From contig JAPPES010000026.1 in assembly GCA_028824125.1 (NCBI GenBank), positions 1-64,000 on the forward strand: 64,000 nucleotides of DNA, read 5' to 3'. The position numbers and the translations under genes were made by a program. Below the pieces are notes generated by a model, which saw only the letters and a program-made list of their open reading frames with translations, was not told where the DNA came from and did no database searches. This document shows positions 1 to 64,000 of this stretch, in pieces; within the stretch, counting starts at the first letter, position 1, and each line of letters opens with the position of its first letter. This DNA is from Candidatus Poribacteria bacterium (GTDB lineage: Bacteria > Poribacteria > WGA-4E > WGA-3G).

Positions 1-34
1 ACTATTTCTTTCAGAAATCATGCTTTTGACTTCT

Positions 35-52
35 TAAATTGACGCCTATGGT
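35..52. repeat. 18-bp end of a palindromic repeat element
   Basis: These 18 bases are identical, in reverse complement, to 12760-12777, and nearly identical to 12918-12935. At those places the sequence forms the inner ends of a nested inverted-repeat element. Here it directly precedes the GTG start of the dioxygenase-like gene, and all three forward frames carry stops within the first 46 bases. Confidence 0.6.
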
Positions 53-958
53 GTGACTGAAATGATGCTCATGTGTAACCCTGTTAGTGATCGGGGTCCT
101 GCTGCTTGGCATCGCGACCATCACCCAATTGATACCGCACCCCTACAAGGTTATCTTGATGACATTCTGGAAACGGGCCCGCGCTATGTGCAGTGGAATC
201 TGTCGCTCTATGACGATAATGTGTTATGGGTTATTCCGGGTAGTCACTTGCGAGTAAACACAGACGAGGAAAACGGACAATTGTTGACAGATCCGCGAGT
301 GCCATTGCCCAATGGAGTGCAAACACATCTCAATGCAGGTGATGGTGTGGTTTACATTTTACCAATCTTACATTGGGGAAGCAACTACAGTCGGAAGATG
401 CGCCGCACGATACATGGTGGGTTTTCAAACTTTACACACTACCCAACCCTTGACTACATAGAATGTCTGTCACCACAGGTGCAAGAGATGTTTAATCGGT
501 GGGATAAACGTAGTCAGCAGATGCAAATGTGGACTGAATACGCACTTCAGTCTGTGATTGAAAAGAATGCTATCGCCTATCACACAGCACTGGAAAAGTT
601 ACATCCGGGTAGGGATGAGAAAGGAAAATTGCTATCTACAGTCTTTTTATGTAAAGCGGCATGTTTCGTAGCACTGACACATGGGTGTGAACTTGAAGAT
701 ATTCCTGATGACCTCCGCAACCGTGGAAAAGGATTTCATTCCATCACGCTTAATTGGGGTCCACCCTTCGCTGAGGAACGTTTCACACGAGAAGAGGCGG
801 TCATCCTCTGGGAACGTTTTAAACCGTTGGACGCACTTCTTAAAACGGATGAAGAACATTTTTCACCAGGTTTTCAATCAGGACCGATGCGATACTATTT
901 CAATGAGATGCCTCCGAATTTCGGCGTTTCAGATTTTATTGCGAGCTGGCAAGAGTAA
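53..958 (+). CDS. Phytanoyl-CoA dioxygenase (PhyH) family protein, probably lacking its N-terminus
   Basis: This resembles Fe(II)/2-oxoglutarate-dependent oxygenases of the PhyH family, which hydroxylate small organic substrates in the cytoplasm. The facial triad is visible as H20-x-D22 and a distal H107, with a candidate 2-oxoglutarate-binding arginine at 117/118 (motif RRTIHGG). Full-length relatives carry about 100 or more residues before the HxD motif; the second PhyH protein in this window (52404-53204) has it at residue 135. Here it is at residue 20, and the only available start is GTG at 53, just after a repeat-derived 18-mer and stops in every frame. I infer that the 5' end was lost to a repeat insertion or rearrangement, so the protein may be non-functional. 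The long C-terminal part (residues 130-301) is intact. The substrate cannot be predicted. Confidence 0.75.
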   Translation: MTEMMLMCNPVSDRGPAAWHRDHHPIDTAPLQGYLDDILETGPRYVQWNLSLYDDNVLWVIPGSHLRVNTDEENGQLLTDPRVPLPNGVQTHLNAGDGVVYILPILHWGSNYSRKMRRTIHGGFSNFTHYPTLDYIECLSPQVQEMFNRWDKRSQQMQMWTEYALQSVIEKNAIAYHTALEKLHPGRDEKGKLLSTVFLCKAACFVALTHGCELEDIPDDLRNRGKGFHSITLNWGPPFAEERFTREEAVILWERFKPLDALLKTDEEHFSPGFQSGPMRYYFNEMPPNFGVSDFIASWQE

Positions 959-975
959 AAGTTACTCCTGCTTTG

Positions 976-1770
976 CTACAGCCGCAACCCTAACATCCCG
1001 CTGAGATAGAAATATGCCTCCTCAGTATAGCGTGGCAGGTTTTCTGGGTCTTCAACCTCAAGTTCTAATGTTAGGTCCCCTTGATAGTTGGCTTCTTGGA
1101 GCGTCCCGATAACCTGTTGAAGATTGAGTTCACCGCGTCCGATGCCGACAGATATAGCACCGATATGGTCTTTGAGATGCACCGCATAGATACGCGAGCC
1201 GAACTGACGGATGGCAGCAAGTGTGTCTACCCCAGATGTATGGAAATGTCCTGTATCAATACAGACACCCACTCGTTCATCGGGAATAGAATCTAATACT
1301 CGTTGAAAATCCTCCGGTTGCTCAAGAACATTTCCATGGTGAGGTTCAAGCGTCAATTTGATACAACTTTCTGCTGGTATTCGTGCTAATACCTCGCGCA
1401 CACAATTAATAACTCTGTCCAATGCACCATGTTCAGTTCGACGTTGTGCGCCGCTGGTTGTCAGATGTGTTGCGTTGAGTTGTTCGGCGATGTCAACACA
1501 CTTCGCTATTGCTTCGGCACGTGCTTCAACATCGGTATTGTCGTTGCCACCCCAACCAGGAGGATAAAGTCCAGCACACTTCATGCCTGACTTTTCAATA
1601 CTCTTTTTCAGGCGGCCTATGTCAAAATCGTGGACTGCATCAATGCTCCAGATAAGTGGTCCGTGGATTTCCATAGCGCGGTAGCCGATTTTTGGTGCGT
1701 ATTCCAAGGTTGCGGCGACCTCATCTTCAGCATAGCCGCGGTAGCAGATAGAAGCACAAATGATATCCAT
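976..1770 (-). CDS. Sugar phosphate isomerase/epimerase (xylose isomerase-like TIM barrel)
   Basis: The 264-residue protein is a complete AP-endonuclease-2/xylose-isomerase-like TIM barrel, a fold used by sugar isomerases, epimerases and inosose dehydratases. Typical metal and substrate residues are present: a glutamate in LTLEPHHGN, the CIDTGHFH strand, the histidine in AVHLKDH, and a C-terminal LTLELEVED strand. There is no signal peptide, so it should be cytoplasmic. It converges on the dioxygenase-like gene with an 18-bp gap, so the two are not co-transcribed. The substrate cannot be assigned. Families of this type are common in bacteria that break down complex carbohydrates, which fits the GH32 and sulfatase genes nearby. 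Confidence 0.85.
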   Translation of the reverse strand: MDIICASICYRGYAEDEVAATLEYAPKIGYRAMEIHGPLIWSIDAVHDFDIGRLKKSIEKSGMKCAGLYPPGWGGNDNTDVEARAEAIAKCVDIAEQLNATHLTTSGAQRRTEHGALDRVINCVREVLARIPAESCIKLTLEPHHGNVLEQPEDFQRVLDSIPDERVGVCIDTGHFHTSGVDTLAAIRQFGSRIYAVHLKDHIGAISVGIGRGELNLQQVIGTLQEANYQGDLTLELEVEDPENLPRYTEEAYFYLSGMLGLRL

Positions 1771-1817
1771 AAAGTTCCTTATTTCGAGTTAGCCCAAAGA
1801 ACCGTACCAATTCCCAA

Positions 1818-2087
1818 CTATGATGATATTAACCGCATATATTCGTCGTGCCTTCCTATTCAAAACCAGAAGTAAGTTCCCTCTTTTTCAAAAGCAAGCG
1901 TTCAATAGTTAATTCCTACTCTTACTGCCCAGTACGCGTTAACCTTCTTAAAACCCAGAGATGGATGTCCTGGATTTTGTTTTAGGAGTCCAAAACTCTT
2001 ATCTGCAAGTTGCTGAACGTAACGCGGAAGATTTTGATAATGTTTCCGAAAACGCGAGGTTTTGACATGTTTTATATCTCTTCGCAT
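1818..2087 (-). pseudogene. RelE/ParE-like toxin gene interrupted by two in-frame UGA codons
   Basis: The first 61 codons (to a TGA at 1904-1902) encode the N-terminal two thirds of a RelE/ParE-superfamily mRNA-interferase or gyrase-poison toxin: FRKHYQNLP and YWAVRVGINY are characteristic. Reading straight on in the same frame gives TLAFEKEGTYFWF, a second TGA (1862-1860), then IGRHDEYMRLISS and a TAG stop at 1820-1818. That is the expected C-terminal strand of the family. The first TGA replaces the usual arginine of the NYR motif and the second a tryptophan, as expected from C-to-T and G-to-A transitions. Total length without the stops would be about 89 residues, the normal family size. The start overlaps the antitoxin gene by 16 bp. 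I read it as a recently inactivated toxin; UGA recoding is the less likely alternative. Confidence 0.75.
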
Positions 2088-2383
2088 TTACCCGCCTGAA
2101 AATCAGCAAGTGCTTCCTCCGCGAAGCGGTCAAGTTTTCCAGCCTTTACGTCGTCTTCAAATTGCTTGTCCCACGTTTCTGCTTGGGTCTCATACATTTT
2201 TAACACTTTTCCAAACTCAATTGCTAATGTTTTTAGTAATTCTTCTCTCGTTCTTTGCTCGGCATTCACCTCTGGAAGTTCTTGTATCCACCCAACCCAT
2301 CCTTCACCATTTTTTTGAATATGGAAGGTATAGGTCTCTTCAAACCCTTGCTTCTGTGTTTCAGCAGTACAAACTTTTTCCAT
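2072..2383 (-). CDS. HicB-like antitoxin of a type II toxin-antitoxin pair
   Basis: The 103-residue protein has a HicB-like N-terminal fold (residues 15-52, including the GWVGWIQELPEV strand) and a C-terminal helical tail, KAGKLDRFAEEAL, seen in antitoxins paired with RelE/ParE-type toxins. The tail probably wraps around the toxin. The gene overlaps the toxin start by 16 bp, the usual antitoxin-first arrangement. A strong SD (GAGGAGG) and a near-consensus sigma-70 promoter at 2418-2446 precede it. The AATTG-rich inverted repeats around that promoter could be the operator for autoregulation. With the toxin damaged, it may persist as an orphan antitoxin. Confidence 0.7.
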   Translation of the reverse strand: MEKVCTAETQKQGFEETYTFHIQKNGEGWVGWIQELPEVNAEQRTREELLKTLAIEFGKVLKMYETQAETWDKQFEDDVKAGKLDRFAEEALADFQAGKCEEI

Positions 2384-2417
2384 GCTTGCCTCCTCGTCCC
2401 AAGTTTAAGAATAAACA

Positions 2418-2446
2418 ATTGTATCTTGTAACAATTCAATTGTCAA
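2418..2446 (-). promoter_or_regulatory. Sigma-70 promoter of the toxin-antitoxin pair
   Basis: On the minus strand, TTGACA (2446-2441), a 17-base spacer and TACAAT (2423-2418) lie 35 bases before the antitoxin start. The spacer and flanks carry ACAATTG/CAATTGT inverted repeats, a plausible autoregulatory operator. Confidence 0.7.
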
Positions 2447-2468
2447 GCAATTCATTTACCAATTTTCC

Positions 2469-2496
2469 TTGAAATATCAGTGAATTGTGGTATCAT
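2469..2496 (+). promoter_or_regulatory. Putative sigma-70 promoter upstream of yjbQ
   Basis: TTGAAA, a 16-base spacer and TATCAT lie 75 bases before the yjbQ start. It is back-to-back with the toxin-antitoxin promoter, the two -35 boxes being 22 bases apart, so the two could influence each other. Confidence 0.5.
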
Positions 2497-2570
2497 AACC
2501 AGGAACTTTACAGATAGGAGAAAAAGTCGATACCACAGATTGCCTCTATCGACCTGTAGTAACACACAAA

Positions 2571-2981
2571 ATGATTCAACAAATTGAGATAACCTTACCT
2601 GAATACCCACGCGGCTTTCATCTTATCACAGATGAAATTCTGAAATCGCTTGGAGAATTGCCGAAAGCAGGTATTCTTCATCTTTTTATTAAGCATACTT
2701 CAGCAGGCTTAACCATCAATGAAAATGACGATCCGACGGTGCGTGAAGATTTCGCCAATAGTTTTGATCGTCTCGTAAAGGAGCGTGAACCTTTCTACAA
2801 ACACACAATAGAAGGTGATGACGATATGCCCGCACATATCAAAGCGTCGCTTGTCGGCTTTGCTGTATCCATCCCGATTACGAACCATAACCTGAATTTA
2901 GGTGTATGGCAAGGTGTTTATCTGTGCGAATTTCGTAATCAGGGTGGCAGGCGCAACCTAACAGCGACGCTTTATTCGTAG
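2571..2981 (+). CDS. yjbQ: YjbQ family protein (UPF0047)
   Basis: At 136 residues it has the full length of the YjbQ/UPF0047 family, a trimeric cytoplasmic fold. Some members have weak thiamine-phosphate-synthase activity and can restore thiamine synthesis; the true physiological role is not settled. Family signatures are the strand LHLFIKHTSAGLTINEN, the histidine in MPAHIKASL and the C-terminal GVWQGVYLCEFRN segment. The ATG at 2571 is the only sensible start, although no good SD lies next to it; an AGGAG at about 2516 is too distant. The gene stands alone, with a putative promoter at 2469-2496. Confidence 0.9.
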   Translation: MIQQIEITLPEYPRGFHLITDEILKSLGELPKAGILHLFIKHTSAGLTINENDDPTVREDFANSFDRLVKEREPFYKHTIEGDDDMPAHIKASLVGFAVSIPITNHNLNLGVWQGVYLCEFRNQGGRRNLTATLYS

Positions 2982-3111
2982 CGAACTTACAAAGTACGCC
3001 TACCAGTAAAGCAATGTAAGAGGCGCAATAAATTGCGCTTGGTGAATGTGCGTATGACATTCACATTAAACGCTGCAAACCAAAAATGTTGGGAGTTTAG
3101 ATTTTAATGTA

Positions 3112-3224
3112 ATACCATTTCTGATAATATATCTCTCTTATGTAGCACAAACTGTTAGTTTGTGCCTTCCAACACCGCCATTCATGAAATTCAGTAATGA
3201 GAAATTATTTTTTAGAAATGGTAT
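3112..3224. repeat. 113-bp miniature inverted-repeat element
   Basis: Perfect 11-bp terminal inverted repeats (ATACCATTTCT at 3112-3122 and its complement at 3214-3224) bound an AT-rich core. The core contains a small palindrome, GCACAAACTGTTAGTTTGTGC. A similar palindrome sits inside the element at 56153-56300. The right end stops two bases from the GH32 stop codon. Confidence 0.65.
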
Positions 3225-3226
3225 AA

Positions 3227-4573
3227 CTATACCCAAGATGATTTGAGTTCATGCACTTTCAGTGATGCCAATGTAACTGCGCCGCCTTCTGCATAAATCC
3301 CGATGTCAGCATTATCAAGATCGGGCAAAAAATAGGAGGTCATTGAGAGCGCACCTGCATTGCCAAACGCCTCAATAGAGATACGATCAACTAAAATCTG
3401 TAGCTGAATTTTGCCATCTTGTGGCGCAAGCGGGCCGCTCCTTTCAAGGAACGTTAACTGCTTCTCAGCGACATCGTATCGGACATCTTGACCGCGGATA
3501 TTGAAACCTACAGCGGAGGCATCATTCAGTTCTATTTCTGCGCGGATATCAAACAGTTCACCTGTTAACCCCGCAAGCAGGTTTTCATCGGGATTAAGTG
3601 TAACATTGCTCCAGGCGTGCGTCCAATCATGGATATTTTCAATTTCTGCCACCGGCTCGCGGTACATGCGGATGCCTTCTGGTGTCGTCCGAAGTGTCAA
3701 CACGCATGGAAAACTCATCTGCTGATTAAACGGCATTTCTGGTGGATTGCTACCATTCATCCAAGCAATTTGTATGCGTCGACCATCGGATTCAGGGACG
3801 TCGCTCCAAGTTTGTGCGGCGTAAAAGTTCGCGCCGAAATCTGCCCGTTGTGATTCACCATCTGGCGTGAAGGTGGTACCATCAAAATCACCGACATAGT
3901 ATTTTCCACCGGCTCCCCAGAAAATCCATTTAGTATTCTCAGGGTCGCCATCAACAGCAAGTTCAAAAATATCTGGGCATTCTCCATCTGGAATCTTAAT
4001 GTCGGAGAGACGTTCCCACTCTTTTAGGTTTGTAGAACCAAAAAAGGTAAAATCATTTCCATCGAGAAAAAGTGTCATTACCCATTTTTGCGTAGGTTCG
4101 TGCCAAATTACTTTTGGATCGCGGTTGCTTGCGACAATATGTTCAATGACAGGATTGCCTTCATATTTTGTCCAACTCCGTCCACGGTCGTTGCTATAGG
4201 CGATGCTCTGTGTAAACGGTACTTTCTCTGGGGCGTGGCTACCAGCAGATGTATAAAAAGTTACGAGTACTGCCTCGTCACTAGTCTGAAAACCACCCGT
4301 GTTGTTCCAGTCCACTACGCCGGAACCGGAGAAAATTGTGCCGAGTTCGTCAGGATGGATAGCGTGCGGTAGCTGTTTCCAGTGAACAAGGTCGGGACTA
4401 ACGGCATGCCCCCATGTCATGTTGCCCCAATTGATACCAAAGGGGTTGTGTTGAAAGAAGAGATGATATTCTCCTTTGTAATAGATCAATCCGTTTGGAT
4501 CGTTGGTCCAGTTAGTTTTCGGTGTAAAATGGAACTGTGGACGATACGTTTCTTTGTAAGCAGTTTGAATCAT
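3227..4573 (-). CDS. Glycoside hydrolase family 32 (levanase/invertase-like)
   Basis: This hydrolyses beta-fructosides such as sucrose, levan or inulin by a retaining mechanism. All three GH32 catalytic blocks are present: WTNDPNG with nucleophile D25, RDP at 151-153 (transition-state stabiliser D152), and ECPD at 198-201 with acid/base E198. Residues 10-310 form the five-bladed propeller, and 320-448 the beta-sandwich domain, ending in an ALSMTSYFLPD-type strand. No signal peptide is visible, so the enzyme is probably cytoplasmic and would act on imported oligosaccharides. An SD-like AAGGAA precedes the ATG. An inverted repeat (GTAAGTGT...ACACTTAC, about 4594-4621) lies upstream and could be an operator. 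Substrate specificity within the family is not decidable from sequence. Confidence 0.92.
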   Translation of the reverse strand: MIQTAYKETYRPQFHFTPKTNWTNDPNGLIYYKGEYHLFFQHNPFGINWGNMTWGHAVSPDLVHWKQLPHAIHPDELGTIFSGSGVVDWNNTGGFQTSDEAVLVTFYTSAGSHAPEKVPFTQSIAYSNDRGRSWTKYEGNPVIEHIVASNRDPKVIWHEPTQKWVMTLFLDGNDFTFFGSTNLKEWERLSDIKIPDGECPDIFELAVDGDPENTKWIFWGAGGKYYVGDFDGTTFTPDGESQRADFGANFYAAQTWSDVPESDGRRIQIAWMNGSNPPEMPFNQQMSFPCVLTLRTTPEGIRMYREPVAEIENIHDWTHAWSNVTLNPDENLLAGLTGELFDIRAEIELNDASAVGFNIRGQDVRYDVAEKQLTFLERSGPLAPQDGKIQLQILVDRISIEAFGNAGALSMTSYFLPDLDNADIGIYAEGGAVTLASLKVHELKSSWV

Positions 4574-4740
4574 TATCTGTTCCTTTCTTTTATAGGTAAG
4601 TGTGCCTCGTGGACACTTACAACGTTATGATTTATATTCAATCTCTATCCCATTGCTTTAATGGAAATTCTATAGATGTTCGTCTATTTTGTCAAGAATG
4701 CTTTGTTTATTGTCTTAAAATTGCAATTTTTTGTAAAATT

Positions 4741-4768
4741 ATGCACCCGTTTTGTCGTCTCACGCGTC
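4741..4768 (+). promoter_or_regulatory. Candidate ECF-type promoter of the first sigma-propeller gene
   Basis: ATGCACCC (4741-4748), a 16-base spacer and CGTC (4765-4768, within GCGTC) lie 51 bases before the start codon. The same pair of boxes occurs before both other sigma-propeller genes (8086-8114 and 52129-52157). A CGTC -10 box at this spacing is typical of ECF sigma promoters. Confidence 0.65.
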
Positions 4769-4819
4769 ACTATGTGTTGATATGAATTGTTGGGATAATT
4801 TTTGCGGAGGTAACCACCG

Positions 4820-7795
4820 ATGAAAAACGATGATGCTGAACTGATTCAACGCACGCTTGCAGGCGATAATAACGCCTTCTCTGAATTAGTGGAGAAATAT
4901 CAAAAGCAGGTACATGCGCTTGCTTGGCGAAAAATAGGCGACTTTCACACCGCTGAAGATATTACGCAGGATACTTTCCTCAAAGCATACCAAAGACTCC
5001 ATACACTCAAAGAACCGCATCGGTTTGCGGGGTGGCTCTATGTTATTGCGTCACGTCGATGCCTTGCATGGTTCCGCAAAAAGCGTCTGCAGAAACAAGT
5101 ACTGGAAAATATAGGGACACCCGTGACAAACAGAGATGCTTATTCAAGGCATGTCGCAGAAGAACAAGCAAAAACTATTGATGAGGCACAACAAGAAGTC
5201 GTCAAAAAGTTGCTTGAAACGTTGAAGGAGAGTGACCGCATCGTCATCACGCTTCACTACTTTGGCGAGATGACGTGTGAGGAGATGAGCGAGTTTTTAG
5301 GTGTGTCGGCAAATACAATCAAAAGTAGACTCCGCCGCGCACGCAACCGCTTGAAAAAGGAGGAACCGATGATCCGGGAGGCAATTAGCAACTTCCAAAT
5401 TTCACCGAACCTTACTAATAATATTATGCAAGAAGTCGCACGACTTAAACCAGCTGCACCTTCTGGCAGTAAACCTTTGATCCCTTGGGTGATAGGTGCT
5501 GCGGGTACAGTTTTGATTGCACTGATGTTTGGGATTGGTGGTCAATACTTAGCGCGTTTCCAGCAGCCTTATAGTTTGGATGCACAGACTGAGATGACAG
5601 TTGAACTTGTTGATGCCCCGATTGTGCAAAACCTTGATATGCAGCCGGATGTTCGGCGTGAGCTTGGCAATCTGAATGCACTTGGTGAAAGCGATAACCG
5701 CGGAGAAAAACCCGATGAGGGATTATTATCTGCCGCGCAGGTAGAAGGAGAAGACATGTCTAATCAAAAACAACAGTGGATTCATGCAAAACGGGTGAAA
5801 GGTGCACCTGCATGGAATCTATACGCTACCCCTGAAGGGGAGCTATACGTCATGACAAATTATTTTTCAGTCTATAAATTATCAGCAGATGGGAAAACGT
5901 GGCAACACGTCCGCGGTATTGAAAAACTTAAAACTTCTTCGGGGGGTAGACTACCAATAACCAAGTGGAACAATACTTTGTATCTTGTGCCATATAATGA
6001 ACTCTTTACTTCTACGGATAACGGTGAAACTTGGGATTTACTCTATTCTTGGAAAGGGGAAAAGTACAGGTCTGCAATTAAATTGGCACCAACGGAGCAA
6101 GCGTTTTACCTCGCTTTCCAGAGCGGTGTTCTTCGATCTGAAGATACCGGAAAGACATGGGAAGACATAAGCGATGAATTGACGGTAAGAATTGATTCTT
6201 TTATTGAGATTCAGAACACGCTTTTTGCTGGAACACCTAATGGTTGTTACCGTTACAGTGGTGACAGTTGGAAACGGTTGGAATTCCCTGTACCAATTCA
6301 AAGGGTTGTTTCAACTGCATCGACTGACGGAAAACTCTATGTTGTTGCAGGGTGGGGTTGGGCAGTGTCTAAAGAGTTAAAACGTACTTGGGGAATATTC
6401 CGATCAACGGATCTCGGAGATTCTTGGCAAGATATTACACCTACAAATTCTTGGCATTTAAACGGTCATCCACCTAATATCACACTTATTGCTGCTGGTG
6501 AAACACTTTTGGCAATGGAACAAGGGATGGTGCGTTCAATTGACGGCGGAGATACCTGGCTGAGTCCACAGGCATATAACGCATCACCTCCAATGAGTAA
6601 TCTTTCCTCATTTGCGGTAGTGAAAAAGGACACAATTTATATCGGGAGTCATGACGGACTCTATTCTTCTAATAATCGCGGTGAATCGTGGCACAAGATG
6701 AACATTAGGCAAAAGGGTGGAGATATATTTAATCTAATCACTTTTAAAAAGACTGGTAAAGCTAAAAGTCCATCTGCAGTTATCTATGCAAGAGTAGATG
6801 GAGGAACAATATCGGGAAATGAGATTCAAAAAACTGATGACGGCGGCAATTCTTGGGAACCCGTTCAAATAGCGATACCAATGACAGATCCTCACAGAAG
6901 AACACCACCGAGCATTACCCAAATTGTTAAATACGGTGGTCTTCTCTACGCAAAGGGTAAGAAATTTGTCCCACGCGAAACGCTTATTTATCGCGTATCT
7001 GGAGATGGTAGGACGCTTGTGCCGATTCAGGGTATGCCGGTTTTTAGTTCAGAAAAGTTAGATGACCAGATACCTAAAGGACATGCTCTTGGCGCAACCC
7101 AGTTTTTTAAACAGTTGGCAGAACCTAAATTAATGGCAGGGCCTAAATTATTTGGGAAGGGTGAAGACCTTATTCAAGCCGGGTTGCGTGGCGCGTTTGC
7201 TGTTGACAACGACACATTTTACGTTGAATACAACTTCAAGCTATTCCGATGGGAACCCGGTGATACAGAATGGTACGACACTGGACTGGAAGAAACCATT
7301 GAGCTTTCAGCGTCCCGCCGACAGTCTGTAGTATGGAGAGACATAGACAGATTCAAACTTGCAGTTTCAGGTAATACTGTCTATGTTGGAAAACGAGATG
7401 GGCACCTCGTTGTATCGTTTGATAGGGGAACTAATTGGATTGATCTCACTCCAGCACTGCCATTTCCAGTCAAAACTTTCAAAGAGATTCTGGTTGCTGG
7501 GTCCACCGTTTATGTAGCAACGGACGGAGGTATCATTACATCAGATGAAGGAAGGCATTGGCGTACCGTCATCGGTTCTGATGGGACGAATCTCATCATG
7601 GAACGCTTGGCTGTTGATGGAGCAATGCTTTATGGCGTTACCAAAGATACAGGTATCTATCGTTTGGAAAATGGAACTTGGGAACATGTTGTTTCAGAGA
7701 TACCTGACAGAGTGACCTCTCTTGCTGTTGATGGAGATACCTTATACGTAGGCACAGAAGACAACGGCATGCTTCATTTCAGTCTTGAAGAATAA
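4820..7795 (+). CDS. ECF sigma factor fused to a transmembrane segment and an extracytoplasmic BNR/sortilin-like beta-propeller (copy 1)
   Basis: Residues 1-182 are a complete ECF sigma factor: region 2 at about 6-75 (DITQDTFLKAYQRL) and region 4 at about 130-182, with helix-turn-helix MSEFLGVSANTIKSRLRRA. Residues 183-220 form a proline-ending linker (NFQISPNLTNNIMQEVARLKP). Residues 221-241 are one hydrophobic span. The remaining 750 residues carry about eight Asp-box (BNR) motifs of the type STDNGETW, SEDTGKTW, STDLGDSW and TDDGGNSW, which mark beta-propellers. Topology should be sigma part inside, propeller outside. No anti-sigma gene is adjacent, so I infer the tethered propeller senses a surface ligand and controls the sigma domain, perhaps through proteolytic release. 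SD GCGGAGG precedes the ATG. The protein is a close paralogue of 8202-11207 and 48932-52090. Confidence 0.85.
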   Translation: MKNDDAELIQRTLAGDNNAFSELVEKYQKQVHALAWRKIGDFHTAEDITQDTFLKAYQRLHTLKEPHRFAGWLYVIASRRCLAWFRKKRLQKQVLENIGTPVTNRDAYSRHVAEEQAKTIDEAQQEVVKKLLETLKESDRIVITLHYFGEMTCEEMSEFLGVSANTIKSRLRRARNRLKKEEPMIREAISNFQISPNLTNNIMQEVARLKPAAPSGSKPLIPWVIGAAGTVLIALMFGIGGQYLARFQQPYSLDAQTEMTVELVDAPIVQNLDMQPDVRRELGNLNALGESDNRGEKPDEGLLSAAQVEGEDMSNQKQQWIHAKRVKGAPAWNLYATPEGELYVMTNYFSVYKLSADGKTWQHVRGIEKLKTSSGGRLPITKWNNTLYLVPYNELFTSTDNGETWDLLYSWKGEKYRSAIKLAPTEQAFYLAFQSGVLRSEDTGKTWEDISDELTVRIDSFIEIQNTLFAGTPNGCYRYSGDSWKRLEFPVPIQRVVSTASTDGKLYVVAGWGWAVSKELKRTWGIFRSTDLGDSWQDITPTNSWHLNGHPPNITLIAAGETLLAMEQGMVRSIDGGDTWLSPQAYNASPPMSNLSSFAVVKKDTIYIGSHDGLYSSNNRGESWHKMNIRQKGGDIFNLITFKKTGKAKSPSAVIYARVDGGTISGNEIQKTDDGGNSWEPVQIAIPMTDPHRRTPPSITQIVKYGGLLYAKGKKFVPRETLIYRVSGDGRTLVPIQGMPVFSSEKLDDQIPKGHALGATQFFKQLAEPKLMAGPKLFGKGEDLIQAGLRGAFAVDNDTFYVEYNFKLFRWEPGDTEWYDTGLEETIELSASRRQSVVWRDIDRFKLAVSGNTVYVGKRDGHLVVSFDRGTNWIDLTPALPFPVKTFKEILVAGSTVYVATDGGIITSDEGRHWRTVIGSDGTNLIMERLAVDGAMLYGVTKDTGIYRLENGTWEHVVSEIPDRVTSLAVDGDTLYVGTEDNGMLHFSLEE

Positions 7796-8012
7796 TGTAG
7801 TAACCTGTAATTACTGTAAACCTTACCTGTAAGCGCGCCGTGTAATAATGATGTGTCATTATGTCAAATTCATTTGATTCATCGTTTTCACATACCGATA
7901 TGCTGGAGCGAAAACGGAAAAAAGCATTGGATGGAAAACAAGACGAATTACGTTCAATTTGGTATTACTTGTAAAATCCACTATAAATATCCTGCCAACT
8001 AACCCTCACATC

Positions 8013-8040
8013 TTGACAAACCCACCTGATTTGGTAAAAT
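8013..8040 (+). promoter_or_regulatory. Putative sigma-70 promoter upstream of the second sigma-propeller gene
   Basis: TTGACA, a 16-base spacer and TAAAAT lie about 45 bases upstream of the ECF-like element. The 406-bp spacer 7796-8201 holds nothing else recognisable. Confidence 0.5.
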
Positions 8041-8085
8041 AGTATTCACTGTTTCCAACCATCCATTTTATAAACATGCAGCATT

Positions 8086-8114
8086 ATGCACCCATTTTCC
8101 GGCTAACCCGCGTC
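8086..8114 (+). promoter_or_regulatory. Candidate ECF-type promoter of the second sigma-propeller gene
   Basis: ATGCACCC (8086-8093), a 17-base spacer and CGTC (8111-8114, within GCGTC) repeat the element found at 4741-4768 and, on the minus strand, at 52129-52157. The surrounding spacers are otherwise unlike one another. Confidence 0.65.
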
Positions 8115-8201
8115 TTTTAAAGTACAGGAGCAACGTTAAAGATTTTATCTTACTTCAATACTGGGAAAATGCTTAGAAATTGCGCTGTCAGAAGGTGACC
8201 T

Positions 8202-11200
8202 ATGAAAAAGAATGATGTTGAATTGATTCGCCGCATCCTTAATGGTGATGAACCTGCTTTCTCTACGCTTGTTGAAAAATATCAAAAGCGGGTTCATGCC
8301 CTCGCTTGGCGAAAAATCGGTGATTTCCACATCGCTGAAGAGATTACACAAGATACCTTCCTAAAAGCGTATCAGAAACTTGCAACCTTGAAGAAACCGC
8401 AACGGTTCGCCGGATGGCTTTATGTGATTGCAACACGCTGCTGCCAAGCTTGGCTACGAAAAAAGCATATACAGACCGAAACATTAGAGGAAATAGATAG
8501 TGACGAGTTAGAACCGGAGGCGTATTCTCGATACGTTGCCGAGGAGAAAGCGAAGGTAACCGTTGAAGCACAACGCCAAGTTGTCAATAAGCTTCTTGCC
8601 ACATTACCAGAAAGTGAGCGGACGGTGATAACGCTTCACTACTTTGGCGAGATGACGTGTGAGGAAATAAGCGAGTTTTTAGGTGTATCCGCAAATACAA
8701 TTAAAAGTAGACTTCGCCGCGCACGCAACCGCTTGAAAAAGGAGGAACCGATGATCCGTGAGGCAATTAGCAACTTCCAAATTTCACCGAACTTTACTGA
8801 AAACATCATGAAAGAAATCAATCGTCTTAAACCTGCTGCACCTTCTGTCAGTAAACCGGTTGTACCGTGGGCAGTTGCTGCTGCATCAAGTTTAGTTTTA
8901 ATTCTGTTGATGTTCGGTATGGGCAGCCAATACTTAGCACGTTTCCAGCAGCCTTATAGTTTAGATGCGCAATCCGAAAGAGCAATTGAACTCGTTGATG
9001 CGCCTATTTTGCTTAATTTTGAAACAAAACCCGATGTCCGCCATCAACTTGTGAATGCAAATGCGCTTGATAAAATCGATAATAATGGTCAGAAACCTGA
9101 TGAGGTTTTATCGGCTGCCGCCCAGATAGAAGGAAAAGATATTACTGCCGCCAAACAACAGTGGATTCAGTCTGAACCTATCAGAGGAAGCGAGGCGATT
9201 AGTTTACTTGCAACACCAGAGGGTGAAGTTTACGCTCTTGCTGATAGGAATATCTATAAATTGGAAACCGATGGGCAAGGATGGCGACATATCTTTGATA
9301 CTACTTTACTGGATACTGACTATGAGGGTGAGGCAGTTATGAAAAAGTGGGACAATACACTCTATCTGATACTGTCTACAGACCTCTTCGCTTCAAAAGA
9401 TGATGGTAAAACATGGAACTTAGTTTACTCATGGCCAAGAGATCGTTGGTATCCTTTAGAATTGGTCCTAACAAAACAGGCTTTTTATATTCTCTTTTAT
9501 ATAGGTAACGATGTTCTTCGTTCTGAAGATTCTGGCAAGACATGGGAGGCAATTAACGGTCAGATAGATAGATTCATTGCTTCAATTGTCAATATACAGA
9601 GCACGTTGTTTGCAAGGACAAGATATGCCCTCTACCGCTTTACCGATGACAACTGGCAACGTTTGGAATTTCCAGTGTCTGTTGGAAAAGTTCGTTCAGT
9701 TGCAGCAGCTGAAGAGAAACTATATGTTGTGGCAGAGGCGACTGATGATGTGTTAGATTCCGGTAAAGTATCTCAAGGGCAGGAACGTGGTTGGTGGATA
9801 TTTCGATCAACTGACCTCGGTGAGTCTTGGGATGATATAACGCCAACAAACGCTTGGCCCGTAAAAGGATTGCCGCCCCGTCTCCAGCTTATTGCAGTTG
9901 GTGATACACTTCTGGCGATGGAGCATGGTATGGTTAGCTCTTCTGATAGTGGAAACACATGGTTTACATCACAATTATCGGGTCCTACTCCTTTAATCCA
10001 TCCTGATATAAACTTTAAGGCAGCAGCAGTAAACGAAGGTGCTTTTTATGTTAGTGGAAGAAACGGACTGCATCGTTCCACTGATAGTGGTAAATCATGG
10101 AATCAGGTCAATATCACTACGGATAAGAGCAAAATAGAGGCTTTAATCGCGTATAAAAGGAACGATAAAAGGCATGACATACCTCCAACGCTCTATGCGA
10201 GATATGAAGGAAGGATCGCAAAAACTTCCGATGAAGGCAAGTCCTGGAATGCTGTTCAAATAGAAATTCCGATGACGGCCCCCAATAGAGAAAAACCGCC
10301 AGATATTACGCATATTTTCAAATCTGATGGTGTTCTGTACGCAAAGGGGGGCGGCTCTTTTCACAGAAGCAAAATACATATATACCGCGTATCTACAGAT
10401 GGTAATATGCTTGTGCCGATTCAAGGATTGCCAATCTTCGACTCACTGGAATCATATAGCGAGTCGGGCGAAATATTGGATAACCGATTTAACGTGTCAG
10501 ATAAATCGGTCTTTGAACAGATGCAAGAGAAGATTCCTGGCGCAACCCAGCTCCTCAAACAGTTGACACAAACAGACCAAGAAAATCGGTTTAAACTTTT
10601 TAGACTCGCCCAGCGTGGTCCGTTTGCTGTCAGTGGTGACACATTCTATATGGAATACAATTATAAACTATTCCGATGGAAACCCGGTGATACTGAATGG
10701 TACGACACTGGACAAGAAGAAACTTGCGAATTAACTTTGGAAATAGCAGGAAAAGATCCTAAGCTTGCTGTTTCAGGGAATACTGTCTACTACGGTAAAC
10801 GGGATGGACACCTTGTTCAATCCTTTGACGCAGGACATAATTGGAAAGATATCCCTTTGAACTTTATGTTTTCTACACCTATTGAAACCTTCAAAGATAT
10901 CGTGTTTGCGGATTCTACGGTATATGTGGCAACGGACGTAGGTGTCGCTGCATCAAATGAAGGAAAACATTGGCGTCCCATCACTGACTCTGAAGGAACG
11001 ACTCTTATCATGGAGCAATTAGCTGTTGATGGCGCAACGCTTTATGGCGTTACTGAAAACACAGGTGTCTATCAATTAAAAAGCGGCACTTGGGAGCAGG
11101 TCGTTTCAGAGATACCTGATAGTGTAACCTCCCTTGCTGTTGATGGAAACGCGTTATACGTTGGTACACAAAACATCGGTATGCTTCATTATACTCTTGA

Positions 11201-11207
11201 TCAATAA
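8202..11207 (+). CDS. ECF sigma factor fused to a transmembrane segment and an extracytoplasmic beta-propeller (copy 2)
   Basis: It has the same architecture as the gene before it: ECF region 2 (residues 6-75), region 4 (130-182), linker, membrane span at 221-241 and a 760-residue propeller part with Asp-boxes such as SKDDGKTW, SEDSGKTW, STDLGESW, SSDSGNTW and STDSGKSW. The two proteins align from end to end, so they arose by tandem duplication. The DNA for the end of region 4 and the linker (8636-8790) is almost identical to 5258-5412, while the propellers have diverged much more. That fits conserved DNA recognition with changing sensor specificity. SD GAAGGTGACC precedes the ATG. The C-terminus (TSLAVDGNALYVGT) is shared by all three paralogues. 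Confidence 0.85.
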   Translation: MKKNDVELIRRILNGDEPAFSTLVEKYQKRVHALAWRKIGDFHIAEEITQDTFLKAYQKLATLKKPQRFAGWLYVIATRCCQAWLRKKHIQTETLEEIDSDELEPEAYSRYVAEEKAKVTVEAQRQVVNKLLATLPESERTVITLHYFGEMTCEEISEFLGVSANTIKSRLRRARNRLKKEEPMIREAISNFQISPNFTENIMKEINRLKPAAPSVSKPVVPWAVAAASSLVLILLMFGMGSQYLARFQQPYSLDAQSERAIELVDAPILLNFETKPDVRHQLVNANALDKIDNNGQKPDEVLSAAAQIEGKDITAAKQQWIQSEPIRGSEAISLLATPEGEVYALADRNIYKLETDGQGWRHIFDTTLLDTDYEGEAVMKKWDNTLYLILSTDLFASKDDGKTWNLVYSWPRDRWYPLELVLTKQAFYILFYIGNDVLRSEDSGKTWEAINGQIDRFIASIVNIQSTLFARTRYALYRFTDDNWQRLEFPVSVGKVRSVAAAEEKLYVVAEATDDVLDSGKVSQGQERGWWIFRSTDLGESWDDITPTNAWPVKGLPPRLQLIAVGDTLLAMEHGMVSSSDSGNTWFTSQLSGPTPLIHPDINFKAAAVNEGAFYVSGRNGLHRSTDSGKSWNQVNITTDKSKIEALIAYKRNDKRHDIPPTLYARYEGRIAKTSDEGKSWNAVQIEIPMTAPNREKPPDITHIFKSDGVLYAKGGGSFHRSKIHIYRVSTDGNMLVPIQGLPIFDSLESYSESGEILDNRFNVSDKSVFEQMQEKIPGATQLLKQLTQTDQENRFKLFRLAQRGPFAVSGDTFYMEYNYKLFRWKPGDTEWYDTGQEETCELTLEIAGKDPKLAVSGNTVYYGKRDGHLVQSFDAGHNWKDIPLNFMFSTPIETFKDIVFADSTVYVATDVGVAASNEGKHWRPITDSEGTTLIMEQLAVDGATLYGVTENTGVYQLKSGTWEQVVSEIPDSVTSLAVDGNALYVGTQNIGMLHYTLDQ

Positions 11208-11393
11208 TTTAACATAAGTTGCCACCTATTTGCGAATGCTCTTGTCCGAGGGGTTTCTAACCCCGATTTATAACAGAAAACATAGGAATCAGCGGAAATG
11301 CCTTGTTTTTTTCGTAAAAAGCAGTGTCTGCCCTCTCGAAATCTTGTCCGTAGCAACTTAGGTTACAATAGAGAAATACATTATCAGAAATGA

Positions 11394-11674
11394 TATAGTA
11401 AAATCTATAATTAATGGAACACTTCTATAGCGCAAACTGTCCGAAGATTAAGTTTTTAATTCGGTCCTTTTCTGTTCACATGAGGCAGGTGTCACTCTTG
11501 CTGGCGAGGCGGGGAATGCCATACGCGCATTCATACCGTTGATTTCTTCCTAACCTCGCCAGATTACCGATTTATTTTCTTAAACTTCAGACAGTTGTGG
11601 GACAACTTCTGTTGTCCGTTATGTTTCCAAAATAGGTTTACCAAAGTGTCCCAATAATTTCAAAGTTCACTATA
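11394..11674. repeat. 281-bp inverted-repeat element, TATAGT family
   Basis: The left end TATAGTAAAATCT and the right end, complement TATAGTGAACTTT, form an imperfect terminal inverted repeat of about 30 bases. Inside lies a GGCGAGG...CCTCGCC palindrome. The 496-bp gap 11208-11703 holds little else. Related elements occur at 12512, 39838, 44839, 52180, 53234 and 56153. Confidence 0.65.
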
Positions 11675-11703
11675 ACAACTGATAAGAAAGGAGAGTATCT
11701 TCT

Positions 11704-12501
11704 GTGAAACCATCCGTTTCATATCTAATCTGTGCGACACCTCGTTGTGGAGGTTACCTGCTCTTTGAAGCTTTAGAGAATACAGGCCTTGCGGGGATCC
11801 CTGGAGAATATTTTTGGGACGATAAAGAATGGTCTAAAAAGTGGGAAGCAGTGGACTATACCGATTTTCTCAATAAAGTGAAAGAGAAAAGCACGACACC
11901 GAACGGTGTTTTTGGCACAAAACTTATGTGGGGTTATTTTGATAGGTTTATCAGTCAGGTGCTTCAAACACCGCAATTCAAAGATCGTTCTTTATCGCCC
12001 TATGCAGTATTAACGGAATTATTTCCAAATCTGAATTATATCTGGATTATGCGTCGAGATAAAGTGCGTCAGGCAGTATCTTTTTGGAAGGGACTACAGG
12101 GATTGGTTTGGTGGAAAAGAATTGGGGACCCTACGCCTGAACTGGACAAAGAACCTGAGTACAACTTTAAGGCAATCGATTATCTCATTCAAGAGATTAT
12201 TTTACACGAAGCAGCATGGCAGGAGTATTTCACGCGATACAATATAACTCCTTTTACGGTAATTTATGAGGATTTTGTGCCTTACTATGAGGAAACAGCA
12301 CTGCAGATAATGGATTGGTTAAAAATTTCTTATCCTGAAAATCTTATATTTGGGGAAAGACGTTTACTGAAACAAGCGGACAGTGTGTCTGAGGAGTGGG
12401 TTCAGCGATATCGCGATGATAAAAAGGAAAAAGAGAGGTCTATGGAATGCTGTTCACCTTTTTCTATTTCTTCTTGGCACTTTAAATACACCTGCTTATG
12501 A
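11704..12501 (+). CDS. Stf0-type sulfotransferase with an atypical C-terminus
   Basis: The 265-residue protein resembles Stf0 sulfotransferases, which move sulfate from PAPS to carbohydrates such as trehalose. The PAPS 5'-phosphosulfate loop is CATPRCGGYLL (residues 10-20). A second conserved block, WIMRRDKVRQAVSFWKG (about 118-134), matches the 3'-phosphate-binding region. Start is GTG at 11704, with AGGAGAG upstream. The last 20 or so residues after YRDDKKEKE (Ser- and Cys-rich) look unlike the family, and the stop lies ten bases from the tip of a repeat element. I infer that the original 3' end was replaced or frameshifted there. Sulfated glycans as product would fit the sulfatase at 34218. 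The acceptor is unknown. Confidence 0.78.
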   Translation: MKPSVSYLICATPRCGGYLLFEALENTGLAGIPGEYFWDDKEWSKKWEAVDYTDFLNKVKEKSTTPNGVFGTKLMWGYFDRFISQVLQTPQFKDRSLSPYAVLTELFPNLNYIWIMRRDKVRQAVSFWKGLQGLVWWKRIGDPTPELDKEPEYNFKAIDYLIQEIILHEAAWQEYFTRYNITPFTVIYEDFVPYYEETALQIMDWLKISYPENLIFGERRLLKQADSVSEEWVQRYRDDKKEKERSMECCSPFSISSWHFKYTCL

Positions 12502-12511
12502 TAGATTTTAC

Positions 12512-12985
12512 TATAGTAAACTTATAACTAATGGGACACTTCTGAGCATCAAACTAAAAGTTGTGTAGATGCGGACACAAACTAAATGAAGATTAAAAAA
12601 TAAATTGGGTAATGTGGCGAGGTTAGGAAACCTCGCCAGCAGAGATGTACACCTGCTGCTGGCAAGGTTTCCTAACCTTGCCAATTACCGAATTAATAAC
12701 TTAAACTTCATACAGTTTGTGCTACAACACCCCTGGTAGGTTCGGTTTCCTAACCGAACCATAGGCGTCAATTTAGTGCCTGATTTTCTTGTTGGAGGGC
12801 TTTGCAAGCCCGATTTATTCCCCAAAGGTAGGTGCGTTTTGAAAACGCACCGAGCCCAGACATCAGACGATATAAACGGCGCGTTTACAAAACGCACCTA
12901 CCAGGGTGGCGAACCGCTAAATTGACGCTTATAGTTCGGTTTCCGAACCGAACATAATATCCAATTAATTCTAAAGTCTACTGTA
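12512..12985. repeat. 474-bp nested inverted-repeat element, TATAGT family
   Basis: Outer ends TATAGTAAACTTA and the complement TACAGTAGACTTT define a member of the family at 11394. Inside lie several separate palindromes: GGCGAGGTTAGGAAACCTCGCC, GGCAAGGTTTCCTAACCTTGCC, GGTTCGGTTTCCTAACCGAACC and two that pair GGTGCGTTTT with AAAACGCACC. An inner element (12740-12953) has its own inverted ends of about 36 bases. At the left, TTTACTATAGTAAA is a perfect palindrome, as if two element tips abut. The gap 12502-13059 is made up of this repeat material. Confidence 0.65.
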
Positions 12986-13059
12986 TTTGGATACTTTGTA
13001 TCAGCAAGGTTGGGAAGCCTCCAAATGCGCTTGTCAAAATACACGTAGAGAAATCCTAC

Positions 13060-13088
13060 TTGACAAAAAAAGTAGCATCGGGTAAAGT
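13060..13088 (+). promoter_or_regulatory. Sigma-70 promoter of the DegT-family aminotransferase
   Basis: TTGACA, a 17-base spacer and TAAAGT end 35 bases before the ATG at 13124. A GGAGG lies between them. Confidence 0.6.
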
Positions 13089-13123
13089 GTCACAAATTCT
13101 GATGTTGTCAAATGGAGGAAAAG

Positions 13124-14383
13124 ATGTCAGAACGTTTAGCAATAGATGGGGGAACACCTATCATCGCAGAACCGATTCCAGGGGGAATGCATGGACCGAG
13201 TGTCATAGACGAACGCGAGATAGATGCTGTGACAGAAGTCCTACGAAGTGGAAAACTTTTTAGATTTGTTGAAAATTCAAATGTAGCAGCTTTTGAAAAA
13301 GAATCTGCAGCACGACTTGGGACCAAATATGCCTTAATGGTAAATTCTGGGACATCAGCAATCATCTGTGCGCTCACGGGAGTAGGCATAGGGCCTGGCG
13401 ATGAGGTAATTTTACCTGGCTATACCTTTATCGCAACAGCAGCAGCTATCGTCGGTGTCGGTGCTATTCCGGTAATTGCAGAAATTGACGATTCACTCGG
13501 ATTGGACCCCGCAGATGTAGAGCGAAAAATTACGCCACATACCAAAGCGATTCTACCTGTTCACATGCAAGGTGTGCCGTGCCGACTTGATGCAATTCTG
13601 GAAATTGCCAAAAAACATAACCTAAAGGTTGTGGAAGATTGTTGTCAATGTGTCGGCGGGCAGTATAAAGGGAAATATGCTGGTACTTGGGGTGATGCTG
13701 GCACATGGAGTCTCAACTACTTCAAGGTGATTACGTGTGGAGAAGGTGGTTTAGTTTTTTCAGATGATTACGATACGTATGAACGCGCTGCGTTTGCCTC
13801 TGAGCCAGGTTTGCCCATGTGGATGAGTGATTCTGAGTGGCAAAATAAACCATTCTCTTGCCAAACCTATCGTCCCGGTGAAATTTTAGGTGCAATTGCA
13901 CGCGTGCAGCTTTCAAAACTGGATGACATTCTCGGACATACACGCTTGCTCAAAAAGGCATTCACTGCTGAACTCTCTGACAACCCAAAAGGGTACATAC
14001 GGCAGCACGTAGACGATCCAAGCGGGGAATGTGGTATTAGTGCCGCGATAATAGTGCGCGATGTAGAACTTGCCAAAAAGTATACCGAGGCACTCAGAGC
14101 AGAAGGATTAGGCGCAGGCACTGCCTACAACGAAGGTTTCCCTGATAGACATATTTACACCTATTGGGATTCCATTTTGTTTAAGCATTCACCCAATGAG
14201 GCAGGTTACCCGTGGAGTGACCCACGATACAAAGGAAATGTTGAATATTCGCGAGATATGTGTCCCGAAACGCTTTCTATTCTTGGTCGTGCGCTAAGAT
14301 TTGGATTTAACGTTAATATGCAGGAGGAACATGCACGGTTAATGGCAGCTGCTATCAACAAAGTTGACGATGCCTTGGGATAG
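13124..14383 (+). CDS. DegT/DnrJ/EryC1/StrS family PLP-dependent aminotransferase
   Basis: Members of this family aminate keto-sugars or inosose intermediates in glycan, aminoglycoside and related pathways. The PLP-binding lysine is K201 in the NYFKVITCGEGG motif, preceded by the VVEDCCQCVGG strand that holds the ring aspartate (D in VED). I chose ATG 13124 over ATG 13112 because GGAGG (13114-13118) would lie inside the longer version and is ideally spaced for the shorter one, giving 419 residues beginning MSERLAIDGG. The N-terminal segment IPGGMHGPSVIDEREI is typical of the family. The gene stands alone with its own promoter. The sugar substrate cannot be named. Confidence 0.88.
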   Translation: MSERLAIDGGTPIIAEPIPGGMHGPSVIDEREIDAVTEVLRSGKLFRFVENSNVAAFEKESAARLGTKYALMVNSGTSAIICALTGVGIGPGDEVILPGYTFIATAAAIVGVGAIPVIAEIDDSLGLDPADVERKITPHTKAILPVHMQGVPCRLDAILEIAKKHNLKVVEDCCQCVGGQYKGKYAGTWGDAGTWSLNYFKVITCGEGGLVFSDDYDTYERAAFASEPGLPMWMSDSEWQNKPFSCQTYRPGEILGAIARVQLSKLDDILGHTRLLKKAFTAELSDNPKGYIRQHVDDPSGECGISAAIIVRDVELAKKYTEALRAEGLGAGTAYNEGFPDRHIYTYWDSILFKHSPNEAGYPWSDPRYKGNVEYSRDMCPETLSILGRALRFGFNVNMQEEHARLMAAAINKVDDALG

Positions 14384-14412
14384 AACAGTGTTCAAGTTGA
14401 GTCTCTAAAGCA

Positions 14413-15174
14413 TTATTGAGAGCTTGAGACAATATCAATGCGCCTTGAGATTTCAACAAATCCTAACTTTTGGGCAGTCCGAAGCGAAGCGATGTTTTCT
14501 TCACCACAGATCCAAACAGGAACTTTGCCCATAGCCTGAATCTGTTGCGCAACGAGAGATGCAGCTGAGGTAGCATAGCCTTTTCCGCGCCATTCCTCTA
14601 ATGTGAATACACTTATACCGCCATGCAAATCCGTGTGGGCATAAGTACGAGCAATAGAAACAATGTTATCGTTCACAATAGCAGCCGCTGCGAGACTATC
14701 TGCTAAAGTCTCTTGCGGTATTTGAAAAGGGTATCCCTGAACTTCCGCTGTAGCCTTTGCTAAACGTTCTACATCTGCCAAAGTTAATAATCTAACGACT
14801 TCATTGGCATAGGAACAAACAGGTTCTAAAAGGGCTTGATAGATTTCAACGTGATGATTTATAGGGATACCGGTTTTTGCTGATATGCGTTGTCCAAGGG
14901 TTTCGGCGTGTACAGGGTCAACGTTGATAATGAGACGTTCCAAATCTGTCTGAAATTCTAACAGATGCCACAAGGCATGGACATCTGTAGCAAAGCAGAA
15001 CGCATCATCGTAAACCGTATCAATAACTAAGGACGCGGTTATATGTGGCAGATTACCGAAGACATAAGCACGACACATCCCCTGTTTTAAACAGTCTAAA
15101 ACATTTAACGTTGTCGGTGTATCACCGATAACATCTGCTAATTCAAGACATTCTTCAGGTGTTAGTTTTTCCAT
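14413..15174 (-). CDS. GNAT family N-acetyltransferase (FR47-like)
   Basis: The C-terminal third is a GCN5-related acetyltransferase fold. ISVFTLEEWRGKGYATSAA (about residues 192-210) is motif A, with the R/Q-x-x-G-x-G/A acetyl-CoA pyrophosphate loop as RGKGYA, and ENIASLRTAQKLGF (about 227-240) is motif B. The N-terminal 120 residues form a divergent second domain, seen in two-domain GNATs of unknown function. No signal peptide is present. The substrate is unknown. The gene converges on the aminotransferase and is divergent from the metallo-hydrolase at 15237. Confidence 0.82.
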   Translation of the reverse strand: MEKLTPEECLELADVIGDTPTTLNVLDCLKQGMCRAYVFGNLPHITASLVIDTVYDDAFCFATDVHALWHLLEFQTDLERLIINVDPVHAETLGQRISAKTGIPINHHVEIYQALLEPVCSYANEVVRLLTLADVERLAKATAEVQGYPFQIPQETLADSLAAAAIVNDNIVSIARTYAHTDLHGGISVFTLEEWRGKGYATSAASLVAQQIQAMGKVPVWICGEENIASLRTAQKLGFVEISRRIDIVSSSQ

Positions 15175-15187
15175 GTTTTATGATGAA

Positions 15188-15222
15188 AACCCCCTAAATC
15201 CCCTTATCAGAGGGACTTTAAA
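15188..15222. repeat. CCCCTAAATCCCC palindromic repeat
   Basis: This is an imperfect palindrome (CCCCCTAAATCCCC...AGAGGGACTTTAAAAGG) of the same family as 44983-45010 and as the copy inside the uvrA coding region at 59338-59368. It lies between two divergently transcribed genes. Confidence 0.6.
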
Positions 15223-15236
15223 AGGATTCTTTGTGA

Positions 15237-16031
15237 ATGAAGATTACGATTTTGGGTTCAGGCACATCAACTGGTGTTCCTGAGTATAAATGTGAATGCG
15301 AAACCTGTCAAGATTCTATGCAGGTTGGTTCAAAAAACTACCGCACACGTTCATCTGTCCATATTGAAAAGGATGGTAAACATCTTCAATTTGACCTCGG
15401 TCCAAACTTCATGGATCAAATAAATCGCAATAAAATTGAATGGATAGATGCAGTCATCTTTACGCACTGCCACGCAGACCATATCAGCGGAACGAACGAT
15501 ATCGTAATGCCGTGCCGAAAACAGCAGATGGATATGCCGATCTATGGTCCCGAACAGACAATTGAGATTCTGCAACGTAACTTTTATTATATGTTTACCA
15601 AAGAAACTTTTCAAGGCGGCGGTGTCGGTCATCTACTACCGAATGTTATTGACGGACGGTTTCAGTTACACGGTTTTGACATCACGCCTATCCCAGTAGA
15701 ACATGGGAATGTTAACACGAACGGTTATCGGATTGATAACTTTGGATATATACCTGATGTAAAACAATTACCAGAAAAATCGCAAGCTCTGCTGCAAGGA
15801 ATAGAGGTACTCGTTATTGATGCCTTAAGTTTCAATCCGGGACATCCTACCCATCAATCGGTCGGACAAGCATTAGAGATTAGCGCTGCGTTGCAGCCGA
15901 AAGAGACCTATTTTACACATATCATGCATCGGCTTGACCATCGGTATTTTAAGGATCAGTGTAGGGAGCAGAACATTGATCTCCCCGATAACGCCTACCT
16001 CGCTTATGATGGACAAGTGATTATGTTGTGA
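15237..16031 (+). CDS. PhnP-like metallo-beta-lactamase-fold phosphodiesterase
   Basis: A metallo-beta-lactamase fold with H77-x-H79-x-D81-H82, the dinuclear metal site. N-terminal cysteines in CECETC (C19, C21, C24) match the structural zinc site of PhnP-type cyclic phosphodiesterases. Later metal ligands are H175 (PVEHGN), D194 (VIDALS) and a C-terminal HIMHRLDH. Such enzymes hydrolyse phosphoribosyl cyclic phosphate or related phosphodiesters; without any phn genes nearby, the substrate stays open. The 264-residue length is normal, and the protein is cytoplasmic. A hairpin with a T-run follows at 16053-16103. Confidence 0.85.
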   Translation: MKITILGSGTSTGVPEYKCECETCQDSMQVGSKNYRTRSSVHIEKDGKHLQFDLGPNFMDQINRNKIEWIDAVIFTHCHADHISGTNDIVMPCRKQQMDMPIYGPEQTIEILQRNFYYMFTKETFQGGGVGHLLPNVIDGRFQLHGFDITPIPVEHGNVNTNGYRIDNFGYIPDVKQLPEKSQALLQGIEVLVIDALSFNPGHPTHQSVGQALEISAALQPKETYFTHIMHRLDHRYFKDQCREQNIDLPDNAYLAYDGQVIML

Positions 16032-16052
16032 TTGGTTATTAGTTTTTAGTTA

Positions 16053-16103
16053 AAGCAATCAACACCAAATTCCAAGAGCGAATTCGGTGTCGATTGCTTT
16101 TTT
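16053..16103 (+). terminator. Rho-independent terminator
   Basis: AAGCAATCAACACCAAATTC pairs with GAATTCGGTGTCGATTGCTT (20 bp allowing G-U), followed by TTTTT. It closes the PhnP-like gene and separates it from the convergent adaptor gene. Confidence 0.75.
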
Positions 16104-16141
16104 AACAGAATACGTTTATGAGATTATGTTCTTCGCTACTT

Positions 16142-18025
16142 CTATCTTCCCCATCCTCCCTGTGGTCTTTGTCGGCGTTGTAGAATGACGCGATCACCTT
16201 CAGTAATTCCACTTTTGACGATAACAACCGTTTCGTTTTGCATGCCGGTTTCAATAGCAGTTTCAACGCCTTTGCCGCCACTGCTGTCCAACATCACAAA
16301 CTTCCCTCTTGAAACATTTACTTGTGCCGAAACACCGTCAGCCTTCTTTTGGTCATTAATTAAGAGTGAGACAGTCGCTGCACCTGGAATAATACCGCGT
16401 TGCGCAGGGTTTAAGTCAATCGTAACGCTGCCATTTCCAACAGATTGTACAGTTCCGTTGAATATTTTCTCGCTAATGGTCTGCATTTGCACCGATTTAC
16501 CTACCTTGAAGGGAGACGTATTACCCACTTGGGCAGTAACGGTAGCAGAATTCTTGTTTATTACAGCGTCAATAGGGATCAGCAAGACATTCTTTTCTTC
16601 GTAAGTAATAATATCAACATCAGCACTCATACCGGGGCGGATGTCCCCCGATGTATCATCAACCTCTATCATCACCTCAAACGAGATAATGTTATCTTGT
16701 TGTTGACCGCTTTGGGAAATCTCATACACCTTACCATTAAATCTTTTTGTTTGGAAAGCATCAATCTTGATATCTGCAGCTTGACCCTCTTCAAGACGTT
16801 CCATATCAACTTCGTTGATAAAAGTTTTGACAACCATTTTTGACAGATCCGCAATCGTCATAATCGGGGGACTTTGCGAAAAAGCCGACCGTCCAGATGT
16901 TACAATCTCTCCCTGTTCTATCTCAAGTTGTGTAACCGTGCCGGACATAGGCGCCTTAATAACCGTCCAACCAAGCCGTTCCATCTGATTCTTCAGACTA
17001 CTTTGCCGACGAAGGAGATTGGCATCAGAACTGACTTTGGATTGCTCTGTTAGCAATTTCTCATTGTCAATTGTTAATTGAAGCTCCTTTAACTGTGTTC
17101 CAGCATTATCCAAACGAATTTGGCTCTCTTCTTCTGCCTTTTCACGCGTCTTTTTGAGGTGTTCAAGGTTTAATTCTTGTAATTGCAACTGTGCTTCACG
17201 CGTCTTAATAGCTGTTTTACGTGCCAGAACAGTGCGTTCTTGTGATTTGATAGTTTGTTTCTGTGATTCTACCCGTTTATTAGCATTTTTGTATTGTGAG
17301 TCTGCACTGGCATGCCGAGACTCTGCGTCTTCCAACGTCTTTTTGGAAACCAGTTCTTCTTCAAAAAGGGATTTATTTCTTTCAAATTCTGACTTGGCAG
17401 TGTCTAAAGCAACCTTTGTAGACGTAAGCGACGTTTCATATTCTGAAAGTGTTAAATTCGCTTGCTCAAGTGAAATATTTGCTTGTTCTAAAGCAATCTT
17501 ATCTTGGTCTAACGAATTCTTTGTGGCTTGAATGTCGGTTTCAGCGGAGCTTATCCGTGTCAACGATTCCGCTTTGGTTGTTTCAAGATTTGCCTTAGCG
17601 CTTCTCACGGCAGCTTCTTTCTGTGTAAGATTACTGTTCAACCGTTCTTTCTTTAGTTCGATATTTAATTTCGCCTGCATCTGCTGCGCCTCAGCAGCCT
17701 TAACATCCGCCTCAGCCTGCTTCTGGTCCTCTTGATATATTTTGGGATCAAGCTTTACCAAAATATCGCCCGCTTCAACGGGATCACCATCTTTAACAAG
17801 GAGCTCAATTACTTCCCCTTCAACGTTAGATTTTACTTCTACGTCAATAAGTGGTTCTAAATTGCCGGTAGCTCTAATGGTCATTCGGAAATCACCAAGT
17901 TTGACAAGCTCAATTTTGGGGGTAAGTGCCGGATCAACTCCGTTTTTGCCACGGCTAAGCACAACCCATCCTACTGCCCCAATAAGAACGACAATGATAG
18001 CAACAGTAATAATTAACTTTTTCAA
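16142..18025 (-). CDS. HlyD/MacA-like periplasmic adaptor with an unusually long coiled coil
   Basis: This is the membrane-fusion protein of a MacAB-type efflux or lipoprotein-export system. Residues 1-24 are an N-terminal membrane anchor, 45-105 the first half of the lipoyl/barrel-sandwich hybrid (VEVKSNVEGEVIEL), about 85-345 a Q/E/K/T-rich helical hairpin, and 350-450 the second half and beta-barrel (APMSGTVTQLEIEQGEIV, then RPGMSADVDI). A further beta-domain follows at 500-627. At 627 residues it is well above the usual 370-450; most of the extra length is the hairpin. It starts at TTG 18025, with GGAGGA at ideal spacing. It is last in a minus-strand cluster after four MacB-like permeases, so they are probably one transport system. 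The hairpin probably spans a thick periplasm or reaches an outer-membrane channel. Confidence 0.85.
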   Translation of the reverse strand: MKKLIITVAIIVVLIGAVGWVVLSRGKNGVDPALTPKIELVKLGDFRMTIRATGNLEPLIDVEVKSNVEGEVIELLVKDGDPVEAGDILVKLDPKIYQEDQKQAEADVKAAEAQQMQAKLNIELKKERLNSNLTQKEAAVRSAKANLETTKAESLTRISSAETDIQATKNSLDQDKIALEQANISLEQANLTLSEYETSLTSTKVALDTAKSEFERNKSLFEEELVSKKTLEDAESRHASADSQYKNANKRVESQKQTIKSQERTVLARKTAIKTREAQLQLQELNLEHLKKTREKAEEESQIRLDNAGTQLKELQLTIDNEKLLTEQSKVSSDANLLRRQSSLKNQMERLGWTVIKAPMSGTVTQLEIEQGEIVTSGRSAFSQSPPIMTIADLSKMVVKTFINEVDMERLEEGQAADIKIDAFQTKRFNGKVYEISQSGQQQDNIISFEVMIEVDDTSGDIRPGMSADVDIITYEEKNVLLIPIDAVINKNSATVTAQVGNTSPFKVGKSVQMQTISEKIFNGTVQSVGNGSVTIDLNPAQRGIIPGAATVSLLINDQKKADGVSAQVNVSRGKFVMLDSSGGKGVETAIETGMQNETVVIVKSGITEGDRVILQRRQRPQGGWGR

Positions 18026-18140
18026 AACCTATTCCTCCTATAAGGTTTGGAAGGTGTATAACAAACGGACACCTTTTTAATGTGTAAAAAGTCTAAATCA
18101 ATAATTCTATCTGTCCGTGTATTAAACCATTTATAACGAT

Positions 18141-19457
18141 CTAATCAGTTCTAAGTGCTTCAACAGGTGTAAGTTTTGCCGCCTTATGGGCGGGATAAAG
18201 CCCAAAGAATACACCAATAGCGACAGATACAAGCAACGCAATGAACATTGTCTCAAATGAAATCACTGAGGGCCAATTACTGCCTTCCCACACAAACTTG
18301 GAAATGAGAGCAGCTGTACCTTGCCCCATAAATACCCCTAAGATTGAGCCCAAAATTCCTCCCACTAAGGTGAGGACAGATGCTTCAATCAGGAATTGGG
18401 TGATGATATCATTGAAGGTTGCACCGAGTGCTTTTCGCAAACCAATTTCTTTCGTGCGGTCAGTTACAGATACGAGCATAATATTCATCACACCGATACC
18501 AGCAACCATTAATGCGATACCCGCGATACCACCCATCAACGCTTTCATGACTAAACCGACTTTACCGGCAGTAGCCAATTCCTCTTCAGCCGTCCAATAG
18601 TTATATTCTTCACCTGTGTTGTTGTGTATTCTGCCTAAGATATGCTTAGCGTCTGCAATTACTTGTGGAATTTCATCTACATCTACTGCTTCAACGCGGA
18701 TTCGTTCAACATCTTGACGCCCCTTAAAACGTTCTTGGAGTGTAGTGATTGGAATAATAAACCTATCATCCCAACCAGTCGTATCCATTGCGTCGCCCTT
18801 CTCTTCCATTACACCGATAACTTTAAGACGCACCTCATACAAGCCACTTCTACCGCGCCAATAAGAAGGACGTGAAGCTTTAATCTCTTTCCCAACAGGG
18901 TCTTCGTTAAGAAATACCTCTTCCGCAATTTTTGAGCCGATCACAGCAACGCTGCTGGCAGATTCTACCTCTTCCGGGTTGAAAAATCTACCGCTTGACG
19001 TGTACCAGTTATGAGAACGATCGTATCCAGCCGTTGATGCAACAATTCGGGATTCCTTTTTACGCCCTTTGTAACTCACGCTCCAACCGGGCATATCATC
19101 TTCTGCAACAACGTCAATGATACCGCGGGCACCCTTCATGATTTCAAAAGCGTCATCTGTTTCCAAATGCTCTGCACGGTTCCTACGCCAACGACTCCTG
19201 CCCCTGACGGCTTCACCCGCTGCCCGACTTAACGTACCAGACTGCTTATCCCAATCATCACGATAGATTTCAATGATCTTTGTACCGCCTGTCCGTTCAA
19301 TCTCGCGTAGCACCATAGCAGAAGACCCATCACCAACAGAGACCATACTGACGACAGACCCAACACCAACAATAATGCCTAAAATTGTCAGACTTGAACG
19401 TAATGGGTTCCGCCGCAAACTGGTAATGCCTAAAATGATACATTCAAATAGATTCAT
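18141..19457 (-). CDS. MacB-like ABC transporter permease (1, nearest the adaptor)
   Basis: MacB_PCD plus FtsX architecture: TM1 at about 18-42 (LTILGIIVGVGSVVSMVSVGDG), a periplasmic core of about 240 residues, then three TM segments after about 310, with MNIMLVSVTDRTKEIGLRKALGA as the coupling region. The protein ends in TPVEALRTD, the usual FtsX tail. There is no nucleotide-binding domain in the chain, so it depends on a separate ATPase, and none lies nearby. At 438 residues it is the most divergent of the four and has its own RWRRNRAEHLE insert. SD AGGAGG lies directly before the ATG, 14 bp after the preceding gene's stop, so the two are co-translated. Confidence 0.88.
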   Translation of the reverse strand: MNLFECIILGITSLRRNPLRSSLTILGIIVGVGSVVSMVSVGDGSSAMVLREIERTGGTKIIEIYRDDWDKQSGTLSRAAGEAVRGRSRWRRNRAEHLETDDAFEIMKGARGIIDVVAEDDMPGWSVSYKGRKKESRIVASTAGYDRSHNWYTSSGRFFNPEEVESASSVAVIGSKIAEEVFLNEDPVGKEIKASRPSYWRGRSGLYEVRLKVIGVMEEKGDAMDTTGWDDRFIIPITTLQERFKGRQDVERIRVEAVDVDEIPQVIADAKHILGRIHNNTGEEYNYWTAEEELATAGKVGLVMKALMGGIAGIALMVAGIGVMNIMLVSVTDRTKEIGLRKALGATFNDIITQFLIEASVLTLVGGILGSILGVFMGQGTAALISKFVWEGSNWPSVISFETMFIALLVSVAIGVFFGLYPAHKAAKLTPVEALRTD

Positions 19458-19471
19458 TTTTTAATATCCTC

Positions 19472-20773
19472 CTACTCAGTGCGCAATGCTTCTATCGGGG
19501 AAAGTGCAGACGCTTTTAGCGCAGGATAGAGTCCAAAAGAGATACCTATCAACGCAGAAAATGAAACCGAAATAATAACCCACTGCATAGAGATAACAGA
19601 GGGCCAATCTGGCACCATCTTGACAATCTTCACAGCGAGAAGTGCCATGCCTTCACCCGCAAGATAACCTAACCCAACCCCTATTGCACCGCCTATAACA
19701 CACATCACAATGGACTCAATCAAGAACTGTAGCATAATATCTAAACGTTTCGCTCCGAGTGCCTTCCGCAGACCGATTTCACGCGTGCGTTCAGTTACAG
19801 CCACCAACATCATGTTCATTATGCCGATACCACCAATAAGCAAGGAAAATCCAGCAATGCTACCCAACGCTATTTTTATCACTCTACTGATTTTATCTAA
19901 CTGTGCCATACCTTCGCGCATATCTCTAAGATCAAAGAAGTCATCTTGATTCTTGTGTCGTTTTCTCATTACTTCTTTCACCTCTTCTATTGCTTTCGGA
20001 ACATCGTCAACGGTGTTGGCTTGAACAGATAACATGACAATATGATCGTTACCGGTAAAACGTTCTTGCGCAGTTGTTAGCGGCAGAAACACCATATCGT
20101 CTAAGTTCCATCCGAATCTAAGACTTCTACCCCGCGGCATCATCGTTCCTACGACAGTAAAACGTTCAGCGATCCGGACCTGATCCCCTCTGCCGTATCT
20201 ATCAAATCTACCGCCACCTCTACCGATTTTGATTTCTTGGTTTATTGGAGATTTGTTACCGAATAGGTCAAGCGCGACCTCAGTTCCTAAAACACAAACT
20301 TTCGCTTTGTTTTCAATATCCTCATCGGAAATAAAACGTCCTTCCTGAATTCCCCAGTCCATCGCTTCCGAAAATGAGGCGTTCACACCGTTATAACCGC
20401 TGCGAGTTTCAGATCCATCAGCAGCTTGAATTTGGACACCCCGCCATTCTGGAATTCGGGGAACAACCACTTTTACGGATGGGCATTCTGCTTCAATCGC
20501 TAATACGTCTTCGTACTTGAAGTATTCGTTGCTACGGTTCGGCATCCAACGTCTACCGACACGCCTGTAACTGCTCCGATACATCGTGAACTGATTGACG
20601 CCGCCTAATTTTTGTGCATCTTGCAGCACAATTTCCTTAGCACCGTCACCGATAGATATCATCGCAAGCACAGAGGCAACCCCGATAATAATACCCAACA
20701 TCGTCAGCAATGATCGTAGTTTATTGCTGCGAATTGCTGAAATCCCAACGGATAACCCCTCAAATATGCGCAT
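19472..20773 (-). CDS. MacB-like ABC transporter permease (2)
   Basis: A 433-residue MacB/FtsX permease. TM1 contains LTMLGIIIGVASVLAMIS, the periplasmic core has Arg/Gly-rich loops (GRGGGRFDRYGRG), and MNMMLVAVTERTREIGLRKALGA precedes the C-terminal TM segments. The end, LSPIEALRTE, is typical. It is closest in sequence to permeases 3 and 4, so the block grew by tandem duplication, and the periplasmic loops differ most. The membrane and coupling regions are nearly invariant, which suggests a common ATPase and different cargo or subunit contacts. GGAG lies close before the ATG. A 201-bp gap separates it from permease 3, with no clear terminator. Confidence 0.88.
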   Translation of the reverse strand: MRIFEGLSVGISAIRSNKLRSLLTMLGIIIGVASVLAMISIGDGAKEIVLQDAQKLGGVNQFTMYRSSYRRVGRRWMPNRSNEYFKYEDVLAIEAECPSVKVVVPRIPEWRGVQIQAADGSETRSGYNGVNASFSEAMDWGIQEGRFISDEDIENKAKVCVLGTEVALDLFGNKSPINQEIKIGRGGGRFDRYGRGDQVRIAERFTVVGTMMPRGRSLRFGWNLDDMVFLPLTTAQERFTGNDHIVMLSVQANTVDDVPKAIEEVKEVMRKRHKNQDDFFDLRDMREGMAQLDKISRVIKIALGSIAGFSLLIGGIGIMNMMLVAVTERTREIGLRKALGAKRLDIMLQFLIESIVMCVIGGAIGVGLGYLAGEGMALLAVKIVKMVPDWPSVISMQWVIISVSFSALIGISFGLYPALKASALSPIEALRTE

Positions 20774-20974
20774 CTCTTGTCTCCAAAGACTTTCAAAGAT
20801 TAACCTTTTATACCTTGTAATTTAGACAGAAAAAAGCAGATAAGGTTCGGACAATTGAGAAAAGAGGGCAGTACAAACTCCTTCCTTAATTTGCCAAGAG
20901 TTTACTGATGTTGTTTTGACGTTAAAATTGGGAAATGGGTTTATTGTAAAAAATAATCTGCAGCGGATAGGGAT

Positions 20975-22276
20975 TTAATCTGTACGCAATGCTTCTATAG
21001 GTGAAAGCGAGGACGCTTTTATCGCAGGATACAACCCAAATGAGATACCAATCAACGCTGAAAAGGATATAGAAATTAACACCCATTCCGTTGAAACAAC
21101 TGAAGGCCATTCAGGCACAATTTTGGCGATTTTTACCGCGAGAAGTGCCATACCTTGTCCAGCAAAGACCCCCAAAGCTATGCCTATCAATCCGCCTAAA
21201 CCGCACATCACAACAGCCTCCATTAAGAATTGAAGTAGGATGTCAAATCGTGTTGCACCGAGTGCTTTTCTAAGTCCTATCTCACGCGTCCGCTCAGTGA
21301 CAGCGACAAGCATCATGTTCATTATACCGATGCCACCAACAAGCAGCGAAAAGCCAGCAATACTCCCCAGCGCTATTTTTATCACCCTACTGATCTTTTC
21401 CAACTGTGCCATGCCTTCACGCATATCAAAGATTCTGATGAAATCGTCTTGATTTTTATGCCGCTTACGGATAACAGCTTTTACCTCTTCAATCGCCTTC
21501 GGAACATCTTCAACAGTGTTTGCATAGACGACAATATCCTGAACCCTATCATCGCCAGTAAAACGTTTCTGAGTAGTTGTTAACGGCATAAAGACAAGGT
21601 TATCATAACTCCATCCGAATCGGAGACTTCTCCCTCTCGGTTTCATCGTGCCTACAACCGTAAAACGCTCTGTGTACCGCTTCTTGTCCCTTCGTCCCCA
21701 TCGGTCATAACGTCCATCACCTCTTGCAATTTTAATTTCCTGTCCCAGAGGGGATTTGTTACCGAACAGAGAAGCTGCTACCTCATCTCCGAGTACACAG
21801 ACGGTCGATGCATTTTCTACGTCTTCGTCCGTAATGAATCGACCTTCTTGAATATCCCAGTCCATTGAAGTATGGTAGGTAGCATCTACCCCATTATAAC
21901 CTGCGCGGGTTTGCGCGCCGCCTGCAGCTTCAATTAACGCACCTCTCCACTCTGGGATCCGTGGAGTCACAGCTTTCACGGATGGACATCCCGCTTCAAT
22001 TGCTAACACATCGTCATACTTCATGTATTCATTACTACGGATTCTTACCCATTGCGTGCCTACCCGTTTATACCATGTGCGGTAGATAGTAAACTGGTTT
22101 GCTCCACCAAGTTTTTGTGCATCACGTAACACAATTTCTTTAGCACCATCACCGATTGAGATCATGGCAAGCACAGAGGCGACACCGATGATAATACCGA
22201 GCATCGTCAGCAGCGAACGCATCTTATTTGAGCGAATAGCGGTAATCCCGACAGCAATTGCTTCTATTATTCGCAT
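20975..22276 (-). CDS. MacB-like ABC transporter permease (3)
   Basis: A 433-residue paralogue with the same four-TM layout and the same coupling helix (TERTREIGLRKALGAT). In the periplasmic domain, GDGRYDRWGRRDKKRYTERF replaces the loop of its neighbours. As in copies 2 and 4, the N-terminal helix is followed by GDGAKEIVL and a conserved QKLGGANQFT. The weak SD (GAGAAG) and the gap of about 210 bp from copy 4 suggest it may be translated less efficiently or have its own promoter. It heterodimerises or homodimerises in the inner membrane by analogy with MacB. Which pairs form is unknown. Confidence 0.88.
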   Translation of the reverse strand: MRIIEAIAVGITAIRSNKMRSLLTMLGIIIGVASVLAMISIGDGAKEIVLRDAQKLGGANQFTIYRTWYKRVGTQWVRIRSNEYMKYDDVLAIEAGCPSVKAVTPRIPEWRGALIEAAGGAQTRAGYNGVDATYHTSMDWDIQEGRFITDEDVENASTVCVLGDEVAASLFGNKSPLGQEIKIARGDGRYDRWGRRDKKRYTERFTVVGTMKPRGRSLRFGWSYDNLVFMPLTTTQKRFTGDDRVQDIVVYANTVEDVPKAIEEVKAVIRKRHKNQDDFIRIFDMREGMAQLEKISRVIKIALGSIAGFSLLVGGIGIMNMMLVAVTERTREIGLRKALGATRFDILLQFLMEAVVMCGLGGLIGIALGVFAGQGMALLAVKIAKIVPEWPSVVSTEWVLISISFSALIGISFGLYPAIKASSLSPIEALRTD

Positions 22277-22487
22277 ATTATCTTCTCAAAACTTTAGAAA
22301 TATATTTGCAATGGAAACCAATTTATCAGGTGTGCTTTGTAAACGCGCTGATCCCAAAATCTCATTTATATGTAGAATCTACGAAAAATCAACTTAAGGT
22401 GTTGATTTCAATTAGACGTGATTAGCTAAATAGGTTTATTATTTCCTGGACGGGTGAGAATAGAAGGCAGGTTTTGAACTAAAACAT

Positions 22488-23789
22488 TTAATCTTTTCGC
22501 AGAGCCTCAATAGGAGATAGCATAGAGGCTTTTATTGCAGGATACAACCCAAAAAATATTCCAATCGCAGCAGAAAATAAAACCGAAATCAAAACCCACT
22601 GTGCAGAGACAACTGAGGGCCATTCAGGCACAATTTTTGCGATCTTGACTGCCAGAACTGACATACCTTCTCCTATAAAGATGCCCAATCCGATACCTAT
22701 AATTCCTCCTACAGCACACAGGATAACAGACTCAATGAGAAATTGGAACATTATATCAAACGGTTTTGCACCAAGCGCTTTCCGCAAACCAATCTCGCGA
22801 GTACGTTCAGTGACAGCAACCAACATCATATTCATTATGCCGATACCACCAACGAGCAATGAAAAACCAGCAATACTGCCAAGCGCAATTTTTATCATTT
22901 TGCTTATTTTTTCCAGCTGTCGTATACCCTTCCGCATCTCATAAATTTTGACAAAATTATCTTCGCCTTTGTGACGTTTACGGATTACCTGTTTCACCTC
23001 GCGTACGGCATTAGGAACATCTTCAACGGAATTGGCATAGACTACGATTTCCTGGATATGATCATCACCAGTGAAACGTTCTTGGGTAGTTGTTATTGGG
23101 AAAAAGACCATGCTATCAAAACTCCACCCGAAACGTAGACTTCTACCCCTTGGCATCATTGTACCTACAACTGTGAATCTTTCGGTTATACGTCTGCTAC
23201 GTCTCTTTCCACGATGATCGTAATATTTTACACGCCGAGCCATTTTTATCTCCTGCCCAAGAGGAGACCCGTTACCAAATAGATCAGCTGCAACTTCATC
23301 GCCAAGCACACAAATTTTAGTTGCGTTTTTAACGTCTTCATGTGTAATAAATCTACCCTCTTGTACTTTCCAATCCATTGCAGTTTTAAAAGATGCGTCT
23401 ACACCGTTATACCCCGCACGCGTTTCAGAACCACCTGGAGCTTGGATTAACATGCCTTTCCAATCTCGTATCCTTGGCGCAACATCACTTACCGCCGAAC
23501 ATTCTGATCCTATCGCAAGCACATCACCGTAGTTGAGATATTCCTTCGTACGGATTGGAATGTTGTGTTTTCCCAATTTTTTAGTGGACTTGCGATATAA
23601 AGTAAACTGATTCGCACCACCGAGTTTCTGTGCATCACGCAACACAATCTCTTTCGCGCCATCTCCAATGGCTATCATTGCAAGCACCGCCGCGATGCCG
23701 ATTATTATGCCAAGCATTGTTAACAATGATCGCATTTTGTTGGCGCGTATCGCGGTAACCCCAATTGATAGCCCTTCAATTAAACTCAT
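22488..23789 (-). CDS. MacB-like ABC transporter permease (4, first in the cluster)
   Basis: A 433-residue MacB/FtsX permease, most upstream in transcription. Its domains match copies 2 and 3. The periplasmic loop is lysine/arginine-rich (KYYDHRGKRRSRRITERF) and the end is LSPIEALRKD. Upstream (23790-24121) there is only a repeat and a terminator for the opposite neighbour, so no ATPase gene heads the cluster. The four copies plus the adaptor look like one expanded exporter family whose LolD/MacB-type ATPase is encoded elsewhere. An alternative is a stand-alone mechanosensing FtsX-like role, which seems less likely with a MacA-like adaptor present. Confidence 0.88.
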   Translation of the reverse strand: MSLIEGLSIGVTAIRANKMRSLLTMLGIIIGIAAVLAMIAIGDGAKEIVLRDAQKLGGANQFTLYRKSTKKLGKHNIPIRTKEYLNYGDVLAIGSECSAVSDVAPRIRDWKGMLIQAPGGSETRAGYNGVDASFKTAMDWKVQEGRFITHEDVKNATKICVLGDEVAADLFGNGSPLGQEIKMARRVKYYDHRGKRRSRRITERFTVVGTMMPRGRSLRFGWSFDSMVFFPITTTQERFTGDDHIQEIVVYANSVEDVPNAVREVKQVIRKRHKGEDNFVKIYEMRKGIRQLEKISKMIKIALGSIAGFSLLVGGIGIMNMMLVAVTERTREIGLRKALGAKPFDIMFQFLIESVILCAVGGIIGIGLGIFIGEGMSVLAVKIAKIVPEWPSVVSAQWVLISVLFSAAIGIFFGLYPAIKASMLSPIEALRKD

Positions 23790-23867
23790 GTAATCTTTTC
23801 AACTTTCACATTCCATTACAAAAAATACGTGTTAAACGTCATTGGGAAAAATACGTTTATTTTAAAT

Positions 23868-23975
23868 GAGGGTGTGCATAAATAATTCAATGTCAAATAT
23901 GCTTAAAGGTAGTAGGAACGCTCCGCGTGCCGTCCGCAAGCGAAGAGGTTCCGGCACACGGAGTGTGCCTACTAC
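23868..23975. repeat. Dispersed repeat, GGTGTGCATAAATAATTC family
   Basis: The segment beginning GGTGTGCATAAATAATTC and running through TTAAAGGTAGTAGG is closely similar to 28716-28767. It ends in a palindrome rich in CCGGCACACGG/CCGTGCCG. The gap 23790-24121 contains otherwise only the terminator at 24071. Confidence 0.6.
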
Positions 23976-24070
23976 ATTGCATCGCACATCAGTGAAACAC
24001 AACACCCAATTTGAAATCCTTTATTGAACTCATGTTACTTTAGTAAGATATAGGAATATAGAATCTGGTG

Positions 24071-24103
24071 AAAACAAAAAAGGCGGATATAGAAATCCGC
24101 CTT
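24071..24103 (-). terminator. Rho-independent terminator of the terpene-cyclase-like gene
   Basis: On the minus strand, AAGGCGGAT pairs with ATCCGCCTT around a short loop, followed by TTTTTGTTTT. It lies 18 bases after the stop of the gene at 24122-25243. Confidence 0.85.
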
Positions 24104-24121
24104 GTGAGGTGAAATAGAATT

Positions 24122-25243
24122 TTATTTTTCTTTCGGGTAAGCAGTATCAAGTGAGAGAATAGCGTAACTGGTTGCCAACACAGGGAGTGCTTCCATCCAG
24201 CGACTGTTCTCATTCACCCAGGATCCATCAGATTTTTGGACACCAATCAATTTTTCCGCGAGTTCTTGGTACCAATCGTGTGAAACGCCTTTTGCGTCAA
24301 TAATGGTATCTTTTCCGTATAGACGCAACGCTTTTGCCATCGTGTGATAGTTATAGTAGAGACCTTGTGCGCCCATGCCGTAGTTCTCTTCAACTGTAAA
24401 GTGCTTTCCAATCCATTGGACAGCAGATTTCACGCGGTCATCATTTTTATCTACATTTGCGTAGATAAAACTCAACAATCCGGCATACGTCATGCTGGCA
24501 TAGGATCGCGGACTACCAGCTTCATCTGTGCCTGCCTTGCTTTCACCATCGGGTGAATAGATAAATCCACCATCGTTGCCTGCCCATTTCTGATCGTTGC
24601 TTTCGCTACGGTTCTGTGTGCGTTCCAGAAATTTAATTGCTTTGTTCCAAACTTCATCATCATCAGAGCCGCTCTCTTTCAACGCTTGAATAGCAAGGTT
24701 TAGGTTAGAGAGATCATGTACGGATTCGCGGCTTCCGTAGCCGATACCGCCATAATATACGCTTTCTTCATCTTGAACCTGAAGACCTTTTATAAAACCT
24801 TGTGCTTTTTTGATAACGTCTTCATATTTCTTTGGATTTGCAGTTGAAGAAAGTGCCATCACAGAAATAGAGGTATTATAGTTGGGCAGGGCGGGTTGCT
24901 TGCTTATATCGTAAATAGCACCGCTCTCCTGCTGCATTGCAACTAACCGATCAATTGCTTTCTGGATAAACGGGTGTTTTTCATCTGAGTATTTTTTCTG
25001 CGGATGCCGCAAAAATGCAGTGATTGCGAGGGCAGTTATCCCAGGATGGTCGGCAAAGAGTCCATCTTCACCTTGTTGCGTCTTTAACCATTCTAATCCT
25101 TTGTCAATGCTTGCAATGACGCGTTTGTTTAATGCCTCATATTTAACAGTATCTGTTTCGTGGTTTGGGTGTGCGCTGATGTAGAAGGTAATTGCAACCA
25201 TCAGGAACACCAGCATTAACCCGATCAAGTTTTTAAATTTCAT
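24122..25243 (-). CDS. Secreted prenyltransferase/squalene-cyclase repeat protein
   Basis: Residues 1-24 form a signal peptide or anchor (LIGLMLVFLMVAITFYISA). The mature part is an alpha/alpha-barrel with repeated QW-like helices: LEWLKTQQGEDGLFADHPG at 50-70, IGVQKSDGSWVNENSRW at 335-352 and a closing ATSYAILSLDTAYP. This toroid is shared by squalene-hopene cyclases, prenyltransferases and alpha-2-macroglobulin thioester domains. The cyclase DxDD catalytic motif is not evident and the chain (373) is far shorter than a full cyclase, so it is probably a binding or structural protein. SD TAGGAG precedes the ATG. It is followed by a strong terminator and forms a single-gene unit. Confidence 0.75.
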   Translation of the reverse strand: MKFKNLIGLMLVFLMVAITFYISAHPNHETDTVKYEALNKRVIASIDKGLEWLKTQQGEDGLFADHPGITALAITAFLRHPQKKYSDEKHPFIQKAIDRLVAMQQESGAIYDISKQPALPNYNTSISVMALSSTANPKKYEDVIKKAQGFIKGLQVQDEESVYYGGIGYGSRESVHDLSNLNLAIQALKESGSDDDEVWNKAIKFLERTQNRSESNDQKWAGNDGGFIYSPDGESKAGTDEAGSPRSYASMTYAGLLSFIYANVDKNDDRVKSAVQWIGKHFTVEENYGMGAQGLYYNYHTMAKALRLYGKDTIIDAKGVSHDWYQELAEKLIGVQKSDGSWVNENSRWMEALPVLATSYAILSLDTAYPKEK

Positions 25244-25429
25244 TTTAATTCTCCTATAAAAAGTTGATTAATACGTAGCAAATACGATGCCAAAATCTAA
25301 AGATAAATTTCGGGCAAAAACTTCTAATTTTGCGATAATTGTTCAGAAAATGAACAATACTGTCCATTTTTTGAACATTTTGATTCTATTCAACCCTAAA
25401 ATCAGATGTATAAAAGCTGACTGTTCGGT

Positions 25430-26512
25430 TTATCCTAACCTCACCGTCTGCCCTGTCTCTGCAGATTGCATCGCAGCATCATACACCTGCATCACTTTAC
25501 GCATCTCATCAGGTTTAACGACCAATTCTGCCCCTTTATTCAGGACATCGGCTATATTTTGATAATAAGACTTCCATGTGCCGCGAACACTCTCAATCAC
25601 CAGTTCACGATTTTCACCACCTGCCGCTGTCCAGACTTTCGCATAGTTCGCGGGGTCTTCTTCAGCGGCATCAATGTCCCCTTCACGCATCGGTCCCTCT
25701 TGTGGATCCAAGCCGTACTTGATTAAACCACCTTCATCACCAACAACATACCAACGTGGTTTCTCCGCTTTAGATAGATTGCCAATCTCAATTTGATACC
25801 GCATATCGTTCTCAAACTTAATGATGAGGTTTGCATAGTTGCCAATATCGGTGTCCCATTTTGTGTTGTAATGAATATCACAATAGACAGATTCAATAGG
25901 TGCTTCTCCGAACTGCAATGCTTGATCTACGAAGTGTGCAGGCCAATCGTAAAGGATGCCGCCACTTTGGCTTTTAACACCGCGCCAACCGCCCGGTGCA
26001 CCGTAGCGCATAATCGCCACTTGAAAAAGATAGGGTGTTCCCAACAACCCATCGGCAATTACCTTTTTGACGGTGAGATAATCCCAATCCCATCGGCGGT
26101 TATGAAAAACGCTGAGCATAACGTCATTGCATTCACTTGCAGCAATCATCGCATCTGCTTCAGCGGTGTTCATCGCCATGATTTTATCTGTGACGAGGTG
26201 TTTCCCTGCATCCATCGCTTTGATAGCGAGCTCAGCATGCGTATCGTGCGGTGTGGCTAAAACAACGAGGTCAACGTTATCGTCAGCGATCACTTCATCT
26301 ATTGTTTGATAGATTTGTGCGTTTGGATATGCTTCGCGTGCGGCTGCGCGGCGTTCCTCATTCCGTGTCGCAATCGCATATAGATTTAACCCATCTGCTA
26401 ACCCAACAAGATAGGAGTGAAATGCCCGTCCGGCATATCCATAACCAATAACAGCGGTCTTTATCATATTATTTGTACGTTGGCTTCCGAGGTAGCCGAC
26501 GTTCCCTTTCAT
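25430..26512 (-). CDS. Gfo/Idh/MocA family oxidoreductase
   Basis: An NAD(P)-dependent dehydrogenase of sugars or inositol. The Rossmann motif is VIGYGYAGRAFH near the N-terminus, the lysine block reads HLVTDKIMAMN (an unusual DK in place of the common EKP), and the C-terminal alpha/beta domain starts at about 140. Two starts are possible. ATG 26512 overlaps the upstream stop in an ATGA, which favours translational coupling, but adds 15 residues before the second ATG at 26467 (MIKTAVIG), where the fold begins. I keep the coupled start. The gene forms a two-gene operon with the DUF547 protein. The missing proline of the EKP motif is odd but occurs in some members. Confidence 0.85.
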   Translation of the reverse strand: MKGNVGYLGSQRTNNMIKTAVIGYGYAGRAFHSYLVGLADGLNLYAIATRNEERRAAAREAYPNAQIYQTIDEVIADDNVDLVVLATPHDTHAELAIKAMDAGKHLVTDKIMAMNTAEADAMIAASECNDVMLSVFHNRRWDWDYLTVKKVIADGLLGTPYLFQVAIMRYGAPGGWRGVKSQSGGILYDWPAHFVDQALQFGEAPIESVYCDIHYNTKWDTDIGNYANLIIKFENDMRYQIEIGNLSKAEKPRWYVVGDEGGLIKYGLDPQEGPMREGDIDAAEEDPANYAKVWTAAGGENRELVIESVRGTWKSYYQNIADVLNKGAELVVKPDEMRKVMQVYDAAMQSAETGQTVRLG

Positions 26513-27303
26513 TTTTTATCGTTCAGTGTCCAGTCATAGCCTAAATAGTGAAATTTAACATCTTTTGCTAACACAAAGTCTGCGTCTTCAGCAGGTAGAT
26601 AATCCGCGAGAAAATCTGGGACACCATCATAGCCTTCCGTAAAATCTGCCTTATACCACTTAAAGATTTTTGAAAGATACACGCGGCGTTTCGCTCTGTC
26701 TAATCGGACCTTCTCTGGATTGGTAACAAATTTGAGTGTGACAGCATCTAATTGTTCCTCAATTGTTTCAGACAGATACACACTGTTTTCTAAAGGCGGA
26801 CAACTTTTTGACGCACACACAAGCGCGAAATGAACGCGTGGGTCAACAAACTCTTTGCGGATAATGTCGTGTTCTATCTGATTAAGTGAGTATTTTTCAC
26901 CAGCAACCTGAAACTTGAGTCGAGAGAAAAACCCGCCGAACAGTTTTATCTTTCGCACGCTCTTTGTAGGATAGTGGTCTATAACGCCTTTTATGATAAG
27001 TGCGTTGTATGTATTAATCCAAAATGTCAATTGTGTGTTGTACGGCATCTCTGCGGGTTTTGCCACTGCCAATAGGTCTAAATACGCTTCCAGTTTTTCC
27101 GGGTTTGCTTTCAGTTTTGCGTAGTCAACTTTGCCCTTGTCCACATGTTCTTGCAACACCTGATTAAATAGGTCATGGGAAAAAGGAGTGTCGGTTGCGT
27201 GCTGTTCTCCACGTGAATCCGCTTCTACACGATAGTGATATTGAAATAGGACACTGACTACAGATAAAAGCAATAGGCAGCCAATCAGAATGCGGTTTTT
27301 CAT
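26509..27303 (-). CDS. DUF547 domain-containing exported protein
   Basis: Residues 1-28 are a signal peptide (ILIGCLLLLSVVSVLF). Residues 55-235 match the DUF547 fold, with the typical blocks FWINTYNALIIKGV, LNQIEHDIIRKEF, HFALVCASKSCPPL and YLSKIFKWYKADF. The C-H-like residues (HFALVCASKSCP) resemble a papain-like or transglutaminase-like active site, and a peptidase role has been discussed for the family, but its function is not established. The protein should act in the periplasm or at the cell surface. Its stop overlaps the dehydrogenase start by four bases (ATGA), indicating co-expression. Confidence 0.85.
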   Translation of the reverse strand: MKNRILIGCLLLLSVVSVLFQYHYRVEADSRGEQHATDTPFSHDLFNQVLQEHVDKGKVDYAKLKANPEKLEAYLDLLAVAKPAEMPYNTQLTFWINTYNALIIKGVIDHYPTKSVRKIKLFGGFFSRLKFQVAGEKYSLNQIEHDIIRKEFVDPRVHFALVCASKSCPPLENSVYLSETIEEQLDAVTLKFVTNPEKVRLDRAKRRVYLSKIFKWYKADFTEGYDGVPDFLADYLPAEDADFVLAKDVKFHYLGYDWTLNDKK

Positions 27304-27404
27304 TATGTTCTGTCCTCACTTTATATCTATTTTAGCATATCTTGACATTTTTTGCAGTGAAAAACGGAAGGTAAGAGAAGCAATTGAATCTTTCTGCAAT
27401 TTTC

Positions 27405-27433
27405 TTGACATATAAAATAACATAGGTTATTAT
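27405..27433 (+). promoter_or_regulatory. Near-consensus sigma-70 promoter
   Basis: TTGACA, a 17-base spacer and TATTAT end 42 bases before the GTG start at 27476. It is among the best-matching promoters in the window. Confidence 0.7.
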
Positions 27434-27475
27434 TAATTTGAAGATCAACGCTTTTATAGGAAACGGAATCGGATT

Positions 27476-28054
27476 GTGGCGATATTTTATAGAGGCGCAG
27501 GAATTGGTACTTACTGGCATATTCACGATGCGAGACAAACAGGATTCATTGCACGGGTGCCGCAAATGCAGCCAACCCCTGATCGGCTAATGCTCCATAT
27601 TGCCCGAGGAACAGTCAACAGTCCCTTTATCTCACTGACACGATCTTATGGGATCGCGCTAAATTATGCTAACTATTTTGGAAAAGAAATCTCTTCACCA
27701 CAACATCCAGCGTACGTTTATGAAATAGAAATTAATGAACCGGTCCCTTCAGGACTTAAACTGCTTGATCCGATCAAGGAAGTTGCCCCTGTTTTACCAC
27801 AGCCTCTCGGTGTAAATCCACCGTATCAGCATGATGGTGGCCCCACTTTCCTGTTAGGCATTGTTGACCCAATAAATATGAGAGAGTACCTAACACAACA
27901 CGCACCGCAGCCACCCGACAGTGAAGGCACACCGAGAACGCCTAATCTTACAATTGCTTTAGAAACACTTGTCAGAACACTACGGGACGCGGAGATCCTG
28001 GCAGAAGGCACAATACCTGCTGACTGTGTTAAACATAAGTTTGAGGTGTATTGA
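27476..28054 (+). CDS. Putative ADP-ribosyltransferase-fold protein
   Basis: I do not recognise a named family, but the layout resembles an R-S-E ADP-ribosyltransferase domain like the pertussis toxin S1 group. R6 lies in an FYRGAG strand and is followed by a RQTGFIAR block. S49/S53 lie in NSPFISLTRSYGIALNYA, similar to the STS strand plus helix. E83/E85 lie in YVYEIEINE. The protein is 192 residues, has no signal peptide and starts at GTG with AGGAAACGGA upstream. A strong promoter precedes it, and a smaller acidic protein follows after 33 bp. If the fold is right, it could be a toxin or a modification enzyme and the next gene its partner. Fold assignment is tentative. Confidence 0.45.
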   Translation: MAIFYRGAGIGTYWHIHDARQTGFIARVPQMQPTPDRLMLHIARGTVNSPFISLTRSYGIALNYANYFGKEISSPQHPAYVYEIEINEPVPSGLKLLDPIKEVAPVLPQPLGVNPPYQHDGGPTFLLGIVDPINMREYLTQHAPQPPDSEGTPRTPNLTIALETLVRTLRDAEILAEGTIPADCVKHKFEVY

Positions 28055-28087
28055 TTGAAACTTCGCACGGAAATAGGAGAAATCGTC

Positions 28088-28447
28088 ATGTCCAAAAATC
28101 AGACACAATCCATCAAAATGGCACCATACAAAATCCAGTCTGTTTCCCTCCATGAACTTGTTTCAGGTAGTGAATTAATAGAATTTTTGAGAGTAGAAGT
28201 TCCCTATGACGAGGCTTATGGGAGAATTCCATTCGCGCGAGTTCTGTACGCATTTAATGGTGTTGAACAAGAACAGGCAGTTCCAATGGATCTTGATAAG
28301 GGTGCGTTCAGTGATAGTAGTTTTGAAAACGCATTTGAGGATGAACAACTCGAAAAAACGTTTCGTGAAATTGCCCCTGAAGTTTTTCGAAATGCTGCGC
28401 CACAAATCGTTGAAACAGTGAGCAAAGCTGCCGCTTCTCGACAGTAA
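28088..28447 (+). CDS. Hypothetical acidic protein, possible partner of the preceding gene
   Basis: A 119-residue protein with no recognised domain. The start ATG 28088 is chosen because AGGAG lies 9 bases before it; a longer reading frame opens with TTG at 28055, directly after the previous stop, but has no SD. The middle part (FLRVEVPYDEAYGRIPFARVL) looks like a small beta-fold, and the C-terminal 60 residues are predicted to be helical and rich in E and F (FEDEQLEKTFREIAPEVF). It probably forms an operon with the gene at 27476. An immunity, antitoxin or chaperone role is inference from position only. Confidence 0.55.
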   Translation: MSKNQTQSIKMAPYKIQSVSLHELVSGSELIEFLRVEVPYDEAYGRIPFARVLYAFNGVEQEQAVPMDLDKGAFSDSSFENAFEDEQLEKTFREIAPEVFRNAAPQIVETVSKAAASRQ

Positions 28448-28461
28448 AGTACACAACAGAT

Positions 28462-28685
28462 ATGCCCAGAAACAATACAGCACGTAAACTCGATAACCAC
28501 CTCACATTCCACGGATGGTTAAATAGTCACTTCAAGTACAAAACTACACAAGACCTTCTTAACGCCGTAAAAACGAAAAGGAAGGATTCAATCCAGATGG
28601 TCACTCTCCAATCTGTGACTTTCTTATCTCTCGCGCAGATCCAGAACTAAAGAACATATCATCTTATGAAGCCCACGGACAATAA
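28462..28685 (+). pseudogene. Frameshifted gene relic
   Basis: The first frame (from ATG 28462) reads into YKTTQDLLNAVKTK. At the A/G-rich run 28576-28584 the frame then has to shift by one base to continue as EGFNPDGHSPICDFLISRADPELKNISSYEAHGQ, with a TAA at 28683-28685. The second part has protein-like composition, whereas the unshifted frame does not. I take it as a decayed fragment of a longer gene whose family I cannot name. It lies between the putative operon at 27476-28447 and a dispersed repeat. Confidence 0.5.
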
Positions 28686-28713
28686 ACCTACTAATGTGAT
28701 ATTATAATTAGTT

Positions 28714-28830
28714 GAGGGGTGTTCATAAATAATTCCGATGTTAAATATGTGTTTAAAGGTAGTAGGCACAAGCCGTGTGCCGTCCACAAGTTTAAAGAGG
28801 CGCAATGAATTGCGCGACTACAAACAGCCG
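28714..28830. repeat. Dispersed repeat, GGTGT(G/T)CATAAATAATTC family
   Basis: Second copy of the repeat at 23868. The first 50 bases match closely, while the palindromic inner part differs (GTAGGCACAAGCCGTGTGCC plus a GCGCAATGAATTGCGC unit). This suggests a shared arm with interchangeable hairpins. Repeat and promoter fill the gap 28686-28946. Confidence 0.6.
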
Positions 28831-28911
28831 CTTGCGGGAATTTAAGACATCCAAAAAACCAAATTTATTGCCAAGTAAACCGCTAAATCACCCTGCCAAA
28901 ATGCCCAATAC

Positions 28912-28940
28912 TTGCCAAAAAGTTCTTTTTCAATTACAAT
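28912..28940 (+). promoter_or_regulatory. Sigma-70 promoter placed for a leaderless transcript
   Basis: TTGCCA, a 17-base spacer and TACAAT end six bases before the GTG start at 28947. The transcription start would then fall on or next to the start codon. No SD is present. Confidence 0.5.
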
Positions 28941-28946
28941 GTATAT

Positions 28947-29969
28947 GTGTACACTTTAGAACCGCTTACACCTCAAAATTGTGACGATTGGGATTCAATC
29001 ATCCAACAATGCCCGAATAGCACTGCTTTTCAGAGTACTACATGGCGAGATGCACTTGCCAATTCCTTCAAACAGCTTGACCCTGTATATCTGCTTATTA
29101 AACAGGATGAATCGATAATTGGGGGAGTACCTGCATTTGTATTTGAGCCGATGCCGGGTGTCCGGTTGTGGCATTCAATGCCATGGAATTTGTTTGGGGG
29201 TCCGCAGACGATTAATTCTGTGCAAGTAGACACTGTATCGTTGATTTCAACGATTGAGACCTATCTCGAAACCACAGCATCAGCGGAAAAAGGGTGGTGT
29301 GAGCTGTGTTGGACACTCTCACCTGAGAATACAATAAAATATGGTGACCTGCTAACAGACAGAGGGTATGAGCGAACAGAACGGTTTACACATATTCTTA
29401 AGACAAACGGAGATGTTGATTCCCTTTGGCGTGCTTACAATAAACGGGTCAGAGGAGCAGTTCGTAAAGCGCAAAAATCGGGTGTGGAGGTTACCGATAC
29501 AGAAAATGATGAGGATTTATCCACATTCTACGACATGTATCTAATAACCGTAAAACGTTTAGGAGGGACACCGAAACCTCGTGCGCTCATGAAAATGCTA
29601 CTACAGCACGGTGTTGCCAAACTTGCTATCGCTACATATCAAGGCACTATCATTGCCGGATTACTCTATCTCTATTTCAATCGTACCGTAACTTTGTGGT
29701 GCGAAGCTTCTTTACCTGAATATTTACAATACCGTCCGAATAATGCAATTTTTCATCACATTATCACATGGGCATGCAAGGAAGGATATGAATGGGTGGA
29801 TTTCGGTGCTTCACCACCGGAAAATGAAGGATTAATCGCACACAAGGAACAATATCGCGCCCAAAAAACGGATTTCTGTAGCTATACCAAAGTCGTGTCG
29901 CCATTTAAAAGATCGTTGTGGACACGCAGTGAAGGCATGTTGCGGAAAATATATACCTGGCTACAGTAG
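28947..29969 (+). CDS. FemAB-like/GNAT-fold acyltransferase
   Basis: The 340 residues contain two GNAT-like halves, as in FemX/FemAB aminoacyltransferases and the related BioF2-like domain. Signatures are VRGAVRKAQKSGVEV (about 168-182), the substrate-binding strand AIATYQGTIIAGLLYLYF (about 228-245), the RPNNAIFHHIITWACKEGY helix and the end WVDFGASPPENEGL. FemABs add amino acids to lipid II, but in many bacteria these proteins serve exopolysaccharide or lipid modification, so the substrate is open. GTG 28947 is the likely start. There is no SD, and the -10 box is six bases upstream, so the mRNA may be leaderless. Confidence 0.8.
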   Translation: MYTLEPLTPQNCDDWDSIIQQCPNSTAFQSTTWRDALANSFKQLDPVYLLIKQDESIIGGVPAFVFEPMPGVRLWHSMPWNLFGGPQTINSVQVDTVSLISTIETYLETTASAEKGWCELCWTLSPENTIKYGDLLTDRGYERTERFTHILKTNGDVDSLWRAYNKRVRGAVRKAQKSGVEVTDTENDEDLSTFYDMYLITVKRLGGTPKPRALMKMLLQHGVAKLAIATYQGTIIAGLLYLYFNRTVTLWCEASLPEYLQYRPNNAIFHHIITWACKEGYEWVDFGASPPENEGLIAHKEQYRAQKTDFCSYTKVVSPFKRSLWTRSEGMLRKIYTWLQ

Positions 29970-30065
29970 CTTTCGTAACACCAATCTCCAGAATAATGTA
30001 ATACAGTCATATAAAAGAATTCAAATTGTGAGTCAAAACAATACCGAAGAAAGGATAACGAACTC

Positions 30066-31928
30066 ATGAAAAAAACACTGTTCCTAATTTTTGCGATTGG
30101 GATGACGATATGCGCTATTCCGAATAATACCACCGCGCAAGACATACAAGATTGGCATTTGCAGGGCTTACCCGAAGGTGCAAAAGCGCGGCTCGGGAAA
30201 GGCTGGATAGCTGGAAACATCAAGCTTTCCCACGATGGCAAACGTTTAGCTGTCCCATGTAGCATTGGTACTTGGGTGTATGACACAGAGACCGACAAAG
30301 CACTACATCTGCTGACAGGACATACAAATGTGGTTAGGAGTGTAGCATTCAGTCCGGACGATTCTCTATTGGCGAGTGCGGGTGATAACACGATTCGTGT
30401 GTGGGATGCACGCACCGGCACTGAACTTTGGACAATACAAGCGCATGAGGATAGAGCTACAGGCGTTGCGTTCAGTCCGGACAATATACTGTTGGCAAGT
30501 GCGGGTGATAACACGGTTCGCGTGTGGGATGCACGCACCGGCACTGAACTTTGGACAATGCAAGGACATGAAAAGGTGACCACAGTCGTAGCATTCAGTC
30601 CGGATGGGAAGCTGCTGGTAAGTGGAAGTCAAGACAACACAATTCGTGTGTGGGATGTGCCCACAGGCAAACATCTGCAAACACTAAAAGGGCATGTCAA
30701 GGGAGTCACAGACGTTGTGTTTAGTCCGGATGGGAAGCTGCTGGCGAGTGCAAGTGAGGACCAGACCATCTGCCTGTGGGATGTGCAGACGGGTGAGTTA
30801 CTTCATACGTTGACTGCACATGACGATTCTGTCGTTTGTGTAGCGTTCAGTCCGGATGGGAAGCTGCTGGCGAGTGGTAGTTGGGACAAGACTATTCGTC
30901 TATGGGATGTACAGACAGGAACACATCTGCGGGTATTATCTGGACATACGTCTATTCGCGTCAGCGTTGCATTTAGCCCTAATGGGAAGACATTAATAAG
31001 CGGTAGCAGTGACAGCACTTTGCGGCTGTGGGATGTGGAAACCGGCAAAGAACTTCGGAAGATGGTAGAGCAAATGCTGGCTGTTGTTAGTGTAGCGTTC
31101 AGTCTGGATAGTAAAACAGTAGCATGTAGCACTTGGGATAGTACTGTTCGTCAGTGGGATATACAGACAGGTACATTGCTTCAATCATTGGAAGGACATA
31201 CCAAGACTGTCAATAGCGTTGTGTTTAGTCCGGATGGACAGACTTTAGCAAGTGCAAGCTGGGACAATACCGTGCGTTTGTGGAATATGAAAACGGGTGC
31301 TGCACTGCCGCTGATTGGACATAAAAATGGCGTGATGAGCATTGCATTTAGTCCTAATAGCAAAAAGTTGGCAAGCGCTGGGCGTGGCGGCACCATCTAT
31401 TTGTGGAATACGCAAACGGGGAAACCTATAAATACAATGGCAGACCATCGGGTTTGGATCAGTAGCGTTGCGTTCAGTCCGGACGGTTCTCTATTAGCAA
31501 GCGGTAGCTGGGACCACACCGTACGCACGTGGGATGCACATACCGGCGCCCCGCTTCTGACGTTGGATAAACATACAGATAATGTTCATTGCATAGCGTT
31601 CAGCCCTGATGGGCAGATGATTGCAAGTGGCGATCATGATAACATCATACATTTATGGAATGCCCAGTCAGGTGAATTGCTACGGACGTTGGAAAAACAT
31701 CAGAGAGGCGTCTATAGTGTCGCGTTCAGTTCGGACGGTAATATACTGGCAAGTGGTAGTGCTGATCACACCATGATGTTATGGGATGTGCACACCGGCG
31801 CGCATCTACGGACACTGGATGGGCATCGGGGGCAGGTTAAATGCGTTGCGTTCAGTCCAGATGGAAAACTGCTGGCAAGTGCAAGTGGAAACGTTGTGTT
31901 GTTATGGGAACTCGAGGCTGATAAATGA
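30066..31928 (+). CDS. Secreted WD40-repeat protein (1)
   Basis: Signal peptide in residues 1-24 (LFLIFAIGMTICAIPNNTTA, cleavage about A24-Q25). The remaining chain is about fourteen WD40 repeats of 41-43 residues, each with a variant of VAFSPDGKLLASGS and TIRLWDVQTG, enough for two seven-bladed propellers. WD40 propellers are protein-interaction scaffolds; here it acts outside the cytoplasm, where its partner is unknown. Repeats 2 and 3 are almost identical in DNA (30364-30447 and 30490-30573, period 126 bp), showing recent expansion or correction. The gene is followed by a full-length paralogue at 32121, and AAAGGA precedes the ATG. Confidence 0.88.
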   Translation: MKKTLFLIFAIGMTICAIPNNTTAQDIQDWHLQGLPEGAKARLGKGWIAGNIKLSHDGKRLAVPCSIGTWVYDTETDKALHLLTGHTNVVRSVAFSPDDSLLASAGDNTIRVWDARTGTELWTIQAHEDRATGVAFSPDNILLASAGDNTVRVWDARTGTELWTMQGHEKVTTVVAFSPDGKLLVSGSQDNTIRVWDVPTGKHLQTLKGHVKGVTDVVFSPDGKLLASASEDQTICLWDVQTGELLHTLTAHDDSVVCVAFSPDGKLLASGSWDKTIRLWDVQTGTHLRVLSGHTSIRVSVAFSPNGKTLISGSSDSTLRLWDVETGKELRKMVEQMLAVVSVAFSLDSKTVACSTWDSTVRQWDIQTGTLLQSLEGHTKTVNSVVFSPDGQTLASASWDNTVRLWNMKTGAALPLIGHKNGVMSIAFSPNSKKLASAGRGGTIYLWNTQTGKPINTMADHRVWISSVAFSPDGSLLASGSWDHTVRTWDAHTGAPLLTLDKHTDNVHCIAFSPDGQMIASGDHDNIIHLWNAQSGELLRTLEKHQRGVYSVAFSSDGNILASGSADHTMMLWDVHTGAHLRTLDGHRGQVKCVAFSPDGKLLASASGNVVLLWELEADK

Positions 31929-32120
31929 ACTAAGCAGGGAGCAGGCATACTCCGCTGAATACCCACTAAAGGCGCATGAGGCGTTGATTCGTTCAGACAA
32001 TTCAACGCGTTTACAGAACGCGCTTACTACTGACTGCCGATAACCAATAATTATACTCTATTTAGCGTTAACTTGTGCTATCATGTAGGTCAAAAAACCC
32101 CTCCAAAAAGGAAATTTCTC

Positions 32121-34001
32121 ATGCCAAAAACACTGTTTCTAATTTTTGCGATTGGGGTGGCGATATGCGCTATTCCGAATAATACCACCGCGCAAGACAT
32201 ACAAGACTGGCATTTGCGCCATCTACCCGAAGACGTGAAAGCGCGGATCGGTAAAGGTTCGATAACTGGAAATATCGCGAGTTCCAATGATGGAAAACGT
32301 TTGGCGGTAGCGTGTACCATTGGTATTTGGGTGTATGACACAGAAACCGGTAAATCGCTCAATCTGCTGATAGGGCATACCGATTGGGTTACAAGCGTCG
32401 CGTTCAGCCCAGACGATATTCTGTTGGCAAGTGCAAGCCACGATAAAACCGTCCGTTTATGGGATGCGCGCACTGGCACTGAACTTTGGACGCTGCACGG
32501 ACACGGGCATGGGACCACGGACGTAGCGTTCAGTCCCAATGGGAAAACACTGGCAAGTGCAAGTTGGGATGAGACCATCCGTTTGTGGGATGTGCGCACC
32601 GGCGCACATATACGGACGTTTGAAGGGCATATCGGGGCTGTCACAAGCGTCGCGTTTAGTCCGGATGGCAAAACACTGGCGAGTGGGAGTTGGGACAAAA
32701 TGTTGAGACTGTGGGATGTGCAGACGGGAAAAACACTGCGACCGTTTATAGGACATAGAGGTAAGGTCTCAGATGTAGCATTCAGTCCAGATGGGAAAAT
32801 GTTAGCAAGTGGGAGCTCGGACAGAACCATCAAGCTGTGGGATTTGCAGACGATGGATTCGCATCGGACGTTGATTACACATAGTAAGGATGTCTATAGT
32901 GTAGCGTTCAGTCCAGATGGAAAAATGTTGGTGAGCGGGAGTTGGGACAAGACTGTCTGTCTATGGGATGTGCAGACAGGAACACATCTACGGGTGTTAC
33001 TTGGGCATCAGGTTGGTGTGAGGAACGTTCTATTTAGCTCAGATGGAAAGACGTTGATGAGCGGTAGCAGTGACAACACTGTGCGTCTATGGGATGTGAA
33101 AACCGGCGAGGAGCTTCGGAAAATAGTGGAGCATACGCGAAGTATCCGTAGTATAGCATTCAGTCCGGATGGAAAAATGCTGGCAGGCGGCATGTGGGAC
33201 AACACCGTGTATCTATGGGATGCACAGACGTGTGCTGTAATTCGGACGATGGAAGGGCATACCAAGCCTGTCAATAGCATTGCGTTCAGTCCCGATGGGA
33301 AGACACTGGCGAGTGGCAGTTCGGACGAGACCGTGGGTTTGTGGGATGTCCAAACAGGTGCAGCGCTTCCGCCGCTGGTTGGACATGGAATTGGAGTCAG
33401 CTGCGTTGCATTTAGTCCTGATGGTAAGGTATTGGCGAGCGGGGACGGTTACGGAAAAATCTATTTATGGGATATGCAAACACGTAAACAGAAAAATATG
33501 ATGGAAGTGCGTTGGAATGATGTTAATAGTGTAGCATTCAGTCCGGACGGTTCTGTATTAGTCAGCGGGCATGATGACAGCACCTTGCGCACATGGAATG
33601 TGCATAGTGGCTCTCTGCTTTTGACTTTTGATGATCATGGGGATGAAGTTCATTGTGTTGCGTTTAGTCCAGATGGGCAAATGATCGCAAGTGGCGATCA
33701 GGACAAGACCCTGGTTTTATGGGATGCACAGACAGGCAAACAGCTTCGAACACTGAAAGCGGATAGGTTACATCATATTTATAACGTTGCGTTCAGCCCA
33801 GACGGTTCTCTATTGGCGAGTGGGTGTTTTAGCCGCATCGTCCATCTATGGGATGTGCGGACGGGTACCCTTCTGCGGACATTAAAAGCGCATCGGGGGT
33901 CTGTTTTAAGTGTAGTGTTCAGTCCGGATGGGAGGCTGCTGGCAAGTGCAAGTGGTAACGTTGTGTATCTGTGGGATATCGTGGATGACAATGTGGATTA
34001 G
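32121..34001 (+). CDS. Secreted WD40-repeat protein (2)
   Basis: Tandem paralogue of 30066-31928 with the same signal peptide and the same first 60 residues (TTAQDIQDWHL...). I chose ATG 32121 over an upstream start at 32073, because it has AAAAGGAAA at proper spacing and begins exactly where the paralogue does. It holds about fourteen WD40 repeats with the same period of 42 residues. Highly similar nucleotide units recur (for example GTGGGATGTGCAGACGGG), so the array can change length by recombination. The two genes are separated by 192 bp containing a GCGTTTACAGAACGC palindrome. Both probably form extracytoplasmic double propellers. Confidence 0.88.
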   Translation: MPKTLFLIFAIGVAICAIPNNTTAQDIQDWHLRHLPEDVKARIGKGSITGNIASSNDGKRLAVACTIGIWVYDTETGKSLNLLIGHTDWVTSVAFSPDDILLASASHDKTVRLWDARTGTELWTLHGHGHGTTDVAFSPNGKTLASASWDETIRLWDVRTGAHIRTFEGHIGAVTSVAFSPDGKTLASGSWDKMLRLWDVQTGKTLRPFIGHRGKVSDVAFSPDGKMLASGSSDRTIKLWDLQTMDSHRTLITHSKDVYSVAFSPDGKMLVSGSWDKTVCLWDVQTGTHLRVLLGHQVGVRNVLFSSDGKTLMSGSSDNTVRLWDVKTGEELRKIVEHTRSIRSIAFSPDGKMLAGGMWDNTVYLWDAQTCAVIRTMEGHTKPVNSIAFSPDGKTLASGSSDETVGLWDVQTGAALPPLVGHGIGVSCVAFSPDGKVLASGDGYGKIYLWDMQTRKQKNMMEVRWNDVNSVAFSPDGSVLVSGHDDSTLRTWNVHSGSLLLTFDDHGDEVHCVAFSPDGQMIASGDQDKTLVLWDAQTGKQLRTLKADRLHHIYNVAFSPDGSLLASGCFSRIVHLWDVRTGTLLRTLKAHRGSVLSVVFSPDGRLLASASGNVVYLWDIVDDNVD

Positions 34002-34217
34002 GCAACACACATCACATTATTGGGCGGAATCAACGCCATTAAAAGCAAGATTTGGCACGATGAGACTATCCGCACAGAATAAGAATAATTCGCGTCATCC
34101 GTGTAAATCCGAGATTCAAACAATACACCACCTAACGCTCACAGAATTATATACATTTTTTAATTGATGCCTACCGAGTAGAATAGAGGTAATTTAGTAT
34201 TAGAAATAGGAGCAATA

Positions 34218-35570
34218 ATGGAACGAAAACCCAATTTAATCTTCGTTTTCGGTGACCAACACCGCCAATGTGATGTCGGATGTGCAGGCAACCCACAGGT
34301 GCAAACACCTGCTATGGATAAACTTGCACAGGAAGGGATGTTCTTCCCGAACACCTTCACCAACGTCCCGATCTGTGTCCCCGCACGTGGATGCCTGATG
34401 ACTGGTAAACACCCATTGAGTCATAAGGCAGTTTCAAACGATTTACCGCTGCCATTGTCTGAAACAGGTGTCGCACAGGTTTTCAAAGACGCAGGATATG
34501 CAACTGGCTATATCGGCAAATGGCATCTTGGCGGCATGCCAAGAGATAAGTTTATTACCCATGAAATGCGGTTCGGTTTTGATCATTGGGTCGGATGGAA
34601 TTGTCATCATAACTATTTCAATGCCCCCTACCACGATTCTGATGGAAACCGAATGCAGATTGAAGGCTACGAACCGGAATTCCAAACCGATCAGGCTATC
34701 CAATACTGCCGTGGCCACGCTGATGAACCTTTCTGTCTTTATGTGAGTTGGGGCCCACCACACAATCCGTATGAACACGTGCCAGAACGGTATAAAGAGA
34801 TGTACCCACCAGAGGAAATTCAATTACGTCCGAATGCGGTCAATACACCTGCGACGCGAAAAGATCTCTCTGGTTACTACGCGCATATCACGGCTTTAGA
34901 TGAAAACCTCGGACGTTTAATGGCAGCCTTAGACGAAATCGGCATTGCAGAAGATACCATTCTTGTCTATACTTCTGACCATGGAGATATGCTCGGTAGC
35001 CATGGGCATGTGAGAAAAGAACGTCCGTGGGACGAATCAAGTCGAATCCCCTTCATGATCCGTTATCCGCGCAAAATCCCAGCAGGCGTTACGCGTGATA
35101 CTTTACTAAGTCTTGTCGATTTCATGCCGTCAATGCTATCCTTGTGCGGCCTTCCAATTCCAGAGGGCGTTGAAGGCATTGACCTTTCAGATGCAATGCT
35201 TGGAAAGGCAATTGACGAACCGCAATCTGTTCTGCTGGAAATCCCATTACACGGGAGTGAAGGGTATAATTTCGGTCTCTGTGAATGGCGCGGTGTCCGA
35301 ACCCATCGCTATACGTATGCACGCCATTACGATGGAACGGGCTGGCTGCTTTACGATAATGATAATGACCCGTATCAGATGAACAATCTCATTGATGATG
35401 CAAACTCACAAACACTTCAAGAAGAATTAGAGGCGGAACTTCAGCAGTGGCTTGCCCGCATCAACGATCCATGTCTTCCTGGGTTGGACCATATCCGACA
35501 ACTCGGATTAGCAGAATTGTGGAACATTAGCGAGCAGCGGTTTGGTGGCAGAAATCCGAGATGGGCATAA
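34218..35570 (+). CDS. Sulfatase (formylglycine type)
   Basis: A type I sulfatase that cleaves sulfate esters. The activation motif is C53-V-P-A-R57 (Cys converted to formylglycine by an FGE-type enzyme). Metal ligands are F-G-D13-Q at the N-terminus and YTSDHGDMLGSHG (about 255-267), and GKWHLGG at 96-102 is a conserved substrate block. The chain is 450 residues, has no evident signal peptide and starts at ATG 34218 with AGGAGC upstream. No sulfatase-modifying gene lies in the window. With the downstream phosphodiesterase (10-bp gap), it forms a two-gene unit, probably for degradation of sulfated sponge or algal polysaccharides. The actual substrate is unknown. Confidence 0.92.
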   Translation: MERKPNLIFVFGDQHRQCDVGCAGNPQVQTPAMDKLAQEGMFFPNTFTNVPICVPARGCLMTGKHPLSHKAVSNDLPLPLSETGVAQVFKDAGYATGYIGKWHLGGMPRDKFITHEMRFGFDHWVGWNCHHNYFNAPYHDSDGNRMQIEGYEPEFQTDQAIQYCRGHADEPFCLYVSWGPPHNPYEHVPERYKEMYPPEEIQLRPNAVNTPATRKDLSGYYAHITALDENLGRLMAALDEIGIAEDTILVYTSDHGDMLGSHGHVRKERPWDESSRIPFMIRYPRKIPAGVTRDTLLSLVDFMPSMLSLCGLPIPEGVEGIDLSDAMLGKAIDEPQSVLLEIPLHGSEGYNFGLCEWRGVRTHRYTYARHYDGTGWLLYDNDNDPYQMNNLIDDANSQTLQEELEAELQQWLARINDPCLPGLDHIRQLGLAELWNISEQRFGGRNPRWA

Positions 35571-35580
35571 AGGAAGAAGT

Positions 35581-36993
35581 ATGAAAAAGCGGGTACTCAT
35601 TATCGGTTGGGATTGTGCTGCACCTGAACTGGTTTTTAATGCATTCAAAGACGACATGCCCAATACACACCACTTGATGCAAGAGGGTATCTACGGACAA
35701 TTAGAAAGCACTGTCCCGCCTATCACCGTGCCAGCGTGGATGTGCATGATGACAAGTCGTGATCCGGGTGAACTCGGTATCTACGGCTTTCGTAACCGTT
35801 CGGATTATTCCTACGATGCGCTCACCATTGCTAACGCACACGCTTTGCAAGTGCCAACACTCTGGGAACTGCTTGGACAAGCGCAAAAACGTTCTGTTGT
35901 TTTAGGGGTGCCGCTCACCTACCCCGTCAAGCCGTTTCCCGGCTGGATGGTTACCAGTTTTCTTACACCAGGTGATCTCAATTCCCCGTTGACGCAATCC
36001 AACCTACAGTGGACATTTCCGCGGCGTCTTACACGTGAAATAGAACAAGTCGCCCCAGACTACATGATTGATATTCCAAATTTTCGCACCGATAAACGTG
36101 CGGAGTTAGAACAGCAGCTCCTCAAAATGACACGCGCACGGTTTAAATTCGCACGTTATCTGCTTGAAAAAAAAGCGTGGGACTTCTTTATAATGGTGGA
36201 AATGGGTTCTGACCGACTTCATCACGCGTTCTGGCGGTTTTGGGATAAGACGCATCATAAGTACGAACCGAATTCACCGTTTGCTGGGACAATGCGAAAT
36301 TACTATCGAACGCTTGATGAAGAACTGGGACAAATATTGTCGTGTATTGATGATGATACCACAGTCATGGTTGTTTCTGACCACGGTGCTAAAAGAATGG
36401 ATGGCGGTATCTGTGTGAACGAATGGCTACAAAAGCACGGTTACCTGACGCTAAAAGCCGAACCGCAAGGCATTACCCGATGGACACCAGATATAGTAGA
36501 TTGGCAGCAAACAAAGGCGTGGGGTGAAGGCGGATATTACGCGCGCATCTTTATCAATGTTGACGGGAGAGAGCCTCATGGAATTGTCAAAGCACAAGAT
36601 TACGAGAGTGTCCGTGATGAATTAAAAACACAACTTGAGGGAATCTTAGACGAATCAGGACAGAATATCAATACACGCGTTTTTAAGCCGGAGGAGATAT
36701 ATCGTGAGTGCCGCAACATTGCGCCTGATCTTATCGTTTACTTTGGCGATCTTTTTTGGCGTTCGGTCGGGAGTGTTGGATATAATAGCATTTATACCTA
36801 CGAAAACGACACCGGCCCTGACGACTGTAACCATGCGGAAATGGGCATGTTTATTCTCAAAGACGGTAAACAACCGCGCGGACTTGTTCCGACAAAAAGC
36901 ATATACGACATTGCGCCGACAGTACTAAAAGAATTCAGTATTGACATCCCAGATGCAATGCGGGGACAACCGATTTATGTGTCAAATATTTAG
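35581..36993 (+). CDS. Type I phosphodiesterase/nucleotide pyrophosphatase family protein
   Basis: Alkaline-phosphatase superfamily enzyme. The metal site starts with VLIIGWDCAAPEL, the nucleophile threonine is within PAWMCMMTS, and later metal ligands are in MGSDRLHHAFW and VVSDHGAKRMDGG. The start ATG 35581 (AAGGAAG just upstream) is preferred to the longer frame from 35542, which would overlap the sulfatase by 28 bp. The length of 470 residues is normal for this predicted phosphodiesterase group. Co-transcription with the sulfatase is suggested by the 10-bp gap. The substrate may be a phosphorylated or sulfated sugar or nucleotide and cannot be decided here. Confidence 0.87.
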   Translation: MKKRVLIIGWDCAAPELVFNAFKDDMPNTHHLMQEGIYGQLESTVPPITVPAWMCMMTSRDPGELGIYGFRNRSDYSYDALTIANAHALQVPTLWELLGQAQKRSVVLGVPLTYPVKPFPGWMVTSFLTPGDLNSPLTQSNLQWTFPRRLTREIEQVAPDYMIDIPNFRTDKRAELEQQLLKMTRARFKFARYLLEKKAWDFFIMVEMGSDRLHHAFWRFWDKTHHKYEPNSPFAGTMRNYYRTLDEELGQILSCIDDDTTVMVVSDHGAKRMDGGICVNEWLQKHGYLTLKAEPQGITRWTPDIVDWQQTKAWGEGGYYARIFINVDGREPHGIVKAQDYESVRDELKTQLEGILDESGQNINTRVFKPEEIYRECRNIAPDLIVYFGDLFWRSVGSVGYNSIYTYENDTGPDDCNHAEMGMFILKDGKQPRGLVPTKSIYDIAPTVLKEFSIDIPDAMRGQPIYVSNI

Positions 36994-37117
36994 TTTTGAT
37001 CGGTCATGTAACCAAAAAACAAGATAAATCCTGTTAATTTGATATTATCCTGCACAATCGGTTATAGTAAATATGGGTTAAGGAAAATATCAGTTCATTA
37101 TAATGTCTAATATTTTC

Positions 37118-37146
37118 TTGACACAGAAATATATCTGTTTTATTAT
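37118..37146 (+). promoter_or_regulatory. Near-consensus sigma-70 promoter
   Basis: TTGACA, a 17-base spacer and TATTAT lie 94 bases before the lipoprotein gene at 37241. The spacer contains ACAGA...TCTGT, a small inverted repeat that may bind a regulator. Confidence 0.65.
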
Positions 37147-37240
37147 ATTCTAAATGCTAATTACTGATAGATTTTATCCGAATCTACAGTATACATCGGA
37201 TTTGTATTTATGTTGATGTTAGGAGGAAAACAAACCAAAC

Positions 37241-38461
37241 ATGAAAAAACTTTTAGCGATATGCCTCGTTTTAATATGGGTTGTGTCGTTTGGCTGTAAA
37301 CAGGAAAAAATCATACCTGAACTTTCGCCGGGCAGAGATAAATTGTTGGGAGCTGGTCTTGCAATAGACGCCATTGAGAATCATCTCAAACTTGCAGAAA
37401 TAGAAGAGAAAAAAAAGGATGAGCCTCGTGCACTCTTGCTAATTGGATATAGTCACGCACTTTCTACAAGTCTTACGTGGTTAAAAAATAACGAGAAGGA
37501 AACAGAATATCGGGACGAGCGAACCCGACGTCTAAAAGAACTTAATACCTCCGAAATAGAGGAATTGTTTAAGGTACTTAATCATGGGTATCGTGTCCAA
37601 AAGGATACTATCCAGATCCTAATTGATAAAGGCCTTCCTGTCATTCCGCTCATTTTGAAGGATCTAATTGAAAGTCGCTATTCGAAAGCCCACAACGATT
37701 TCGTATATATTCTAACCCAAATCGGGTCTAAAGGGCTTGATCAACTCTACACAGCAGTAAGCAGTACAGACACTCCTGTCTCTGTTAAGATTAAACTAAT
37801 CCGAATTATCGGAGATATAGGCGACCCGTCCATTCAGGATAAGTTAGAATCGCTTAAAAATACAGTTTCGGATGCAGGTTTAAAGATGGAGATTAATGCT
37901 ACACTCTATCAACTCGGTAATAAAGCATATCAAAAAGATATTGAGGCAGGTTTGAGTGATAATAATGTTGTGGTGCGCCGAGCCTCCGCTCGATCCGTGG
38001 AATTGCTAAATCAACCGGCTCCTTCTAAATTGGTCAATGCGCTCAAAGACACCGATGATCGCGTGCGGAGGTACATTGCCAAGGCGTTACAAAAACACGT
38101 TGACCCGAACGCTGTAGATAATCTCTTTGACATGCTCACCAACAATTCAAGTGGTAGCACAAAACAAATTGTTTTGAATACTTTAAATCAATATGCTGAA
38201 AAGGGACTTGCAGACGGATTAGCGCAGCGTCTAATCACCTTATTGACAGAAACTGAGATCACTGACCATGAAGATAGACTTCGTATCGTTCAACTTCTGA
38301 GTAAACCTGCAGTGAAAAAGCAAATTCAAACAGCAGATCCTTACGATAATTTGCATCCCAAAATCTTTGAGTATTTTAATACCAAAGAAACCAATAAGAT
38401 GGTGAAAGATGAGCTTAGTGCATTACTCGTTGAACTTGAAAAAGGTGAACTTGAAGAATAG
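37241..38461 (+). CDS. HEAT-repeat lipoprotein
   Basis: Residues 1-18 form a lipoprotein signal ending in VSFGC19 (lipobox), so the protein is anchored at C19 in the inner or outer membrane. Residues 110-390 consist of helical pairs of the HEAT/PBS-lyase type (VIPLILKDLIESRY, LIRIIGDIGDPSIQDKL, RRYIAKALQKHVDPNAV). These act as protein scaffolds, and no catalytic residues are seen. An AGGAGG is placed well before the ATG, and a strong promoter lies at 37118. The neighbours do not explain a function. Envelope attachment suggests a structural or quality-control role, which is inference only. Confidence 0.8.
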   Translation: MKKLLAICLVLIWVVSFGCKQEKIIPELSPGRDKLLGAGLAIDAIENHLKLAEIEEKKKDEPRALLLIGYSHALSTSLTWLKNNEKETEYRDERTRRLKELNTSEIEELFKVLNHGYRVQKDTIQILIDKGLPVIPLILKDLIESRYSKAHNDFVYILTQIGSKGLDQLYTAVSSTDTPVSVKIKLIRIIGDIGDPSIQDKLESLKNTVSDAGLKMEINATLYQLGNKAYQKDIEAGLSDNNVVVRRASARSVELLNQPAPSKLVNALKDTDDRVRRYIAKALQKHVDPNAVDNLFDMLTNNSSGSTKQIVLNTLNQYAEKGLADGLAQRLITLLTETEITDHEDRLRIVQLLSKPAVKKQIQTADPYDNLHPKIFEYFNTKETNKMVKDELSALLVELEKGELEE

Positions 38462-38568
38462 GTAGAAAATGTGTTAACCGTGGATTATCATAATGCTTGT
38501 AGGAATTACTACACGCATCGCGCGCTTCTCCGGTAGTCGAATTTTCATCGTTAACAGGGAGAAATTCC

Positions 38569-39732
38569 ATGCAGAACTATCCATCAGACATTAAGATTAC
38601 CAAAATTGAACAGGTTACAGTTGAGATTGACCAGCCCGCCATCGGTTGTAATTCTGGTGCTAAAGAGATAAAACAACCTGACCCAAATGGGAAATGGCGT
38701 GAAGGGATTACCCGTATCTACACCAACGATGGAACTCTTGGTTGGGGACCTACCAGTTGGGGTTCATCTGCTGAAGAAGCAAAATCTGCTCTAAACAAGA
38801 ACCTCTTTGAACTGTTGAATCCCGACAGTGGAGTCGTTGAAGCATACCGCGGATTTGAAAACGCATTATGGGATACAATCGGAAAAATACTTGGTAAACC
38901 CGCCTATCAACTCATGGGCTCCGATTCCTACGGCAATGGATTGCCCGCTTATGATAGCACAATCTATTTCAACGATCTACTCTATGAAACGAAAGCGGAA
39001 GGTCTCAAACGGATTGAAAATGATGTTAAAAAAAGTTTAGCTAATGGATTTACAGCGTGTAAAATGAAAATGGGACGTGGCAATCATCTCATGGAACGTA
39101 AGGCAGGACTACAACGTGACATAGAAGTTGTCCAACTTGCCCGTAGTACTGCTGGAGAAGGTTTCAATATCCTCGTTGATGCAAACAACGCGTATACCTA
39201 CGATGAAGTCATTACCTTCCTAAACGAGACAAGCAATTGCGATGTGTTCTGGATTGAGGAGATGTTTGAAGAGGATGTGGAGTTATACCGCAACCTAAAA
39301 GCTTATATTCAAGAAAAGGGCTTGAATACGTTAATTGCCGATGGCGAAACCCGCACCCGTGCCCCGCTCGAATTCTACGATCCTTTCTTTGAAGCAGGTG
39401 TAATAGATGTTATCCAGCATGATATGAAAGGACTTGGTGTGACCGGTTGGAGGAAACTTGCCAATATGGCTGCCTCGGGCAACGTCAAATGCGCACCGCA
39501 CAACTGGGGTTCGCTGCTCGGTTTCTTTCTCAGCCTCCAATTCGCAAAGACGATTCCACATTTTCTGTATGGCGAAGTCGCAACCCTCACCAGTGATGTA
39601 ATTGATACCTCTGGCTACGGATTTTCCGATGGAACGTTCACAGTGCCTGATGCCCCCGGACTCGGTTTAGAACTCAATCAAGACGTGTACGAGGCGCGCT
39701 ACGCTGGTAATGAAGATTGGCAAGTCTCCTAA
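38569..39732 (+). CDS. Enolase-superfamily enzyme (mandelate racemase/muconate lactonising type)
   Basis: The 387 residues hold an N-terminal capping domain and a C-terminal beta-barrel. Catalytic blocks are KMKMG (KxK base), LVDANNAY (first metal Asp), WIEEMFEED (Glu), ADGETRTR (third metal Glu) and a C-terminal CAPHNWGS histidine. These position the enzyme in the MR-like/sugar acid dehydratase part of the superfamily, acting on a sugar acid such as a galactonate or mannonate, although the exact acid is not predictable. AGGGAG lies before the ATG. It fits the carbohydrate-catabolic gene content of the window. Confidence 0.86.
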   Translation: MQNYPSDIKITKIEQVTVEIDQPAIGCNSGAKEIKQPDPNGKWREGITRIYTNDGTLGWGPTSWGSSAEEAKSALNKNLFELLNPDSGVVEAYRGFENALWDTIGKILGKPAYQLMGSDSYGNGLPAYDSTIYFNDLLYETKAEGLKRIENDVKKSLANGFTACKMKMGRGNHLMERKAGLQRDIEVVQLARSTAGEGFNILVDANNAYTYDEVITFLNETSNCDVFWIEEMFEEDVELYRNLKAYIQEKGLNTLIADGETRTRAPLEFYDPFFEAGVIDVIQHDMKGLGVTGWRKLANMAASGNVKCAPHNWGSLLGFFLSLQFAKTIPHFLYGEVATLTSDVIDTSGYGFSDGTFTVPDAPGLGLELNQDVYEARYAGNEDWQVS

Positions 39733-39773
39733 TAGTAGGCACGGCCCTTGTGCCGTACTTCCCATGTAATCCA

Positions 39774-39834
39774 ATGAAAAAAGGTCTCGTCGCAATGAGC
39801 AGAGGCGTAGATAGTTCCGACATTGCTTGCAGCG
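39774..39834 (+). pseudogene. Relic of an mnmA 5' end
   Basis: Sixty bases starting with ATG match the first 60 bases of mnmA (40945) at about 47 positions, and translate as MKKGLVAMSRGVDSSD against MKKILVAMSGGVDSSV. The similarity ends just three bases before the TATAGT element at 39838. It is a remnant of a duplicated or displaced mnmA, probably broken by the element. Confidence 0.6.
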
Positions 39835-39837
39835 GTA

Positions 39838-39985
39838 TATAGTGAAATCTAAATATATCTTTACATTTTATTTAAGTTAGCGGCGTTTGTAGTCGCGCAA
39901 TTCATTGCGCCTTGGACATTCACAGGTAGGCACGCTTTGTAAGCGCGCCACCAATAATGTTCAAGTAATTATATGTTTTACTATA
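39838..39985. repeat. 148-bp inverted-repeat element, TATAGT family
   Basis: Ends TATAGTGAAATCTAAATA and the complement TATAGTAAAACATATAAT. The left half and its GTAGTCGCGCAATTCATTGCGCC unit are almost identical to the element at 44839. A second hairpin (GGCACGCTTTGTAAGCGCGCC) fills the right half. Confidence 0.7.
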
Positions 39986-40008
39986 TGAACAGAAAAAAGG
40001 AGAAGTGT

Positions 40009-40626
40009 ATGATGTATATCAAAAGATTTGCATGTTTAATTTTGCCTTGTTTTATCTTGGCATTTTTTTATCTTCCTAAAGTTCTGGCACAGGATATAAT
40101 CGTCGAGGATATAGAAGTCATTGATCTCAAATCGAGAAGTGTTGTCGGCAAGTACGTTGTGGGTGAGGAGGGCCTTGAATTAGGTAGTGTCTATCTCATT
40201 GACAGGGATTATTTTGTCAAGGATATGTCAGAAGAGTTCGAAGGTGCAACGTTTATCATGACGGCAATGGAGGATGAACGTTCTAAAGGTGCTGATTTCA
40301 TCACATTTAGAGTTAAAGTCCCTATAGTCGTTTGGCTGGCTACTGACAAAAGATGGGGAAATCCGCCAAAATGGGCATCAGACGGTAATGGATGGAAAGA
40401 GCAGCCTGATTATTTGGTCCAAACCAATGAGGAGGATACAGATATTTTCGTCCTTCTGAACAAGGAGTTTCCCGCAGGTGACATATCTCTCGGTGGTAAT
40501 AACGATGCACCTGCAAACTTGGCTCCGATGTACTGGGTGTTCCTAACGCGTGATGCCGAAGGGGCTGCTATCGAGGCAACCGACAAACTCACGACGACCT
40601 GGGGTAAATTAAAGAGCAATCGCTAA
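40009..40626 (+). CDS. Exported hypothetical protein
   Basis: The 205 residues begin with a signal peptide (MMYIKRFACLILPCFILAFFYLPKVLA, cleavage before Q28). The mature part is acidic and beta-rich, with VVGEEGLELGSVYLIDRDYFVKDMSEEFEGA and PIVVWLATDKRWGNPPKW, then a C-terminal ANLAPMYWVFLTRDAEGAAIEA. This strand pattern resembles small extracellular beta-sandwiches, but no family is recognised. The start at ATG 40009 follows AAGGAG; the upstream in-frame ATG (39973) lies inside the repeat element and has no SD. A terminator at 40684 ends the unit. Confidence 0.6.
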   Translation: MMYIKRFACLILPCFILAFFYLPKVLAQDIIVEDIEVIDLKSRSVVGKYVVGEEGLELGSVYLIDRDYFVKDMSEEFEGATFIMTAMEDERSKGADFITFRVKVPIVVWLATDKRWGNPPKWASDGNGWKEQPDYLVQTNEEDTDIFVLLNKEFPAGDISLGGNNDAPANLAPMYWVFLTRDAEGAAIEATDKLTTTWGKLKSNR

Positions 40627-40683
40627 AGAAAGTGACTTTCAGCTACTTCTTCAGTGTAGCACCCTAAGGAGTCTAAAGAGCAA

Positions 40684-40709
40684 AGCCAGCCATCTCGGCT
40701 GGCTTTTTA
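40684..40709 (+). terminator. Rho-independent terminator
   Basis: AGCCAGCC pairs with GGCTGGCT around a 5-base loop, followed by TTTTTATT. It lies 57 bases after the exported hypothetical gene. Confidence 0.8.
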
Positions 40710-40835
40710 TTGGAGGGTATTGCCTAACTAATGATATTTTGAAAACGACTCTCTTTTTCCTTTCCGCTAACCGCTTGCTGTGCCGGATTAACCCAATAAT
40801 GGTCCGATTCCTTTCTAATAGTCCAAGAATTTTTC

Positions 40836-40864
40836 CTGACAAATCCACTATTATGTGGTATAAT
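40836..40864 (+). promoter_or_regulatory. Sigma-70 promoter of the mnmA-miaA pair
   Basis: CTGACA, a 17-base spacer and a perfect TATAAT lie 80 bases before the mnmA ATG. Confidence 0.7.
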
Positions 40865-40944
40865 TATAAGCAAATCGATAGATACACCGCTGGCTTAAGC
40901 GTACTGTATTTTACACCAAATTTCTAACATAATTGGGTAGTCCC

Positions 40945-42027
40945 ATGAAAAAGATTCTTGTTGCAATGAGCGGAGGCGTTGATAGTTCCGTCACTGCTGC
41001 CATGATGGTTGATGCAGGTTATGATGTTACCGGCATCACGATGCGCCTGGGTGCGCCCGATACAATTGAGGTTGAACCTGAACGTCCCAATTGCTGCTCT
41101 TTGGAGGGCATTGAAGACGCGCGCCGTGTTGCTACGCAGCTTGGGATCCCTTTCTACGGAGTGAATTACGAAGATATTTTTCAAGAACAGATCATTGACT
41201 ACTTCGTTTCGGAATATCTCATTGGTAGGACACCGAGTCCGTGCATGGTTTGTAACCGAGAACTCAAATTCGGTAAACTTCTTGACCTTGCAAAAACGTT
41301 GGAATGTGAGGCAATCGCAACCGGACACTATGCCCGGATTGAGCAAGATCCAGAGACCGGACGTCATCTGTTACGCAAAGCACTTGATGTTAGCAAGGAT
41401 CAGTCCTATTTCCTTGCTGCGTTGACACAGGAGCAATTACAATGTGCCATGATGCCCCTCGGTGAATACACGAAAGCTGAGGTGCGCGACTTTGCACGAA
41501 AGTATCAGTTGCGAACAGCAGAAAAGATTGAAAGCCAAGAACTTTGCTTTGTGGCAGACACTAATTATAGACGTTTCCTCCAAGACAGAATTCCTGAAAA
41601 GATAGAAGGTGGCGATATTATTGACAAGGATGGCAAAGTTCTCGGCAAGCACCAGGGCGTACCGTTCTACACAGTAGGGCAACGGCGCGGCCTTGGCATT
41701 GCTGTTGGCAAGCCGCTCTATGTGACGCAGCTTAACGCAACTGAGAATACTGTCGTTGTTGGTGAACCGGATGATCTTCTTGAGGATACCATGCACGTTG
41801 AACATATCAATCTCATTTCCATAGAGAAGATAAAAGAGCCGGTCCGCGCGCACGTCAAAATCCGTTCTCGTGATGAAGGTGGTCCAGCGACAATTACTCC
41901 CTTTAGTGATACAGAAGCAGTTGTTAAGTTTGATGCACCGCGTCGCGCAATTACCCCAGGTCAAGCCACCGTCTTTTATGACGGTGAATACGTCCTCGGC
42001 GGCGGTTGGATCAAAGCCTCTCTGTAA
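40945..42027 (+). CDS. mnmA: tRNA-specific 2-thiouridylase MnmA
   Basis: It thiolates U34 at the wobble position of tRNA for Lys, Glu and Gln, using ATP and sulfur from a persulfide carrier. The ATP pyrophosphatase loop is SGGVDSS (residues 9-15). Catalytic cysteines are in GRTPSPCMVCNREL and SQELCFVADTNY, and the C-terminal beta-barrel has FYTVGQRRGLGI and a closing DGEYVLGGGWI. A start at TTG 40933 would add four residues; ATG 40945 fits the family. Length (360) is normal. It has a consensus promoter and is followed 17 bp later by miaA, another tRNA-modification gene. A relic of its 5' end lies at 39774. Confidence 0.97.
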   Translation: MKKILVAMSGGVDSSVTAAMMVDAGYDVTGITMRLGAPDTIEVEPERPNCCSLEGIEDARRVATQLGIPFYGVNYEDIFQEQIIDYFVSEYLIGRTPSPCMVCNRELKFGKLLDLAKTLECEAIATGHYARIEQDPETGRHLLRKALDVSKDQSYFLAALTQEQLQCAMMPLGEYTKAEVRDFARKYQLRTAEKIESQELCFVADTNYRRFLQDRIPEKIEGGDIIDKDGKVLGKHQGVPFYTVGQRRGLGIAVGKPLYVTQLNATENTVVVGEPDDLLEDTMHVEHINLISIEKIKEPVRAHVKIRSRDEGGPATITPFSDTEAVVKFDAPRRAITPGQATVFYDGEYVLGGGWIKASL

Positions 42028-42044
42028 CGCAAAATCTTGTAACA

Positions 42045-42980
42045 ATGAAGCAAAGACTCCTCTGCCTACTCGGTCCCACAGCAGTTGGCAAAACTGAGAT
42101 AGCGATTCAACTTGCACAACACCTCAATGCAGAAATTGTCTCCGTTGATTCCAGACAAATCTATCGGCAGATGGACATCGGCACTGCCAAACCTACCTCC
42201 GAAGAACAGCAAGCAGCACGTCACCACCTCATAGATTGCGTAGACATTTCACAATCCTTCTCTGTTGCTGACTATCAATCCCTTGCTGACACGGCAATTA
42301 TAGATATACAAAATAGAGGGAAACAGGTTTTACTTGTTGGCGGTGCTGGTCTCTATTTTCGATCGGTTGTTGATGGTTTGTTTGAAGGACCTGCCGCAGA
42401 CCCAACACTCCGAAAACAGCTTGAGCAAGAAGCATCAGTACACGGAGTTGATGTGCTTCACAACCGCCTTCGTGCCTGTGATCCAGAATCCGCTCACAGA
42501 ATCCACCCTAACAACTTAACTCGCGTTATTCGTGCGCTTGAAGTCTATGAACTCACGGGCATTCCCATGTCCGAACACCAGCAGCAGTGGCATCAGGAAA
42601 AACAACGTTATCCATTTACTGCTTTCTGCCTGACAATGCCACGCACACAACTTTACCATCGCATTGAACAACGCGTTGATGTAATGCTCGCAAATGGATT
42701 GATTGCAGAAGTTGAATCGTTGTTAGCAGCAGGATATTCACGTGATGCTTTTGCACTTCAAAGTTTTGGATATAAAGAGTTAATTGCATATCTGGATGGG
42801 AAATGTACATATCTGGAAGCGGTTGAACAATTAAAGCAGAACACCCGGCGATTTGCGAAACGCCAGTTGACATGGTTTCGTAAAGATACGCGTATTGAAT
42901 GGATAGATCGGGAGGCAATACCGGATGTTGTTGGATATATTTTGGGGAATATCCGAAAAAATATCCACATTTCTTTGTAG
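42045..42980 (+). CDS. miaA: tRNA dimethylallyltransferase MiaA
   Basis: It adds a dimethylallyl group to the N6 of A37 in tRNAs reading UNN codons. The P-loop is LLGPTAVGKTE (residues 8-18). The conserved DSRQIYRQMDIGTAKPT follows, and the later FGYKELIAYLDG and RRFAKRQLTWFRKD blocks are present. ATG 42045 gives 311 residues, matching the family; a longer frame starts inside mnmA. No strong SD is seen, so translation may be coupled to mnmA (17-bp gap). Both genes modify the anticodon loop. Confidence 0.97.
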   Translation: MKQRLLCLLGPTAVGKTEIAIQLAQHLNAEIVSVDSRQIYRQMDIGTAKPTSEEQQAARHHLIDCVDISQSFSVADYQSLADTAIIDIQNRGKQVLLVGGAGLYFRSVVDGLFEGPAADPTLRKQLEQEASVHGVDVLHNRLRACDPESAHRIHPNNLTRVIRALEVYELTGIPMSEHQQQWHQEKQRYPFTAFCLTMPRTQLYHRIEQRVDVMLANGLIAEVESLLAAGYSRDAFALQSFGYKELIAYLDGKCTYLEAVEQLKQNTRRFAKRQLTWFRKDTRIEWIDREAIPDVVGYILGNIRKNIHISL

Positions 42981-43012
42981 GCGCGGTTTGAAACCGCGTC
43001 AAAACACGTTTC

Positions 43013-43041
43013 TTGATTTTATCAAGCAAAACTGATAAAAT
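43013..43041 (+). promoter_or_regulatory. Putative sigma-70 promoter
   Basis: TTGATT, a 17-base spacer and TAAAAT lie 34 bases before the ATPase gene. A small palindrome, CTTGATTTTATCAAG, overlaps the -35 box. Confidence 0.5.
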
Positions 43042-43075
43042 AATTCATTAATGCGTTAGCGAAAAGGAGAGAAAA

Positions 43076-44731
43076 ATGAGACGTTTTGGCACACAGGGAC
43101 CTGTTAATCCTCAAGAGCATTACGTTGTTTCGCGTACTGAAGAAATTGCCGACTATATCAAACGTGTCGAACAGGGCAAATATGTTGTCCTTTTTGCACC
43201 ACGCCAAACAGGCAAAACCACCTTCTTTCAAGCTGCCTTAGATGCACTCACTGTGGGTACTGTGACAAACACTGCTGGAACGCAATCCGAATCCGCTTCA
43301 AAGTTCAACTATTTCCCTATTCAACTGAATTTTGATGTGTATAAGAACACGTCTGTTACCGAATTTTACGATAATCTTTACCAAGATATTTGTGAGGAAA
43401 TTGAGAAACTGTTTCAGCGACGCGATGAGACACAGCCTGAGGCTTTAAGTCAATTATTGGCAAACACAAAACTAACGAACCACCATGCAATGAGAAGGTT
43501 TTTCAGACACCTCGAACGTTTACTCACGCACCAGAAATTCGTCATAATCATTGATGAATTTGATGGTATCCCGCAGGCTGCGCTGAGCGATTTCTTACAT
43601 ACACTCCGTCATATCTACATTTCTGGTAAACCGCGATGTCCACACAGTGTCGGCATTGTTGGAGTCAAGAGTATTGCGCAGCTCAACTATGACCGCTCAA
43701 TTTCTCCCTTCAATATCCAAGATGAGTTCCATCTACCCAACTTTACTCCCGAACAGGTGCAGGAACTACTTGGACAATATATGGATGAAGTCGGACAATC
43801 CTTCGCACTGGAAGTCATAACGTCTATTCATAAACAGACTGCCGGACAACCTGTGCTTGTCAACCGATTCGCGCAGATTCTCACCGAAGAATTGGACATT
43901 CCGAAAACTGAATCGATTACGCTTGCACACTTCTCAAAGGCACACGCCCAACTCCTTGAGGAAGATAACACAAACTTCACACATCTGCTGACTAATATTC
44001 GAAGAGATCCGCGTTTTGAAAAACTTCTAATGCGGATTATGGAACGTGAGGATGGTGTTGATTTCAATTTGCGAAGTGATGTTATCAGTGAACTTGCCAC
44101 GTACGGTGTTATTGCCAGAGGGGTTGATGGTATGTGCGAGATAGTTAATCCAATTTATCTGTATTGCATTTTGCAAGCATTCAAAGCAGTCGTGAACGGT
44201 TTGGAAGATGAGTACCTATCCGAAGGCAATAGCGAAGGGTTTCTTGGTTACCTCACACCTGCAGGACATATTGATATGCAGCCACTGCTTGACAACTTTC
44301 GAGATTTTATAACGCGGGTGGGGTTTAGGATTTTACAAGTCCCTGATACACCACAAGAATCTGTTGGCAGACATCTCCTACTTGCATATCTCGACCAATT
44401 TGTTAAAATTATTGGCGGTTTTATGCACATTGAAGTGCAAACAGGCAGAGGTAGGATGGACATTATTATCACCCATAACCAGCAAAAATATATCGTAGAA
44501 ACAAAGATTTGGAGAGGCGACAATCGTTATCAGGCAGGGAAAAAGCAACTTGCTGTCTATCTCAACACTGAGGGCGTAAAGACGGGGTACTACATCGTTT
44601 TTGATCATCGGGAGAATCCTGAACCACGGGTTGAGACAGAGACGATTGCGGGTTTGACGATTCGGAGTTATGTTATTCCTGTGCTGCAGGAGCTGCCTTC
44701 AGGAAGTCCGATTGGAGATATTCGTCTATAA
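43076..44731 (+). CDS. AAA-like ATPase fused to a PD-(D/E)XK nuclease domain
   Basis: Residues 1-330 are an archaeal-type AAA ATPase: the Walker A loop is APRQTGKTT (41-49) and Walker B is FVIIIDEFDG (about 157-166), followed by a winged-helix part. Residues about 390-551 have the PD-(D/E)XK arrangement, with HIEVQTGRGRMDIIITHNQ and a YIVETKIW strand (D, E, K as the likely catalytic set). This combination recurs in many bacteria as an orphan, possibly mobile or defence-related ATPase/nuclease of unknown role. AAAAGGAGAG lies close before the ATG. It follows mnmA-miaA but has its own promoter and is repeat-flanked downstream. Confidence 0.82.
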   Translation: MRRFGTQGPVNPQEHYVVSRTEEIADYIKRVEQGKYVVLFAPRQTGKTTFFQAALDALTVGTVTNTAGTQSESASKFNYFPIQLNFDVYKNTSVTEFYDNLYQDICEEIEKLFQRRDETQPEALSQLLANTKLTNHHAMRRFFRHLERLLTHQKFVIIIDEFDGIPQAALSDFLHTLRHIYISGKPRCPHSVGIVGVKSIAQLNYDRSISPFNIQDEFHLPNFTPEQVQELLGQYMDEVGQSFALEVITSIHKQTAGQPVLVNRFAQILTEELDIPKTESITLAHFSKAHAQLLEEDNTNFTHLLTNIRRDPRFEKLLMRIMEREDGVDFNLRSDVISELATYGVIARGVDGMCEIVNPIYLYCILQAFKAVVNGLEDEYLSEGNSEGFLGYLTPAGHIDMQPLLDNFRDFITRVGFRILQVPDTPQESVGRHLLLAYLDQFVKIIGGFMHIEVQTGRGRMDIIITHNQQKYIVETKIWRGDNRYQAGKKQLAVYLNTEGVKTGYYIVFDHRENPEPRVETETIAGLTIRSYVIPVLQELPSGSPIGDIRL

Positions 44732-45627
44732 CAATGCTGCATAGGGTTATTTAGTTCTCCATATTTTCGGTTGTTTGTGCAATGTCCCTCTTCTGTAGGA
44801 ACGAGCTCCAGCTCGCGACTTTTGGCTTGACAACATTTTATAGTAAAATCTAAAAATACCTTTACATTATTCTTAAGGTTAGCGGCGTTTGTAGTCGCGC
44901 AATTCATTGCGCCTCTTATATTCAGGGTGTGTTTGAAATCCACATAACAATAAAACGTAAAAATAATTATGGATTTCACTATAAAGTCCCTTGATAAGGG
45001 GCTTTAAGGGTTAAAAACATCTATGGCGAATTATTGAAATAATTATACACCTGATTTGTAGGAGCGATCTCCGAATCGCGACCAAAGCCAATTGTAGTCG
45101 GGAATTCAAATCAACGGTATGAATGCCTTTTGGCATTCCCCGGAGTTCTCTCCCGCCAAATGCCAAAAGCGCATGCTGCGTTGATTCACAAACCCACAAT
45201 GTCTAATTAATTCTAAAATCTACCATAAATGACTATTTTGGATAAAATATGTTCCATCTCTGCTCAATTTACGTCCGTCCTAAAAGGTTAAAAATAGGAC
45301 ATATCCACTCTATTAATTAAAATATCCAGGTAATATTCTAAAGTATTCTGTAATTTTTTGCGTAAAACCAACAATTTTGTTGTTTTTTTTTTGAAAATAC
45401 CTTATAATATAGATAGTTACATACAGACTTTATTTATTATTTTTTAATATTATTTTATTGTGACGTATAGTAACCGATAGAGCGGACGCACTTTGCTCTT
45501 TTTCAGGCGTTATGGGTCTGTAGTGGCACAATTCATTGTGCATTTTTTAGTGATATATCTCAATTTTGCTGATTGTTTCGGACCTTTGCGTAAGTCTTGA
45601 TTTAGTTAAAATCCTTCTAAGGGAGTA
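44732..45627. other. 896-bp intergenic stretch built from short repeats
   Basis: It holds GAGCTCC/AGCTCGC and GATCTCCGAATCGC palindromes (about 44796 and 45056), the TATAGT element at 44839, and a CCCTTGATAAGGGG repeat (44983-45010). A fragment containing CAAATGCCAAAAGCGCAT (about 45157) is shared with 54714. A lone TATAGT-family end (about 45198-45230) and a very AT-rich tract (45300-45480) follow. No gene is supported. Confidence 0.6.
44839..44983. repeat. 145-bp inverted-repeat element, TATAGT family
   Basis: Ends TATAGTAAAATCTAAAAATA and the complement TATAGTGAAATCCATAATTA. The left 75 bases are nearly identical to 39838-39912, including GTAGTCGCGCAATTCATTGCGCC. The right half differs, so the two copies share an arm but not the whole body. 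Confidence 0.7.
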
Positions 45628-45996
45628 TTGGATTTGTTGATTAACAGTAAAGTTTTTTTACTACTGATTTTGTGTTATATAACCTCAAGTTTAGGTTGTG
45701 GTCCACGCGAGCCTAATGCTGAAACGATTAAATATGATTTGGATAAGCACTTCATTTCTTTGGCTTTGTGGAATCATAAAACCTTAAGTGTAAAAATAAT
45801 GAATAAGCAACAAAAACGAAATGGAGATGCCTTAGACTACCGTATTGAGGCGAATATGGTGGGTAATGCTAGTTCGACAAGTAATAGGCGTAGATCAGCC
45901 ACAATTGAATTCGTAGTGACGTATAGAAAGACAAATGGTGCCTGGCAGTACGCTGGAGAAGAACAGATTAAAGTTATTAAACAAACCCTTGAATAG
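45628..45996 (+). CDS. Small lipoprotein of unknown function
   Basis: The 122 residues start with a lipoprotein signal ending in SSLGC24. The mature part carries a single beta-rich unit (ETIKYDLDKHF...LSVKIMNKQQKRNGDALDYRIEANMVG, then ATIEFVVTYRKTNGAWQYAGEEQI) that resembles small NTF2-like or pepSY-type envelope domains, without a firm match. The start is TTG 45628, with AAGGGAG spaced by three bases. The gene stands between a long repeat-rich spacer and 383 bp without genes. Confidence 0.55.
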   Translation: MDLLINSKVFLLLILCYITSSLGCGPREPNAETIKYDLDKHFISLALWNHKTLSVKIMNKQQKRNGDALDYRIEANMVGNASSTSNRRRSATIEFVVTYRKTNGAWQYAGEEQIKVIKQTLE

Positions 45997-46379
45997 AGTC
46001 CCTAAGCATTTGATGAAGGATATATCTGTCTTAGAGAATATTGCTCAAACAATAGATACTAACTTGTGAAACTTAATCCATTACGGACGTGAGTTCTCTA
46101 TTGAAAGAATTGTGATCCATTATTGGTTAGACAAGATGTAGATTTTCGCTTGACTGTTTCTGCTAACTATTATGATCTTCGTTCCTGTAAAAGATGGGTG
46201 CAGTTGTTTTGGATGAAGTCAATGTCCACGGGAGTTAGACTTTTTATTACTATTTGTTATTTACCTGAACTACTTTGTTTTATGAATTGGCAACAGCGAC
46301 TTTTGTTTGCGGCACGGTTGTTACTTACCCCTTCTGTAACACAAAATGACAGAGATTCTACCTAAAATGGAGATATTTT
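45997..46379. other. 383-bp stretch without a supported gene
   Basis: I see no promoter, palindrome or conserved reading frame here. A possible 80-codon frame (46123-46365) is rich in Cys, Trp and Leu, lacks an SD and looks like chance. Confidence 0.5.
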
Positions 46380-46916
46380 ATGAAAATGAACAAACATTTT
46401 TTTATTCTGACAACTCTGATGATGCTGCTGATCTGTGGCACACCGTTGGCTACTCATGCCCAGTTGTTTGACGGTAAGCGCGAAGGTTTAATTCTTGGAG
46501 GTGGTATCGGCTATGCAGCAGTTGCCAGCGGTGATTATGGATCAGCAACAGGTTTTACCACATTAGGCAAAATCGGTTATGGCACTTCAGATCAATTGAT
46601 TATCTATGTGTCATCATCTATTATAAGTTTTTTTCCAAGTCTGGGATTCGCATACTATCCTAACTTAGATTCAGACTACTTTGTGCAAGGCGCGCTTGGC
46701 TACACAAGTGCGGATAATGATAGTATACTATCAATATCAGGTGGAATGGGTTACGAGTTACGTGATCACATGGCTCTTGAGTTTATGTTAGGATACAATA
46801 GGTTGTCCGATACCTATACGAGTTCATTTAATATTTTTACTGGTGCTACAACTACTGCTACATCTCATAGTAATTTTATTACTATAGCAGCAACTTTTAA
46901 CTACTATTTCTATTAG
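46380..46916 (+). CDS. Predicted outer-membrane beta-barrel protein
   Basis: The 178 residues start with a signal peptide (MNKHFFILTTLMMLLICGTPLATHA). After it, alternating hydrophobic strands (GLILGGGIGYAAVASGDYG, LGKIGYGTSDQLIIYVSS, ISGGMGYELRDHMALEFML, FITIAATFNYYFY) and a C-terminal aromatic (Tyr) suggest an eight-stranded outer-membrane barrel. No specific family is recognised. The start is ATG 46380, with GGAGATA near; ATG 46386 is an equal option. A porin or surface-anchoring role is inferred from fold only. Confidence 0.6.
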   Translation: MKMNKHFFILTTLMMLLICGTPLATHAQLFDGKREGLILGGGIGYAAVASGDYGSATGFTTLGKIGYGTSDQLIIYVSSSIISFFPSLGFAYYPNLDSDYFVQGALGYTSADNDSILSISGGMGYELRDHMALEFMLGYNRLSDTYTSSFNIFTGATTTATSHSNFITIAATFNYYFY

Positions 46917-47072
46917 CTTCAGGACTTACACAGGACTATTTAGTTTTAAGAATATCAGTTATTGAGTGTTGCTGGCACAATGCACATGTTCACAACGAGA
47001 ATAAGACATTCAACCTGATTCACCCACAAGCTGGCACCAAACCAGCATAATCACAATTAAAGGAGGGTCAAA

Positions 47073-47819
47073 ATGACCACCAACAAGTTATACCGAGCAA
47101 TACTGCTACTATGCGCAACAGTGGCAGTAATGAGTTTCTTATCTTGCGCAACTGACGAAGAAGACGACACCATACTGGAAGAAGTAGTGATACAACCGGA
47201 ACCGAAAAAGCCATCTCCTCCACCGGGACCTGACTGGGCTGACAACATAATAACCATTAGAACAGGGAGGTATCAAACAGGACTGCAACTACTACAAGCA
47301 CTGGATAATAAGTGGAACTTCGCAGCAAGAAGAAGGATGAGATGGGATCTTGCAGACCCTGATTTCCCGATGTCAAAAAGTCCCGGAGGTGTGGTGGATG
47401 TCACAATCGTAACACTACTGGAAGCCGGTTTCAAGAAACCGGTGACAATACATCAAATAAGAGAACGATACCGAGAACTCGGATATCGACCTCTGACATT
47501 AGAAGAAGCGGTGGAGCTCCGACTCCAATTCACCGATCAACCGGACTCCTCCGAAAAAAAGCCCACAGAACAAGAAAGACATTGGAGCTACTTCTTCGTG
47601 CTGATAAGTGAGGAAGATGCGGAGTTCCTCTTAGGAGACATACTCCTCTTATACAGATCAAGCTACAGAAGAGAGTTCGGCGAGGAATTTGGCATAGCAC
47701 CGACCTCTGCAGGCAGAAGAAAATTCAACCCCTTCTCCGTGCTTGAGCCCTCTCACTTTTCCCTAATCAGGGATATGAACGAGTTGCCCATCAGTTTCGC
47801 CTGCGTCAAGGTTAAATAA
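47073..47819 (+). CDS. Lipoprotein of unknown function with atypical codon use
   Basis: The 248 residues begin with a lipoprotein signal (LLLCATVAVMSFLSC25), then a Glu/Pro-rich linker (residues 27-55) and a folded part. Conserved-looking blocks are VDVTIVTLLEAGFKKPVT, IRERYRELGYRPLTLEEAV and YFFVLISEEDAEFLLGDILLLYR, none known to me. The SD is strong (AAAGGAGGG). Codons are unlike the neighbours: AGA for arginine, ATA for isoleucine and CTA/ACA are frequent, which suggests acquisition from another genome. A terminator follows at 47831. Confidence 0.6.
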   Translation: MTTNKLYRAILLLCATVAVMSFLSCATDEEDDTILEEVVIQPEPKKPSPPPGPDWADNIITIRTGRYQTGLQLLQALDNKWNFAARRRMRWDLADPDFPMSKSPGGVVDVTIVTLLEAGFKKPVTIHQIRERYRELGYRPLTLEEAVELRLQFTDQPDSSEKKPTEQERHWSYFFVLISEEDAEFLLGDILLLYRSSYRREFGEEFGIAPTSAGRRKFNPFSVLEPSHFSLIRDMNELPISFACVKVK

Positions 47820-47830
47820 CGACAACAAGC

Positions 47831-47860
47831 AATGCGCGACCACAATGGTCGCGCATTTTC
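47831..47860 (+). terminator. Rho-independent terminator
   Basis: AATGCGCGACCA pairs perfectly with TGGTCGCGCATT, with a 3-base loop and TTTTC. It directly follows the lipoprotein gene. Confidence 0.8.
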
Positions 47861-47869
47861 TATACCCTA

Positions 47870-48094
47870 CTATCGATACCGACCGTCCGGAAGCAACTGC
47901 AAAAATTCCCCGAGCGCCCGACCGAAATACCCATTAAACCGAGCATCATAAGAATACACATACTCATCAAACGCCTCCTGCGGAGTCAAAAATCCGAAAT
48001 GCTTCGCCTGAAACGCCGGATCATTCTCATCAGCAAACAACGAACCTAAAAGGCGATATCGTCGCAATCTCTCTCTATTATTCACCGACTGCAA
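47870..48094 (-). CDS. Possible truncated gene of unknown function
   Basis: The 74 residues start at TTG with an in-frame stop four codons upstream, so this may be only a 3' fragment. Composition is protein-like (FGFLTPQEAFDEYVYSYDARF, then FGRALGEFLQLLPDGRYR) with Arg- and Gly-rich ends. No family is recognised. It lies back-to-back with a restriction-like relic at 48099, in a region with foreign features. Confidence 0.35.
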   Translation of the reverse strand: MQSVNNRERLRRYRLLGSLFADENDPAFQAKHFGFLTPQEAFDEYVYSYDARFNGYFGRALGEFLQLLPDGRYR

Positions 48095-48098
48095 TAAT

Positions 48099-48230
48099 GA
48101 CGTTCAAAATCGGATTGTAGTAGAAGTTGGCAACCGTTTAGCGCGCGTTGCAAAGCTGAGACAAGAAGCGGATTCTGTTGTGGAGCAGAGAAAAGAAAGA
48201 GTTGAGCAAATTCTGTTGGCAGAGGCATAG
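48099..48230 (+). pseudogene. C-terminal fragment resembling a type I restriction specificity subunit (HsdS-like)
   Basis: The frame to the TAG at 48228-48230 reads IVVEVGNRLARVAKLRQEAD and ends EQRKERVEQILLAEA. That pattern (a coiled-coil tail after a RIV-EV block) is common at the end of HsdS proteins. Nothing upstream provides the DNA-recognition domains or a start, so it is a remnant. Confidence 0.4.
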
Positions 48231-48255
48231 GATAAATTGCGCAGATGCATGGTTT

Positions 48256-48819
48256 TCATAATATTTTATTGATATTTTTTCGAGATTGAAACACCCCCTC
48301 CCCAAAAAGATTCATCTGCCCACCTGTCCTACGCTCAATCACCTGTTCCTGCGTTATCTGCTTACCGTTTTCATCGATATGAACGACAGGAAAATCCTGA
48401 GTAGTAAGGGTAGTACTAATCAGTTTAGTTCGGTGGCAATGCTCAGGTTTTCCCTCGCTGCACATAAGCGCAACGCGCTGCTGTTGCGAAAAGGCAGCGT
48501 GAAGACGTTGAATACCGTGCTGATAGAATTCTGTCTCCTTAACTTTTTCGTAATCAACTATACCATTGACGTAGCACGTTTCATCCTCAGGTTTCCCACC
48601 GAGCAGATCCCCCATATACACATAACGAATACCGTGCTGTTCCAATTCATTTGCAAGCGGCTTTTTGGAAAACTCCGGCTTATAACCCGAATGCGGAATT
48701 GAGCGCACATCTATGAGATAAGCAATCTTATATTGCTGTAGCACTTCAATGAACTCTGCTATTGAGCGGCTGCCATAACCTATAGTATAGATTGGAATAG
48801 TGTCTGTTGTTCTTTCCAT
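48256..48819 (-). CDS. DUF488 family protein
   Basis: The 187-residue protein is a full DUF488 member, with TIGYGSRSIAEFI at the start, LIDVRSIPHSGYKPEFSK in the middle, and VALMCSEGKPEHCHRTKLI, whose Cys-His-rich loop is a family hallmark. The family function is unknown; a metal- or nucleic-acid-related role has been proposed for some members. It starts at ATG 48819 without a strong SD. It is convergent with the preceding relic and probably transcribed alone. Confidence 0.88.
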   Translation of the reverse strand: MERTTDTIPIYTIGYGSRSIAEFIEVLQQYKIAYLIDVRSIPHSGYKPEFSKKPLANELEQHGIRYVYMGDLLGGKPEDETCYVNGIVDYEKVKETEFYQHGIQRLHAAFSQQQRVALMCSEGKPEHCHRTKLISTTLTTQDFPVVHIDENGKQITQEQVIERRTGGQMNLFGEGVFQSRKNINKIL

Positions 48820-48871
48820 GATAGGTAGATAATATCACATCCATCGTCAAAACACAAGAAGGGTTTTTGGC

Positions 48872-48903
48872 ACAAAAAGAAAGGCGCGCAGGAAAGCGCG
48901 CCT
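48872..48903 (-). terminator. Rho-independent terminator of the third sigma-propeller gene
   Basis: On the minus strand, AGGCGCGC pairs with GCGCGCCT around a 6-base loop, followed by TTCTTTTT. It lies 28 bases after the stop. Confidence 0.85.
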
Positions 48904-48931
48904 AAAGTAGATTCAGTTGAGTTCGTATAAA

Positions 48932-51900
48932 CTATTCGTCAAGCATGAAGCGTAGCACACCCCGTCCGAATGTCCCAACATAGATCGTATTTCCATCAAC
49001 ATCAAGACAGGTAACAGGATATGGAATTTCTGGCGTGACTTGCTGCCATGTACCAGAATTCTTGTTCAACTGATATATTTTTTGCTTGGACTCGCCATAA
49101 ACTGTTGTGTCATTCACTATCAGTCTATTCATAACGAGCGGTGTTCCTTCAGTATCTGTAAGTGTGTGCCAATCAGTACCGTTGCTTGACCGTACAACAC
49201 CTTTATCTGTTGCTACATAGACACTTTTCCCAACGAAAGTTATTGCATTGAAACGTTCAACAGAAAATGGCAGATTTGGCGTAATATCGTTCCAAGTGTC
49301 GCCTTCATCAAACGATCGCATAAGGCGTCCATCCCGTTTGCCGACGTAAACAGTTTTTCCTGAAACGGCAAACCATAAATTCTTAGCAATGACAAATTTG
49401 GAATTTAAGTCTATATCAAAAGGTCCACCTATATCCGCTATTCCCGTGTTGTACCAATTCAGGGTTCCAATACGCCATCTAAAGAATTTGTTTTGGTAAT
49501 TTACGTAGTAAGCCGTGTCTGTAACTGTGAGACTTCTGGGTCCGGGCACAATCAAAAATTCGGTTTTGTGCGTTTTGTTTTGACTACGCACAATCCACTC
49601 AGACAAAATTTGGCTCTTTGTCGAACCGAGTGCATTTTTCAAAACAGGGACTCCTGGAATATCTGCGAAACTATTTCCTTCGGAAGTCAATCGCAAAAAA
49701 CGAAATGTTCCTTCTCTATCTTTACTTGCATAGAGTTCTCCATTGAATTCTTCAATGTGTATGAGATTACTCGTATCGCTGGAAAAGGGTATCCACGATT
49801 CACCACCATCAATTGAATACACAAGTCCTGTTTCTGTCTTGTCGGGCTGTGTAAGTGTAAGTCCCAATTTTCGATCAATGTATGAATACACAAGTCCTGT
49901 TTCTGTGCTTGCATAGAGAATCCCGTTAAGTACAATTAATTGTTGAATTTCTGTATTCACAAGTCCAGTATTAAATTGATGCCACGACTCACCGTTATCA
50001 GTTGATCGATGAATTCCGTATATTCCACTTGTAAAGAAAGTACTTGCATTCGATAGCACTGCAGCGGTAGCACTACTTATTTTTTTACTTGCATGAACTG
50101 AAAATGTCCACGCTTCACCACCATCAATTGAGTAGAAGTGGTCCTCACCGTCTATCACCATCACTTTTTCTCCGGATGCGGTAATCTTGAGCATTGGATT
50201 TGCCATTTTTGCCCATACTATTTCTGAGATAGGATAAGTGTCTTCTGCTAATTTATTTACTCGTGATTCTTTCTTTGAAGAACGACGGTTCTGAAGCTGT
50301 TTCTTGTCAGGAGAATCATGCATCGGAGTTATAGATTTCCATGAATTACCACGGTCAGTTGAGTGAAAAAGGGACCACGCGATTCCCTTGCCTTCATTTC
50401 CCCATAATTCTATCCAGCTTGGCAATTCCTTATCAAAAGCTGGATCAACAGTTATGATGGTACTTTCTGCACCGACTTTATATAATGGATCATCAGCAAA
50501 TATCACCCATCCCAATTTTGCTGCAACATAGAGATGGTTTTCTGTAGCTATTAATGCCGCGATATCCAGTTTCTCATCTTGTGCATCCTCAGGATTGATA
50601 GGCAATTGCTCCCACGTATCTGAATTGAGGCGATAGAGTCCTTTATCGGTACCCACAAAGACGGTACTTTCAATAGCGGCAATTGCGCGAATTTTCTTGT
50701 CTTTTAGGCCTTCAGGCAATGGAGTCCACGATTTACCTACATCATCCGTTCGGAATACGCCGTTAGAATATGCCAGGTAGATCACCATACTGCTTTGTGT
50801 ACCTGGGATTCCATCAGTTATTACTATGTCAATAGGCTCACTTTTTGGAGACTCACAAAGCACTACCCATGTTTCACCTCTATCTGTGGAAGTTAAAATG
50901 TCTGTGTTGGTAGCAAGATAAAGTGTATCCTGCCGTTCTACTACGGGCCACCACGTTGGTATAGGTGTCAGTAAAGTGTGTGAAGGCCCCTTAATGTTAT
51001 TAATGTGTTTCCACGCAGTACCATCATCTGTGAGTCTGTATAGACCTTGCCGTGCACCTGCGTACACGTCCCCACGGGTTGTTGTGAAGAGACCAGATAC
51101 TGAACCACCTTCCGGTCCTTTTGTTTGAATCCACTGCGGTTTTGCGTTTGAGACTTCCACTTCGTCCGCTTGTGCTGCAGCGAATAGCGGATCATCAGGT
51201 TTCTGTCCTACCCCATTGCTCTCACCTGTTAAATCTATATGTCCGATCTGATTTCTAACTGCAGGTTTTGCGGGAGAATCAATAACAAGCTGCGCTTCCG
51301 ATATTTCAATCGTCCGTTCTGATTGTGCGTTTAAGTTGAACGGCTTCTGAAAATTTTTTAGGCGTTGTGTGCCAAGTCCCATCAGCAATAGGACTAAAAC
51401 AGCAGAGGCAGCAGACATTGCTAATGGCACGAGTGGTTTACTGCCCGAAGGTGTTATCGGATTAAGTCGTGAAATTTCCTTCATGATGTTCTCTGTCATT
51501 TGTGTCGGCAGTTGGAAACTGCTAAGATTTTCTTTAATCATTGCTTCCTCTTTCTTTAGTCGGTTGCGGGCGCGACTAAGACGGCTCCTCACGGTATTTG
51601 GGGATACACCGAGAAACTCGCTAATAGATTCACAGGTCATTTCTCCAAGATAGTGGAGCGTCATGACTGTTCGTTCACTTTCGGGTAATTTTTTAAGCAA
51701 ATCTCTCACCAGTTCACGCCGAATTTCGTTAGCATCTGCCTCTCGTTGTTCTTCCATGTATTGTGTATATGCCACTTGGTCCACCTCTCTGCTATCTACG
51801 GTTTCTAAGGATTGCATCGGCAGGCGTTTCTTTCGGAGCCACTCATAGCACAAGCGAGTCGCAATAACATAGAGCCATCCAGAAAACAGGTTGTGGTTTT

Positions 51901-52090
51901 TCAAAGTACCAAGTTTTTGGTATGCCCTCAGAAAAGCGTCCTGTGTAATTTCCTGTGCGATATGAAAATCACCGATTTTCTGCCACGCCAGCGCGTGTAC
52001 GCCCTTTTGATATTTTTCTACTAAGGCGGTGAACGCTGATTGGTCACCGTCCAATGTTCGCTGAATCAGTTCAGCATCCTTCTTTTTCAT
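48932..52090 (-). CDS. ECF sigma factor fused to a transmembrane segment and an extracytoplasmic beta-propeller (copy 3)
   Basis: Third member of the family at 4820 and 8202, on the opposite strand. Sigma region 2 (6-75), region 4 (130-182, SISEFLGVSPNTVRSRLSRA), linker (SFQLPTQMTENIMKEISRL) and membrane span (221-241) sit at the same residue numbers as in the other two. The propeller part (242-1052) has Asp-boxes STDRGETW, STDRGNSW, SIDGGEAW, STDNGESW and SIDGGESW. It has grown by a 69-bp tandem duplication (direct repeats at 49814 and 49883), giving TETGLVYS twice, 23 residues apart. The start ATG 52090 (GGAGGA upstream) is preferred to one 45 bases earlier. It stands alone, with a strong terminator. 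Confidence 0.85.
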   Translation of the reverse strand: MKKKDAELIQRTLDGDQSAFTALVEKYQKGVHALAWQKIGDFHIAQEITQDAFLRAYQKLGTLKNHNLFSGWLYVIATRLCYEWLRKKRLPMQSLETVDSREVDQVAYTQYMEEQREADANEIRRELVRDLLKKLPESERTVMTLHYLGEMTCESISEFLGVSPNTVRSRLSRARNRLKKEEAMIKENLSSFQLPTQMTENIMKEISRLNPITPSGSKPLVPLAMSAASAVLVLLLMGLGTQRLKNFQKPFNLNAQSERTIEISEAQLVIDSPAKPAVRNQIGHIDLTGESNGVGQKPDDPLFAAAQADEVEVSNAKPQWIQTKGPEGGSVSGLFTTTRGDVYAGARQGLYRLTDDGTAWKHINNIKGPSHTLLTPIPTWWPVVERQDTLYLATNTDILTSTDRGETWVVLCESPKSEPIDIVITDGIPGTQSSMVIYLAYSNGVFRTDDVGKSWTPLPEGLKDKKIRAIAAIESTVFVGTDKGLYRLNSDTWEQLPINPEDAQDEKLDIAALIATENHLYVAAKLGWVIFADDPLYKVGAESTIITVDPAFDKELPSWIELWGNEGKGIAWSLFHSTDRGNSWKSITPMHDSPDKKQLQNRRSSKKESRVNKLAEDTYPISEIVWAKMANPMLKITASGEKVMVIDGEDHFYSIDGGEAWTFSVHASKKISSATAAVLSNASTFFTSGIYGIHRSTDNGESWHQFNTGLVNTEIQQLIVLNGILYASTETGLVYSYIDRKLGLTLTQPDKTETGLVYSIDGGESWIPFSSDTSNLIHIEEFNGELYASKDREGTFRFLRLTSEGNSFADIPGVPVLKNALGSTKSQILSEWIVRSQNKTHKTEFLIVPGPRSLTVTDTAYYVNYQNKFFRWRIGTLNWYNTGIADIGGPFDIDLNSKFVIAKNLWFAVSGKTVYVGKRDGRLMRSFDEGDTWNDITPNLPFSVERFNAITFVGKSVYVATDKGVVRSSNGTDWHTLTDTEGTPLVMNRLIVNDTTVYGESKQKIYQLNKNSGTWQQVTPEIPYPVTCLDVDGNTIYVGTFGRGVLRFMLDE

Positions 52091-52128
52091 GGGAATCCTC
52101 CGGAGTTTTAGCATCCCTTGATTAATTA

Positions 52129-52157
52129 GACGCACCTTAGATCATAAATTGTTGCAT
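52129..52157 (-). promoter_or_regulatory. Candidate ECF-type promoter of the third sigma-propeller gene
   Basis: On the minus strand, ATGCAACA (52157-52150), a 17-base spacer and CGTC (52132-52129, within GCGTC) lie 38 bases before the start. These are the same two boxes as at 4741 and 8086, in an otherwise unrelated spacer. Confidence 0.65.
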
Positions 52158-52179
52158 TTTTTTATTAAAAGCACAAAAT

Positions 52180-52300
52180 TATAGTCCAATCCGAAAATAT
52201 GTGGACATTTCAATGAATAGCAATCCCGACACGCTCTCGCTGGCGAGGTTTCCTAACCTCGCTGGTGAAAAGTATCCAATTAATTCTGAAATCTACAATA
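52180..52300. repeat. 121-bp inverted-repeat element, TATAGT family
   Basis: Ends TATAGTCCAATCCGAAAATA and the complement TATTGTAGATTTCAGAATTA, with GGCGAGGTTTCCTAACCTCGC in the middle. It occupies much of the 313-bp gap between the divergent sigma and dioxygenase genes. Confidence 0.6.
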
Positions 52301-52403
52301 ATTAATTTTTCAATTTGTTGGCAATTATGCTATACTTTAATACATAAACACTGTCATGAAAAGGATTTTATAACCTATACACTCACATGGGTGGAGGTAA
52401 GGA

Positions 52404-53204
52404 ATGGAACAACTGATAACAGATGAACAGTGGGAACATTTTACAGAATACGGATTTGTTCGTATAGGACAAGTTGCCACTGATGACGAATTGGCGCAGT
52501 TACAGCAACGCATGGACGACATCATGCTTGGTAAAGCTCCACTTGATTATAACCAAATCATGATGCAACTTGACAGAGAATCTGGAACAAATAGGCCCGG
52601 TCCTCAATCTTCAGGACATAAAGGCGCAACGTTATTATATCGTAAAATTCAGAATCTCGAATTTGATCCATACTTTTTAACGTATCTTCAGAATCCTACC
52701 TTTAAGGAAGTTTGTGCGAAAATCTACGGGGCAGGTGTCCCAATATTGTGTTTCCGTGCGATGTTTATGAATAAACCTGCACACGAAGGCACTTACCTCG
52801 TTTGGCACCAAGACAGATGGACAGACCTTGACCGTGACCCACAGATTACCATCTATACAGCCTTGGATCCGGCAACAATTGAAAATGGATGTGTCCACAT
52901 TATTCCCGGTTCACACAGTGACCTTATCAATCCCTCCCACGGTTCTGGGTTTCTCACACAGGAACAGATTGACGATATTGTTGAAAACGCTACACCCCTA
53001 CCATTAGAATTGGAGGCGGGAGAGGTGGTTTTACTACATAATTGGATGCTTCACAGTTCCGGAACAAATCAGACGGACATTCCGCGACGCGCTTTCAGTG
53101 TATGCTACATGCATGGCGACACGCGTTCCCATCGCGGTGGATCTTTTAGACGTGTTTTTGGAGAAGGTGCGTTGAGCGTGGAAGATTTAGCGAAAACAGC
53201 TTAG
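52404..53204 (+). CDS. Phytanoyl-CoA dioxygenase (PhyH) family protein
   Basis: An Fe(II)/2-oxoglutarate-dependent oxygenase of 266 residues with the complete triad: H135-x-D137 (VWHQDRW), H217 (LHNWMLHSSG) and R228/R229 (PRRAFSVCY). The N-terminal helical part (residues 1-90) has the EHFTEYGFVRIG start usual for the family. It is cytoplasmic, and the substrate is unknown. A short A/T-rich leader with GGTGGAGGTAAGG precedes the ATG, and an extended -10-like TGCTATACT lies about 75 bases before it. Comparison with this protein shows the homologue at 53-958 has lost its N-terminus. Confidence 0.92.
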   Translation: MEQLITDEQWEHFTEYGFVRIGQVATDDELAQLQQRMDDIMLGKAPLDYNQIMMQLDRESGTNRPGPQSSGHKGATLLYRKIQNLEFDPYFLTYLQNPTFKEVCAKIYGAGVPILCFRAMFMNKPAHEGTYLVWHQDRWTDLDRDPQITIYTALDPATIENGCVHIIPGSHSDLINPSHGSGFLTQEQIDDIVENATPLPLELEAGEVVLLHNWMLHSSGTNQTDIPRRAFSVCYMHGDTRSHRGGSFRRVFGEGALSVEDLAKTA

Positions 53205-53233
53205 GTATAATGTTCACCTTTAACTTTTGGGAT

Positions 53234-53334
53234 TATGGTGAATTATAAAATAAATAGACACTTTTGTCCCTTGGTTGGCGAGGTTTCCTAACCTCGCTGG
53301 CGCACAGTGTCCAAGCAATTCAAAATCTACCATA
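53234..53334. repeat. 101-bp inverted-repeat element, TATAGT family
   Basis: Ends TATGGTGAATTATAAAATA and the complement TATGGTAGATTTTGAATTG enclose GGCGAGGTTTCCTAACCTCGC. This is the shortest member and has only one hairpin. Confidence 0.6.
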
Positions 53335-53362
53335 AGGATATTATAACAACTAAGGAGTAATT

Positions 53363-54367
53363 ATGTCAAAAATTCGGCTTGCCATGATTGGATGTGGCGG
53401 CAATTCTTCAGGACATGCGCGGCAAATGAACGGAAACCCTGATGTGCAAATCGTTGGTACCTGTGATGTTAATACCGATATTGCTAACGGCTATATTGAC
53501 CGCAATCTATCAGACCTTAGCCCGCGCCCCAAAGCTTATGATGATATAGCGAAAATGCTTAAAGAAACAGAAACGGATGCAGTGGTCATTTCTACGCCGC
53601 ATACGTTACACTTTGAGCAAGGTATGCAGGCACTTGAGGCGGGATGTCACGTTTTGATGGAAAAACCGATGGTCACCTCCTCTGAAGATGCGTATACACT
53701 TGCTGAGAAGGTTGAGGAAACAGGACTTATATTGACAATTGGGTACAATACACCCTGTTCTGCAAACTTCCACTATATCCGCGAGATTGTGCGCAATGGT
53801 GATTTTGGTAAGTTGGAATTAGTCATAGGCTATATTACACAGAATTGGAAACGCGCTACGGTTGGTGCTTGGCGCCAAAAACCGGAACTTTCGGGTGGTG
53901 GGCAAGCTTACGATAGCGGCGCACATCTCCTCAATAGTCTCTGCTGGACTGTGGAAGCAAAAGTGGAAGAAGTATACGCTTATACCGACAATCAAGAAAC
54001 AGAAGTAGACATCAATTCCTCAATTAACATCAAATTTGAAAACGGTGTGCTTGCGTCAATGGTGATAAGCGGAAATTGTCCAAGTCCTGGTGGCACACAC
54101 ATGGCACTCATCTTTGATAACGGTAGAATTGAAGTTGATGGCTGGGGTGGCGGCTGGATTCGAGTTTGGAAAGGTGGTGAGGCATTAGATCCCCCGCCGA
54201 TTACATCAGAGATGTCTGCAGGCAATCCGGATGATAACTTTATTGATGCTATCTTGGGTAGAGCGGAACCGCGCACAAACCCTATGAACGGAATTATTCA
54301 ATCTGAGCTGATGGATCTAATTTACGAATCTGCTAAAACGAAGATACCTGCGCGTCCGAAACGGTAG
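53363..54367 (+). CDS. Gfo/Idh/MocA family oxidoreductase
   Basis: NAD(P)-dependent sugar dehydrogenase family, 334 residues. The Rossmann motif is MIGCGGNSSGHARQM, the catalytic lysine is in HVLMEKPMV, and the C-terminal domain includes SGGGQAYDSGAHLLNSL with the active-site D/H pair. Start ATG 53363 has AAGGAG upstream. It lies 158 bp after the phytanoyl-CoA dioxygenase-like gene, separated by a repeat, so joint transcription is possible. The sugar or inositol substrate is unknown. Confidence 0.9.
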   Translation: MSKIRLAMIGCGGNSSGHARQMNGNPDVQIVGTCDVNTDIANGYIDRNLSDLSPRPKAYDDIAKMLKETETDAVVISTPHTLHFEQGMQALEAGCHVLMEKPMVTSSEDAYTLAEKVEETGLILTIGYNTPCSANFHYIREIVRNGDFGKLELVIGYITQNWKRATVGAWRQKPELSGGGQAYDSGAHLLNSLCWTVEAKVEEVYAYTDNQETEVDINSSINIKFENGVLASMVISGNCPSPGGTHMALIFDNGRIEVDGWGGGWIRVWKGGEALDPPPITSEMSAGNPDDNFIDAILGRAEPRTNPMNGIIQSELMDLIYESAKTKIPARPKR

Positions 54368-54427
54368 AAATGAATATCACGAAATCAAGTAATTAGGATA
54401 TTGCTGGATACATTTTAGGAGGTTGTA

Positions 54428-54676
54428 ATGGGTTTGTTCTACATTTTTCTATCGCCTTTTGCGGTAATAGTTGGAATTTTCGTGTATATGTTTCTTTTTT
54501 CAGAATTAGATATACGGAGCTTAAGTTACACAGAAACCGGTAGATTCGGACGTAGATACCGCAGGAAATTGTTTTATCCAGGACGATTCTGCATAGGGTG
54601 TGGGAGAAGGATAATAACAAATATCCCTAAGTGTCCTTCGTGTAATCGTCATTTTTCAAAAGACAGTTACAGTTAG
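54428..54676 (+). CDS. Membrane-anchored zinc-ribbon peptide (1)
   Basis: The 82 residues have one N-terminal membrane segment (3-25, FYIFLSPFAVIVGIFVYMFLF), a short basic linker and a C-terminal zinc ribbon with C55-x-x-C58 and C69-x-x-C72 (FCIGCG, CPSC). SD TTAGGAGG is well placed. It is a tandem paralogue of the next gene, sharing the YTETG...GR...PGR..C..CG...T.IP.CPSC core. The ribbon probably lies inside the cell and could bind nucleic acid or protein. No known family name applies. Confidence 0.65.
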   Translation: MGLFYIFLSPFAVIVGIFVYMFLFSELDIRSLSYTETGRFGRRYRRKLFYPGRFCIGCGRRIITNIPKCPSCNRHFSKDSYS

Positions 54677-54856
54677 GAAAGAAAAACGCCATATACACCC
54701 TTTTTAGTCCCGACAAATGCCAAAAGCGCATTTGGCGTTGATTTGGTAGGGACGATATGTTTATATTTTTTATCCAATATGTATGAAAAGGACAAAAGCA
54801 GATAGTTAACTAACACAAGTCGTTAATAGAGAAAACCTTACAAACGAGAAACTATA

Positions 54857-55132
54857 ATGGAATTGTTCAACTTGTTTCAATTTATTCCCTATGTAGTGGC
54901 AGTTGGTTTTATCGTGGTTCCTGTCCTATTTATAGTAGTGCTTATTCGTATTTTGAACTATACCGAAACGGACAAATCCGGCCGTAAATACTATAGGAAC
55001 TTTTTTCACCCAGGCAGAATCTGTCCCGGATGTGGCTTTAGAGTATTAACTAAAATTCCAACATGTCCTTCGTGCGGTCGAGATTTCTCAAAGGACGGTG
55101 GTGACAAAAGGGTGCACCATAAGGATTTCTAA
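54857..55132 (+). CDS. Membrane-anchored zinc-ribbon peptide (2)
   Basis: A 91-residue paralogue of the gene before it. Its membrane segment spans residues 9-32, and a ribbon has C56-x-x-C59 and C70-x-x-C73 (ICPGCGF, TCPSCGRD). The conserved YTET(D/G).GRK core is retained and the tail is longer (KDGGDKRVHHKD). A repeat fragment shared with 45157 lies in the 180-bp gap between them. The gene ends 56 bp before era. The tandem arrangement and equal Cys spacing argue for a functional pair, possibly a heterodimer. Confidence 0.65.
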   Translation: MELFNLFQFIPYVVAVGFIVVPVLFIVVLIRILNYTETDKSGRKYYRNFFHPGRICPGCGFRVLTKIPTCPSCGRDFSKDGGDKRVHHKDF

Positions 55133-55188
55133 AATCTTGCGGACACATTTTATTGGATGGAAAATCATTTCCATATAGAGATATTGTT

Positions 55189-56142
55189 ATGTCAAAAACC
55201 TCATATCAAGATACGGAACAGGTGTCTGAAGATCAAAACTTTAGGTCCGGATACGTAAGCATTATCGGTGCGCCGAACGTTGGCAAATCCACACTGCTGA
55301 ATACTATCTTAGGGCAGAAATTAGCAATTGTAACCCCAAAACCGCAAACAACCCGTAATCAGATTCGCGGCATTGTTACAACCGACACACATCAGATGGT
55401 TTTTGTGGATACGCCAGGACTGATGGACCCGAAGTATCGTTTGCAATCAGAGATGGTCAGAACTGCTTATGGGGCTTTACGTGATGCAGACATCGTGCTT
55501 TTCGTTATTGATGTTGCACATCCTATTGAAGAAACTGAGGATAAGATTTTAGAAAGGTTGCGCCGCGCCAAAATTGCTAAAACAATTCTCGTTCTCAACA
55601 AGGTAGATATTGTTGAAAAACTGACACTTCTGCCTCTTTTTGAGAATTTCAGTGCAAAATTTGAATTTGATGATATGATACCGATCTCCGCTAAGACCGG
55701 TGATGGCGTACCGCTTCTCCTTGAAAAAGTTGGTTCATATCTGCCGCCAGGGCCCCTCTATTTCCCGGAAGATCAACTCAGTGATTTACCCGAACGTTTT
55801 TTCATCTCCGAAACAGTCAGAGAGAAAATTATGCTTATTACAAAACGGGAAGTTCCCTATGCGTCTGCTGTTGTCGTTGAGGAATTTGAAAAAAGACATC
55901 GGCGTAACGCAGAAGAGATCATATATATCCGCGCAATCGTATATACCGAAAGGCAAACGCAAAAGCAGATAATTATTGGTAAAGGCGGAAAGTTGATTAA
56001 ACGAATTGGCGAATTAGCACGTCTTGACATAGAGAAGTTTTTAGATGCTTCAGTCTATTTGGAATTATATGTAACTGTCAAAGCGGATTGGCGGAGAGAC
56101 GCGCGCAAACTCAAAGAGTTAGGCGGTTTTTTAGATTTATAA
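55189..56142 (+). CDS. era: GTPase Era
   Basis: Ribosome-biogenesis GTPase that binds the 16S rRNA 3' end. Motifs are GAPNVGKST (G1), DTPG (G3), NKVD (G4) and SAKTG (G5), followed by a C-terminal KH domain (GKGGKLIKRIGELARLDIEKFLD). ATG 55189 gives 317 residues; an in-frame TTG at 55153 would add 12 residues with no SD. The N-terminal tail (TSYQDTEQVSEDQNF) is longer than in E. coli. It follows two small genes with which it may be transcribed. A repeat element begins 10 bases after its stop. Confidence 0.96.
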   Translation: MSKTSYQDTEQVSEDQNFRSGYVSIIGAPNVGKSTLLNTILGQKLAIVTPKPQTTRNQIRGIVTTDTHQMVFVDTPGLMDPKYRLQSEMVRTAYGALRDADIVLFVIDVAHPIEETEDKILERLRRAKIAKTILVLNKVDIVEKLTLLPLFENFSAKFEFDDMIPISAKTGDGVPLLLEKVGSYLPPGPLYFPEDQLSDLPERFFISETVREKIMLITKREVPYASAVVVEEFEKRHRRNAEEIIYIRAIVYTERQTQKQIIIGKGGKLIKRIGELARLDIEKFLDASVYLELYVTVKADWRRDARKLKELGGFLDL

Positions 56143-56152
56143 TATAGTGAAC

Positions 56153-56300
56153 TTTGAAAGTATTGGGACATTTTGATAAGCCTATTTGGCAACATAATGT
56201 ACAAAAGTAGTTGTAGCACAAACTTTTAGTTTGTGCCGATGAGACGTAAACTGACAGTTTGCGTTACAGAAGTGTTCCATTAATTACAGGTTCTACTATA
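56153..56300. repeat. 148-bp inverted-repeat element, TATAGT family
   Basis: Ends TATAGTGAACTTTGAAAGTA and the complement TATAGTAGAACCTGTAATTA, with the inner hairpins GCACAAACTTTTAGTTTGTGC and CGTAAACTGACAGTTTGCG. Its left end matches the right end of the 11394 element (GTGAACTTTGAAA). It lies between era and uvrA. Confidence 0.7.
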
Positions 56301-56403
56301 GAACAACATCGTTGGCAGGAAATTACAATTAAAAACTGTTAGCAAAGTTTTTCTAATAGCCGAGTGCCGAAATCCGACAACCATTAAATGAGGGCATAAT
56401 ACT

Positions 56404-59400
56404 ATGGCAGGCGCGTCAATTGATGTACACGGCGCACGAGAACACAACTTAAAAAATATTGATATCCAGCTTCCAAAAGATAAACTGATTGTCTTTACTG
56501 GTGTTAGCGGTTCAGGTAAATCTTCACTTGCAATTGATACGTTGTATGCAGAAGGACAAAGACGATATATAGAATCACTTTCCGCTTATGCACGGCAGTT
56601 TTTAGGACAACTCGGTAAAGCAGAAGTAGACAAGATTATCGGTTTATCCCCCTCCATTGCCATCAATCAAGGTTCCACAGGACACAACCCTCGCTCAACG
56701 GTCGCAACCGTAACTGAAATTTACGATTATCTTCGTGTGCTATTTGCCCGCGCAGGAGAATTTCACTGTCTTGAATGTGGACAACAGGTCGGTTCACAAA
56801 CGGTCGCTGATATTGTCTCACACATTCTGAGTTTTCCGCCGCGCACGCGCCTCATGATTTTAGCACCAATCGTCCGAGGTAGGCGCGGAGAATATCGGAA
56901 AGAGTTATCAGACGCTCGTAAGATGGGTTTCGTTCGCGCCCGAATAGACGGTGAAGTCCACGAAATCAGTGCTAATATTGCTCTCAATCCAAATCAACGC
57001 CACAACATTGATATTGTCGTCGATAGGATTATCATTAAAGATGATATACAGAGCCGCGTCGCTGACGCAGTAGAAACAGCACTTTCCCTCGGCGATGACA
57101 GTCTCATTGTAAATGTTATGTCTTCAGAAAGTAGTCCGTCACGAAAAAAGTCAGAGGATGAAGATTTACTGTTTAGTAGACAGTATGCCTGCGTAAACTG
57201 CCAAATCAGTTACAACGTACCTGAGCCGCGTCACTTCTCCTACAACAGTCCGTATGGTATGTGTGAGCAGTGTCGAGGATTAGGTTTACAAATGGCGATT
57301 TCTCCTAAGCTGATCATTGCGGATGAGACGCTGACTATCTTAGAGGGTGCCATAACCTTATGGAAAAAACCCAATCCTGAAGAGAAGATGATAGCTCAGG
57401 CGCTTGCCTCACACTTGAAGTTCAGTTTAAAAACCCCTTGGAAGGATCTAAAGCCTGAGCAGCAGCATGCTATCCTATACGGCACAGGCGACACCGTGCT
57501 CACTTTTCGTCAACCTGCAAAGGATAGTAGGCGGAGAGGCAAACGGTTTCGCGGTAGGTTTCAAGGACTGATCCCTCCCCATGAACAACAATTTTTTGGG
57601 TTAAACCTTAACGAAGAGGGAGATGGCAGTTCTCACCTCCCTGATTATTTTGTCAAGATGCCGTGCAGAGAATGTGATGGAACCCGTCTAAATCAAATGG
57701 TTAAGGCTATTACCATAGCAGACGTTAACATCACAGAGGTACTGGATATGTCAATTCAGGACGCTACTACCTTCTTTAATACCCTTGAACTTCCAGACCG
57801 TGAAGCATTCATTGCCTCAGAACTGCTAAAAGAAATTCGCTCACGTTTAGGATTTCTGATGGACGTGGGGTTAGGGTACCTTACCTTATCTCGTTCTGCA
57901 CCGACATTATCCGGTGGAGAAGCACAACGCATCCGACTTGCCAGTCAAGTGGGAGCAGGTTTACGCGATGTGACCTATGTGCTTGACGAACCCAGTATCG
58001 GATTACATCCCCGTGATCATGCTGGCTTGCTGAAGACCCTAATGAATCTCCGTAATCAAGGTAATACCGTTATTGTTGTTGAACACGATGAAGCGACTAT
58101 GCTGGTAGCTGATTGGATAGTAGACTTCGGGCCTGGTGCAGGAATAAAAGGTGGAGAGATAACTGGTGTGGGGACACCGGATCAATTGATAAAGGAAAAC
58201 GACTCGCTTACAGCGCAATATCTACGAGGTGAAAAAGAGATTGTTCATCCTGAATCGCGACGTCCGACAGGCGAAAAGTGGGTGCAAATTTGCAATGCAC
58301 GCCAAAACAACCTTAAAGAGATTAGTCCCAAAATACCTCTGGGGACCCTCTGTTGTGTGACAGGTGTGAGCGGTTCTGGTAAAAGTTCTCTCATTCATGA
58401 TATTCTCTATAGTGCGCTTGCTCGAGACCTCATGCGGGCAAAAACTGTGCCAGGGGATTATGACAATATTCAGGGCATTATTGACGAAAAAACCGTGCCC
58501 GTCTCTGATGTTATTGATAAAATAATCAACATAGATATGGCACCTATCGGACGTACCCCACGTTCTAATCCTGCTACCTATACAAAGGTGTTTGATGCAA
58601 TTAGAGCTTTCTTTGCGGGGCTGCCAGATGCCAAACTACGTGGATATAAACCGGGGCGGTTTAGTTTCAACGTTCCCGGTGGCAGATGCGAAGCATGCAA
58701 TGGCAATGGCGCGAAAAAGGTCGACATGGGGTTGCTCGCTGATGTTTGGGTAGAGTGCGATGTATGTAGCGGCAAACGGTATAACAACGAAACCCAAGCT
58801 ATTAAATATAAAGACAAAAATATCTCTGATGTGCTTGAAATGGATATTGAAACTGCACTTGCACATTTTGCTGACCTGCCAAAAATAGCCAGGGGATTAC
58901 AACTACTTCACGATGTTGGTTTAGATTACCTCAAACTTGGACAACCTGCACCTACGCTTTCCGGTGGAGAAGCACAACGGATTAAACTCTCAAAAGAACT
59001 CTCTAAACGCAGCACTGGTAAAACACTTTATATCCTTGATGAACCTACAACAGGTTTACACTTTGACGATGTGAACAAGTTGTTAACTATTCTTCACAGA
59101 TTGGTTGATGAAGGTAACACCGTGGTGGTAGTTGAGCATAACCTTGAAGTGATCAATTCAGCAGACTATCTGATTGATTTGGGGCCAGAAGGCGGTGCTG
59201 ATGGGGGGAAGGTTGTTGCTGTAGGGACTCCTGAAGAGGTTGCTGATATGCCTGAATCATATACCGGGAAAGCACTTCGCGGGGAATATGAACTTTGGAA
59301 AACCGAGGAAACAAAACAGAACATAGCAGAAAACGGTAACCCCCTAAATCCCCCTTATCAAGGGGATAAGCAGAACGATGTTGAAGGGAGAGGTTCCGAA

Positions 59401-62175
59401 GTTTCCAAATCTATTATGGTTCAAGGAGCAGAAGAGAACAATCTTAAAAGTATTGATATTGAAATTCCGCATCAAAGATTGACAGCGTTTACAGGTGTTA
59501 GTGGGTCTGGCAAAACATCGCTTGCGCTTGATACGATTTATGCTGAAGGGCAACGGCGTTATATTGAAACACTGAGTACTTACGCCCGTCAATTTATTGG
59601 TACGATGGAGAAACCGAAAGTCTCTAAAATTGAGGGGTTGTCACCAGCGATTGCGATTTCGCACTCAAGTCCAAGTCAAAACCCGCGTTCGACAGTAGCG
59701 ACAATTACTGAAATTCACGACGGTTTACGGACGCTTTATGCGAGATGGGGACAACCGCACTGCCCCGATTGCCAAACAGAGGTACTTCCACAGACCGCTC
59801 AAGAAATAGTTGAACATGTTTTCCAACTTTTACCAGAAAAAAGGGTGGACATCTTGGCACCGCTTACAAACTTTCGTATTCGAAACATCCAGAAAATCGC
59901 GGATAATTTATCTCGAATGACTGAAACTGAAGTGGTAATAGATGCTGAACGCACCCCTGGCCTGAAAGGGAACGAGGATTATGCGGATGCGTTTCGCAGG
60001 TTGCAGAAAACAGGTTTTGCGCGTGTGCAAATTGATGGTGAAATTTACCGACTTGATGAAACGCCCGAAATCCACAAACGCCGCCGCCATGAAGTTTTTC
60101 TCGTGATAGACCGCATCCAACTTGCTGATGATGAAAAGAGCCGTTTCACGGAAGCAGTTGAATTGGCACTTATAGAGAGTAACGGCTTTGTTATTATAGA
60201 GGAGAAAAAAAATAAAGGGAAACCAAACAGACATTTCTTTAGTGAACATGCGATGTGTTCAAATTGTGGTCGGAATTTTCCGCAGTTGACTCCCCGACAC
60301 TTCTCTTTTAATAATAAATTAGGGGCATGTAGTTCATGTGATGGGATCGGTAGGTCACTTTCGGAGGACCAAAGAATCTGTGAAACCTGCAATGGGACAA
60401 GGTTAGATGAATTTCCACGTAACGTCAAGTTCTCTGAAGCAACTATCGCGGAATTGATGGCGATGCCGATTTCAGACGTAATTAAATTTTTTGCCACGCG
60501 GATAAACGCGATTGAAAAACACCTCACAACAAGTATAGGGGCAGAAGAAGCGAAAGCAGCCAGAAATCAGGTGAGAGACGTGTCAACTTCAAGGGCAACG
60601 CATACCACGCTTCACACACATACTTCCCCTGAGTTTGAAGCACAATTGCTACGGCAAATTCAGATACGTCTAAAGTTCTTGGAGGACATCGGACTCGGTT
60701 ATCTTGGGTTAGACCGCCCAGCACCGACACTCTCTGGTGGGGAAATCCGTAGAATTCGACTCGCAAGTCAACTTGGTACTGGTCTAACGGGGGTAACCTA
60801 CATCCTTGATGAACCGAGTATCGGTTTACATCCACGCGATCAAGAACGACTGATTTTAGCGATGAAGGATTTACGCGATATTGGTAATAGCGTCCTCGTC
60901 GTTGAACACGATAGGGACACAATTTTATCTGCAGACCATATCATTGATTTCGGTCCGAAAGCGGGCAAGCAGGGCGGTAAAATTGTCGCTACGGGTTCAC
61001 CTACTACCTTTACCAATTCGGAACCTATCTCTTTCTTAGAACAGACCGAAAGCGACTCAGATGCAGCAACGTCTACTTCCCAGGATAAAGGATTAACACA
61101 AGCATATCTTTCCGATGAAATGCAAATACCTGTTCCTGCTGTTAGACGCAAAGGGCCGGGAAAATGGCTGAAGTTATCTGGCGCGAAGACAAACAACCTT
61201 AAAAATATTGACATCAAAATTCCGTATGGAACGCTCACTTGTGTTACTGGGGTTTCAGGATGTGGCAAGAGTTCACTTATTGAAGGCACGTTACGACCAG
61301 CATTGGAGACCCGACGTTCTATCAGAAAAGGAGAAGAACGAACAAATAGTCCTTATGGAACTGCGATGTACGATAGTATTCAAGGAACGAGTTCGATCGA
61401 ACGGGTTATCCACATTGATCAGAAACCGATTGGTGAAACCCCGCGCTCTAACCCTGCTACCTATACCGACCTATTCACCAAAATCCGAGAGATGTTTGCC
61501 GAGCTTCCGGATGCTAAACTCCGCGGATTTAACCGGGGACGTTTTAGTTTTAACCTTTCCTACGGACAGTGCGAAGTATGCGATGGGCAGCGTTTTAATC
61601 GGGTAGAGATGCACTTCCTTCCTGATGTATGGATACCGTGCGAAAATTGTAATAGCACAGGATATAATGCAGAAACGCTTGAAGTTCGATACAAGGGCAA
61701 AAACATTGCAGAGGTCCTACAGATGACAGTGCAGGAAGCTCTTGAGTTATTCAGCAACATCAATCGCATTAAACGCCCACTCCAAACGTTAGCAGATGTC
61801 GGTTTAGACTATATTCAATTAGGTCAAGCTGCGACAACGCTATCGGGAGGCGAAGCGCAGCGCGTTAAACTTGCGAAGGAACTTGCCCGCCGCCAAACTG
61901 GCACAACCCTCTATATTATGGACGAACCTACGACAGGCTTGCACTTTGATGATGTCCAAAAACTACTCAACGTACTCAATAAACTCGTTGATGCAGGCAA
62001 CACAATTGTCACTATAGAACACAATATAGATGTTATTAAATCTGCAGATTGGGTAATTGATTTAGGGCCGGAGGGAAGTGAAGGCGGTGGAAATCTCGTT
62101 GCGATGGGCACGCCTGAAGAAGTTGCTGAAGTAGAGGAATCGCATACTGCTCGGTTTCTACGCGAAGTGTTATAG
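56404..62175 (+). CDS. uvrA: Double-length UvrA (two UvrA units in one chain)
   Basis: The DNA-damage recognition ATPase of nucleotide excision repair. Standard UvrA is about 940 residues; this chain has 1923. Four Walker A loops are visible ([11 protein letters not shown] near residue 33, [12 protein letters not shown] near 655, [11 protein letters not shown] near 1035, [12 protein letters not shown] near 1615), and each unit has [18 protein letters not shown] signatures. Zinc-finger modules (CEACNGNG...[14 protein letters not shown]...CENCNS) and CPDC/CSNC clusters occur in both halves. The join (about 970-1000) contains [10 protein letters not shown], which is translated from a palindromic repeat. 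Because UvrA works as a dimer, the fusion probably folds as a covalent dimer, as in the double UvrA of Chlamydia. Start ATG 56404 has a plausible but weak SD. Confidence 0.95.
59338..59368. repeat. CCCCTAAATCCCCC palindromic repeat inside uvrA
   Basis: AACCCCCTAAATCCCCC followed by TTATCAAGGGGATAA is the same palindrome family as 15188-15222 and 44983-45010. Here it is in frame and encodes part of the linker between the two UvrA units. Confidence 0.75.
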
Positions 62176-62250
62176 TGTAATCGAAATCAATCGTTACTTC
62201 AAATTTCTCTATAGCTATTCAAAAGTTCACACCTATGGGTTAAAAACAGA

Positions 62251-62285
62251 AAGGACAAGCATAAATACCTGTCCTTACTTATTTT
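62251..62285. terminator. Bidirectional terminator between uvrA and glnB
   Basis: AAGGACA pairs with TGTCCTT around a 12-base loop, with T-rich sequence on the right and A-rich sequence on the left. It serves convergent transcription of uvrA and glnB. Confidence 0.6.
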
Positions 62286-62309
62286 TAACATCTACAACAG
62301 AGATACAGA

Positions 62310-62938
<629 letters not shown>

Positions 62939-64000
62939 CTAAATATCGTGATAGAGGTAGAATTCATACGGATGTGGCCGCATATTAATGGCATCTACTT
63001 CATTTTCGCGTTTGTAATCAATCCAAACATCAAGTACATCTTCTGTGAACACATCACCTTTGAGGAGATATTCGTGGTCATCCTCAAGAGCATCAAGTGC
63101 ATCGCCAAGAGAGACTGGTGTGGATTCAATATCGTCAAGTTCCTCTGGTTCAAGGTCGTAGAGGTCTTTATCCAAAGGATCGCCAGGATGAATTCGGTTC
63201 TGAATTCCATCAAGACCCGCCATCATCAACGCGCTAAAAGCGAGATACGGGTTACAGGATGGGTCAGGGGTTCGAAACTCAACCCGCTTGGCTTTTTCAC
63301 TCTTAGAATATACAGGAATCCGGACACATGCGCTACGGTTTCTCTGAGAGTAAGCGATATTCACAGGCGCCTCATACCCTGGAACCAAACGTTTGTAAGA
63401 ATTGGTTGTCGGAGCAATGATAGCACATAACGAACGCGCATGTGCAAGTAAACCGCCGATGTAATAGAGGGCTGTTTCACTTAGAAGTGAATACCCTTGC
63501 GGATCATAAAAAACGTTCTTTCCGTCTTTCCATAAACTTGTGTGCACGTGCATCCCTGAACCGTTGTCTTGGAAAAGCGGTTTTGGCATGAAGGTAGCTA
63601 CCAAATTGTGGGAACGGGCAACATTTTTGATGATGTATTTATACAACGCAATTTTATCACCGACAGTCGTAAGCGTATCAAAGCGGATGTCAATTTCACC
63701 TTGTCCTGCCGTTCCAACCTCATGGTGATGTACTTCAACATCAACACCGGATTCAATAAGCTTAAGGCAGATTTCTGAACGGATGTCTTGAAGCGTATCT
63801 GATGGCGGAACAGGAAAATAACCCTCTTTATAGCGCGGTTTGTAACCGAGATTAGGATTTTCTTCTTTCCCAGAATTCCAACTACCTTCAACGGAATCAA
63901 CATGATAAAATCCAGAATTTTGGTTTTGCCCGTAACGGATATCGTTTAATAGATAAAATTCTGCTTCAGGTCCCCAATAACTAATATCAGCAATACCTGT
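62939..64000 (-). CDS. glnA: Glutamine synthetase type I, 3' part (runs beyond the window)
   Basis: It makes glutamine from glutamate and ammonia with ATP. The frame is open from 64000 to the stop at 62939, coding for the last 353 residues. Catalytic and metal blocks are [48 protein letters not shown] and [17 protein letters not shown] sequence [15 protein letters not shown] is the usual loop before [12 protein letters not shown]. The family C-terminus is present but contains no obvious adenylylation tyrosine loop in the normal NLYDLP form (the equivalent reads [10 protein letters not shown], so the loop is retained in part). With glnB following, this is a nitrogen-assimilation cluster. Confidence 0.97.

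Follow-up and report, generated by a model that had tools for sequence, protein, structure and literature searches.

In the hybrid protein IutY of Pseudomonas putida, a sigma factor, a membrane span and a periplasmic part form one polypeptide, and cleavage by Prc and then RseP frees the sigma domain, according to the available part of the report (PMC5411451). In ECF52 proteins, a carbohydrate-binding module follows the membrane region, as stated in an excerpt of PMC5826349. Excerpts on the Planctomycetes describe many young ECF paralogues in the Gemmataceae and the presence of some ECFs in detergent-soluble fractions (PMC8999054, PMC8567305). For Poribacteria, the accessible portion of a single-cell paper reports abundant WD40 domains, and the word 'sigma' is absent from its main text to that extent (PMC3909097). 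The literature searched contained no sigma-fusion titles for Poribacteria, and Poribacteria co-occurred with ECF only in two papers, both unrelated by title.

We analyzed a 64-kb stretch of DNA (the window, 64,000 nucleotides) from a sponge-associated Candidatus Poribacteria bacterium. An earlier note had read its gene at 4820–7795 as an ECF sigma factor joined through one span to an outer propeller, and had held that, to its author's knowledge, such a sensor has no described mechanism. The latter view is not supported, given the cleavage of IutY by Prc and RseP (PMC5411451) and the ECF52 carbohydrate-binding module (PMC5826349), as far as the available parts of these sources go.

Architecture of the protein encoded at 4820–7795

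The gene, its predicted promoter and two further copies in the window are as follows.

4742..4768, + strand: predicted ECF promoter of the 4820–7795 gene, TGCACC-N17-CGTC (-10 element ends 51 bp before the ATG)
4820..7795, + strand: open reading frame with ATG start, 991 aa (ORF list)
4820..5365, + strand: residues 1–182, ECF sigma domain with regions 2 and 4 (Pfam, AlphaFold2, SigW-like sequence)
5366..5479, + strand: cytoplasmic linker, residues 183–220, with the family motifs LTxNIMxEI and PSxSKPLxPW (no Pfam match)
5480..5542, + strand: single predicted membrane span, about residues 221–241 (hydrophobicity, AlphaFold2)
5543..5776, + strand: juxtamembrane part and disordered stalk, residues 242–319 (AlphaFold2)
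5777..7792, + strand: residues 320–991, tandem beta-propellers of the Asp-box (BNR/sortilin) type, the putative outer sensor (Pfam, AlphaFold2, Foldseek)
8087..8114, + strand: ECF promoter predicted for the tandem copy (motif search)
8202..11207, + strand: tandem paralogue, 1001 aa, same architecture (ORF, Pfam, span prediction)
48932..52090, - strand: third paralogue; counted from its ATG (52090) it has 1052 aa, and the listed ORF starts at a GTG (52135)
52129..52156, - strand: predicted ECF promoter of the third paralogue (motif search)

The strand opposite 4820–7795, read in register, contains many stops. The sigma part, about 180 residues long, matches both sigma regions above the curated Pfam cut-offs (Sigma70_r2 at residues 23–89, E 2.9e-15; Sigma70_r4_2 at 128–178, E 1e-12), which identifies an ECF sigma factor; among proteins of solved structure, B. 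subtilis SigW (5wuq, E 1.2e-22) is nearest to it in sequence. The AlphaFold2 model (mean pLDDT 72.7) places sigma-2 helices at 6–89 and sigma-4 helices at 139–190, and the two methods together confirm the assignment of residues 1–182 made previously. The sole hydrophobic span lies at 221–239 (19-residue Kyte–Doolittle window, cut-off 1.6), in agreement with the single span proposed at about 221–241; AlphaFold2 predicts a helix at 223–247 with a pLDDT of its own below 50. A FQxPYSLDAxSExTxE motif directly follows the span on its C-terminal side. The stretch 205–317 is modeled without confidence, and residues 320 to 991 are mostly beta.

Eight Asp boxes were found in the protein with a simple pattern, and Sortilin-Vps10 (E 2.3e-14), DUF6242 and PQQ_2 were also matched by Pfam. 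The sigma and sortilin matches accord with the ECF-plus-BNR/sortilin combination expected in the earlier note, and the propeller it described stands, although its 750 residues shrink to a folded part of about 670 behind a stalk of about 70. Foldseek relates the fold to the GH74 tandem propeller and to periplasmic sensors from hybrid two-component systems of Bacteroides, with best matches (GH74 tandem propeller) at E of about 1e-20 to 1e-22 and TM-scores of only about 0.3–0.5. GH74 activity was considered for the outer domain: the fold agrees, but the profile match (E 1e-19) covers the catalytic aspartate sites poorly, so that they could not be aligned. A single-sequence search with the propeller found no solved structure at E 0.01, and a viral structure library yielded generic propeller matches only. 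Among the Pfam matches listed for the protein, WD40 and kinase domains are absent, and Reg_prop appears only at E 0.08.

The earlier observation that no anti-sigma gene lies nearby holds for the neighboring ORFs, among which we recognized none by eye, with five ORFs named by NCBIfam. Within the linker of four tested copies, Pfam gave no anti-sigma match at E up to 10, a threshold at which the HMMER filters drop most weak matches. Residues of about 181–320 have no Pfam match in two window copies and in the relative L123, and in the third window copy they match DUF3858 alone (E 0.21); an anti-sigma domain in the linker was rejected on this basis, a result that speaks against the receptor reading proposed below. 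Among the Pfam matches listed (25 of 27 families, E up to 1), and following the sigma domain, there is no CSS anti-sigma (FecR-like) domain, nor is a zinc-finger anti-sigma listed between sigma-4 and the span.

A family of paralogues with variable outer parts

The source genome encodes 50 ORFs of this family, three of them within the window. The earlier note described the architecture of the gene correctly but missed the paralogues at 8202–11207 and 48932–52090 and the 50 members in the genome, as well as the common promoter motif, the exchangeable outer domains and the members without a predicted span. All counts of 49 exclude C107_10137p, a broken gene whose start is not definable, and the 48-row alignment A1 additionally lacks C132_46487m, whose locus is cut; C102_3072p, which has an in-frame TAG, was used only up to this early stop. 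Alignment A2 comprises 20 relative ORFs (at least 90% protein coverage, from 73 loci) and the three window copies, and alignment A3 comprises 17 sequences. Pfam results were read per protein for 20 of the 48 members, plus the window copies and one more; the remainder are family tallies.

Sigma regions 2 and 4 are kept in all 48 scanned members (Pfam, E up to 1e-5). The outer parts vary and include Asp-box propellers, WD40 (15 of 48 members by Pfam), C-type lectins and enzyme-like domains, and three enzyme-like members seem to be without catalytic motifs. The linker-span signature was found in 58/58 genomes of the same bacterial family and in 9/26 others of the phylum, and residues 1–300 were matched in 34 of the 39 genomes searched, source genome included.

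A span is predicted in 40 of 49 members, and most of the approximately 50 proteins are probably anchored in the cell membrane. The nine span-less members include the Asp-box protein C144_5696p, the WD40-like C52_7646m and the S9 member, whose propeller is of the PD40 type; L181–L183, orthologues of C144_5696p from other species, are likewise span-less. Thus, when a sigma factor bears a propeller, the propeller is not necessarily outside.

Membrane topology and proposed mechanism

In the 4820–7795 polypeptide, a sigma domain, a single span and a presumed outer domain are combined. Because the sigma domain must be cytoplasmic to act, a single span would put the propeller outside, as predicted before; the K/R balance (3.0 before the span versus 1.7 after, mean of 40 paralogues) agrees weakly with the positive-inside pattern.

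We judge it rather probable that the protein is a transmembrane receptor and transcription factor in one, with a released sigma domain and exchangeable outer domains. One span would tether a SigW-like ECF sigma domain to the cytoplasmic side of the cell membrane, the putative off-state, and a flexible stalk would join the span to an outer, ligand-binding double propeller. Sigma domain, linker and span would form a constant module, on which the outer domain may be exchanged as a unit by recombination. Binding or loss of an outer ligand would expose the stalk to a site-1-type cut, and a site-2 (RseP-type) protease would then cut within the span. The freed sigma domain could bind RNA polymerase and fire TGCA[AC]C-N17/18-CGTC promoters, those of the family genes themselves first, which would create positive feedback and possibly cross-activation. 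By analogy with IutY, release probably proceeds through regulated proteolysis. A full-length M50 (site-2) protease is encoded in the source genome; since M50 proteases are near-universal (14/14 control genomes), its presence discriminates nothing.

Alternatively, the sigma factor might work while tethered, with an outside ligand altering its exposure to RNA polymerase and no proteolysis involved. No protease site is recognizable, a helix at 196–209 beside sigma-4 (pLDDT mostly below 50) could mask the sigma-4 domain, the nine span-less members must be controlled without a membrane cut, and the available part of PMC8999054 names conformational control for other ECFs that have C-terminal extensions. 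We nevertheless regard this alternative as unlikely, though a real contender, because IutY, the sigma-span hybrid for which we found a described mechanism, is reported in the excerpt at hand to be released by Prc and RseP (PMC5411451). The reading that we prefer remains proteolytic release.

A promoter motif shared by the family genes

ECF-type promoters, which we take to combine an AAC-like -35 element and a CGTC-like -10 element 16–17 bp apart, are the class that the site at 4742–4768 fits. This site is kept in seven species, and the DNA further upstream is mostly not alignable. The exact motif occurs within 300 bp upstream of 21/49 family genes (shuffle mean, 0.015) and a relaxed motif in the last 150 bp before 34/49 (shuffle, 1.2; maximum, 6), although the patterns were derived from the family's own upstream regions, so that recovering family genes is partly circular. 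Fifteen family genes lack even the relaxed motif, which also precedes 62 of 69 relatives (of 73, L171 and L173 were left out for having less than 50 bp upstream, and L192 and L195 as fragments). Genome-wide, the long consensus gave 20 and 10 sites versus 0 in the control, whereas the short exact pattern, with 63 versus 49, was barely above it. Across 23 genomes of the bacterial family, source included, 342 sites were counted versus 6 in the control. With the motif before 34 of 49 genes, and 25 of the 30 best genome-wide copies standing before family genes, it is probable, as judged from sequence, that the sigma part functions and activates its own expression.

The other five best sites were inspected with ORFs named by eye: two (C16, C34) have no plausible ORF, a third is followed 332 bp later by a MoxR-like ORF, one precedes an exported protein about 1.2 kb ahead of a family gene, and one precedes an exported protein located after a family gene. 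In seven more regions read among the 63 short-motif sites, one site precedes a 119-aa membrane protein, two regions hold family genes (one broken), and in four no ORF longer than 60 aa begins within 250 bp. On these two sets, a regulon outside the family was rejected; with the consensus applied here, few genes other than those of the family appear to be direct targets.

The motif could instead reflect control by a separate sigma factor or regulator, with family members not recognizing their own promoters; the source genome does contain more than 20 further low-identity matches to the sigma part alone. We hold this to be unlikely, though a serious contender: site number tracks family size across 39 genomes (Spearman 0.89, a correlation partly built in because the sites precede family genes), and 16 more distant genomes have 3 sites versus 2 in the control, though 11 of the 16 carry lower-scoring relatives. 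Our preference is for reading by the family's own sigma domains, which may include cross-activation between members.

Constraint on the sigma domain and exchange of sensors

The sigma part of 4820–7795 is under strong constraint relative to L123 (dN/dS 0.08). Across nine pairs, sigma dN/dS is 0.06–0.13 in eight, some with high dS, and the ninth is saturated; outer-part dN/dS is 0.21–0.40 in all nine. The large and diverse outer domains, resembling lectins, peptidases and glycosidases, might suggest surface adhesins or enzymes that retain a relic sigma domain as a mere cytoplasmic anchor, but this is very improbable given both sigma regions in 48/48 members, a sigma dN/dS of about 0.1, ECF-type motifs before most family genes and relatives, and the apparent lack of catalytic motifs in three enzyme-like members.

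Sensors are swapped between sigma modules in several cases. At one locus with neighbors 88–99% identical, three sister species keep the sigma domain (89–97%) and have unrelated sensors. At one locus the fold class itself switches, from Asp-box in the source genome to WD40 in L125, L126 and L128. Between L123 and the source paralogue C9_35076p, the outer domains are 89% identical (dS 0.13), whereas the sigma domains are 66% identical (dS 2.89); the exchange point lies near residues 276–300, within or beside the stalk. In control pairs dS differs 2.1- to 4.4-fold between sigma and outer parts, which weakens the dS contrast as lone proof, and it was counted for exchange only where large or where the fold class changes. 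Fast divergence of the outer parts without exchange, with which their higher dN/dS and the congruence of sigma and outer parts in 4/6 informative pairs would agree, is rendered extremely improbable as the source of the sister-species differences by the Asp-box/WD40 switch and by the L123/C9_35076p contrast.

Implications

Input (the outer domain) and output (the sigma factor and its promoter) seem to evolve separately, and sister species show natural swaps at one shared locus. Because close relatives combine the same switch with another sensor, the family may provide quickly re-wirable sensing of the outside, and it is a specific candidate for the means by which sponge-associated bacteria sense their environment. 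We tentatively suggest, giving it somewhat less than an even chance, a sigma-based receptor repertoire in which outer binding domains are exchanged between paralogues, and perhaps species, on a constant auto-activating cassette, so that dozens of ligands lead to one promoter class. If so, dead enzymes and lectins would be among the plug-ins, sponge, microbe or phage surfaces would be the ligands, and the family would parallel, in bacteria, the variable surface-receptor families, its direct output being transcription. The natural chimaeras offer a handle on the switching of a membrane-tethered sigma factor and on the part of the linker or stalk that carries the signal, and dozens of sigma factors with similar promoters raise the question of how cross-talk is avoided or used.

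Comparison with known systems

IutY (ECF243) is likewise a single polypeptide in which one span joins an ECF sigma factor to an extracytoplasmic domain; its periplasmic domain is of the CSS anti-sigma type, and a partner gene encodes an outer-membrane receptor, according to the portion available (PMC5411451). In the Poribacteria family, by contrast, the outer part is presumably the sensor itself, no adjacent partner was recognized, and there are about 50 copies. ECF52, ECF48 and ECF53 of Actinobacteria (e.g., SCO4117) share the sigma factor and membrane span, and proteolysis has been proposed for them; their extension carries a zinc-finger domain in the excerpts concerned (PMC5826349, PMC8999054), whereas none was matched in the Poribacteria copies tested, and phylum and outer domains differ. 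ECF57 and relatives of Planctomycetes likewise join ECF and WD40 in one protein, as the available parts of PMC8999054 and PMC8567305 indicate; the Poribacteria family adds Asp-box double propellers, lectins, enzyme-like domains and a common promoter motif.

The Bacteroides hybrid two-component proteins BT4663 and BT4673 resemble the family, by structure matches, in having a large periplasmic double propeller as the sensor of a membrane-borne regulator, but their output is a two-component system rather than a sigma factor, and the propeller type differs. Conflict systems of multicellular bacteria also pair a constant signaling core with diverse acquired modules, typically in an inactive form, on the evidence of the accessible text (PMC7159879); their core is MoxR-vWA, GTPase or protease based, and that of the Poribacteria family is sigma-span. 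Fusions of sigma factor, span and sensor are already known, and the Poribacteria family is a further variant; where ECF fusions with outer domains were known singly, in a single lineage the fusion appears to have become a large family of receptors that recombine.

Domain organization of the window protein

The window gene is an open frame of 991 aa with matches to sigma regions 2 and 4 and to Asp-box/sortilin-type propellers, and with a single hydrophobic span at residues 221-239. In the predicted structure of the full protein (mean pLDDT 72.7), both sigma domains are present and a helix crosses the span; residues 205 to 317, span included, have no confident structure, and the chain is mostly beta from residue 320 onwards. 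Modelled alone, the outer part reached a pLDDT of 79.7 and a pTM of 0.76. GH74 xyloglucanases, enzymes with a pair of Asp-box propellers, came first among its structural matches; next were the periplasmic domains of the hybrid two-component sensors BT4673 and BT4663 from Bacteroides. Because these matches have TM-scores of only about 0.2-0.5, a fold of two propellers is likely but their mutual orientation is unsure.

Features of the window:
3227-4573 (-), gene for a GH32-like fructosidase, oriented divergently to the sigma gene and kept upstream in three sister species
4820-7795 (+), the window gene
8202-11207 (+), tandem paralogue
18141-23789 (-), by eye, a tandem run of four genes for ABC-transporter permease-like (MacB/FtsX-like) proteins, three of them closely similar, with an adjoining membrane-fusion-protein-like gene
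30066-31928 and 32073-34001 (+), tandem stand-alone WD40-type proteins; their N-termini (LPEGAKARLGKG and the like) look signal-peptide-like by eye and resemble the outer domains of the family's WD40 members
48932-52090 (-), third paralogue
56404-62175 (+), ORF of 1923 aa, by eye resembling a head-to-tail fusion of two UvrA proteins

The family in its own genome and in Poribacteria

With the window protein as query, 82 places were matched in its own genome (5.59 Mb, 162 contigs). The stretches around them yielded 50 family ORFs, whose sigma parts are 51-100% identical to the window protein, and eight other ECF-like ORFs that, at 22-33% identity, are clearly separate from the 50. Sigma regions 2 and 4 were detected in all 48 members scanned, with a Sortilin-Vps10 match in 19 and a WD40 match in 15. 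The span is present in 40 of 49 members and absent from nine (one broken gene excluded).

Among 20 members read individually, two have a C-type lectin outer domain, and single members have AhpC/TSA, peptidase M61, prolyl oligopeptidase S9, 'inactive' M16, helix-turn-helix or beta/gamma-crystallin domains, the last a weak match below the curated cut-off. Three enzyme-like members were checked for catalytic motifs: the M61 member lacks HExxH, the AhpC/TSA domain lacks cysteine, and the S9 member has GYGYGG where GxSxGG was expected by eye, with a GxSxG string about 40 residues later (828). All three seem closer to binding modules than to enzymes.

Contig C52 carries four copies, of 840-900 aa, of a second ECF type that is only distantly related (22-26% identity). 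One scanned copy is a fusion to WD40 repeats and the other three look alike; by eye, no span follows the sigma part. The copies are:
L039:125-2824 (-)
L039:7757-10450 (-)
L048:39-2585 (-)
L048:2681-5200 (-)

A scan across all phyla in the genome set, which finds close relatives only, gave 73 relatives in named genomes, all of them Poribacteria. The linker-span-stalk signature (residues 183-300) was found in 67 of the 84 Poribacteria genomes searched: every one of the 58 genomes of the host family, the own genome among them, has between 1 and at least 54 copies (a lower bound, as at most 54 candidates were scored), and 9 of 26 others of the phylum have 1-3 copies each. Residues 1-300 as query matched 34 of 39 genomes, own included. 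Many Poribacteria also have short family members. No span is predicted for eleven of 13 such ORFs (L174-L180, L184-L189; 399-424 aa), and the remaining two are borderline (1.66 and 1.68, cut-off 1.6). Three were scanned; their C-terminal 220 residues gave no good Pfam match, one being weakly DUF3108-like.

A promoter motif shared by the family

Many family genes are preceded by the motif TGCA[AC]C, 17-18 bases, CGTC. In tests that are not blind, the patterns having been derived from these same upstream regions, the exact motif occurs in 21 of 49 regions of 300 bp (200 dinucleotide shuffles: mean 0.015, maximum 1) and never on their reverse strand, and a relaxed form in the final 150 bp of 34 of 49 (shuffles: mean 1.2, maximum 6; reverse strand 0). 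Among relatives, the relaxed motif was found in the final 150 bp of 62 of 69 and the exact motif, within 300 bp, in 35 of 69. The exact motif precedes all 13 short members, 55-74 bp ahead of the start, as well as the fragment L193.

Genome-wide, the short exact pattern is scarcely above control (63 sites versus 49). The longer consensus, allowing up to three mismatches, gave 20 + 10 sites and none in the control; by comparison with family gene starts, 25 of these 30 precede family genes. The gap-17 form yielded 342 sites versus 6 in the control across 23 genomes of the host family, own included, and 3 versus 2 in 16 more distant genomes; 24 of 29 sites inspected as loci, mostly the best per genome, precede a family ORF. 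When the region upstream of the window gene was compared in seven species, the conserved stretch opened immediately ahead of the -35 element and lasted as far as the start codon. Within it, the -35 and -10 blocks vary little or not at all; DNA farther upstream is mostly not alignable.

In our reading this motif is the family's ECF promoter, probably recognized by the family's own sigma factors, in line with the autoregulation common among ECF sigma factors. The nearest solved relative of the sigma domain by sequence is B. subtilis SigW, which has a similar promoter.

Of the 30 sites of the longer consensus in the own genome, the five not preceding family genes were read individually; three of these are:
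G000:C73:25641-25672 (+), L204, 332 bp ahead of an ORF that by eye encodes a MoxR-like ATPase, a possible target outside the family
G000:C115:74713-74743 (-), L223, and G000:C102:1815-1845 (+), L219, before exported-looking proteins near family genes, possibly accessory genes

In the sister genome G005, a near-identical repeated variant of the consensus has many occurrences, several like TTATGCACCTATTTGGGTAAAAAAATG.GTCT, and may be part of a mobile or repeated element.

Exchange of outer parts

The history of the outer part differs from that of the sigma part. Sigma-domain dN/dS is 0.06-0.13 in 8 of 9 pairs where dS was estimable, and that of the outer part 0.21-0.40 (nine pairs). The window locus shares its upstream neighbours with three close relatives, L125, L126 and L128: the GH32-like neighbour is 99, 97 and 92% identical, YjbQ 99, 96 and 88%, and the sigma domain 97, 92 and 89%, but the outer part only 21-26%, being WD40 there and Asp-box in the window gene. 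The contrast recurs in L124 and L127, although the GH32-like gene was not found in the 4.0 kb and 1.6 kb, respectively, of upstream DNA examined. At L123, the DNA examined reaches only the edge of that gene, 3.8 kb upstream, and a further family gene lies in between. In none of these six relatives (L123-L128), all with sigma domains at least 89% identical, does the outer domain reach 75% identity to that of the window gene.

L123 itself appears as a mosaic. Its sigma domain is 91% identical to that of the window gene (dS 0.52), and its outer part 89% identical (dS 0.13) to that of the own-genome paralogue C9_35076p, whose sigma domain is 66% identical to that of L123 (dS 2.89); the switch lies near residues 276-300. 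Within the own genome, C114_14228m and C17_4973m are 99% identical in sigma (dS 0.03) and 47% in the outer part (dS 1.11), and the adjacent C23_27794p and C23_30838p, 92% identical in sigma, carry WD40 and C-type lectin outer parts, respectively.

On a sigma-domain tree built by a quick method, with 18 of 55 inner forks open, and with outer classes that we assigned from Pfam scans and pair comparisons, at least 14 outer-class changes are needed in 49 rows (shuffled mean 22.6, minimum 18) and six between Asp-box and WD40 in 36 rows (shuffled mean 11.6, minimum 8); the span requires at least seven in 56 rows. Outer class is therefore inherited with frequent replacement. There are also counter-results. 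In six relatives the outer part has an own-genome counterpart with at least 75% identity; this agrees with the sigma match in four of them, and the other two are mosaic. Congruent pairs, too, differ in dS, by 2.1- to 4.4-fold. False chimaeras could arise from badly assembled tandem arrays in metagenome bins, but at the window locus three separately deposited assemblies agree.

Topology and proposed release of the sigma domain

The sigma domain has to be cytoplasmic to act; given one span, the remainder of the protein would therefore lie outside. The charges flanking the span agree weakly with this orientation. Propeller members without a span, one of which has three span-less orthologues in other species, argue against a general rule of outside propellers.

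The sigma domain would be held inactive and then set free by proteolysis. IutY is a precedent for a hybrid of this kind that stays inactive until Prc and RseP free it (PMC5411451), and a review expects the same for ECF48, ECF52 and ECF53 (PMC8999054). The own genome has two M50 matches, one of RseP size and one shorter; M50 is also found in every control genome. On these grounds we favour proteolytic release, with moderate confidence. The main rival to proteolytic release is conformational control.

Relation to known systems

Sigma-span-sensor fusions are already known, and ECF-WD40 proteins of Planctomycetes have been described (PMC8567305). Within the one open-access library searched, and as far as those searches go, four things are new: the large Poribacteria family, although an ECF group that includes its members may already have a name; double propellers of the Asp-box type as sensors linked to a sigma factor; a promoter motif common to the family; and the exchange of sensors while the locus stays the same.
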